In this document: one piece after another, positions 1 to 35,867 of the stretch
Layout of the letters: the number at the start of each line of letters is the position of its first letter
Position numbering within the stretch: the stretch's first letter is position 1
Assembly: GCA_020848745.1 (NCBI GenBank)
Contig: JADLHM010000074.1
Location: 1-35,867, forward strand
Reading direction: 5' to 3'
DNA length: 35,867 bases
DNA from: Deltaproteobacteria bacterium
GTDB lineage: Bacteria; Desulfobacterota; Binatia; UTPRO1
Notes under the pieces: model-generated
Databases searched by the model: none
The model's input: the letters and a program-made list of their open reading frames with translations, nothing else
What the model was told of the DNA's origin: nothing
Position numbers and translations under genes: made by a program

Positions 1-263
1 GGCGGGGGCGGCTCCGGCGGCGGCTTCTTCCTCGCGGCGGCCGCTCCCCCGATCGGCCCTTCGAGGAGCTCCCCGCCGAGCGCATTCGGATCGACGATCT
101 CGACCGTGTACGCCGTCGGGTGCGGCGCCGACAGCGGGTGCGGGGCGAAGAAGATGAGCGCCACTGCGAGGAGATGGACGAGGATCGAGAGCGCGATGCC
201 CGACGCGGACCACCCGCTGCCGCTCCGCGGTCCCTCATCGCGTCCCCGTCGTCGGTCCGCCAT
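1..263 (-). CDS. TolA/TonB-like energy-transducing envelope protein, N-terminal part (runs off window)
   Basis: Only the first 87 codons are in the window. The protein starts with a short basic cytoplasmic stretch (MADRRRGRDEG), then one hydrophobic segment at about residues 20-40 (IALSILVHLLAVALIFF), then a proline/lysine-rich run beginning KKPPPEP. One N-terminal membrane anchor followed by a Pro-rich periplasmic linker is the usual layout of TolA and TonB. It is the third gene of a minus-strand run after the TolQ/ExbB-like and TolR/ExbD-like genes, 56 bp after the latter. That order makes it the likely partner passing proton-motive-force energy from the QR motor to the outer envelope. TolA and TonB cannot be told apart without the C-terminal domain. 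Confidence 0.75.
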   Translation of the reverse strand, partial: MADRRRGRDEGPRSGSGWSASGIALSILVHLLAVALIFFAPHPLSAPHPTAYTVEIVDPNALGGELLEGPIGGAAAARKKPPPEPPP

Positions 264-319
264 GGGACGCGCTCAACGCCCGGGGGCGCGTTCGGACGCG
301 GCAGCGTCTGAGGATCGCC

Positions 320-766
320 TCACCGCCGGCGCTCTCCCGCGCGGGCCGGCGCCGCCTCCGGAGCGGGCTCGGTCACCATGCCGAGCTTGCCGATGCCGGC
401 CTCCTTGATCGCCGCGATGACGCCGACGACGTCCCCGTACGGCACGCTGCGGTCCGCGCGCAGCAGCACCGCCCGGTCCGGACGCGCCTGGCCGACGGCG
501 GCGAGCTTCGCACGCAGCTCGGCGAGCGCGATCTGGTTGTCGTTCAAATAGACGGTGCCGTCCTTGGTGAGACCGACGACCAGCGGATCCTCCTGGCTGT
601 TCAGGCCCGCCGCGCGGGTCTTCGGCAGGTCGACGCTCACCCCTTGCTGGATGATCGGCGCCGTCACCATGAAAATGACGAGGAGCACGAGCATCACGTC
701 GACGAGCGGCGTGACGTTGATCTGGGCGATCGAGCCGCCCCCGCTGCCGCGACTATCGAACGCCAT
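320..766 (-). CDS. tolR: TolR/ExbD-family biopolymer transport protein
   Basis: The 148-residue length is normal for ExbD/TolR. A short cytoplasmic N-terminus with the family motif INVTPLVDVMLVLLVIFMV (about residues 17-35) forms the single membrane helix. The aspartate in PLVDV is the conserved proton-path residue of this family. The rest is a periplasmic domain (VDLPKT, then the ADRSVPYGDVV region near residues 104-114) typical of TolR/ExbD, followed by a short Ala/Arg-rich tail. In the inner membrane it would form a proton channel with the TolQ/ExbB-like protein encoded 15 bp upstream. Adjacency to a tolA-like gene favours the Tol-Pal assignment over Exb, but no tolB or pal is in view. Confidence 0.88.
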   Translation of the reverse strand: MAFDSRGSGGGSIAQINVTPLVDVMLVLLVIFMVTAPIIQQGVSVDLPKTRAAGLNSQEDPLVVGLTKDGTVYLNDNQIALAELRAKLAAVGQARPDRAVLLRADRSVPYGDVVGVIAAIKEAGIGKLGMVTEPAPEAAPARAGERRR

Positions 767-781
767 GGCCGCCCCCGCGCG

Positions 782-1531
782 TCATTTGAGGAAGTGCCGC
801 TCGGCGATGTTCAGGAACTCGGACGCGAAGTTCTCCATCTCGGCCCCGAGCACCCGGACGCGGTCGGCAAAGTAGTTGTAGGCCATGACCGCGGGAATCG
901 CGGCCGCGAGGCCTATCGCCGTCGCGATCAACGCCTCCGAGATGCCGGGCGCAACCGCCTGGATGCTCGACGACTGTGTCACGCTGAGGCCCCGAAAGGC
1001 GTTCATGATGCCCCATACCGTGCCGAAGAGTCCGACGAAGGGCGCCGCGCTCGCGGTCGTGGCGAGGAAGGTCAGCGACTTTTCGAGTTTCGTGGTCTCC
1101 TGCAGGGCCGCGCGCTTCATCGCGCGCTCGACGTTCTCGACGCCGCCGAGGTCGGTCGACATGTCGTCGCCCGGAGCGGCCTCGCGCTTGGCGCGCGTGA
1201 TGCGCACCAGCTCCTGGTAGCCGGACCGGAAGACCTGGGCGACCGGGCTCGCCTTCAGATCGAGGCTCGCGGTGTTGATCGCGGTCAGGTTCTTGGCGTC
1301 CCAGAAGATGTCGATGAAGCGTTCCGACTCGCGCTCGGCGCGCCGCAACTGCCGACGCTTCGTGAAGATGATCGCCCAGCTCGCAACCGAGAACGCGACG
1401 AGGAGCAGCAGGACGAGCTGCACCACCGCGCCCGAACCGGTGACCATATCGATGATGGTCTCCTGCGGCCGCGCGATCGTGAGCGGCTCAGCAGACTGGA
1501 CGACTACTTCGCGGACAGCGGATTCCCACAT
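782..1531 (-). CDS. tolQ: TolQ/ExbB-family proton channel protein
   Basis: About 249 residues from the ATG chosen here (MWESAVREVV). A GAGGT-like ribosome binding site lies a few bases upstream. An in-frame ATG ten codons earlier lacks a recognisable site. The first membrane segment reads LVLLLLVAFSVASWAII, close to the TolQ family pattern. A long cytoplasmic stretch with many charged residues follows, then two hydrophobic segments near LTFLATTASAAPFVGLFGTV and IATAIGLAAAIPAVMAY. These match the three-helix MotA/TolQ/ExbB fold. It is first in the minus-strand operon with tolR (15 bp) and the tolA-like gene. Role: inner-membrane proton channel energising envelope constriction or outer-membrane transport. 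Confidence 0.88.
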   Translation of the reverse strand: MWESAVREVVVQSAEPLTIARPQETIIDMVTGSGAVVQLVLLLLVAFSVASWAIIFTKRRQLRRAERESERFIDIFWDAKNLTAINTASLDLKASPVAQVFRSGYQELVRITRAKREAAPGDDMSTDLGGVENVERAMKRAALQETTKLEKSLTFLATTASAAPFVGLFGTVWGIMNAFRGLSVTQSSSIQAVAPGISEALIATAIGLAAAIPAVMAYNYFADRVRVLGAEMENFASEFLNIAERHFLK

Positions 1532-1755
1532 GCGCACCTCACGGCACCCTCGACCGTACACCCCACGCGCTTCCGTCTCGCGACGAGGCCGGCACGCTAG
1601 CCCAGGGGGGTGAGGCAGTCAATTACGCGTCGTTACAGGACAATTCGGTTGACGGCCGGCCGAACGCATGCGATACGACGCGCTTGCTCTCGCCCGCATC
1701 GGGTCCGGCGCCTCGGGCGTCGGCTGCATACGCGCGCGCACACAGGCACGAACGC
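1532..1755. promoter_or_regulatory. Divergent intergenic region between tolQ and pgk
   Basis: About 220 bp separate two divergent operons (tolQRA leftward, pgk-tpiA-secG rightward). Promoters for both must lie here if both are transcribed from local starts. I see no convincing sigma70 hexamers or operator by eye. No credible gene is encoded in it. Confidence 0.4.
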
Positions 1756-2927
1756 ATGGCCATCCGATACATCGACGAACTCGATCTCGTCGGCAAGCGG
1801 GTCTTCATCCGCGCCGACTTCAACGTCCCGCTGAAGAACGGTGCGATCACCGACGCGACCCGCATCGAAGCGGCCCTCCCAACGGTGCGGCATGCGATCG
1901 CCAACGGCGCCCACGTCGTGCTCGCGTCGCACCTCGGTCGTCCCAAGGGCGGCCCCGATCCGAAGCTCTCCCTGAAACCGGTCGCGGAGCGCCTTGCCGA
2001 GCTCCTGCACCTCCAGGTGGCGCTCGCGCCCGACTGCGTCGGCGCGGAGGTCGAACGGCTGGCGCGCGCGCTCGGTCGCCAGGACGTGCTGCTGCTCGAG
2101 AACCTCCGCTTCCATCCGGAAGAAGAGAAAAACGACCCCGGCTTCGCGAAGCAGCTCGCCGCCCTCGCCGACGTCTACGTCGACGACGCCTTCGGCGCCG
2201 CGCATCGCGCCCACGCATCGACCGAGGGCATGGCGCGGCTCGTGCCGGTGCGCGCCGCCGGCCTCCTCATGAAGAAGGAGGTCCAGGCGCTCTCGAAGAT
2301 CACCGGGCACCCCGAACGGCCGCTAGTCGCGATCCTCGGCGGCGCCAAGGTCTCGGACAAGATCAAGGTGATCGAGCACCTGCTCGGCAAAGTGGACACC
2401 CTGCTCGTCGGCGGCGCCATGGCGTACACGTTCCTGCGCGCACAGGGAGCGGCCACGGGCGACTCCTTGGTCGAGGAGGATCGCGTCGACGTCGCCCGTC
2501 AGGTGCTCGCGCGCGCCAGGGACCTCGGCGTGACGCTCCACCTCCCCACCGACCATCTCGTCAGCACTGCGATCGACGGCAGCGCGCCGGCCGAGGTCAC
2601 CACCAGCATCGGCGCGGGCAAGAAGGGCGTCGACGTCGGCCCCGCCACCGTGGCGCGTTATCGCGACGAGATCGCGAAAGCCCGCACGATCTTCTGGAAC
2701 GGGCCCATGGGCGTCTTCGAGGTCGACGCCTTCAGCAAGGGCACCATGGCGATCGCCGACGCGCTCGCCGATAGCACCGCGCTCACCGTGGTCGGCGGGG
2801 GCGACTCGATCGCCGCACTGTCGCGCTCGGGCCGGAGCGCCGACATCACCCACATCTCGACGGGCGGCGGCGCGTCGCTCGAGTTCCTCGAGGGTCGCGT
2901 ACTCCCCGGCCTGGCGGTGCTCGAACA

Positions 2928-2931
<4 letters not shown>
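1756..2931 (+). CDS. pgk: Phosphoglycerate kinase
   Basis: 391 residues, the normal length for bacterial PGK. It transfers phosphate from 1,3-bisphosphoglycerate to ADP in cytoplasmic glycolysis. Family motifs are in order: VFIRADFNVPL near residue 18 (substrate binding), ASHLGRPKG near residue 58, ENLRFHPEE near 115, GGAKVSDKI near 195, FWNGPMGVFE near 315, and the nucleotide loop VVGGGDSIAAL near 345. The ATG at 1756 (MAIRYIDELD) is preferred over upstream in-frame starts, whose translation is low-complexity and not PGK-like. The stop overlaps the tpiA start as ATGA, indicating translational coupling. Confidence 0.97.
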
Positions 2932-3695
<764 letters not shown>

Positions 3696-3709
3696 GAGCT
3701 CGTGACCCC

Positions 3710-4180
3710 ATGACCATTCTCATCACCGTCGTCCACGTGATCGCCTGCTTCATCCTCGTGCTCGTGGTGCTCCTGCAGGCCGGCAAGGGCGCCGACATGG
3801 GCGCCGTCTTCGGCGGCGCCAGCAGCACGATCTTCGGCAGCAGCGGCGCGGGGAACTTCCTCACCCGCCTCACGACCGGCGCCGCCATCGTCTTCATGAC
3901 GACGTCGCTCGCCCTCACCTACGTCGGCTCGCACGGAGGCCACTCGACGATCATGCCGGAGACTGGCATGCCCAAGGCCGGGTCGCTCGAGCCCGCGGCC
4001 GACGCCGGGGCCGGGGCCGAGCCCGGCGCCGCCGCCGACTCGGAGGCCGCCGCGGTCGCCGACGGCGCGCCCGCCGCCGCCCCCGCGGAAGGCGGCGCTG
4101 CGCCGGTCGCCGAGGGCGAGGACGCCGCACCCGCCGGACAAGCGCCCCCCGCGGCCGAGCCCCCGCCCGCCGCGCCGTAG
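3710..4180 (+). CDS. secG: Preprotein translocase subunit SecG
   Basis: 156 residues. The first 75 form the SecG core: a first membrane helix (ILITVVHVIACFILVLVVLLQ), the conserved cytoplasmic loop QAGKGADMGAVFGGASSTIFGSSG, and a second helix around AAIVFMTTSLALTYV. The start at 3710 follows an AGGAGCT site at the tpiA stop. The remaining 75 or so residues are an Ala/Pro/Glu low-complexity tail, a common SecG extension with no known function. The protein joins SecY and SecE in the inner-membrane translocon. Gene order pgk-tpiA-secG-tRNA-Leu is familiar from deltaproteobacteria. A strong hairpin terminator follows 7 bp after the stop. Confidence 0.92.
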   Translation: MTILITVVHVIACFILVLVVLLQAGKGADMGAVFGGASSTIFGSSGAGNFLTRLTTGAAIVFMTTSLALTYVGSHGGHSTIMPETGMPKAGSLEPAADAGAGAEPGAAADSEAAAVADGAPAAAPAEGGAAPVAEGEDAAPAGQAPPAAEPPPAAP

Positions 4181-4187
4181 CACCGGG

Positions 4188-4235
4188 CGCCGACTGTCGA
4201 GAGCGTTCGCCGGCGCACGCTCTCGACAGTCGGCG
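4188..4235 (+). terminator. Perfect 18-bp-stem hairpin after secG
   Basis: The sequence at 4188-4205 is repeated as an exact reverse complement at 4218-4235 (arm starts CGCCGACTGTCGAGAGCG), with a 12-nt loop. It lies between the secG stop and tRNA-Leu, so it most likely ends the pgk-tpiA-secG transcript. No T-tract follows, so it may act as a non-canonical or bidirectional terminator, or as a stabilising 3' hairpin. Confidence 0.8.
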
Positions 4236-4265
4236 ATCGCGATGGTACCTCTCGACCGCTGTCAC

Positions 4266-4348
4266 GCGAGGATGGCGAAATGGCAGACGCGCTAGTTTGA
4301 GGGGCTAGTGGGGTAACACCCGTGGGGGTTCAAGTCCCCCTCCTCGCA
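4266..4348 (+). tRNA. tRNA-Leu (anticodon GAG)
   Basis: A full class II cloverleaf can be folded. The acceptor GCGAGGA (4266-4272) pairs with TCCTCGC (4341-4347), followed by discriminator A. The D arm starts GCGAAATGGCAGACGC. The anticodon stem CTAGT/GCTAG encloses loop TTGAGGG with anticodon GAG. There is a long variable arm (TGGGGTAACACCCG) as in leucine tRNAs, and a T arm GGGGG-TTCAAGT-CCCCC. CCA is not encoded. The 3' half is the attachment site of the adjacent integrative element, which leaves the tRNA intact on the left. Confidence 0.95.
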
Positions 4349-5732
4349 TTTGGTTTTCTCGCGACTTAGCACTTCGTCGCGTTGCACCGGGGACAGGTAA
4401 CCGGGGACACGTCTCGGTTTCATCCTCCAGCAGGCTCGCAAGGCGGCGTAGCTCGCGACGGTCATCATTCGGCATCCACTTCGCGTAGTGCGCCTTGAGC
4501 GTGGCGAGCGCGACGCCGGTCTGCTTCTCGACCCACCACGGGTCCTGCACCCGTTGGAGCGCGATCGAGACGTACGTGTCCTTCGTGCAGTAGAGACCAC
4601 GCACCCTGAGTCCGAGCGCGCGTAGGCAGTCGTACCAGTGCTCCGAGAACGCCTTCGGCTCGATCGGTGCCCCCGTCGTGCTCGTGAAGACCGGCGCATC
4701 GGGTCGGACATGCAGCGGCGCAAGCGCACGCAGGACCCGCACCGTCTCGGGCAACAGCTCGACCGTGCGCCGCGCGCTCTTGGTCTTGGGCTCGCCGTAT
4801 GCGCCGGAATGGAAGGACCGCCGGACTCGCAGCACGCCACGCGCAAGATCGATGTCCTGCCACTGGAGGCCCGACGCCTCGCTCGGCCGGAGTCCCGACC
4901 AGAACAGGAGATGCACGTAGCCGTGGAACGACGGATGCGGCAGACGGCGGACGCCGCGCGAGCCGGCGACCGGCGGGAAGCCGAAGCGCTTCGCCGCAAA
5001 CCAGCCGCAGACGCGCCGCACGTCGGCCAACTCGAACGGATCGGCTTCCGGCTGCTGCCAGGTCGGCCACACGAGCCCCACGAAAATATCACGCGTCACC
5101 AGGTCGTCGACGCGGGCGGCGCGGATCATCGCACGGAGCGTCCCGTTCACGATGTTGCGGACGTACTTGACCGAGATCGGTCCCGTGACGGGCGGTCGCC
5201 CCTTCTGCTCGGCCCGCGGGCGCGCCAGCAGTTGCCGCTGGAGGTCGTGGACATCCTTCGGCCGGAGCGCCGCGATGGGAAGATCTCCGAACAGTGAGGG
5301 CGAATCGTCGGTGCCCACGCTTGTCTCAAGGAAGTAGTCGCCATGGCGCGAGTAGTCCCGGAGCAATGCGGGACGGATGACTGGTGGCGTCTGGGCCGCA
5401 GCGGCACGCTGGCGCACCATCCACGCCTTGTAGTAGCCGCGCACGGTCACTACGGGGACCGGCGGTGTCGGCGCGTCGGAAGCGCCGGGTTTGGGCACCG
5501 GCGCAGGCTTCAGCAACGGCTCGATCTCCGCGAGCGTCCGGCCGGCGCGTATGAGCGCGCTCACGACTCGCGCTTGCGTCCGCGCTGCGATGCGGTTCTC
5601 GGGCGTGTCGGCCGCGATCGCGCGTGCAACGTGGCGCACGCCTCCGTGCCCGGGCACGCGGAGCCGCAAGCGGAGACGGCCGCCGTGCACTTCAACCGAG
5701 CAGCCGCCGTAGTCTTTCCGTCGCTTCCTCAA
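4305..5732 (-). CDS. int: Tyrosine recombinase/integrase whose C-terminus is encoded by attL and the tRNA
   Basis: 475 residues. The N-terminal 60 residues (DYGGCSVEVHGGRLRLRLRV) resemble an arm-binding domain, and a SAM-like core-binding region spans about 150-235. The catalytic domain starts near 265, with box-I arginine in SGLRPSEASGLQW and a lysine in the TKSARRTVELLP hairpin. Box II reads LYCTKDTYVS instead of the usual HxLRHTF, and the C-terminal tyrosine is probably in TLKAHYAKW. The frame runs through the 32-bp att core (tail NQMRGGGLEP) and stops inside tRNA-Leu after PRVLPH. It overlaps the upstream excisionase-like gene by 41 nt. A related broken integrase sits beyond attR. The catalytic residue reading is by eye. 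Confidence 0.9.
   Translation of the reverse strand: MRKRRKDYGGCSVEVHGGRLRLRLRVPGHGGVRHVARAIAADTPENRIAARTQARVVSALIRAGRTLAEIEPLLKPAPVPKPGASDAPTPPVPVVTVRGYYKAWMVRQRAAAAQTPPVIRPALLRDYSRHGDYFLETSVGTDDSPSLFGDLPIAALRPKDVHDLQRQLLARPRAEQKGRPPVTGPISVKYVRNIVNGTLRAMIRAARVDDLVTRDIFVGLVWPTWQQPEADPFELADVRRVCGWFAAKRFGFPPVAGSRGVRRLPHPSFHGYVHLLFWSGLRPSEASGLQWQDIDLARGVLRVRRSFHSGAYGEPKTKSARRTVELLPETVRVLRALAPLHVRPDAPVFTSTTGAPIEPKAFSEHWYDCLRALGLRVRGLYCTKDTYVSIALQRVQDPWWVEKQTGVALATLKAHYAKWMPNDDRRELRRLASLLEDETETCPRLPVPGATRRSAKSRENQMRGGGLEPPRVLPH
4326..4357 (+). repeat. attL: direct repeat in the 3' end of tRNA-Leu
   Basis: 32 bp identical to 23594-23625. It covers the T arm and 3' acceptor strand of the tRNA plus nine bases beyond the discriminator (ttggtttt side). 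The base just outside differs on both sides, which defines the repeat. tRNA 3' ends are classic targets of tyrosine integrases, and the integrase gene abuts and reads through this copy. Confidence 0.92.
4387..4409 (+). repeat. Paired CCGGGGACA direct repeats beside attL (possible integrase arm sites)
   Basis: CCGGGGACA occurs at 4387-4395 and 4401-4409, 14 bp apart, starting 30 bp from the att core. An equivalent pair with the same 14-bp spacing lies at 23649-23657 and 23663-23671 beside the other att copy. Their position and periodicity suit arm-type integrase binding sites. They lie inside the integrase coding sequence, so conserved coding is an alternative explanation. Confidence 0.45.
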
Positions 5733-5985
5733 TCGCGATCACCTCTGCGCCGCGCGGCGCCGTGGCTGGCCCCGCGGTCTCGCGTGCGGACTCCCCGTGC
5801 TCGATCAACTCGACGATCGCCGCCCACTTGAAGATCAGCCGCCCGCGGGGTCCGTCCTGGAAGTAGTGCACGCCGCGGCGTAACTCGCCGCGCTGTACCT
5901 TTTTCCGAACAGCCTCGACGCTCCACGGCGTCAGCGTGGCGAGTTCGTCGGCGTACAGATAGGGCTTCGCCTGCTGCGCGTTCAC
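5692..5985 (-). CDS. Excisionase-like small HTH protein
   Basis: 97 residues from a GTG start. The N-terminal half (YLYADELATLTPWSVEAVRKKVQRGELRRGV split over about residues 9-39) looks like a MerR/AlpA/Xis-type winged helix: a substrate-reading helix, then a basic turn. It is followed by a strand carrying FQDGPRGRLIFKW. The last 40 residues are Ala/Glu/Arg-rich. It lies directly upstream of the integrase and overlaps it by 41 nt, the usual place for a recombination directionality factor. Its function as an excisionase is inferred from fold resemblance and location. A DNA-binding regulator is the alternative. Confidence 0.7.
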   Translation of the reverse strand: MNAQQAKPYLYADELATLTPWSVEAVRKKVQRGELRRGVHYFQDGPRGRLIFKWAAIVELIEHGESARETAGPATAPRGAEVIAIEEATERLRRLLG

Positions 5986-6169
5986 GGGGCCGACTCGGCC
6001 TCGCCTGCACCGCCAGCAACTGCATCAGCCGGGCCGCCGACTCCCGTACAGCCATCTCGCCGCGCTCCCAACGTGCCACGCTGTTCGGTGTAACGCCCAC
6101 CAGAGCTGCAAACTCGGACTGCGAGAGGCGCAGACGATCGCGAATGGCACGCACTTCCCCTCCCGTCAT
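5729..6169 (-). CDS. XRE-family HTH regulator (only the N-terminal ~55 residues look genuine)
   Basis: The first 55 residues form a clear XRE/Cro-type helix-turn-helix (EVRAIRDRLRLSQSEFAALV, then GVTPNSVARWERGE). This would be a cytoplasmic DNA-binding repressor or activator of the int/xis operon. After about residue 60 the frame is Arg-rich and runs over the whole excisionase-like gene in another frame, so that part is probably not meaningful. A one-base shift near residue 58 would instead end the protein at a TGA within GTGA, overlapping the excisionase GTG start. The gene either has a frameshift (real or sequencing error) or carries a read-through tail. Confidence 0.6.
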   Translation of the reverse strand: MTGGEVRAIRDRLRLSQSEFAALVGVTPNSVARWERGEMAVRESAARLMQLLAVQARPSRPRERAAGEALSVRRRTRHADAVERRGCSEKGTARRVTPRRALLPGRTPRAADLQVGGDRRVDRARGVRTRDRGASHGAARRRGDRD

Positions 6170-6196
6170 CGTGGGCGGCTCTATACGTGACGTCGC

Positions 6197-6454
6197 TCAT
6201 CGCGGCAACCGCGTTCCTGCATCCGACCTCCGCCGCAGGGCTGCGAGCGCGGCGAGAAGCTGGCGCAACGTGGTGTGCACCTCCGTGTCCGCGGCGCCGG
6301 CCGCGATGTGGTTGACCGCGCGCATGAACGCGACCAGAACGGCAACGGCGTCAGGGTCGCCGTCGAGGGCCGGAGCGAGCGCAGGACCGTAGTCGTGGCC
6401 CACTACGTCGAGCAATGCGCCGACGGCCGCGCGCAGGAGTGCTGCGGCGGTCAT
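6197..6454 (-). CDS. Small hypothetical helical protein
   Basis: 85 residues from the ATG at 6454, which overlaps the upstream stop as ATGA. That coupling supports this start over an in-frame ATG 50 codons earlier. The sequence is largely Ala/Leu-rich helix (ALLRAAVGALLDVV, then VAVLVAFMRAVNHIAAGAADTEVHTTLRQLL) with no signal peptide or recognisable motif. It lies between the RepA-like ATPase gene and the regulators in the same minus-strand run, so it is probably an accessory protein of element maintenance. I do not recognise the family. Confidence 0.6.
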   Translation of the reverse strand: MTAAALLRAAVGALLDVVGHDYGPALAPALDGDPDAVAVLVAFMRAVNHIAAGAADTEVHTTLRQLLAALAALRRRSDAGTRLPR

Positions 6455-6618
6455 CGCCCGCCCTCGGGACACCGGCGCGTGCCGCGCGCGGCGGTGGCCG
6501 GCCGCGTCATCTCGCCAAGCTCGTCGCGCAGGTCCAGCGGCACCGGCTCGACCGCCAGAGGTTCGAAATCGCCATAGCCGGCCGTAGCTTGGCACGCCTT
6601 GCATGACGGCGCCGCCAT
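6451..6618 (-). CDS. Very small Cys-containing hypothetical protein
   Basis: 55 residues (MAAPSCKACQATAGYGDFEP...). A single CxxC pair near the N-terminus (CKAC) suggests half of a metal site, with one further Cys near the C-terminus. It starts 46 bp after the stop of the RepA-like ATPase and overlaps the next gene by ATGA. Such tight packing supports a real gene despite the small size. Function unknown. Confidence 0.5.
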   Translation of the reverse strand: MAAPSCKACQATAGYGDFEPLAVEPVPLDLRDELGEMTRPATAARGTRRCPEGGR

Positions 6619-6664
6619 GCGTGGTAGCGCGCCCCCCGAGCGGCGCGGATCGTCGACGAGACCG

Positions 6665-7822
6665 TCATCCGGGCCATCCGTCCCGTGATGCGAGGTCGAG
6701 CGGGTAGTCCGCATCCGTGGGCGGCGGTTCGTCGCGGTCGGCACTACCGCCGCCACCACCGCCGTCACCGCCACCCCTAAAGGGGTGTGGCTGTGGCTGG
6801 CTGTAGTTGTGGGCAGCCAGGTCAGAGCCATTGGCTGTGGTCTGGCTGTTCATGGCTGTAGCGCTTCGGTTCTCGACGACGCGGTACTGGTCCCCATCTT
6901 TCCCGACAAGGCCGAGGCCGAGGAGCGTGGTGCGTGCTCGGCGCATCGACGTGTCGGTTAGCCCGCTCGCCTGCCGCCATGCCGTGTACGTCGCGCCCTC
7001 CGTACCCAGGCGCGCCAGCGTCTCTAGGGCATGCTGGTGCTTCGGGGTGAGCCGGGACGATCGCGTGGTTCCGGCGCTCACGTCGACGAGCTGCAACACG
7101 CACGCGGACTCGCCGCCGGGGAGCACGACCGGCAGCAGGCGCAGGGTGCGCGGGGCGAACAGTTCGGTGTCCTTCGCCTTGATGCAGGTGAGCCGCAACA
7201 CTCCGTCGTCCTCGGACGCGAGCTGCATCGCCGTATCGACGGCGCCGAGCAGCGCGCCACTGCCCCGCGCGTCGGTCTTGCCCTTGCTCGGATGGTGGAG
7301 GAGGAGCACGGCACCTTCGGTCGCGGCGCGGATGCGGTCACACGCAGCCACCGCCTTCCCCATGTCGCTCGCCGAATTCTCGTCGCCGCCGCCGAAGCAG
7401 CGCGCGAGCGTGTCGAGCACGACCAGCACGGGCGGCATGGCGGTGAGCGTCGCCAGGAGTGCGTTGACATGTGACTCGTTCAGCAGATTGATGGCCTCGG
7501 TCACAAATCGGATGGGGACGGTGCGGCGGTCGACCGTGGGATGCAGCGCGAGCCAGGCGTCAACGCGCTTCGGCAGGCCCGCGAGGCCTTCGCCGCTTAC
7601 GTACACGACGGGGCCGGTCGCGACCGCTTCCCCGAGCCACGGCATGCCGGTCGAGATGCTGAGCGATAGACCCACCGCGAGCGTGGACTTGCCGGTGCCG
7701 GGCGGTGCAATCACGATGTACAGACCGCCCCATTGCAGGAGCCTACCTGCCAGCGGGCGCGTGGGCGGGAGGGCCGCCAGGTCGTCAAGCGAGAGCAGCC
7801 GAACCCGCGGGCGGGTCAGCAT
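6665..7822 (-). CDS. RepA/KaiC-like AAA ATPase, probable replicative helicase of the element
   Basis: 385 residues from the ATG at 7822, which overlaps the upstream XRE gene by 7 nt. A Walker A motif, APPGTGKST, lies near residue 40. A Walker B-type strand (VLVVLDTLARCFGGGDEN) lies near residue 140, followed by LLLHHPSKG and ARGSGALLGAVD. These are characteristic of RSF1010 RepA-like and KaiC/RecA-fold hexameric helicases (AAA_25 group). The C-terminal 110 residues hold a helix-turn-helix-like stretch (YTAWRQASGLTDTSMRRARTTLLGLGLV) and then a Gly/Asp/Pro-rich disordered tail. It likely supports replication of the excised element. No primase or origin was identified. Confidence 0.78.
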   Translation of the reverse strand: MLTRPRVRLLSLDDLAALPPTRPLAGRLLQWGGLYIVIAPPGTGKSTLAVGLSLSISTGMPWLGEAVATGPVVYVSGEGLAGLPKRVDAWLALHPTVDRRTVPIRFVTEAINLLNESHVNALLATLTAMPPVLVVLDTLARCFGGGDENSASDMGKAVAACDRIRAATEGAVLLLHHPSKGKTDARGSGALLGAVDTAMQLASEDDGVLRLTCIKAKDTELFAPRTLRLLPVVLPGGESACVLQLVDVSAGTTRSSRLTPKHQHALETLARLGTEGATYTAWRQASGLTDTSMRRARTTLLGLGLVGKDGDQYRVVENRSATAMNSQTTANGSDLAAHNYSQPQPHPFRGGGDGGGGGGSADRDEPPPTDADYPLDLASRDGWPG

Positions 7823-8097
7823 CGCTGCACCTCCAGCGCGGGTGGCGGGAGCACTGCGTCCGTCCATGACCGGATCGGGTCGACGCCGAGATGCGTCAGC
7901 GCCTCGTAGGGCGTCAGCTCAAGAACGAGGGCCAGACGCGCCGCGAGGCCGGGCGGCAGCGTGGCGCGTCCCTGCTCGACGCGCCGCAGTCGAGCCGCCG
8001 TCGTTGGGATCGCAGCGGCGAGAGCGGCGAGTGACCACCCTAGCTGTTCGCGGCGCTGCGCGAGGAGGTTATCCGCCACGGCTTGGGCATGATCCAC
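7816..8097 (-). CDS. XRE-family HTH regulator upstream of the RepA-like gene
   Basis: 93 residues. Residues 7-65 form an XRE helix-turn-helix (NLLAQRREQLGWSLAALAAAI, then TTAARLRRVEQGRATLPPGLAARLALVL). The C-terminus is short and lacks a sensor domain. It overlaps the RepA-like ATPase start by 7 nt, so the two are one transcription unit. It probably controls replication or the choice between integrated and excised states. About 250 bp of apparently non-coding DNA upstream (8098-8344) would hold its promoter. No clear operator was spotted. Confidence 0.75.
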   Translation of the reverse strand: MDHAQAVADNLLAQRREQLGWSLAALAAAIPTTAARLRRVEQGRATLPPGLAARLALVLELTPYEALTHLGVDPIRSWTDAVLPPPALEVQRC

Positions 8098-8344
8098 ACC
8101 CGTGCATCACACGCACCGCTATAAGAGAGCGAGCCCGACGACAGCGCTAAGTCTTACGCGTTTTGCCGATGAACGTCGACGCGCGAGCGACCATCAACGA
8201 CTTGGCCGCGATCCACGACGCGACCGGCTGCCACCCGCAACGTCGTGGCGACATCATGCGCATCGCTGGGGTCGCCGATTGGTCGATACGCCCCTGGTCC
8301 CGCATGCGATCCGTTCGGCCGGATGGCCGCCTCTTGCGGCGGAC

Positions 8345-9562
8345 TTAGCCCGACGTCTGACCCTTCGCGCGCGACGCGGAAACCGCTTTAACCAGCCGCG
8401 CTGTGTTGGGGTCGTAGACGTAGTTGGTTATGGTCCCGTCCTTGATTCGTTCTACGGCCTCGTCAATGACGAACAAGGGAACGAGGAACCATTCCTGTGG
8501 TTGCACAGGACGACCGAAGCGGTCGTTGATTGTGATGTTCAGCCGCGCCGATCCAAACAGCCTGTGAAACAGGTTCTCCATTCGCGTGCGGTTGATGCCC
8601 GCTAGCTTGTAGGTCGCAACCACCTCAGCCTTAGCCAGGAGGTACGTGGCGTCATGCTCCGCGTCCGCAATCCGGGTTTCCACTTTGCTGCCGGTCACGC
8701 CGATCTTGTGGATCAGATCGCGGTGCTCCGCGACATAGGGATGATCGGACAGCGATCGCAGGACATAGATCGTGCCACTCTCCACGTCGTCCGCTTCCAA
8801 CTCGCCCCCAAACGACAACTGTCCGCTCTCCGGCGAAACCAGCCGCCGCGCGGCGGGATCGTTGTAGAACGCGCGTTGAAGCGAGCGCAGCAATAGATTG
8901 CTCTCGGTGCCGTTGGCGAAGACGGCCCGCAAACGGCGATCCACTTCCCCGGCGGTCGTCTTCAACGGCTCGCCCACCTCGGCGATGTAGAGGATGATGC
9001 CGTCGAGGACGAAGAAGTCTCCGGCGTCAATTACGCGGCGGCCCGCCTCGATGGGCTGGGCCTGGCGCAGGCCCGTCCTGACGTCCGCCTCTACTCGATC
9101 AAACAGCGGCTTGAACGTTTCGAAGTCCTCGCACCGCTTGCGGTCGGCGATCTCCTCGGCGGCGCGTTTATCTGCACTGGTGCGGACGTGGCGCAGGACG
9201 GTGATGTCATCGGGGGTGGTCGTGCTCCCGAGTTCGGCAGCCAGTTTGTCGACGTCGTAATCGGCCAAGCCTTCGCCGACTCTCGTTGCGCCATCCAGCA
9301 AGCCCTGATGATCGAGCGACGCCAGCAGTGTGCGGCAGTTCGGTAGGGTGCGCAGTCGGTCAAGGCGCACGGCGTACAGCCTCTCGAAGATATCGCGGTC
9401 TTCCCCGTGTTGCGGAGCGCGATCGTGCTTCTCGACGAAACGCTGGATTTCCTCGAACCCGGCTATGACGCGCTCCTCTCTCGGCGGACGTCCGCCCTTG
9501 GCTTCCGGGGCGGCGAACTCCGAAAGCTCCGCCGCTAATTCGTCGAGGTTGGGGTCACTCAT
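8345..9562 (-). CDS. GIY-YIG nuclease-domain protein of a four-gene defence-type cassette
   Basis: 405 residues from the ATG at 9562, overlapping the helicase stop by 8 nt. An N-terminal helical region (to about 200) has no recognised domain. The GIY-YIG-type fold spans about 262-345: SGTIYVLRS as the GIY strand, HKIGVTG as the YIG strand, an arginine in VETRIADAE and a glutamate in MENLFHRLFG. The last is the expected metal-binding Glu. This is the T5orf172/MUG113-like arrangement often found next to helicases. It is the last gene of the methyltransferase-PLD-helicase-GIY-YIG run, all coupled by short overlaps. Nuclease activity in restriction of foreign DNA is inferred. Confidence 0.82.
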   Translation of the reverse strand: MSDPNLDELAAELSEFAAPEAKGGRPPREERVIAGFEEIQRFVEKHDRAPQHGEDRDIFERLYAVRLDRLRTLPNCRTLLASLDHQGLLDGATRVGEGLADYDVDKLAAELGSTTTPDDITVLRHVRTSADKRAAEEIADRKRCEDFETFKPLFDRVEADVRTGLRQAQPIEAGRRVIDAGDFFVLDGIILYIAEVGEPLKTTAGEVDRRLRAVFANGTESNLLLRSLQRAFYNDPAARRLVSPESGQLSFGGELEADDVESGTIYVLRSLSDHPYVAEHRDLIHKIGVTGSKVETRIADAEHDATYLLAKAEVVATYKLAGINRTRMENLFHRLFGSARLNITINDRFGRPVQPQEWFLVPLFVIDEAVERIKDGTITNYVYDPNTARLVKAVSASRAKGQTSG

Positions 9563-11636
9563 AGTAGCGACCCTCCTTCTTGAAGCGCATGAAGGCGGAC
9601 GCGCCTTCGGCCATGCGGCGCTCCCACGCATCCTGCGAGTCGAGCGCGGGCACGCGCCCCCGTTCCCTCTTGAACTGGACCGCGCGCACGGCCAGCTCCT
9701 TCGCCTCTTCCGGCGTCAGGTTCGTGCGCTTGGCAGAAATAGCCGCCGCAACTTGCTTCAAGCTGTCTTCGCTCATGGTCTTAGCGAGGATCGCGTAGGC
9801 TTCGCCGAAGGGATTGATGCGGTCGATCAGGTCGATGTCCAGCTCGCGCACATCCATCGCAAAGCGGCGCACGCCTTCGATCAGGGCGGTGTTGGGGGCG
9901 GTTTCCTCGCTTCCGCCGCCCGTCGCAAGCTGCTTTGCCTGCTGCGTGAGGATGAGGGCCGCAACGGCGTGCTGTCGGACGGATTCCTGATCTTCCGCGT
10001 CAAGATCAGGGTACTTGTCCTTGATAATCTTGCCCATGCGAACCTGCGTTAGTTCTTCCGGCACCAGTTCTTCATCGAACAAGCCGCGCTCGATAGCGGT
10101 CTTGTCCTGAATGAAGGTGGCGATCACTTCGTTCAGGTCCTCCTGGCAGATACGCGCGGCCTCCTTGCTCTTGGGTTCAGCGAGGCCCTTGATCTCGATC
10201 TGCACCTGTCCGGTCTGGTGGTTGAACCCAACGTTGGACCTTTCGGGATCGTAGCCGGCCCTGCCGTAGTCGAAGTCAGGCGTCGGACCGCTGTCCACGT
10301 TCTTGGGCCTAAACTCGAAGCGCGGGGCGAGGACCTGTTCCATCAGGAGGCTTGCGGCGATCGCCTTCAAGGTGTCGTTGACGGCCTCGGTTACGGTTTC
10401 CTCAGAGGCATCCGGCTCGGCGATCAGGTTGGTGAACCTCGCGCGAGTCTTGCCGGGCGCGTCGCGGGTCGCGCGACCGATGATCTGCACGATCTCTGTA
10501 AGACTGGCGCGATAGCCGACGGTGAGCGCATGTTCGCACCAAATCCAATCGAAGCCTTCCTTCGCCATGCCTAGCGCGATGATGATGTCTACGTAGTCCT
10601 GGTTGTTCTTCTGCGCCGAATCCTTGAGCGCGGCGGACACGCGGTCGCGCTTAGCAGCGTCGTCATCGACGAGATCGGCGATGCGCAGCACCTGACCATC
10701 GGGCCGCTTAACAAGCTGGAAGCCCGTGGTCGCATCGACGCCCTGCCATTCGCCCAGCGCCTCGATGATATGCTCCACCTCGCGCATCTTGTCTTTTGTG
10801 CTTTCGCGCGAATTGACGTTGGGGATGTGGATGATCGTCTTCTCGGCAGGGTTTAGGACCTTAAGGATGTCATCAACGTAAGGCCCGCTGTAGAAGAAGT
10901 AGCCGATGTCGAGTTGCTTTAGGTACTCGTAGCCGTTGAGCTGCTCGTAGTACGTGTAGGTTACGGTATCGAACTTAGCTTCGTCGGACGGACTCAGCAC
11001 GGCCTGGGCATCCCCGCGAAAGTAGGAGCCCGTCATGGCGACAATGTGCGTGCGCCCCCGTGCAATGAACTGCCCGAGGTGCGTGCCCAGCTTGTTGTCG
11101 GGGTTCGTTGAAACGTGGTGGAACTCATCGACCGCGATCAGGCGGTCGTCGAAGGCCTCCACGCCGTAGGCATCGACAGCGAAGCGGAACGTCGCGTGGG
11201 TGCAGACCAGCACCTTGTCGTCGCCGTCGAGGAACGTACCGAGTGACCTGACCTTGCCCCCATTGTCGTTGCCTGGTGCGTTACAGAGGTTCCACTTCGG
11301 CTCGACGTGCCAGTCGGCCCAGAAGCCGAATTTTGACAGCGGCTCGTCGTTGAAGCTGGCCCCGATGGACTTCTCCGGCACGACAATGACGGCCTGTTTC
11401 AGGCCTTGATTCGTGAGCTTGTCGAGTGCGATGAACATCAACGCCCGGCTCTTCCCTGATGCGGGCGGCGATTTGATGAGCAGGTACTGCTCGCCCCGCC
11501 TCTCGTAGGCGCGTTCCTGCATCGGCCGCATCCCCAGGGCATTGGCCTTGGTCGATGCGCCGTTGCGGGCGTAGATGACAGATACGGAAGGGACGTTCTG
11601 TGCGCCCTTGCAATCGCCGCCGGGACCGCTCGTCAA
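9555..11636 (-). CDS. SF2 DEAD/DEAH-type helicase of the defence-type cassette
   Basis: About 693 residues from a TTG at 11636 that overlaps the PLD gene stop as TTGA. In-frame ATGs upstream (11705, 11777) lie inside the conserved PLD coding region, so the TTG is preferred but not proven. Motif I is IKSPPASGKSR (about residues 54-64), motif II is IAVDEFHHVS, motif III-like is VAMTGSY, and motif VI is VQIIGRATRDAPGK. These define a complete SF2 helicase/translocase core. The C-terminal third is helical without a recognised domain. It probably couples DNA translocation to cleavage or recognition by its PLD, GIY-YIG and methyltransferase neighbours. Confidence 0.88.
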   Translation of the reverse strand: MTSGPGGDCKGAQNVPSVSVIYARNGASTKANALGMRPMQERAYERRGEQYLLIKSPPASGKSRALMFIALDKLTNQGLKQAVIVVPEKSIGASFNDEPLSKFGFWADWHVEPKWNLCNAPGNDNGGKVRSLGTFLDGDDKVLVCTHATFRFAVDAYGVEAFDDRLIAVDEFHHVSTNPDNKLGTHLGQFIARGRTHIVAMTGSYFRGDAQAVLSPSDEAKFDTVTYTYYEQLNGYEYLKQLDIGYFFYSGPYVDDILKVLNPAEKTIIHIPNVNSRESTKDKMREVEHIIEALGEWQGVDATTGFQLVKRPDGQVLRIADLVDDDAAKRDRVSAALKDSAQKNNQDYVDIIIALGMAKEGFDWIWCEHALTVGYRASLTEIVQIIGRATRDAPGKTRARFTNLIAEPDASEETVTEAVNDTLKAIAASLLMEQVLAPRFEFRPKNVDSGPTPDFDYGRAGYDPERSNVGFNHQTGQVQIEIKGLAEPKSKEAARICQEDLNEVIATFIQDKTAIERGLFDEELVPEELTQVRMGKIIKDKYPDLDAEDQESVRQHAVAALILTQQAKQLATGGGSEETAPNTALIEGVRRFAMDVRELDIDLIDRINPFGEAYAILAKTMSEDSLKQVAAAISAKRTNLTPEEAKELAVRAVQFKRERGRVPALDSQDAWERRMAEGASAFMRFKKEGRYYE

Positions 11637-12727
11637 AACACACCCCACTCGCGCCCACTTGCCATGTGGAACGCCCCGTCGATTGCACTGCTCTTCTTGA
11701 GCCATTGAGCTTTCGCCGCTTTGGTTCCAATGGTCAGCTCGAAGACGCGCGGCTTGGTTCTCACAAAAAGCAAACACTCATTGTCGTAGGCAGGTGGCCC
11801 GCCAGCTCCGGGTATTGGCAGGACGAGCTTGTCCATCTTGTTGTCGCTGTAGGTCAACGAAAACAGAGTTGCTGGACCGCTATCGAAGCCAATCCTCACG
11901 TCACCGACGTGTGTATTTTTAGGGATAGTGGTGGACGGAAAGCCAAAGAATACCCTTGAGAGGCGCTTCATCATGAGCTGATTGCCGGGCAACTTGGGGC
12001 CGCGGTTCTTGGTGATGTTCCCGGCATCAATCCAGAAATGGGTACATACGCGCAGTTTCTGCAATTCTTTGGTTGATAGGGTTCCGCGTCCAGTGTCGGT
12101 GCTCGCGACGTCGTCCTCTGTAGGAGCTGGGGCCTTCAAATTGTCCCTGTGCTCAAAGAGCCGGCGGTAGCCGGTAAATAGCGCCGGAGTCAACCGCGTG
12201 GCGTTGTTCCACGTTCTTGAGAACCAAGCACGCATGGATTGCATAGCGGCAGCGGCGGTGGGCTCAGTCGGCCCGGCCCGATTGACACTGACGACAAGTC
12301 CGGCTTCGACGCCACGCAACAATCCTGATCTAGACATATTGCCGGATCCCGCGAGCGCGTAGTCGCGCAGATCGGTCCGGACAAGGAACGTCTTCGGATG
12401 GAAGGGCATCTTAGGAGCGCCTCCGTGATCCAGGCAGAAGCGGGCATCATGGATTCTCACTGAAGACTTCGGAACCTTGAGTAGGCTGGCAAGGGCCACT
12501 GGCTCGGTGCGACAGTAGTCGAAGGACGTGATCCACCTCTTTGGAACGCCGCTCCATGCCTCGCCGAGGGTCTCCGCCAACCTTTTGAGCAGTTCGTAGG
12601 CACCGCCCGACGTTACATAGGCAACCGCCACGTCGATGCTCTCCACAGCGCCGTCCTGCAAGATGGCTTGAAGTGCATCAAGAGTAGTGCGGGGAGCAGG
12701 CTGGGCAATGTAGTCAACTCGGCTCAT
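11633..12727 (-). CDS. Phospholipase D-like (HKD) nuclease of the defence-type cassette
   Basis: 364 residues. The single PLD-type active site lies at about 110-130: HPKTFLVRTD (His110, Lys112) followed by GSGNMS. This is the arrangement of PLD-superfamily nucleases such as BfiI- or NgoFVII-like enzymes, which work as dimers with one HxK per chain. The N-terminal VAVAYVTSGGAYELL and the following strand agree with the same fold. The C-terminal 170 residues are unassigned. The ATG overlaps the methyltransferase stop as ATGA, and its stop overlaps the helicase start. It is presumably the DNA-cutting or DNA-binding subunit of the system. Confidence 0.85.
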   Translation of the reverse strand: MSRVDYIAQPAPRTTLDALQAILQDGAVESIDVAVAYVTSGGAYELLKRLAETLGEAWSGVPKRWITSFDYCRTEPVALASLLKVPKSSVRIHDARFCLDHGGAPKMPFHPKTFLVRTDLRDYALAGSGNMSRSGLLRGVEAGLVVSVNRAGPTEPTAAAAMQSMRAWFSRTWNNATRLTPALFTGYRRLFEHRDNLKAPAPTEDDVASTDTGRGTLSTKELQKLRVCTHFWIDAGNITKNRGPKLPGNQLMMKRLSRVFFGFPSTTIPKNTHVGDVRIGFDSGPATLFSLTYSDNKMDKLVLPIPGAGGPPAYDNECLLFVRTKPRVFELTIGTKAAKAQWLKKSSAIDGAFHMASGREWGVF

Positions 12728-15510
12728 GCGCGTCTCCGTCCCGGGAAAGTGGCCCTTTCAATGGTGGCACCTTCCTTCTGCGTGCTGGCGTACAAGGTGA
12801 ACAACTTTTCGAGACGTTCCGTGTCATTTCGGAACTGGCGCCCTATGTAGATACGCTCAAGAACTTCGTCATTGCGGGAATGCGCTTGGCGCAGATTTTC
12901 GGGCATTGCCTCAGGCTCGTAGAGGTCAGCGCTTGTTGAGGGGAAGTGGACTTCGCGTGCGAGGAGGATGTCCTCGGCACAATGAGTGAGGTCAACCTCA
13001 TTCTTATGGGTGAGAGTCGGGATTGGAAAGGTGTTCCATCCCAATGTGTTCGAGTATCGATAGTCCGTCTTCAACTTCCCGCAGACCGCAGCGATCCAAA
13101 CGAGATGAAGACGCGACGCAATCAAAGCCAGATGCCAGAGCGGTGCGTCGTAGAGCGCGAAGGCGCTATCGGCGACAACTGTGCCCGCATCCAGAAGCCC
13201 AACCGGAAGATAAGGGCGGCGCTCCGAACTATGGCGTGGAACGATAAGCGTCAGCCGCTGCGCGTTTCCCTGTATTTGAACGAATCGGTAGGGCGCTTTG
13301 GCATAGTCGCGCGTAGAGCCAGCCTTGCTAGACAACCGCATGGCCCGTACGGCTTCGAGGCGTCGAGCGACCGTCGGAGAGCGAGCGGCGTCGGCCCATT
13401 GATCTTGCTCAATCCAGAGGCAGTATCGGACCTTGCCCTGAATGAAATCCTCTGAGCCGACAAAGCGCCTCAGGTACCTTTTGAAAATTGTGTCACTAGG
13501 ATCTGTGCCCGCCTTGTCTTCAGGCGATACAAGAAGATGCCCACCGTCGCGCGGCATGTTGCCGAAGAGCATAGGAGCGCGGTCCTTCGGCGGGTCACGT
13601 CGGGCTTCGATGACGAGATTGGGGGCATCTACCAGATAGGGGTTAATGTTGCCGCACACCCGTTCGAGGGCCGTTCCGTCGGCGTCAAGCGTGTAGAGAC
13701 GCTTCCTCTTTCCAGCGACATTCGATAGTCCGACGATGATTACGATGACGCCCGCGTTATGACTGGCCAAGTTCGACCACTTGAATGAAGTGTGGGCGAA
13801 CTCGATCGCGTGACCTGTGGCAAAGATGGACGGCCAGAAGAGCGAGACCTGTTGACCTTGGCAAATCGAATTCGTCACCACAAACGCGGAACTCGCACTC
13901 GTCTGAAGGCCGTACTCCGCTGCCTTCATGAGCCATCCGGCAACATAGTCGAGCGACTTCCAGCCTTCCAAGCGACCATCGAATACGGCGGATAAGTCGG
14001 ATTTCTGTTCTTCTGACTGAAGTTTGTTGCCCAGGTACGGGGGATTCCCGCAGATGTAGGTCTCGCCGCCTTCGTTCTCGAAGTCGATTTCCGCTTGTTC
14101 GAGGGGCGTATCGAACAGGTCGTCCGCCTGCACCTTCACGCTCCTACCTGTAGGCGGGCAGATGGTCAGCCAGTCGAGCCGAAGAGCGTTGCCGCAGGTG
14201 ATCCAATTCTCGTCGCGCAGAGGCAGGAATTCGGCCAAGGCCAGCTTTTGCCCCCGGTACACCACGTCGCATTGATACTCGGCGATGATTAGCGCGAGGC
14301 GGGCAATTTCCGCCGGAAAGTCGCGCAGCTCGATCCCGCGAAAGTTCGTGAGCGGAATTCCAGAGCTACGATGCCGCTCGCCGCGTCGCTCGTTGATCTC
14401 GGCCTCGATCGCGCGCATCTCCTTGTAGGCGATGACGAGGAAGTTGCCGGAACCGCAGGCGGGGTCGAAGACCCTCATCTTCGTCATGCGCTTGCGTAGG
14501 TTGAGCAGGGTGCGGGGGTTGTCGCCTGCCTCTGCCAATCGTGCGCGCAAGTCGTCTAGGAAGAGCGGGTTCAGGACCTTCAGGATGTTGGGGACGCTGG
14601 TGTAGTGCATCCCCAACTCGCCGCGCTCCTCGTCCTCGGCGACGGCTTGGATCATCGACCCGAAGATGTCGGGGTTGATCTTGGTCCAGTCGAGACTGCC
14701 GACGTGCAGGAGGTATGACCGCGCGATCTTGCTGAACTTCGGCACATCCATGGTGCCGGAAAACAAGCCGCCGTTCACGTATGGAAAGTCGTCGGCCCAG
14801 CGAGGAATGTTGGCCGCTGCCCGTTCGTCCCGCTTGGTGTTCATGGCAAGGAACAACGTGCCGATTACCGCGTGCGTGTTGGACGAGTCCTTCGCGCTCA
14901 TCTGCGCGACAGTTTCGGTGAACTTGCCCTTGCCGACGAAGATCTCGGTATCCTCGGCGAAGAAGCAGAAGATGAGCCGCGCCATGAAGTGGTTCATGTC
15001 GTGGCGGCGCTCGGCCTTGCCCCAATCGGGGTTGTCGCGCAGAAGTTCGACGTAGAGCCGATTGAGGCGGCTGGTCGCCCGGATGTCGAAGGCGTTCTCG
15101 CTGATCTGCCGGACGGTGGTGATTCCCGCGAGCGGCAGGAAGAATCCGAAGTGGTCGGGGAAGTCCTGGAAGGCGCAAGCGACCGTCTCGCCGCCTGTCA
15201 GCTCTTCCGCCTCGAAGTCGTTGCCGTCAGTAGCAAGGACGAACTTCGCCTTGGCTTTGGCGGTAGCCGGGCTGTCCTTGAGCGCGTTGAGTGCCCGCGA
15301 CACCTGCCCTGCCTCGCAGGTCAGGATGTGAATGTTGTTGGTCTGGAGCACACCGCCGAGGTCGGACTTGTTCGAAGCCCCAGCGCGAAGGCGCTTGATT
15401 GTCGTCTCCTTGTTACCGAAAGCTTCAAGGAAGGCGTAGGGGAACGTCGCGGGGTCAAAGGGCTGCTCCGCAAGGTCTGTGATCGCCTGCTCGATCTCAA
15501 CGGCGTTCAA
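12724..15510 (-). CDS. MmeI-like class I N6-adenine DNA methyltransferase
   Basis: 928 residues from a TTG at 15510, preceded by a GAGAGG site. The sequence from there (NAVEIEQAITDLAEQPFD) begins as the family usually does. An ATG at 15534 is the alternative, and the farther upstream frame is not family-like. SAM-binding motif I is FDPACGSGNFLV (about residues 348-359). The catalytic motif is NPPY (489-492), specific for amino-N6/N4 methyltransferases. The N-terminal 300 residues include FFLPLAGI and a helical region ending HDMNHFMARLIFCFFAEDTEIF. The C-terminal 400 are probably target recognition. I do not see a PD-(D/E)XK site at the N-terminus, unlike MmeI, so cleavage may come from partner genes. 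First gene of the cassette. Confidence 0.9.
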   Translation of the reverse strand: MNAVEIEQAITDLAEQPFDPATFPYAFLEAFGNKETTIKRLRAGASNKSDLGGVLQTNNIHILTCEAGQVSRALNALKDSPATAKAKAKFVLATDGNDFEAEELTGGETVACAFQDFPDHFGFFLPLAGITTVRQISENAFDIRATSRLNRLYVELLRDNPDWGKAERRHDMNHFMARLIFCFFAEDTEIFVGKGKFTETVAQMSAKDSSNTHAVIGTLFLAMNTKRDERAAANIPRWADDFPYVNGGLFSGTMDVPKFSKIARSYLLHVGSLDWTKINPDIFGSMIQAVAEDEERGELGMHYTSVPNILKVLNPLFLDDLRARLAEAGDNPRTLLNLRKRMTKMRVFDPACGSGNFLVIAYKEMRAIEAEINERRGERHRSSGIPLTNFRGIELRDFPAEIARLALIIAEYQCDVVYRGQKLALAEFLPLRDENWITCGNALRLDWLTICPPTGRSVKVQADDLFDTPLEQAEIDFENEGGETYICGNPPYLGNKLQSEEQKSDLSAVFDGRLEGWKSLDYVAGWLMKAAEYGLQTSASSAFVVTNSICQGQQVSLFWPSIFATGHAIEFAHTSFKWSNLASHNAGVIVIIVGLSNVAGKRKRLYTLDADGTALERVCGNINPYLVDAPNLVIEARRDPPKDRAPMLFGNMPRDGGHLLVSPEDKAGTDPSDTIFKRYLRRFVGSEDFIQGKVRYCLWIEQDQWADAARSPTVARRLEAVRAMRLSSKAGSTRDYAKAPYRFVQIQGNAQRLTLIVPRHSSERRPYLPVGLLDAGTVVADSAFALYDAPLWHLALIASRLHLVWIAAVCGKLKTDYRYSNTLGWNTFPIPTLTHKNEVDLTHCAEDILLAREVHFPSTSADLYEPEAMPENLRQAHSRNDEVLERIYIGRQFRNDTERLEKLFTLYASTQKEGATIERATFPGRRRA

Positions 15511-16073
15511 CGCTATTTGCCCTCTCTGGCGCATCCAGGATCTTTCGCCGTGGACGCTCGGCACTGCGCTGTTGTCGGTTACGTACTCCCGCATGAACCG
15601 CCGGAGTACTTCTGCGGGTGGGCGAAGCGGCGAGGGTCGTGTTGTCGTCGACCATGGTGGTTCCTGCCTACTTGATACATTCTCGGGTAGCGCCCGCCGC
15701 AGGCTAGGGGCTCCCTCAGGAGTGCAGGCGGGCACGGCCGCAGTCCTGAGGGCATCGAGGCGCCGTGATATAGCGCGGAAGAACGCGGTTGTTCCACGCC
15801 CGTCGACTCATGGCCCAAGCAACTTACGCAGCGCGTGGATACGCCTGTGCCGACGAGGGGCGCGACGCAGCCGACAGGGCGAAGTCCTCTAGAGCCACAC
15901 ACAGCGCCGACCGCGACTCGTGGCCCATGGCATCGCAAGTCAGAACGCGATGAACCGCGTCGCCCCGAGGAGCGCGGCCACGGGATGCCGGGCAGGAAGA
16001 TCAGCGCGGCGGGCAGCCACCGCAGGCACCAGGTCATCGCGGCACCACAAAGTGGACAGTATGAGGTGGCCCA
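15511..16073. other. 563-bp region upstream of the defence cassette
   Basis: No convincing protein gene on either strand. It must contain the promoter of the leftward methyltransferase operon. It holds an inverted repeat at 15713-15752 (listed separately). Frames open here are Cys/Arg/Pro-rich with no recognisable domain. Confidence 0.5.
15713..15752. repeat. 9-bp perfect inverted repeat upstream of the methyltransferase operon
   Basis: CCCTCAGGA at 15713-15721 pairs with TCCTGAGGG at 15744-15752 across 22 nt. A second, imperfect pairing, GCCCGCC with GGCGGGC, interleaves with it. It lies about 200 bp before the proposed methyltransferase start and could be an operator or a structured leader. 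Confidence 0.4.
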
Positions 16074-17222
16074 TCACTGCGAGGACGCCAAGGAGGGCGG
16101 CGTGTCCTCCTCGGGAGGTGGCAGCAGGGCACCGCGAAGAAGCCCGAGCGGGTACAGCGTCGATAGCGTCTTGTAAGGGCGGAGGAACGCGTCCAAATAC
16201 GCTCCGCGCAGCTCGTCCAATTGCGGCAGTAGGGCTGCGAGGCCCGGCTCGATATTCGACGGGCCGCCCGGCCTCGTCGGTCTGGGACGTGGGGGCGCTT
16301 GTTTCAGAAGGTCCGCGAGCGCGATCGACGGATGCTTGCGCCAGGTGCCGCCCGTCAGCGTCTCGCGGAATACAGCCCGCAGGAGGAACGCAATCTGAGT
16401 CATGCCCTGGCGCCGCTGTCCCCTCCGAGCACTCGGATTGACGTACGCCACGAGGTCGTGCGCGGCCTGGACTTCGACGAAGTGCTTCGGAGGCGGGCGA
16501 TTACCATGGCGCTTCCCCACGGCCTCGGCCGAAACGGACGGCAACGCACGGCGCGCACGGACATGCTCGCGAAGCGTGAGCTTCGCCATGAGGCGGGCGA
16601 CCTCCGGTGCGATACGCACGGCAGACGTCACATCGTCGCGGGTCAGGGTTTCCCCTGGGCGTCGCTGGGCCAGCCAGCTCAAGAGTACATTCGCCACAAC
16701 GTGGTGCAGGTGGTCGAGAGCGGCGCCACCCCCGGTGAGACGACCGGTCGCACCTGCGATCGCGAGAGTCACTGCTCGCGGATCCCACGGTGGATGGGGC
16801 GCTTCTTCGCGGGTAGCGTCGTCTGGGCTCACGGGACCAAGGATTGCGTCTGCCCTGTCCAACGTCGCAGCCTCCTCGGACTTTGTGTGCGGTCGTTGCA
16901 GGAACCGGCGGACCGGCACGAGCGATTCGTAATGCCGGTAGAACTCCTCCAGGCAATCCACGATCCAGCACGGGTCGGCGCCCGCATTCGCAAGAGCACA
17001 AAGCGCATCGAGCGCCGGCGCGTGGCGCTCCCTCAAGGGTCGGCAGTGAAGTCCGGCCTGCACCTCGGTATCCGTCCACGCGAAAATGCGCGCGATGACC
17101 TCCGACATGACAAACGGCGGCCGCCCGGCTTTCGTGCGTAGCTCCGTGGCGAGCCGATCTGCTGTCCACGGTAGCCGCACACGTGCCTCTCGTGATCGCT
17201 GCGGCCGAGAACGCGGTTTCAT
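16074..17222 (-). CDS. Hypothetical protein of 382 residues, family not recognised
   Basis: The start at 17222 overlaps the preceding stop as ATGA, which supports it over an ATG eight codons earlier. The protein is basic and Arg-rich at its N-terminus and mostly helical, with motifs such as FVMSEVIARIFAWTDTEVQ, WIVDCLEEFYRHYESLVP and YKTLSTLYPLGLLRGA but no catalytic signature I know. A Pro-rich linker (PPRPRPTRPGG) lies near residue 315. No signal peptide or membrane segment. It is last in a three-gene minus-strand operon with two small proteins, between the two defence-type modules. It may be accessory or defence cargo, but I cannot assign a role. Confidence 0.65.
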   Translation of the reverse strand: MKPRSRPQRSREARVRLPWTADRLATELRTKAGRPPFVMSEVIARIFAWTDTEVQAGLHCRPLRERHAPALDALCALANAGADPCWIVDCLEEFYRHYESLVPVRRFLQRPHTKSEEAATLDRADAILGPVSPDDATREEAPHPPWDPRAVTLAIAGATGRLTGGGAALDHLHHVVANVLLSWLAQRRPGETLTRDDVTSAVRIAPEVARLMAKLTLREHVRARRALPSVSAEAVGKRHGNRPPPKHFVEVQAAHDLVAYVNPSARRGQRRQGMTQIAFLLRAVFRETLTGGTWRKHPSIALADLLKQAPPRPRPTRPGGPSNIEPGLAALLPQLDELRGAYLDAFLRPYKTLSTLYPLGLLRGALLPPPEEDTPPSLASSQ

Positions 17223-17524
17223 GAACGACACTCCCGCCGCTGCCATGCCAAGTATTCGAAGCGAATGGCCACCGCCCGGAGGTCGCCCCCGTCAACACCA
17301 CGCAACCGCCGACGGTCGAGCCGCTCGGCGAACTGACGCAGCTCTGCGGCCGCGCCTTCGAGCGCGATCGCGTCGTCGAGGTTGCGCATGCGGCGCACGA
17401 TGCGTGTTGCCTGAGCGACCGTGCGAGGCGAGAGGCGCCGCCGATCGGGCACGGTCCTCAGTCGCGGCCTCGTCCGCTCGCTCGGCGCAACCGCAGTCTC
17501 GTCACCGGCCGAGGCGTGAGCCAT
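17219..17524 (-). CDS. Small basic hypothetical protein
   Basis: 101 residues from the ATG at 17524. It is basic and Arg-rich with a predicted helical core (VAQATRIVRRMRNLDDAIAL, then AAELRQFAERLDRRRL), which suggests a short coiled coil or nucleic-acid-associated protein. It starts 18 bp after the stop of the upstream small gene and overlaps the 382-residue gene by ATGA. No family recognised. The coupling argues it acts with its neighbours. Confidence 0.55.
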   Translation of the reverse strand: MAHASAGDETAVAPSERTRPRLRTVPDRRRLSPRTVAQATRIVRRMRNLDDAIALEGAAAELRQFAERLDRRRLRGVDGGDLRAVAIRFEYLAWQRRECRS

Positions 17525-17542
17525 CAGCACCACCGCGACGCG

Positions 17543-17812
17543 CTACGCCAAGCCGTGCAGAGCGGAGGCTGAAGCGCCGCGTCGACGAGTCGACCGCAGT
17601 GACTCCACCGCCGCAGCCAGTCCCGCAACACGTCGTGCGAGTGCGTCGGCCGCTCGCACCAACCGAGCGATGTCATCAGCGCTAGGCTGACCGCCACGCC
17701 ATCGCCCGTTCCTGGCGCCACCGATGAAAAGGGCCGGATGCTCACCCGTCGAACAGTCGATGAATTTGCGAGCCCCCGTCCCGCGCTCTCGATGTTGACA
17801 CGTACTCCTCAT
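17543..17812 (-). CDS. Small hypothetical protein, first gene of the unassigned operon
   Basis: 89 residues. The ATG at 17812 has an excellent GGGAGGAG ribosome binding site 8 bases upstream, which fixes the start. The C-terminal half is an Ala/Arg-rich helix (IARLVRAADALARRVAGLAA), probably a coiled coil. The N-terminal half is uncharacterised. It leads a three-gene leftward operon ending at 16074. The divergent nuclease-like gene starts about 150 bp to the right, so a shared bidirectional promoter region is likely at 17813-17962. Confidence 0.55.
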   Translation of the reverse strand: MRSTCQHRERGTGARKFIDCSTGEHPALFIGGARNGRWRGGQPSADDIARLVRAADALARRVAGLAAAVESLRSTRRRGASASALHGLA

Positions 17813-17962
17813 GGTTCGATCTCCTCCCAGGTCAGTAGCCCAAGATGGCGCCGCGGTCACGCATGCCGAGTAGCCGCGCCCCACGCAGTCGCTTCGAGGT
17901 CCATCAGCCCGCGATCGGAAGCGCTCAAGCCGCGCTGCGCAGGGCGTCGCCTGATACGCGCA

Positions 17963-18742
17963 ATGAGGACGTCGGTAGGTTGCTGGATTCGAGCCGCTGG
18001 ACTATCTCATCGCGCGGTGAGGCCTCGTTCAGCAGCAGGAAAGGCGAAACCGCTATTCCGCGCCGAACGCGAGCTATGCGAAGTTCTTTCGCGCTGGGCG
18101 AGGTCGACACTGGCACCCGCTTCCTCCCTGCACACGGAGTTTCGCGTCGGCTCTTGCATTCCGGATCTCGTCATCGCGCGCTCGCCTTGGCGCGTTGTTT
18201 CGGAATCGGCACCGCGGGCTCTCGGATCGCCTCCCGGCAGAGCCCGTTTGCGCAACCACCTCTCTGGATTCGAAAGTGCAGTCTTGGCTCAATTGCTGAG
18301 CCGGTCCCACGAAGCGGACAGCCTCACGAATCAGATTTGGAGCCGTAAGGAGAACGTGCTCCGAGCCCTTGGCAAGCTCGAACGGCTCGGAGTCGTCACA
18401 CGGCGCGGGCAGCTGTATGCGTTGAAGCGCAGAGCATTCCCGCGAAAAGCGGAAATCGTCGCGATCGAAGCCAAGTTGGTTCGCTGGCGCGAAGCGCTCC
18501 GACAGGCTCAGCAGTATCAACGGTTCGCCAACCGTTCTTACGTTGCAGTGCCAGCCGCCTTGGCCTCGAACGCTTCACTGTTGGAATGTAGCCGCCGCAT
18601 GGGCATTGGTGTTCTCTCTGTCAGCTCATCCGGGGTAAACGTCCCGGTCGAGGCGGAACATCGAGAGGCGAATTCCGCAGATTGGGTCTGGGCCGTCACG
18701 CGGACCTGCGGGTTCTCGAATCCAACAAGCGCGGTCCCGTGA
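17963..18742 (+). CDS. PD-(D/E)XK-type nuclease-like protein with an internal winged helix
   Basis: The only rightward gene in the element. About 259 residues from the ATG at 17963; the start is uncertain and could be a downstream GTG near 18018. A typical restriction-like core is visible but split. EFRVGSCIPDLVIA supplies the Pro-Asp at about 67-68, and AEIVAIEAKLVRW supplies the ExK at about 168-171. The latter is followed by EALRQAQQYQRFANRSYVAVP, the QxxxY-type helix of many PD-(D/E)XK enzymes. Between the two halves lies a winged helix (about 101-159, e.g. WSRKENVLRALGKLERLGVV). Its stop touches the stop of the oppositely oriented kinase-partner gene with no gap. Nuclease function is inferred from motifs only. 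Confidence 0.7.
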   Translation: MRTSVGCWIRAAGLSHRAVRPRSAAGKAKPLFRAERELCEVLSRWARSTLAPASSLHTEFRVGSCIPDLVIARSPWRVVSESAPRALGSPPGRARLRNHLSGFESAVLAQLLSRSHEADSLTNQIWSRKENVLRALGKLERLGVVTRRGQLYALKRRAFPRKAEIVAIEAKLVRWREALRQAQQYQRFANRSYVAVPAALASNASLLECSRRMGIGVLSVSSSGVNVPVEAEHREANSADWVWAVTRTCGFSNPTSAVP

Positions 18743-20032
18743 TCACCTGTTCCCGATGAACGCCTGAACCGCCTGGCGCCAAGGTTGCTGATGGTACACG
18801 GAGGTGCGCGAATCAAACGGGGCGAATCGATAGAAGTCGGCAGCAAGCCGCTCCGCGTTGGTTAGCCATTCCGTGCACCGAGCGACACGCTCCGCGTCAG
18901 ACAACGCGGATAGTGCCCGCGTCTCCCGCACGGCGACTTCCAAAAAATGTTCGATCGCTGCCCCTTTGTTCCCGAGCCGATGTTGCCACTCCGGCACTGA
19001 GTCGCACCGTGCCCCCCCTGCAAGTGCACGCATGAGGCCGGAGCTTGCCGGCGTTGAATCAGCAACGGCGGCCAGCATGCCCGCACCTACCATCTTGTCC
19101 AGGTCGTTCTGAAGTCCGATCTCGCCCCCAAAAGCATGCGAGTAGAACGAAGGGACGGTCCTTCCTTCCTGCTCTTCAAAATCGCTGAGTCGAATACGTC
19201 GCTGTCCCCGGTACCACCCTGACGACCAGCCATCGGCTCCAGCGACAACCGCGAGGAGTCCCGCCGTCCCAGCGAACGCCACAACTACTCGACCGACACC
19301 TCCCTGCTTCAGTTGATAGACGATGCGCATCAGGGATCCGGCGACGTTAGCGTGGGTCATGTAGTACGAGTCTTCTATCGCTTGCTCAATCACGATGTAC
19401 GCGCCCTCTGGCGCGCGCGAACTCACCTGATCCACTACGATGTCGAGGAAAGAATTGGACCACGGATCGATGCCACGAAGGCACGTATCGGAGATCGCGA
19501 TCGTAGCTAGGCGGGGAAGTCCCGGTGCCAACTGTGACGCAACGTCCAATCCGCAATCGAGCCAACTGAGTGCAGTCGAATAGTCAGACGTTGGATCGGT
19601 TGATAGCGGCGCGGGAAGGATGATCCCTTCGCAGCCAAGATCTCGTTGCACGGTGACGCACATTTGCACTGCCGCACGGATGTCAACCTGCGTAGTCGGG
19701 GCGACGCCGGGCCACAAGTTTGCAACTGAAGCGCGCGCAGCATCTTTCCACTCTTTCTGCTTTTGCTCTCCACTATCGAATTGCTGAAGTTGCGCGCCGA
19801 ACCAGCCGTAGCTCATCAGATTCACGCATGCACTGCCGCAACGCCCCGCATTCAACGTGGCGAGATACATTTGCGGATCGAGTAGTCGACGAAGCAGATG
19901 AGGAGCGTTCAGCGATCGGCGCGTCAGCGTATGGAAGGCGATGCCCGATGGGCTGATGATCGATCCGTCTATCCCGCTGACTGCGGGAGGAACGGCAGCC
20001 TGATATCGAGCCAAGAAATAGAAATCCGACAT
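18743..20032 (-). CDS. Unknown 429-residue protein paired with a Ser/Thr kinase
   Basis: The start at 20032 lies two bases after the kinase stop (TAGCCATG), so the two are translationally coupled. The sequence has alternating strand/helix character (LATIAISDTCLRG, GAYIVIEQAIEDSYYMTH, RVVVAFAGTAGLLAVVAG) that could form an alpha/beta barrel or Rossmann-like fold. Cys and Gly clusters occur early (NAGRCGSACVNLMSYGWFG). No signal peptide. I do not recognise the family. It may be the kinase substrate or effector. Together with the nuclease-like gene ending at 18742 it makes a compact three-gene cargo module with possible defence function. Confidence 0.7.
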   Translation of the reverse strand: MSDFYFLARYQAAVPPAVSGIDGSIISPSGIAFHTLTRRSLNAPHLLRRLLDPQMYLATLNAGRCGSACVNLMSYGWFGAQLQQFDSGEQKQKEWKDAARASVANLWPGVAPTTQVDIRAAVQMCVTVQRDLGCEGIILPAPLSTDPTSDYSTALSWLDCGLDVASQLAPGLPRLATIAISDTCLRGIDPWSNSFLDIVVDQVSSRAPEGAYIVIEQAIEDSYYMTHANVAGSLMRIVYQLKQGGVGRVVVAFAGTAGLLAVVAGADGWSSGWYRGQRRIRLSDFEEQEGRTVPSFYSHAFGGEIGLQNDLDKMVGAGMLAAVADSTPASSGLMRALAGGARCDSVPEWQHRLGNKGAAIEHFLEVAVRETRALSALSDAERVARCTEWLTNAERLAADFYRFAPFDSRTSVYHQQPWRQAVQAFIGNR

Positions 20033-20034
20033 GG

Positions 20035-20856
20035 CTAGATGAAGGGCTGACAACGGGTGATTACTTCACGTGGGAGAGGGCGAACAACCGGCCTGCCGTT
20101 GACCATCGCATCGACTAGCGCAACAAATTCGTGGGGAAGATTAGGACTGATTGACGAAGTCATCCGTCCTCCATTCAACAGGGCGCGCTGGTTCCCTAGC
20201 GTCGGGTGACGGCCGCCGATAGCTTCTTGGACAACGAGTCCGAGTCCGAAGATGTCGGACTTGCAAGTCAGGTTTCGCAGACCTCGCATCTGCTCCGGTG
20301 ATAGATATCCCTCGGTTCCCCAGGTCTTGCCCCACGTGGTGAGCGACGCCAGTTGAAGGTGGCGGGCGACGCCGAGATCGACCAGCACAGCGCTCCCGTC
20401 TGGGCGGACGAGAATATTGCTCGGTTTCACGTCACGATGGACGATCCTAGCCTGCCAAATGATCTCGATGGCCGTGGCGACGTCGCGAGCTATCTTCGCG
20501 GTGTCGGAGATGCTGAGCGGCCCGTTCGCGATCAACCGATCGAGTGGAGCGCCCGAGATGAACTCTGTGGCGAGGTAGCGATGCGTGTTTCCACGCAACA
20601 CGCATTGCCCGGCGCTGTGCATGGTCACGATGGTGGGCGACCTGAATCCACGTATCGCAGCGATCTCGCGGTCGGTCCTCTCGTCAACCTGATTCCCAAC
20701 GTAAATCTTGACCGCCACCTCAAGCGAAGGATTGCCGATGGGGGAGCCCTTGAAGACAGCCCCCTGACCGCCGACCGCCACTTCGCTGACCATCGCAAAA
20801 TCGGCCGCGAGCGCCGTGGTGACCTCGGCGAGTGTTAGCGCAGGAGCGAAGGCCAT
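20035..20856 (-). CDS. Serine/threonine protein kinase (Hanks type, single domain)
   Basis: 273 residues. The Gly-rich loop is VGGQGAVFKG (28-37) and the ATP-anchoring Lys is in VAVKIYV (Lys50). The catalytic loop is HRDVKPSNIL (from 140), the metal-binding Asp is in VDLGVA (a DLG variant of DFG, 160-162), the activation segment ends GTEGYLSPEQM, and the conserved SDIFGLGLVVQE helix follows. All core catalytic residues are present. There is no membrane segment or PASTA domain, so it is cytosolic. It is coupled to the downstream unknown gene. Kinases of this compact kind occur in several abortive-infection systems. A regulatory role within the element is also possible. Confidence 0.92.
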   Translation of the reverse strand: MAFAPALTLAEVTTALAADFAMVSEVAVGGQGAVFKGSPIGNPSLEVAVKIYVGNQVDERTDREIAAIRGFRSPTIVTMHSAGQCVLRGNTHRYLATEFISGAPLDRLIANGPLSISDTAKIARDVATAIEIIWQARIVHRDVKPSNILVRPDGSAVLVDLGVARHLQLASLTTWGKTWGTEGYLSPEQMRGLRNLTCKSDIFGLGLVVQEAIGGRHPTLGNQRALLNGGRMTSSISPNLPHEFVALVDAMVNGRPVVRPLPREVITRCQPFI

Positions 20857-20959
20857 ACGGCGCGTCCAGAGTACCAGGTTTTCGCTGGGCGCCGAATGGC
20901 GTTGTAGCGATATGGCGCAACTATCTATCTACGCGGGGACCCAAGCGGAGGGTAGCGAC

Positions 20960-21388
20960 TCATTCCAAGCGCCATCGTGTGCGCTCCTCCCATGCGGCGA
21001 GGTTCCGCGAGAACCAGCGCGCGAACACTTCGGCGCGCTCGCCCCAGCCCCGACCGTCCAGTGCGGCCGCCGTGCCCACCGTCAACACCAACGAGTCGCC
21101 CGCGGGCCGCACCTGCTCGACGTAGACTCGCCGCGCGTCGACAAGCAGTCGATCGAGACGGGCCTGCAGCTCTGCATCGAGGGCCGCCAGCGTCGTGCGT
21201 AGCTCCGCAGCGCGAGCACGCAACGGTTCCGCCTGCCGTCGACGGTCCGCGGCTTGCGCCGACGTTAAACGATCCCAAGCCACCCTCGCCGCCGCGGCCC
21301 GGTCCTCTGCCTCTACGGCCGCCCGCTCCAGTGCCGCTACCTCGTCCTCGATCGGGGCGCTTCTGCTGTGCTCCTGTCCCTTCGTCAT
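20960..21388 (-). CDS. Coiled-coil hypothetical protein downstream of terL
   Basis: 142 residues. Residues 14-95 form a charged Ala/Glu/Arg-rich heptad-like stretch (EDEVAALERAAVEAEDRAAA through TLAALDAELQARLDRLL), a probable coiled coil. A short C-terminal domain follows, containing two tryptophan pairs (ARWFSRNLAAWEERTRW). It starts 19 bp after the terL stop on the same strand, so it is the last gene of the packaging block. A virion-adjacent or packaging accessory role is possible from position. No family recognised. Confidence 0.6.
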   Translation of the reverse strand: MTKGQEHSRSAPIEDEVAALERAAVEAEDRAAAARVAWDRLTSAQAADRRRQAEPLRARAAELRTTLAALDAELQARLDRLLVDARRVYVEQVRPAGDSLVLTVGTAAALDGRGWGERAEVFARWFSRNLAAWEERTRWRLE

Positions 21389-21407
21389 CGTCCGCTCCTC
21401 TCAGCTC

Positions 21408-22808
21408 TCAGGCCAATACTTCTCTCCACCATTCGAGGGGAATCTCTTGAATCTCTGCAGCGAGCACGGTGGCCCCAGCGACAGCGTTCGCGATGTCGTC
21501 GTGAGCACCCGGGCCGTGGTCAATGCTGTCCCGTCCGCTGCGCGCGGTGCGACGCTCCAAGCCGAGCAGCTGCGTGGTGAGTCGACGTTGGTCCAGCAGC
21601 TCGACACGACCGGCGTTCAGCAGCGGCAGGAATGCCTGATACAGCTCCGACTTCGACTTGTCCGCAGTCACGTAGGAGACCTCGTGCGCACGAAACCGTT
21701 CGCGGGGCCATTCCCCCGCGTACCGGTCCCCGTAGACGACCGCGGCACCGTAGCTGCGAACGAGCGCGGCATATTCCCGGACGACCTCGTCGGGCGAGAA
21801 CGGCGGCCGCCATTCGCGCAGCAGGTCGAGGACGACCCGATCGTCCTCGCGGTGGGCGATCGCGAGCGTGAAGCTGTCTGCGCTCCCGCCGGACGGGTCC
21901 ACGAATGCCAGGTGCTCACGCTCGGCACTGCGCGGCAGCTCCTGACGGTCCGGGACGATGCACGCCGTTAGCGCCTCGCGCGATACGAACCGCTCAACGT
22001 CACGCCGAAACTGCGCGCCGTACTCTGCCGCCGCCCGCGCCTCGTCGTCCTCGTACGCGGTGCTGATGATGGACGCCTCCACTGCGGGGTTCATGCTTCG
22101 CGTGTCCGCCTGCCAGACAAGAACGGGGTCGCCGTCGATGCCGTAGTGGTGCTCGTAGGCGCGCCAGAGTTCTCCGCGCCGAGCGTACGGACTGCTGATG
22201 CCGACGAGCAGAGCGCCGGGTACGCTCGCCATGCCGGGCCGGAGCGCCGCAACCGTCTCGGTGTCGGGGTTCGCGCTATCGTCCGTGGGCCAATAGGCAA
22301 CCTCGTCGAGAATTGCCGCCACCAGCGTGTATCCGCGCACAGCCCGAAAGCTGGCCGTGTGAATCTCGATGTCGATGCCGTTCGTGAGGCGAAGCGCTTC
22401 CGCGGTGCGATCCGCGACGAGCGCCGCCAGCATCGGGCAGGCGTCGACAAGACCGCAGACGTAGCGGAACACGACGCGGGCCTGCCGGCGATCGGCAGCG
22501 AGCACCATGACGACGCCGCGCTCGCCGAGGGCCAGGTCGTAGCGCTTGAATGCTGCCGCGTAGACGGCAAGCAGCGCGGCGATCCGTGACTTGCCACCGC
22601 GACGGCCCACGATGACCCATGCCTCGCGGGCCGGACTCGCGGGTGGCACCGCACGCCCGGTGTGTTGGCGGTAGCGAGTTAACCCGTCCGCTTCGAGCGA
22701 CAAGCCGAACACGGCCGCGAGGAACACGCGCCAGGCTACCCAGCTCGCGGCCGGCCGGAAGGCCGGTGCGAGCAGGTTCACGTCTTCGAGGGCTTCGAGG
22801 ATGGTCAT
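21408..22808 (-). CDS. terL: Phage terminase large subunit
   Basis: 466 residues from the ATG at 22808, which overlaps the zinc-finger gene stop as ATGA. N-terminal ATPase: the Walker A-like motif is VGRRGGKSRIAA (about 68-74) and Walker B is AAILDEVAYW (about 167-173). The C-terminal RNase H-like nuclease is seen in AFVDPSGGSADSFTLAIAH (first catalytic Asp), AAVVYGDRYAGEW (second) and HGPGAHDDIANAVAG (third). These are the standard TerL parts that cut and pump phage DNA. It sits with a TerS-like gene but without portal or capsid genes in view, so it would have to act on capsids supplied by a helper phage or has another role. Confidence 0.9.
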   Translation of the reverse strand: MTILEALEDVNLLAPAFRPAASWVAWRVFLAAVFGLSLEADGLTRYRQHTGRAVPPASPAREAWVIVGRRGGKSRIAALLAVYAAAFKRYDLALGERGVVMVLAADRRQARVVFRYVCGLVDACPMLAALVADRTAEALRLTNGIDIEIHTASFRAVRGYTLVAAILDEVAYWPTDDSANPDTETVAALRPGMASVPGALLVGISSPYARRGELWRAYEHHYGIDGDPVLVWQADTRSMNPAVEASIISTAYEDDEARAAAEYGAQFRRDVERFVSREALTACIVPDRQELPRSAEREHLAFVDPSGGSADSFTLAIAHREDDRVVLDLLREWRPPFSPDEVVREYAALVRSYGAAVVYGDRYAGEWPRERFRAHEVSYVTADKSKSELYQAFLPLLNAGRVELLDQRRLTTQLLGLERRTARSGRDSIDHGPGAHDDIANAVAGATVLAAEIQEIPLEWWREVLA

Positions 22809-23002
22809 GGTGCCGTCTCCACGGTCCGAGCCTCCGACCACGCTCGCCAGCGACACCGTGTGGAGCAGAAACGCTGCCATCGCCGGCGCCGCGTGAACGC
22901 GATGCCGCATACCGGACAGGCCGAAGGTCCAGGTGATGCTGTTGCGTCGCTCACAACGCGTTGTTGTGCGTCCTCGGAGTGGTGCCGCGTAGGATCACGC
23001 AT
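22805..23002 (-). CDS. Small zinc-finger protein between terS-like and terL
   Basis: 65 residues from the ATG at 23002, overlapping the preceding gene by 8 nt and terL by ATGA. A four-cysteine site (CPVC, then CSTRC 15 residues later) with a basic Arg-rich loop between suggests a zinc ribbon that binds DNA or RNA. Its location inside the terminase operon suggests an accessory packaging or regulatory protein, but no family name is claimed. Confidence 0.65.
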   Translation of the reverse strand: MRDPTRHHSEDAQQRVVSDATASPGPSACPVCGIAFTRRRRWQRFCSTRCRWRAWSEARTVETAP

Positions 23003-23468
23003 CGAGCTGGCTCCCGGCGATCCCTGTGCCGTTCGTTGGCGCCGCCTTGGTAGCGAGGTAGCGGTCGAGCGTCGGAACGTTGCGCGCCTTACGATCGAGG
23101 CCGAGCCGTTCGAGCGTGCGTGCAAGCGAGTCGGCGAGCTGTTGGCGTTGCAGGAGCACCGGCACGACCGCCCGCTTGCGATGTAGCACCAGCGACGGCT
23201 GGCGCATGATCCAGTCGTCCAGCGCCTCCACGATGATCCACGTGCGCGCCGCCAGCTCGATCAGCGTCCGCTGCGCCCGGCTCGGATCGCCGCCGAGGTC
23301 TGCCGTCAGGTCAGCCTTGAACCGGCGAGCGGCGACGGCGACCGTGCTGCGGCCGTCAAGCCGCTTGGTGCCAAGGCGCGTGACCGCCTTCCGCAGGGCG
23401 GTCGCATTGTGCGTCGGCGGACGACCACCCTTCGACGGCATCGCATTTGCCGTTGGATACGGCCGCAT
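22995..23468 (-). CDS. Terminase small subunit-like protein
   Basis: 157 residues. It begins with a basic disordered stretch (MPSKGGRPPTHNATALRKAV within the first 30 residues). A helical region (RAQRTLIELAARTWIIVEALDDW) and a C-terminal helix pair (VLLQRQQLADSLARTLERLG) follow, resembling P27-like small terminases. Position directly upstream of a zinc-finger gene and terL supports a TerS role in recognising DNA for packaging. The ATG at 23468 shares its A with the TGA that ends a 41-codon extension of the integrase frame coming through attR (TGATG). That supports this start over the ATG nine codons later. TerS identity is moderate. Confidence 0.65.
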   Translation of the reverse strand: MRPYPTANAMPSKGGRPPTHNATALRKAVTRLGTKRLDGRSTVAVAARRFKADLTADLGGDPSRAQRTLIELAARTWIIVEALDDWIMRQPSLVLHRKRAVVPVLLQRQQLADSLARTLERLGLDRKARNVPTLDRYLATKAAPTNGTGIAGSQLDA

Positions 23469-23504
23469 CAGCGCCGCCCTCCCCGCTTGGTGCCGACCGC
23501 AGAT

Positions 23505-23523
23505 GTGTCCCCGCCGGGGACAC
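23505..23523. repeat. GTGTCCCC/GGGGACAC inverted repeat inside the element near attR
   Basis: An 8-bp perfect inverted repeat with a 3-nt spacer lies 70 bp inside attR. It has the same GGGGACA word found as 14-bp-spaced direct repeats next to both att copies. This is a plausible integrase or excisionase arm site on the element side of attR. Confidence 0.45.
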
Positions 23524-23593
23524 TTCGTGCCCGTTGGCGCCCCTCAGCGCCTGTTTCGTCGTGAAAATCGCTCGCGTTTTCGTCACGCTTGGA

Positions 23594-23625
23594 GGGTTCA
23601 AGTCCCCCTCCTCGCATTTGGTTTT
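23594..23625 (+). repeat. attR: second copy of the 32-bp tRNA-Leu repeat
   Basis: Identical to 4326-4357. It contains only the 3' part of the tRNA, not a whole tRNA gene, as expected for the distal junction of an element integrated into a tRNA 3' end. Confidence 0.92.
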
Positions 23626-23633
23626 TCAGCACG

Positions 23634-23987
23634 TTACCTCGCTTCGCACCGGGGACACTTCGCCGGGGACACATCGCAGAATCGTCCCCGAGCAGCGGGG
23701 TGCGGGAGTCGGCGAACCCCGCGCGAGCCCGGTAGCGGCGCGAACCCGTAGCGCCGCACCCGCAGGTGCTCCACGATGCGGCGCACCTCGTCGACGGCGA
23801 ACGGATCGGCCTCGGGTTGGCGCCACGCGGGCCACTTGAGCCCGACGAAGAGGTCGCGCGTGACGAGGTCGTCCACCATCGCGTCGAGGATCATCGCGCG
23901 CAGCGTGCCGTTCACGATGCTGCGGACGTACTTGACCGACACCGGACCCGTGATCTTGGGGCGCCCCTTCTGCTCCGCGCGCGGACG
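23634..23987 (-). pseudogene. Broken second integrase adjacent to attR
   Basis: Residues encoded at about 23697-23987 closely match the left integrase. The shared stretches are RPRAEQKGRP, TGPVSVKYVR, IVNGTLRAMI, DDLVTRD, QPEADPF and GSRGVRRLPHP, so it is a paralogue of its core-binding domain. The N-terminal arm domain is missing and the catalytic domain (roughly 180 residues) is deleted. The sequence resumes only with the tail (CPR.SVPGAKR), now in another frame, leading into attR. It is therefore inactive. Its position relative to attR is exactly that of the intact integrase relative to attL, so a second related element once sat in tandem here. The VapBC pair lies 42 bp beyond the break. 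Confidence 0.85.
23649..23671 (+). repeat. Paired CCGGGGACA direct repeats outside attR
   Basis: CCGGGGACA occurs at 23649-23657 and 23663-23671 (14-bp period), mirroring the pair beside attL. They belong to the tail of the broken second integrase and are the potential arm sites of that lost element. Confidence 0.4.
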
Positions 23988-24028
23988 AGTCGTACACAGG
24001 AGGCACGGCCGCGCCGGCGTGACCGATG

Positions 24029-24463
24029 TCACGGCACCAGGACCGTGACCTGCGTACGCGCGAGCAGCCGTTTCAAGTCCGCGTCGAAGGTCACGAGATG
24101 CTCGCCGGATTGGACCACGGCGGCGGCGAGCCAGGCGTCGGGAATATCGTTGCCGGTGAGGCGCTTGTCGAGACAGAGCTGACGCAGCAGTGGCCACTCG
24201 CTGCCGAGCGTTACGCCTTCGACACCCGGAGTACCCAGCAGGGCGTCGAGGAACGCAATCGCGTCCTTGATCGGTGTCGGGACCTTGAAGACTTTCGCGC
24301 TCGTCACGAGACGCAGGAGGCTGGCCGCGACCATCGGCATCAGGCGCAACGTAGCGCCGTCGTTGCACGCGGCGATCGCGGCTTCGAGCCACTCGCGCGC
24401 TACGCGATGATGGGGATGATCGCTCCGCGAAGCCGCGACCAGTACATTGACGTCAGGCGTCAT
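24029..24463 (-). CDS. vapC: VapC-family PIN-domain ribonuclease toxin
   Basis: 144 residues, normal for VapC. PIN landmarks are the first acidic residue in TPDVNVLVAA (Asp4), a central helical region, and the C-terminal acidic cluster NDIPDAWLAAAVVQSGEHLVTFDADLKRL split around residues 110-135. In this family a metal site formed by these Asp residues cleaves tRNA or rRNA. The start overlaps the antitoxin stop by 11 nt, the usual VapBC coupling. It sits in the decayed second-element region, where an addiction module would help retain flanking DNA. Confidence 0.88.
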   Translation of the reverse strand: MTPDVNVLVAASRSDHPHHRVAREWLEAAIAACNDGATLRLMPMVAASLLRLVTSAKVFKVPTPIKDAIAFLDALLGTPGVEGVTLGSEWPLLRQLCLDKRLTGNDIPDAWLAAAVVQSGEHLVTFDADLKRLLARTQVTVLVP

Positions 24464-24698
24464 CGCCGAGCGCCGCCAGGAGCGCCTTGTTGCTGGTCGG
24501 ATCGACGCCGGCGACCAAGCCGCCCCGTCCCCTGAAGACCGGAAGACGTGGCGCGCCGCGACGGACGGATCTACGAGCGGACCGAAGCCGCAGCTGGAGA
24601 CCTTCCTCGATCAATCTCGTCAGGCTCGTGCGTTGTCGAACCGCAAGCGCCTTGGCGTTCGCGAGAAGAACGTCGTTCAGGTCGAGGGTTGTCTTCAT
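24453..24698 (-). CDS. vapB: VapB-type antitoxin
   Basis: 81 residues from the ATG at 24698. The N-terminus (MKTTLDLNDVLLANAKAL) is a ribbon-helix-helix DNA-binding unit, and the basic Arg-rich C-terminal tail ending KALLAALGDDA would bind the toxin. The frame is open far upstream, but that part is not antitoxin-like, and the ATG is preceded by a palindrome at 24711-24724 suited to autorepression. It is coupled to vapC by an 11-nt overlap. Confidence 0.85.
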   Translation of the reverse strand: MKTTLDLNDVLLANAKALAVRQRTSLTRLIEEGLQLRLRSARRSVRRGAPRLPVFRGRGGLVAGVDPTSNKALLAALGDDA

Positions 24699-24710
24699 GG
24701 GCAGAGACGA

Positions 24711-24724
24711 TACAGATTTCTGTA
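24711..24724. promoter_or_regulatory. TACAGA-TT-TCTGTA palindrome upstream of vapB
   Basis: Perfect 6-bp arms with a 2-bp spacer, centred about 20 bp before the vapB ATG. A ribbon-helix-helix antitoxin normally represses its own operon through such a site. The operator role is inferred. Confidence 0.6.
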
Positions 24725-24859
24725 CTTCCAGACAATAGCAAGAGGCGGTGCCGATCGCGCGGGGGGATGTGCCGACGAATGGGCCATGGTGGTGTGGTGC
24801 CCGGCTTTGCCGATTCTGTTTCGCCGAGCCCGGCGACGACGTCCGACCGGGACGCGCGT

Positions 24860-25046
24860 GCCGCGTCGGGTGCGGTCGCAAGAGCCACGAGACCGTCTGC
24901 GATCCTTTGACCTTGTAGCGCACGAAGTGGTCGAGGAACGAGCCGCGGAGCACGCAGGTCTCGGTGGTCCGGTAGGTGTCGGTCGTCGTTTGGAGCTCGT
25001 GGATGACGGTGTGCGTGCCGGTGTTGATGTTGACGTTCGTGTTGCC
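24860..25046 (-). pseudogene. Possible remnant of a secreted or surface protein
   Basis: Read on the minus strand this stretch gives Thr/Asn-rich, coding-like sequence (GNTNVNINTGTHTVIHELQ, then TCVLRGSFLDHFVRYKVKG). Its composition is unlike the Arg/Ala/Gly noise of non-coding frames nearby. It has no start and runs into vapB in frame. It may be the end of a gene whose beginning was lost when the ATPase fragment was joined at 25047. Weak evidence. The rest of 24725-24859 shows nothing. Confidence 0.25.
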
Positions 25047-25560
25047 CAATGCGCCTACGCGCTCGACACGCGGAGGGCGCTCGCGACCGGGAGGTTGCCG
25101 GGGATTCTCACCGACCCCGAAGCGGCGAGCCGGCAGAAGACCCTGCGCTCGTACGCGGCCACATATCTCAAGGAGGAAGTGCAGGCCGAGAGCCTCACCC
25201 GCAATCTCGAGGGCTTCGCACGGTTCCTCCACGTCGCGGCGGAATGGGCCGGCCACCACCTCGATCTCTCGAAGCTCGGGGCCGCGGCGCACGTCGCGCG
25301 GCAGTCGGTCGCGCGCTACTTCGAGATCCTGGAGGACACCCTGATCGTCCTGCGGGCCGAGCCCTTCGCGAAGAGCCCGCGCCGGCGGCTCGTGCAACAC
25401 CCGCGATTCTTCTTCTTCGACGTCGGGGTCCGGAACGGACTCCTCGGGAGCTTCGACGTCTCGGCCGACCGCATCGGGGCGCTCTTCGAGCACCTGGTCT
25501 TCTCGCAGCTCGTCGCGTCCGCGGCTGCCCTCGCGCCGTCGCTACGGGTGTCGGTTGGTG
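25047..25560 (+). pseudogene. Truncated DUF4143-type AAA ATPase (C-terminal part)
   Basis: About 170 residues match the C-terminal domain of the AAA_14/DUF4143 ATPases: LRSYAATYLKEEVQAESLTR, then GFARFLHVAAE, VARQSVARYFEILEDTLIV, RRLVQHPRFFFFDVGVRNGL and GALFEHLVFSQLV. The N-terminal ATPase domain with Walker A is absent. After about 25560 the expected final EVK-type strand is lost by frameshift. No start codon or ribosome site fits. It is a decayed gene in the scar to the right of the element. Confidence 0.78.
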
Positions 25561-25668
25561 TGCACGCGGCCGTGGAGCGCCGACGGGGTGACGTGGCAGC
25601 GCGCCTTGCCATTTCACCTCGAACGCATGCACAGTCCGGCGGAACGGATCATCGATGCGGCGTGATCC

Positions 25669-25860
25669 TCATCCGGACACCTCGGCGAAGAACGCCAACA
25701 GCGCCGCGAGCGACGAGAAGAATGCCGACCGCCCCGATGCGAGATGCTCGACGCGCCCCTCGAACCGGCGTCCCGGTCGCGGCGCCGCGAAGTGCACGAC
25801 GAACGCGCGGTCCGACGCACGCGGTGCCGGACGACCGGCGGGGCTCTCGTGGGGCCTCAT
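25669..25860 (-). CDS. Small conserved hypothetical protein
   Basis: 63 residues from the ATG at 25860. The core FVVHFAAPRPGRRFEGRVEH followed by ASGRSAFFSSLAALLAFFAEV reads like a compact alpha/beta protein: two strands, then a helix. Small proteins with a GRVEH-x2-SGR pattern are common in these lineages, though no function is known to me. It is divergent from the large regulator, whose ATG lies 25 bp away, so the two probably share a control region. An in-frame ATG at 25887 would overlap that start and is less likely. Confidence 0.6.
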   Translation of the reverse strand: MRPHESPAGRPAPRASDRAFVVHFAAPRPGRRFEGRVEHLASGRSAFFSSLAALLAFFAEVSG

Positions 25861-25885
25861 GTGAGGCTCAGGAGCTCGTGACCGC

Positions 25886-28879
25886 ATGGTAAAGTTCCGT
25901 GAGACGCCCGCGGTTCGCATCGATCCGCAGACCGGTTGGGCGTGGTGCGGCGACCGGCGCTTGGACCTCGCGCCAAAGGCGTTCGCCGTGCTCCGGCACC
26001 TGGTCGATCGGCCGCTGCATCTGGTGACGAAAGACGACCTCTTCACCGCGGGGTGGAGCGATACGGTCGTGAGCGAAGCGACGCTCACGAGCTGCATCCG
26101 CGACCTGCGAAAAGCGCTCGGCGATTCCTCGCGCGCCCCGCGCTACATCGAGACGGTCCACCGTCGCGGCTTTCGCTTCGTCGGTCCGGTGGCGACCGCG
26201 GCCCCCGCGAAGCCCACCGTCGGCGCTCGGACTCCATCGCCACTGGAGGCGCCCACCCTGGTCGGCCGTGACGACGACCTCGCGGCGCTCCGCGCCCACT
26301 ACGCGACCGCGAGCGCCGGCCGGCGCCGAATCGTGTTCGTGACCGGCGAGGCGGGGATCGGCAAGACCTCGCTGGTCGAGGCCTTCCTCGCCGAGCTCGC
26401 AACGTACGCGGTGCGCATCGGGCGCGGCCAGTGCCTCGAGCACCACGGCGCGAGCGAACCGTACCTTCCGATCCTGGAGGCGTTCGGGCGCATGGGGCGC
26501 GAGCCCCGAGGCATGAACCGTGAGCCCGAACGAGACGACCTCGTGCGCGTCCTCACCCGCTACGCACCGACCTGGCTCGCGCAACTGCCCGCACTCCTTG
26601 GCGACGACGACCTCGCGACCGTCCAACGGCGCACCCAGGGCACGACGCGCGAGCGCATGCTGCGGGAGCTCGCCGAGGCATTCGACGCACTCGGCGCCGA
26701 GACGCCGTTCGTCCTCTTGCTCGAGGATCTCCATTGGAGCGACGTCGAGACGATCGACCTCCTCGCGATGCTCGCGCGACGCCGCGATCCGGCGCGCCTG
26801 CTGATCCTCGCCACCTATCGCGCCGGCGAGGTCGCCGCCGATGCGCATCCGCTGAAGTTCTTCGCGGAGGACCTGCGCGTGCACGGGGCCGGCGACGAGG
26901 TCGCGCTCGCGTTCCTCGACGCGGCCGCGGTCGGCGAGTACCTCGATCGTCGCTACCCCGGCGCCGCGTTTCCGCCCGAGCTCGCCCCGGCGTTGCACGC
27001 GAACACCGGCGGCAACCCGCTCTTCCTCGTGAACGTCGTGGACGAGCTCGCCGCGCAGGGGCACATCGGCGTCGCCGACGGGCGGACGACCCTCACGGTT
27101 CCGGTGCAGCGCATCGCCTCCGAGGTGCCGCACAGCCTCCGCCAGATGGTCGAACGACAGATCGACCGGTTGTCGGTCCGCGAGCAGACGGTGCTCGCGG
27201 TCGCCAGCGTGGCGGGCGCGGAGTTTTCGGCGGCGATCACCACCGCCGACGGCGTCGAGGCCGGCGACGGCGAACGGTGCTGCGAGGATCTCGCGCGCCG
27301 CGGCCGGTTCCTGCGCGCGGCCGGTGTCGCCGAGTGGCCCGACGGCACCGTGGCCGGCCGCTACGCCTTCATTCACGCGCTCTATCGCAGCGTCCTCTCC
27401 GCGCGCATCCCGGCAGGTCATCGCGTGGGCCTGCATCTCCGGGTCGGCGACCGCCTCGAGCGGGCGCACGGCACGCGCGCGCACGAGATCGCCGGCGAGC
27501 TCGCGCGGCACTTCGAGGCGGGCCGCGACTTCGAGCGCGCGGCCCACTACCGTCGCCTGGCGGCGGAGGCGGCGCTCCGCCAGCACGGCTATCGCGAGGC
27601 CGTGCATCACGGGAATCACGCGCTCGAGTTGCTGGCGGCGTTGCCGGAGTCGCCCGCGCGCGCCCGCGACGAGCTGCTCGTCCAGAACCTCCTCGGCGCC
27701 GCCTCGATCGCCACGAGCGGATGGGCGGCCCCCGAGGTCGCGCGCGCCTACCGGCGCGCCCGCGAGCTCTCGGCGACGACCGGCGTCACCCCCGAGCTCT
27801 TCCCGGTCCTCCTCGGCCTCTGCGCCTTCTACCTGATGCGCGGCGAGCTCGACGTCGCCGACGAGTGGTCGGGGCAGCTCCTGACGCTCGCCGAGACGAC
27901 CGACGACGCCGCGGCCCTGCTCGGCGCCCACAACACCGCGGGGATGGTCGCGATGTACCGCGGCGATTACGCCGGCGCCGTCCGGCATGTCGAGCGCTCG
28001 AAGGCGATCTATGACCCCAAGCGGCACGCGCCGAATCGTCACGACGGGTTCACGATCGATCACGACCCGGGCGTGTCGTGCGCGGCGCACGAGGCGTTGG
28101 CGCTGCTCGTGCTCGGGCACATCGGCCGGGCGACTGTGCGCATGCGCGAATGTCTCGCCGGCGCCGACGGGCTCGACCATCCGCTCAGCGTCGCGATGGC
28201 GTACAACTTTGCCGCGATCTTCTATCAGCTCCTGCGCGACGCCGCCGTCGTCAGGAAGCTCGAGGACGTCCGGCTCGCCTACTCGCAACGCCACGACTTC
28301 GATCTCTTCCTCATGCTGGGCGAGATCTATCGCGGGTGGCTCCTCGCCGAAGACGGACGCGGCGACGAGGGGGCCGAACTCATCCTGCACGGGCTCGCGG
28401 TGTATCAGGCCGTCGGCGCGGAGCTCGGACGGCCGACGTTCCTCGGGATCTTCGCCGACGTCTGCAACCGTCTCGGCCGCCGCGACGAGGCACGGACCGC
28501 GATCACCGCCGCCTTCGAGCTCGGCGAGCGCACCGGCCTCCGCTACTGGGACGCCGAACTCCATCGCCTCCGCGGCACGATCGCGCTCGCCGACGCGAAC
28601 GGCGGCGACGACAACGGCCCAGGCGCAGCCGAACGCTGCTTCCGCGAGGCGCTCGCGATCGCGGAGCGGCAGCAGGCACGCCTGCTCGCGCTCCGCGCCG
28701 CGACCGACCTCGCCCGCCTCTGGCGCGACCAGGGCAGGCGCCGCGAGGCCCGGACGCTGCTCGCCGAGAGCCTCGCGGCACTGCCCGACGGGCAGGACGT
28801 GGCGGACGTCCGCGACGCGCGCGCCCTCCTCACGGAGGTGGGCGCGCGTCGCTCCACGGCGAAACCCGCCGTCGATTGA
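25886..28879 (+). CDS. Large transcriptional regulator: winged helix, AAA ATPase and TPR-like repeats
   Basis: 997 residues. Residues 1-100 are an OmpR/CadC-type winged helix (FAVLRHLVDRPLHLVTKDDL, then CIRDLRKALGD and IETVHRRGFRFVG). Residues 120-430 are an AAA_16 STAND ATPase with Walker A GEAGIGKTS (154-162) and Walker B-like LLLEDLHWSD near 277, followed by NTGGNPLFLVN. The remaining 570 residues are helical repeats (TPR-like), e.g. the AAHYRRLAAEAALRQHGYREA segment. This is a one-component signalling architecture that integrates a ligand or protein signal with ATP-dependent oligomerisation. Likely targets are the adjacent divergent small gene or the convergent secreted protein, both unproven. 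Confidence 0.9.
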   Translation: MVKFRETPAVRIDPQTGWAWCGDRRLDLAPKAFAVLRHLVDRPLHLVTKDDLFTAGWSDTVVSEATLTSCIRDLRKALGDSSRAPRYIETVHRRGFRFVGPVATAAPAKPTVGARTPSPLEAPTLVGRDDDLAALRAHYATASAGRRRIVFVTGEAGIGKTSLVEAFLAELATYAVRIGRGQCLEHHGASEPYLPILEAFGRMGREPRGMNREPERDDLVRVLTRYAPTWLAQLPALLGDDDLATVQRRTQGTTRERMLRELAEAFDALGAETPFVLLLEDLHWSDVETIDLLAMLARRRDPARLLILATYRAGEVAADAHPLKFFAEDLRVHGAGDEVALAFLDAAAVGEYLDRRYPGAAFPPELAPALHANTGGNPLFLVNVVDELAAQGHIGVADGRTTLTVPVQRIASEVPHSLRQMVERQIDRLSVREQTVLAVASVAGAEFSAAITTADGVEAGDGERCCEDLARRGRFLRAAGVAEWPDGTVAGRYAFIHALYRSVLSARIPAGHRVGLHLRVGDRLERAHGTRAHEIAGELARHFEAGRDFERAAHYRRLAAEAALRQHGYREAVHHGNHALELLAALPESPARARDELLVQNLLGAASIATSGWAAPEVARAYRRARELSATTGVTPELFPVLLGLCAFYLMRGELDVADEWSGQLLTLAETTDDAAALLGAHNTAGMVAMYRGDYAGAVRHVERSKAIYDPKRHAPNRHDGFTIDHDPGVSCAAHEALALLVLGHIGRATVRMRECLAGADGLDHPLSVAMAYNFAAIFYQLLRDAAVVRKLEDVRLAYSQRHDFDLFLMLGEIYRGWLLAEDGRGDEGAELILHGLAVYQAVGAELGRPTFLGIFADVCNRLGRRDEARTAITAAFELGERTGLRYWDAELHRLRGTIALADANGGDDNGPGAAERCFREALAIAERQQARLLALRAATDLARLWRDQGRRREARTLLAESLAALPDGQDVADVRDARALLTEVGARRSTAKPAVD

Positions 28880-28887
28880 CGTCTCGC

Positions 28888-31800
28888 TCACGGGACACCA
28901 GCCGCGTCCGCCGGGCACTGGAGGCCGGTGCGCAACGCGACGGCATCGACGCGGATCGACTCGGCCCTCTGCATGAAGTCCGCGCGGACGCCGTCGGTCA
29001 GCCGCTTCTTCACGGCGCGGCTCTTGAAGCTGCGTCCGAATTGGCCCGTACGGCGTGCGGCGCCTGCGAGCTTCGACTTCGCGCGCTTGACCTTCGGGAT
29101 CGCACAGAAGGTGCGCGCATCGGCGAGCTTGGCGAGTGCGCCGTCGAGCACCTTGGACAAACGCTTGTGGAGCGCGGAGGCGACGTCGAGCAGCGCCGCG
29201 CGGGCGCGGAGCACGCGGAGACGACACGCGATCGACGTGAGCGTCGGCGCCACGGCGCACGCGTCGTCGGTGCCGCCTCCGCCCCCGATCGTGACCGTCG
29301 TGTAGCTTCCCGTCGCGACCGAGGTCGGCGAGTCGACGGCGCCGTCGTTCACGACCAGCAGCACGTAGTACGTGCCGGGCGCGGCGAAGGCGTGCGTGGG
29401 CCGTGGCCCGGCCGCGGTGCCGCCGTCCTCGAAGAACCAGCGGTATCCGAGCGGCGCGCCCTCGCGGTCGCGGCTCGCGCCGCCGTCGAACGCGACGGGC
29501 ACGCCGACCGCTCCCGTGTACGGTCCGCCGACGGCGGCGCGCGGCGGCTCGTTGGCCGGCGCGGGACACGGCACGATGAACGACGCGGCGAGCCCTCCCG
29601 CTTCGGCCGCACCGACGGCATACGTCCCCGGAGCCGCGGCGGCATCGACGGCGAGCTCGAATCGGAGCGCGAGCGTCAGCGGCGTCACCTGGGTGAAGGC
29701 GGCGATCGCGACGTCGCGCTCGTCGGACGCGCGGCCCGGCCCATCGATCCGCACGTGTGACGTCTCGGCAGGGTGCACCGCGCTCGAGCCGGGCACGGGT
29801 CCGTCGGCGAGATTCCACCCGCCGGCGAGCGCGACGAGCGGGACGCCCGCCACGCTCGCGACGATGCGGCCGCCCGGCGCGGCGCACGCGGGGAAGAGCG
29901 TCAGCGCCGGCGCCGCGAAAGGCTGGACGTTCGCGACGGTCGTGGCGGGGGACGAGGTCTTGGTGCCGTCCGACACGGTGAGCGTGACCGTGTAGCGGCC
30001 CGGCGACGCGTACGCGTGGCTGAGCGGATCGTCGGCGGGTGCGGTCACCGGCGAGGTGCCGTCGCCGAAGTCCCAGCGCGCCGTGAGCGCGTGCCCCGCG
30101 GGATCGAACGAGCGGCGCGCGTCGAAGCGAATCGTCGCGGCGGGCGCGCCGGCGGCGGCGAAGCCGCGGTACGGACCGGACGGATCAGCGACGAGTCCGG
30201 GTGGCCGGCGGTCGCGCACGAAGACATCCTCGATCCCGTTCGTGTCGGCCGTGACGAGGTTCGTCGCGTCGGAGCTGAACGCCACGAAGCGGCCGTCCGC
30301 GCTCAACGCCATCCGGGTCTCGTCGTTGGTGAAGTGCGCCTCGCCGCTGTTGCCGTTCCCCTGCTCGCCGTCCGTCGCGACGCTCGCGAGGTCGATCGTG
30401 CCCGCGACGAGGTCGCGGACGAACACGTCCTCGCGGTTGTTCGTGTCTGCGAGCACCAGGTTCGAGGCTTGCGAGCGGAAGGCGACCGAGCGGCCGTCGG
30501 CGCTGATCACCGGGTCGCGGGTGCATTCGGCGAGCGCCACGAACGACGAGCACGTCGCCGGCTCGCCCGCGCCGGAGAGGCTGGCGCGCACGGTCGTGCC
30601 GGTCGCGCGGTCGCGCACGAACGCGTCGGCGAAGCGGTTCGTATCGTTCGGCACCAGACTCGATGCGGCCGACACGAACGCGACCCAGCGGCCGTCGGCG
30701 CTGATCGACGGCATCCGGGCGTTCGCGGCGCTCGCGGGCGCGCCGCCGGTCGGCACGCTCGCGATCTCGGTCGTCTGCGTTTGGCGGTCGCGCACGTAGA
30801 TGCGTTCGAAGAACGACGGGGGCGTTCCCGCGACGAGGTCCGTCGCGACGGACTCGAACGCGACGAACCGGCCGTCGGCGCTGATGCCGAGCCGCGTGTC
30901 GCCGTTCTCGGTCGCGCCGTATGCCGATTGGCCGCCGCCCGCTGCGACGCTCACGCGCTCGGTTGTCCCGTTCATGCGGTCGCGGACGAAGACGTCGACC
31001 GAATCGTTGGTGTCGCCGGCGACGAGGTTCGTCTGATTCGAGTAGAAGGCGACGTAGCGGCCGTCGGCGCTGAGCGCCGGGCGGAAGCTCCGGCACTCCT
31101 CGAAGGAGGTGACCGGGCAGATGCCGCCGACCTCGTCGGACGAGACGTCGGCACGCTCGTCGGCGCCGGTCGCGAGATCGTGGACGATCACGCTCGTGAC
31201 GGACGCGCCGGTGCACTGGTACGCGACGAAGCGGCCGTCGCTGCTCACGGTCGGGAAGTCGTCCGGGGAGCATGCTTCCGCGCTCAGCACCGTGGTGGTG
31301 CCGGCGCTTCGGTCGCGGACGTACACGCGGTGGCCCGGGGCGCCGAGCCCGTTCGCCAACGAGCGGAACGCGACGATCGTCCCGTCCGCGCTCATCGCGG
31401 GCACGAACGACCCGAGCCCGTCACTGCCGCTCGGCTGCTCGCCGTGCGGTCCCACGCTGACGCGCTCGGTCGTGCCGTCGACCGGCTGGTCCCCGAACAC
31501 CGCGATCGCCGCCGTGTCGGTGCCGACCGCGCCGCGATCGTCTGTGACGGTGAGCGTCGCCGTGTAGCCGCCGGGCGTGGCGTACACGTGCTGCGGGGCC
31601 GGACCGCTCGCGCTCGTCCCGTCGCCGAAGCTCCACGCGTAGCCGACGATCGCGCCGTCGACGTCGGAGGAGCGCGCGGCGTCGAATGCGAGCGCGCTGC
31701 CGGCGGTCACGCGCCGCGCACCGCCGGCGCGTGCTTCCGGCGCGAAGTTGTCGCCGAGGGTGTAGTGCGAGGGGCCCTGCGGCGCGTACTCCACCTGGAA

Positions 31801-32886
31801 CTTGAGCACGTCGCCCGTGTGCACGGTACCCACCTTGCGCTCCTCGATGGTACGCGCACCGGTCACGTCGTGGGCGCGGACGTTCAGCGTGTACGGCCCG
31901 TCGCCGCTCGCGATCATCTCGAAGCGGTAGCGGCCCGCGAGCGGCCGTGGGATCGTGAGCACGCGCCCGGGCGGCCGCGGGACGAGCGAGCCGACGGGAT
32001 CGTCCCACACCGGCTGCGGGATGTAGGACGCGCCCGGCACGTCGACGACGGTCGTCGCGCTCGCCGGGTCCCACCCGACGCGCCGCCCACGCGGATCGAT
32101 CACCGTGATCTCGACGGGCGACTTCGTGGAGGCCGTGATCGGCTTCGGGATGACCTGTCCCTGGTCGTCGATGTCGGGGTCCGGATCGGGCAGATCCTTG
32201 GCGCTGACCAGCCCTCCGCTGACGATCTGCCGCCATTCGGGTCCGTACGTGGAGCCGAGGGCGACCGCCGCACCGTCCCAACGAGGACGCGCCGGATCGA
32301 GGACGAGATACGAGGAGGTCTTGTCGTCCCACCCGACGACCACGACCGGATGGAAGCGCCCCGCGCTCGGCTGCAGATAGAGGATCGTCGGGTCGCCGTG
32401 TCCGAGCGCCGCGTCGGCGTACAGCCCGATCTCGGGCCACGGGTACGGGACGAAGTCGAGACCGCCCTGGATGCCCGCGGCGTCGCTGAACGCGAACCGC
32501 AGCGCGTCGTAGTCGACGATCACCGTCTCGGCGGGGCTCGTCTGATAGCCGCCGGTCCGATGGAGATACGCGTGGATGTAGTCGGGCGTTGGACCGGGCG
32601 TCAACGCATTTCCCGGCACGAGGAAGAGCGGCAAGAAGTTCTCGTACGCCGCGACCATCGCGATGCACGTGAGCAGCGAGCCGCGCTTGCGCAGCGGCAC
32701 GTCCTGGTTCGCGCCGACCAGCACCGAGCTCCAGAGCGGGTCGAGCTGCGAGTAGAACGGTACGGGCAACGGGTTGACGACCGGGGTCGGGTCGGCCGCG
32801 ACCGGCCGGACGGCCAGCGCCATCACCACCACGAGCGCCGCGACGACCGTCGCCGCCGCGCGTCCTCCGAAACGATGCTTCTCCAT
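28888..32886 (-). CDS. Large secreted protein with C39-like peptidase, PKD domains and PD40/TolB-like repeats
   Basis: 1332 residues with an AGGAGGAG ribosome site fixing the ATG. A signal peptide (hydrophobic TVVAALVVVMALAVRPVAA) ends near residue 31. Residues 40-200 resemble Peptidase_C39_2: PVPFYSQLDPLW, then LLTCIAMVAAYE, His179 in RFHPVVVVGWD and Asp197 in YLVLDP. The canonical catalytic Cys position is Ser70, with a Cys four residues on. PKD domains occur near 385-465 (WSFGDGTSASG), in the later third (RWDFGDGTSPV) and again near the C-terminus (YRWFFEDGGTAAG). Between the first two lie seven PD40 beta-propeller-like repeats with SADGRFVAF cores. It is probably an extracellular adhesin or carbohydrate/peptide-binding protein. 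It ends 8 bp from the convergent regulator stop. Confidence 0.9.
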   Translation of the reverse strand: MEKHRFGGRAAATVVAALVVVMALAVRPVAADPTPVVNPLPVPFYSQLDPLWSSVLVGANQDVPLRKRGSLLTCIAMVAAYENFLPLFLVPGNALTPGPTPDYIHAYLHRTGGYQTSPAETVIVDYDALRFAFSDAAGIQGGLDFVPYPWPEIGLYADAALGHGDPTILYLQPSAGRFHPVVVVGWDDKTSSYLVLDPARPRWDGAAVALGSTYGPEWRQIVSGGLVSAKDLPDPDPDIDDQGQVIPKPITASTKSPVEITVIDPRGRRVGWDPASATTVVDVPGASYIPQPVWDDPVGSLVPRPPGRVLTIPRPLAGRYRFEMIASGDGPYTLNVRAHDVTGARTIEERKVGTVHTGDVLKFQVEYAPQGPSHYTLGDNFAPEARAGGARRVTAGSALAFDAARSSDVDGAIVGYAWSFGDGTSASGPAPQHVYATPGGYTATLTVTDDRGAVGTDTAAIAVFGDQPVDGTTERVSVGPHGEQPSGSDGLGSFVPAMSADGTIVAFRSLANGLGAPGHRVYVRDRSAGTTTVLSAEACSPDDFPTVSSDGRFVAYQCTGASVTSVIVHDLATGADERADVSSDEVGGICPVTSFEECRSFRPALSADGRYVAFYSNQTNLVAGDTNDSVDVFVRDRMNGTTERVSVAAGGGQSAYGATENGDTRLGISADGRFVAFESVATDLVAGTPPSFFERIYVRDRQTQTTEIASVPTGGAPASAANARMPSISADGRWVAFVSAASSLVPNDTNRFADAFVRDRATGTTVRASLSGAGEPATCSSFVALAECTRDPVISADGRSVAFRSQASNLVLADTNNREDVFVRDLVAGTIDLASVATDGEQGNGNSGEAHFTNDETRMALSADGRFVAFSSDATNLVTADTNGIEDVFVRDRRPPGLVADPSGPYRGFAAAGAPAATIRFDARRSFDPAGHALTARWDFGDGTSPVTAPADDPLSHAYASPGRYTVTLTVSDGTKTSSPATTVANVQPFAAPALTLFPACAAPGGRIVASVAGVPLVALAGGWNLADGPVPGSSAVHPAETSHVRIDGPGRASDERDVAIAAFTQVTPLTLALRFELAVDAAAAPGTYAVGAAEAGGLAASFIVPCPAPANEPPRAAVGGPYTGAVGVPVAFDGGASRDREGAPLGYRWFFEDGGTAAGPRPTHAFAAPGTYYVLLVVNDGAVDSPTSVATGSYTTVTIGGGGGTDDACAVAPTLTSIACRLRVLRARAALLDVASALHKRLSKVLDGALAKLADARTFCAIPKVKRAKSKLAGAARRTGQFGRSFKSRAVKKRLTDGVRADFMQRAESIRVDAVALRTGLQCPADAAGVP
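30210..31420 (-). repeat. Seven coding repeats (PD40-like) inside the secreted protein gene
   Basis: Seven units of roughly 170-200 bp each encode an S(A/S)DGxxVAF core followed by a VRDR.(T)GTT..(A/V)S strand. The DNA is visibly repetitive (gcggccgtcggcgctg recurs). The units differ enough to show old duplication rather than recent tandem expansion. They probably close into a seven-bladed propeller. Confidence 0.75.
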
Positions 32887-33368
32887 GACGGATCTCCTCC
32901 TGCGGCACGGCCCTCGAAGGGGCGTCCGTGCGCGCCGCTAGGGATAGGACCCGGGGCGTCGCGGAGTCCTGGAAGAGATCAGGAGAAACCGAGGAGTTTC
33001 GGATCGAGACGGTGCGTCGAAGAGTCAGGCACTTCGGAAGTAGTGGCCAAGCTCCGAGGAAACCCTTGTCGCCGTCGCCGCCCGACGCGAATCACGAACG
33101 GGCGACCGGACCCCGCGAGCGCGCCGCCGATCGCTTCGACGACCCGGAGCAAGAAGAATGTCCGCGCGAGTTCCTCCGGGGGCCACATGCCCCAGATCCC
33201 TCAGTTTCGCCTGAGAAAATCCTGAGTTTCGCCAGGACTCACGCTGCCGGCGGGGCTATCTCCAGTCGCATGGAAATCAGTGACTCACAGCTCGAATCCG
33301 AATTGTGGCCACGAACCAACAGCTGGAAGGCCGGCCAGACACACGGCCTTCGTATCAAGGAGGCAGCA
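32887..33368. other. Intergenic region between the two secreted-protein genes, with twin small hairpins
   Basis: About 480 bp with no credible gene. It contains the leftward ribosome site of the large secreted protein and presumably both divergent promoters. Two adjacent small inverted repeats share the loop TTTCGC: 33200-33215 (CTCAG/CTGAG arms) and 33220-33237 (TCCTG/CAGGA arms). Confidence 0.5.
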
Positions 33369-33917
33369 ATGCAGACATCGAGAGTTGTTGTGGCAATCAC
33401 GGGCGGTCTTCTTCTCTTCCTGTCCTTCACACCGCCGGCGACACGAACGGCCGAGGCTCAGCTCATCGAGGTGGAGGGCCTCTACGAGGGGAAGTGGTCG
33501 TGCCAGGGCTTCAGCTTCTCTTCCGGCAAATTCAAGTCGGGCAACCCGCACAGCTTCATGGTCGTCTATCAGGACCCCGACGATCCTTTTCTGCTCGCGG
33601 TGCACATCGACACTCCGATCAGCCCGAACGGCGACTTCATCTACAACGGCTTCCTCGTCCCGGATGGCGCCAATCTGGCCATGCTGAACAAGCAGGCCGA
33701 GGCCGGACTGCTCTCGTGCCCCTCCGCGGACGAGGGCGAGGTTGTGCGCGCGGCCTTCAAGGTGAAGCCAGGGACTTCGAAAGGGTCCGTCAAGATGATG
33801 TCGATCGTCCAGACCATCGACGAGTACGATGGTCCCGAGGTCGCGACCTGCAAGTACATCTACAAGCGCGTCAGCACCGATCCCATAGCCGTCCAGCCCG
33901 TACCTCCGTGTGAGTGA
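33369..33917 (+). CDS. Small secreted hypothetical protein
   Basis: 182 residues. The ATG follows a good AAGGAGG site. A signal peptide is clear: a short N-region, the hydrophobic VVVAITGGLLLFLSF, then a likely cleavage after ATRTAEA near residue 30. The mature part has four cysteines (WSCQGF, LLSCPS, ATCKYI, PPCE) that could form two disulfides in the periplasm or outside the cell. It has strand-rich stretches such as LEGLY-like VEGLYEGKWSCQGF and GDFIYNGFLVPDG. No known family or catalytic motif recognised. It is the only intact chromosomal gene between the large secreted protein and the IS remnants. Confidence 0.75.
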   Translation: MQTSRVVVAITGGLLLFLSFTPPATRTAEAQLIEVEGLYEGKWSCQGFSFSSGKFKSGNPHSFMVVYQDPDDPFLLAVHIDTPISPNGDFIYNGFLVPDGANLAMLNKQAEAGLLSCPSADEGEVVRAAFKVKPGTSKGSVKMMSIVQTIDEYDGPEVATCKYIYKRVSTDPIAVQPVPPCE

Positions 33918-34019
33918 GCGCCTCTCCGCCGGTGTGACGATGCCCGCGAGGGTAGGTCGGCAGACGGGGGGACGGTCGAATCGGTCCGGAAAGCGAGGTG
34001 ATAGATGGGATGAAGCCGG

Positions 34020-34235
34020 ATGGAGGCGATCTTCCGCCGCGAGGGGATCGAGCTGAACCGTTCGACGGTCTGCGGGTGGCACCTGGAGCGGGCCGCACTG
34101 GCCGATCCCCTGCTGCGCGCGATGCACGCCGACGCCCTCGCGCAGCCGTACGTCTGCGCGAATGCCACCGGTGTCTTGGTGCAGGACCGTGAGCGGTGCC
34201 GGCACGAACACTTCTGGGTGCTGATGGCGCCACCC
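34020..34235 (+). pseudogene. IS66-family transposase fragment
   Basis: About 70 residues (REGIELNRSTVCGWHLERAA, then VCANATGVLVQDRERCRHEH and FWVLMAP) match the stretch of IS66 transposases in which RSTLC-W precedes the first DDE aspartate region. It has a stop just upstream (34011) and loses similarity after about 34235, so it is a relic. The Asp expected near the A-D-D/E motif is replaced (CANATG), consistent with decay. No terminal inverted repeats were found. Confidence 0.7.
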
Positions 34236-34440
34236 CTTGGGCGTCCGCATCCCCTGCTCCCAGCTACCCCGACGCCCTCCATCGAAGCGCCGGCTCCACG
34301 GGACAAGCGCGCCGGCTGATTGGACAGCGGCAGCAAGCCAGCCTTGTCAGGAAATCTGGAAGTCTCGCGGAGCGCCGCGTTTGACCGTCGCCCGTCGAAC
34401 GCCGAATCCGCGCTCTACGAACCGGCGGCTTGAATTCTGC

Positions 34441-34469
34441 TCCTTACCGTGGTCATCAATTGGTAAGGA
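34441..34469 (+). promoter_or_regulatory. TCCTTACC/GGTAAGGA inverted repeat overlapping the antitoxin ribosome site
   Basis: Perfect 8-bp arms at 34441-34448 and 34462-34469. The right arm overlaps the AAGGAGG ribosome binding site of the AbrB-type antitoxin (ATG at 34480). It can act as the operator bound by the antitoxin or, in RNA, as a hairpin hiding the ribosome site. Confidence 0.6.
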
Positions 34470-34479
34470 GGTCAATGCA

Positions 34480-34719
34480 ATGGTCGTCAAGATCACGAGC
34501 AAGCGGCAGGTGACCTTTCCGTCCCGTGTGCTGAAGGCGCTCGGGGTCGGGCCGGGCGATCGCCTGGAGATCGAAGAGACTCCTCAGGGGTTCGTATTGC
34601 GGCCCCGGCGCATCGATCCATCGCGGTTGGCGCCGCTGAGGTCCAAGATCAAGAAGGGGAAGCCATTCGACATTGCGGCATTCCGCGAGGAGAAGCATGA
34701 CCCCACGCTACGGGATTGA
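34480..34719 (+). CDS. AbrB/MazE-type (SpoVT-AbrB) antitoxin
   Basis: 79 residues. The N-terminal half is a swapped-hairpin AbrB DNA-binding domain (VKITSKRQVTFPSRVLKALG, then GPGDRLEIEE and GFVLRPRR). The C-terminal tail (KKGKPFDIAAFREEKHD) would wrap around the toxin. The ATG at 34480 has an AAGGAGG site 8 bases upstream. It overlaps the following PIN toxin gene by 23 nt. It most likely represses its own operon through the inverted repeat at 34441-34469. Confidence 0.9.
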   Translation: MVVKITSKRQVTFPSRVLKALGVGPGDRLEIEETPQGFVLRPRRIDPSRLAPLRSKIKKGKPFDIAAFREEKHDPTLRD

Positions 34720-35095
34720 CACGTCAATACTGGTCCGGCTCGTGACCGGGGATCCCCCCGCGGCGTTTCAGCGCTGCGTGCGTGCGCTGACGGCGCTCGC
34801 GGAGAGCGACCGAGCCGAAGTCTCGGCCTCGAACCAGGTCATCGGCGAAGCGTACGTCGCGCTACAGCACCACTACTCGGTTTCGAAAGCCGATGCCCGG
34901 CGCGGGCTCGAGACCGTTCTCAGAAGCGGCCTCGTCGCCCCGTTGAACGGGCCCGGGGTCTTCTCCGCACTCTCGGCCCAGGGAGGATGTGGGTTGGTGG
35001 ATCGTTTGATCGCCGATGACTATCGGCGACGCGATCTCGAAACACTGGCGGTCGATAGCCGGATGGCGCGGCTGCCACACGCGCGAAAGCTCTGA
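34697..35095 (+). CDS. PIN-domain toxin (VapC-like)
   Basis: 132 residues from the ATG at 34697, which has a GAGGAG site. The PIN signature begins YGIDTSILVRLVTGD (Asp8 first metal ligand), continues with NQVIGEAYVAL (conserved Glu) and ends with GLVDRLIADDYRRRD then LAVDSRMARL (C-terminal Asp residues). These acidic residues form the Mg-dependent RNase site of VapC toxins. It is coupled to the AbrB-type antitoxin. It appears intact, at ordinary length. Confidence 0.88.
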   Translation: MTPRYGIDTSILVRLVTGDPPAAFQRCVRALTALAESDRAEVSASNQVIGEAYVALQHHYSVSKADARRGLETVLRSGLVAPLNGPGVFSALSAQGGCGLVDRLIADDYRRRDLETLAVDSRMARLPHARKL

Positions 35096-35220
35096 CGTCG
35101 TGTCGGCACGCACCACAGTCGAGTCCCTCCAGGACATCATGCGCCGGGACGTCGGCGTCGACGGCGACGCGTAGCGGATATCGCGGCCCTGCTGGTGAGC
35201 CGAAGGCCGACGCGACCAGC

Positions 35221-35867
<647 letters not shown>

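Follow-up and report, generated by a model that had tools for sequence, protein, structure and literature searches.

The 35,867-nucleotide stretch of deltaproteobacterial DNA analysed here (the window) contains, at positions 8345–15510 of the minus strand, a four-gene cassette that we interpret, with a probability of roughly two in three, as a DnmA–YeeB–YeeC operon carrying a PLD–B3 nuclease gene as cargo and forming a split restriction system that depends on ATP. Operons of this type have been described but are little understood. In related bacteria, about 20 kinds of defence-type genes occupy the gap between core genes in which the nuclease gene sits here, which gives the operon the look of a defence system into which different modules can be plugged. 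The best reading is that the specificity domain and the cargo are both exchangeable, the cargo in this case being the PLD–B3 nuclease.

The operon and its carrier element

The cassette consists of four intact, complete and co-directional open reading frames (Table 1), and the 4- to 8-nt overlaps by which the sequence-only reading had joined them were confirmed as 4, 4 and 8 nt with the likely start codons. For the methyltransferase, a TTG start was chosen because it fits the conserved MNAVEIEQ N-terminus of its relatives. The operon travels on a putative element of about 19.3 kb bounded by two 23-bp direct repeats.

Table 1. Cassette genes, their junctions and the putative carrier element, in window coordinates.
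Feature	Position	Strand	Remarks
Putative attL: tRNA-Leu(gag) 3' end, 23-bp direct repeat	4326..4348	+	
Tyrosine integrase of carrier element	4305..5732	-	Phage_integrase; phrog_1 integrase 5.6e-31
T5orf172/GIY-YIG protein, YeeC type	8345..9562	-	405 aa; likely start ATG at 9562
Helicase/GIY-YIG overlap ATGAGTGA	9555..9562	-	8 nt
SF2 helicase/ATPase, YeeB type	9555..11636	-	693 aa; likely start TTG at 11636
Slot exit: TTGA overlap, cargo stop/likely helicase start	11633..11636	-	4 nt
Cargo: PLD-family nuclease with C-terminal B3-like domain (BfiI/NgoAVII type, in part by model)	11633..12727	-	364 aa; likely start ATG at 12727
Slot entry: ATGA overlap, methyltransferase stop/cargo start	12724..12727	-	4 nt
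MmeI-family gamma-class N6-adenine DNA methyltransferase (DnmA/YeeA type)	12724..15510	-	928 aa; likely start TTG at 15510; nuclease motif absent
Putative attR: second 23-bp tRNA-Leu repeat copy	23594..23616	+	

The methyltransferase has the full MmeI architecture (Pfam MmeI_N, hel (spacer), Mtase, TRD and C domains) with the motifs DPACGSGNF and NPPY; the PADLOC REase_MTase_IIG model fits over its whole length at 944 bits, and its match to the MmeI structure 5hr4 scores 462 bits. In alignments, the D..ExK (PD-ExK) residues are missing from this enzyme and from all 80 helicase-linked relatives and are kept in both of the two relatives without a helicase; they are retained in the methyltransferases of loci L010 and L011. 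The expectation of a methyltransferase without an obvious fused nuclease was thus borne out, and assignment as a Type IIL (MmeI) restriction enzyme, in which PD-ExK lies in the same polypeptide, was rejected. The TRD is the variable domain, with a mean identity to the window's enzyme of 0.45 as against 0.70–0.74 in the other domains, as would be expected of a specificity module.

The helicase carries DEAD, ResIII and Helicase_C domains, and its relatives, 73–91% identical, are spread over many phyla; an Acetobacter homolog with 67% identity is named "restriction/modification system component YeeB" in GenBank. No solved structure is related to it by sequence at E 0.001, and no full-length relative was found in phage records. 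The GIY-YIG protein matches MUG113 (1.4e-14) and T5orf172 (9.5e-11), and its residues Y266, H285, K286, G288, R297 and E329 are invariant in 31 relatives. In its structural model, residues 256–380 weakly resemble the GIY-YIG domain of Slx1 (Z 5.1), no PDB match exceeds Z 5.4, and the middle part is similar to small SH3/KOW barrels, a common shape.

The DnmA–YeeB–YeeC cluster of Bacillus subtilis has been proposed to be a Type I-like restriction-modification system; it does not restrict plasmid uptake or three phages, its DnmA motif is not avoided by phages, and its authors call it a relic (PMC7261158, PMC9973331). As DnmA alters gene expression in B. subtilis without restriction (PMC7261158, PMC9973331), one may consider the enzyme in the window as an orphan epigenetic methyltransferase that serves m6A gene regulation, with the helicase, GIY-YIG and PLD proteins as non-functional or regulatory leftovers. 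We regard this as improbable, given that all four genes are intact, that YeeB sequence across phyla and the coupling of the genes are conserved, that a hypervariable TRD suits defence better than a fixed regulon, and that the operon lies inside a mobile element. In Vibrio crassostreae, deletion of dnmA or yeeB is cited as increasing sensitivity to some phages (cited in PMC9973331).

A conserved core and a variable slot

The methyltransferase, helicase and GIY-YIG genes occur together in at least 89 of the 96 loci surveyed, with the methyltransferase adjacent to the helicase in 92 and the GIY-YIG gene in 93. As this order recurs across phyla (Pseudomonadota, Acidobacteriota, Bacillota, Cyanobacteriota, Bacteroidota and others), it is conserved beyond chance. 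The survey leans to helicases close to that of the cassette, mostly with at least 75% identity; in four distant loci (L014–L017), the slot between methyltransferase and helicase is empty. The two junctions of the core behave differently: the 8-nt helicase/GIY-YIG overlap is repeated in 52/93 loci and extra DNA interrupts this junction once in 93 cases, whereas extra DNA is present in 52 of 92 methyltransferase–helicase junctions (Fisher p 2e-19; about 45/77 in the 80-locus scan alone).

What fills this slot? Its content is mostly genes, from about 20 unrelated families including the YhcG nuclease, RhuM, AlbA_2, PIN, HEPN, GmrSD and zeta; where the family is recognised, the cargo is mostly of nuclease, RNase or abortive-infection (Abi) type, and toxin–antitoxin pairs are also seen. 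Slot reading frames were called by script; the calls are doubtful for L089 and for L091, which is a decayed locus, and no clear family emerged for five loci whose slots exceed 200 nt. The coupling is fixed: the cargo shares a 4-nt overlap with the methyltransferase stop codon in 39 of 47 cargo loci, and in loci without cargo the helicase start takes over this overlap (33/40). The content switches at least 47 times on a helicase tree of 91 rows and varies among loci with nearly identical helicases. Comparison of sister loci shows that the identity of their DNA is interrupted at the methyltransferase stop/helicase start and within the TRD.

The PLD gene is therefore not part of the core, but one of about 20 exchangeable cargo families in a variable slot. 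The earlier view of the four genes as one fixed unit, a new restriction system with an essential PLD protein, finds some encouragement in the recurrence of the exact four-gene order in Acidithiobacillus sp. YTS05 (L033; PLD protein 69% identical), a Burkholderiales MAG (L025) and Methylosinus trichosporium pOB3b2 (L008), and the co-occurrence on which that view depended does exist in other genomes. Most relatives, however, lack a PLD gene, and the locus with the nearest helicase (L002, 91% identical) carries a YhcG nuclease in the slot instead, which makes a fixed four-gene system very improbable. With about 90% of YeeB loci lacking a PLD gene and nearly all having a GIY-YIG gene, the regular partner of YeeB is YeeC.

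The slot genes might be passive hitch-hikers, with ATGA being no more than a site that tolerates insertion in a mobile operon that often recombines, and with no functional link to the methyltransferase, as the great diversity of the cargo, the several loci without any and the presence of toxin–antitoxin pairs could indicate. This appears unlikely to us in view of the predominance of nuclease, RNase and Abi types among recognised cargo, the translational coupling of most cargo genes and the avoidance of the other junction; moreover, RhuM, found in the slot of L046, L051 and L063, also lies between hsdM and hsdS in Type I operons, following hsdM with a 4-nt or 1-nt overlap. The literature searched contains no account of DnmA operons in which cargo is systematically exchanged at a single fixed overlap.

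The PLD–B3 cargo and a model for its role

The prediction of a single-HKD PLD nuclease held: the protein contains one HKD-type domain with H-K-N-E residues (H110, K112, S128, N130 and E141 are invariant), and the fold of its model confirms a weak Pfam match to PLDc_2. The model matches the PLD domain of SauUSI (Z 17.4), BfiI (Z 13.5) and NgoAVII R (Z 11.9), and a sequence profile search also retrieves SauUSI and BfiI. Residues 227–364 can be superimposed on the recognition domain of BfiI (3zi5; Z 9.4, rmsd 3.7 over 130 residues); six sequences went into the model, and its confidence in this C-terminal half is moderate (mean pLDDT 71.2). By its residues and this modelled B3-like domain, the protein matches a PLD–B3 endonuclease of the BfiI/NgoAVII type. 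With BfiI, a Type IIS enzyme, it has the two-domain fold and the active-site pattern in common; BfiI differs in working alone with its own methylases and is only 14% identical to it. An identity as DrmC was ruled out, as the match covers 27 residues at E 0.023, and no relative of the PLD protein was found in phage records.

CglI and NgoAVII are ATP-dependent restriction systems in which a methyltransferase, a PLD–B3 endonuclease and an SF2 ATPase are encoded by separate genes (PMC4267653). The same pairing of PLD–B3 protein and SF2 ATPase beside a methyltransferase, together with the fold matches, raises the possibility that the PLD–B3 protein is the main endonuclease of the cassette, with YeeB acting as the ATPase that partners it and the GIY-YIG protein having an accessory role. 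We consider this improbable. YeeB mostly occurs without a PLD protein, PLD relatives adjoin methyltransferases without YeeB in L010, L011, L122 and L112, and they lie 3' of YeeC in L039, L058 and L069. In addition, CglI/NgoAVII have an m5C methyltransferase, a Z1-domain helicase and no GIY-YIG protein, whereas the methyltransferase of the cassette is an MmeI-type N6-adenine enzyme with NPPY.

Returning to the cassette as a DnmA–YeeB–YeeC operon with cargo, we infer restriction activity, subunit contacts and a role for the cargo along the following lines. The methyltransferase would read a short asymmetric site via its TRD and place one m6A as the self mark. At unmethylated sites, it may recruit YeeB, leading to ATP hydrolysis and to movement along the DNA or its remodelling, with YeeC as the presumed cutter. 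Such a system would represent a split version of Type I, Type III or ISP restriction: the methyltransferase has lost its nuclease, and a separate protein would provide one in trans. The PLD–B3 protein would add a further endonuclease that probably binds to a site on the DNA. Coupled through the 4-nt translational overlap, it would most likely serve as a back-up or alternative effector attached to the methyltransferase, possibly together with the helicase as in CglI/NgoAVII.

It is conceivable, if short of probable, that DnmA–YeeB–YeeC serves as a carrier of general use, built to take up effectors: a gene from any of some 20 unrelated nuclease, RNase or Abi families could dock behind the methyltransferase via the fixed ATGA overlap, and the complex of the methyltransferase would then license, silence or guard its product, much as in EcoprrI/PrrC; the swapping of two modules, specificity domain and effector, within one mobile operon would then diversify defence. 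DnmA–YeeB–YeeC is widespread, yet the member studied in most detail has been written off as a dead relic; our survey indicates an actively evolving operon with an extremely conserved motor, a hypervariable recognition domain, a swappable effector position and conserved translational coupling. The idea that other effectors use restriction enzymes as platforms, which has rested mainly on PrrC, can thus be tested directly, and several unnamed cargo families become candidates for defence genes.

Relation to known systems

The suggestion that several subunits make up a restriction-modification-like system is supported, and so is its separation from DISARM and BREX, the defining genes of both being absent. 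PF09369 (MZB, a DUF1998-type domain) and PF08665 (PglZ) have no match in the whole genome, in keeping with the predicted lack of DrmB/DUF1998 and BREX-specific genes, and none of the models for DrmA/B/C or BREX matches any of the four cassette proteins in full. DISARM class 1 shares genes for a gamma-class methyltransferase, a helicase and a PLD protein with the cassette, which has neither DrmA nor DrmB and whose helicase and methyltransferase belong to other families. A reduced DISARM or BREX locus is hardly credible, although a relative of the cassette's PLD gene follows a DISARM methyltransferase in Methylocystis sp. MJC1 and the methyltransferase has weak similarity to PglX and to DrmMI (75 bits, as against the far higher score with the IIG model); membership in either system was rejected. 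From MmeI, with which it has the methyltransferase, spacer, TRD and C-terminal domains in common, the methyltransferase differs in its N-terminal domain without D..ExK and in having nuclease and motor in separate genes.

Matches to Type I methyltransferases are weak and partial, and a Type I HsdR/HsdM/HsdS system was rejected. Type I hsd operons do hold inserted genes, such as the rlo genes of Campylobacter and PrrC in EcoprrI (PMC2610378), and their RhuM cargo is of the same family and in the same position as in the three RhuM loci of our survey; their core enzymes are different.

The closest likeness is to DnmA(YeeA)–YeeB–YeeC (PMC7261158, PMC9973331), which likewise consists of an MmeI-type methyltransferase without PD-ExK, followed by an SF2 helicase and then by a T5orf172/GIY-YIG protein. 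In the cassette, helicase and GIY-YIG genes follow the methyltransferase in this order with the cargo intervening, whereas the published B. subtilis order is without cargo. The comparison nearest to B. subtilis YeeB that the analysis covered is with a helicase on a Bacillaceae plasmid (Niallia, L016; 45%). The statement that no established system has this gene set accordingly stands for the PLD gene, which falls outside the published trio, and not for the trio itself, homologs of which occur in Vibrio crassostreae and many other bacteria.

Cassette layout and carrier element

Four minus-strand genes at 8345-15510 make up the cassette, with overlaps of 4, 4 and 8 nt between successive genes when the most likely starts are used. 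The methyltransferase (DnmA/YeeA type) contains all five MmeI domains and matches the solved MmeI structure, the helicase (YeeB type) matches DEAD/ResIII and Helicase_C, and the GIY-YIG protein (YeeC type) matches MUG113/T5orf172. The central domain of the latter (residues 168-242) weakly resembles a small SH3/KOW/Tudor barrel (Z about 5).

A scan of 84,980 genomes returned at least 534 helicase relatives, the best 80 of which were combined with plasmid and class-mate loci into a survey of 96 helicase loci, with ORFs called by script. A methyltransferase adjoins the helicase in 92 and a GIY-YIG gene in 93 of the 96, with most exceptions due to contig ends or broken genes, and the 8-nt helicase/GIY-YIG overlap is common to 52 of 93. 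Annotated plasmids of Klebsiella, Nitrobacter, Acidovorax, Rhodococcus, Aeromonas, Niallia and Ligilactobacillus carry the same trio, and one annotated record names its helicase relative YeeB.

The cassette lies in an integrative element of about 19.3 kb, flanked by two copies of a 23-bp repeat from the 3' end of tRNA-Leu(gag). Its integrase, excisionase-like, helicase-primase-like and terminase-large-like genes suggest a phage-satellite-like or prophage-derived island; beside the terminase-like ORF, no other capsid genes were recognised in the element. Since only 4 of 148 genomes of the class, and neither of the other two in the genus, carry the helicase, the cassette is probably acquired DNA; G+C of its region is 58-63%, against a window average of 67%. 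The kinase and 436-aa ORFs (18743-20856) may form a second defence module. At 25868-32886, right of the element, several long ORFs (1339, 1332, 1150 and 997 aa) overlap on both strands.

Features of the window and of related loci (L-numbers)
Feature	Locus	Position	Strand	Remarks
Methyltransferase	window	TTG start at 15510	minus	928 aa; most likely start
PLD protein	window		minus	364 aa; most likely start
Helicase	window	TTG start at 11636	minus	693 aa; most likely start
GIY-YIG protein	window	8345-9562	minus	405 aa; most likely start
23-bp tRNA-Leu(gag) 3'-end repeat	window	4326-4348, 23594-23616		two copies
Integrase	element	4305-5732		
Excisionase-like	element	5692-5985		
Helicase-primase-like	element	6665-7867		
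Terminase large subunit-like ORF	element	21408-22910	minus	phrog_2, 2.8e-22
Protein-kinase ORF	element	20035-20856	minus	overlaps 436-aa ORF
436-aa ORF	element	18743-20053	minus	no assigned family; overlaps kinase ORF
PLD relative in slot	L008, Methylosinus			located via PLD search
PLD relative in slot	L025, Burkholderiales MAG			
PLD relative in slot	L033, Acidithiobacillus			69% identical
PLD relative in slot	L049, Vreelandella			alongside RhuM
PLD relative just downstream of YeeC	L039, L058, L069			L058 near-identical to L039
PLD-B3 relative after MmeI-type enzyme, no helicase	L010, L011, L122	L010: 5149-9014		intact PD-ExK checked in L010, L011
PLD-B3 relative right after methyltransferase of class 1 DISARM locus	L009, Methylocystis sp. 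MJC1	768-16657		
PLD-B3 relative after Eco57I-type methyltransferase	L112			beside PLD-SNF2 helicase
Cargo without Pfam match	L012	7204-7986		about 260 aa
Cargo without Pfam match	L061	9585-9998		about 137 aa
Cargo without Pfam match	L020	3457-4341		about 290 aa
Cargo without Pfam match	L048	9156-9989		about 277 aa

The slot and its cargo

The gap between methyltransferase and helicase genes, here termed the slot, is longer than 200 nt at 52 of 92 loci, whereas helicase and GIY-YIG genes stand apart in 1 of 93, a broken gene (Fisher p 2e-19). For the slot, the 80-locus scan taken by itself gives about 45 of 77. The survey is weighted toward helicases close to the window's, and its four distant helicases all have empty slots. 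Slot proteins (cargo) fall into about 22 clusters. Those identified are the YhcG/DUF1016 PDDEXK nuclease, a PADLOC candidate family, as well as SLFN_AlbA_2, RhuM, PIN, DUF559, HepT with nucleotidyltransferase, GmrSD_N, zeta toxin, RelE, CoiA_N and a T5orf172-like protein. Pfam gave no match for four clusters that recur, and these are candidate new effectors.

Mapped on a quick tree of the helicases (91 rows), the content of the slot changed at least 47 times. Cargo differs between sister loci despite 91-94% DNA identity around helicase and GIY-YIG, identity breaking at two places: the target-recognition domain (TRD) and exactly from methyltransferase stop to helicase start. Cargo start and methyltransferase stop share 4 nt at 39 of 47 loci, an overlap also given by the PGAP annotations of L008, L012, L018 and L020, and in 33 of 40 cargo-less loci the helicase start occupies that same position. 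Restriction-linked ORFs inserted in Type I systems are known (PMC2610378). In two Type I operons RhuM lies between hsdM and hsdS, positioned as it is in the slot; cargo pool and position are therefore common to DnmA-type operons and Type I systems.

The PLD protein

The PLD gene is cargo. Its relatives are rare (7 of 72,556 plasmids), with none in the phage records searched. H110, K112, S128, N130 and E141 are kept across their alignment, the pattern of Nuc and BfiI. An AlphaFold2 model (mean pLDDT 71.2) matches the PLD domain of SauUSI (Z 17.4), both domains of BfiI (Z 13.5, with a different hinge) and NgoAVII R (Z 11.9), residues 227-364 matching the BfiI B3 recognition domain (Z 9.4); a sequence profile independently recovered SauUSI and BfiI. 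Given these residues, model matches and profile, the most likely identity of the protein is a PLD nuclease that carries a DNA-recognition domain of its own.

The MmeI-type enzyme and PLD-B3 pair of L122 directly precedes a Type I-E CRISPR locus. L112:3402-16399 holds six genes, for a PLD-SNF2 helicase, an Eco57I-type methyltransferase, a PLD-B3 protein, an AAA/SMC-like ATPase, a kinase-like protein and an Abi_C protein.

Proposed mechanism and known systems

The TRD is the variable part of the methyltransferase (mean identity to the window 0.45, versus 0.70-0.74 in other domains). In the alignment, the nuclease motif D..ExK is kept in two Methylobacterium-group methyltransferases without helicase (FIDLFWKGVLLVEQK) and found in 0 of 80 helicase-linked ones, which fits a move of the fused nuclease from cis to trans. 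An MmeI-type enzyme would methylate one strand of an asymmetric site. Motor-driven restriction enzymes with one-strand methylation (Type III, ISP) need two converging unmodified sites, sparing newly replicated DNA; a split methyltransferase, YeeB motor and YeeC nuclease would fit this scheme, the PLD-B3 protein serving as a putative additional nuclease. The trio probably works in this way. An SF2 ATPase can drive PLD-B3 nucleases in CglI and NgoAVII (PMC4267653).

The sequence-only reading named no established system with exactly this gene set; for the methyltransferase/helicase/GIY-YIG trio that claim gives way to a literature match, B. subtilis dnmA(yeeA)-yeeB-yeeC, the likeness being drawn from described domains and gene order. 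That operon encodes, in order, an MmeI homologue without nuclease motif, an SF2 helicase and a T5orf172 protein; its synteny is conserved, a role as a Type I-like restriction system had been proposed earlier, and restriction was not seen in B. subtilis (PMC7261158, PMC9973331). In Vibrio crassostreae, as cited in PMC9973331, deletions led to higher sensitivity to some phages.
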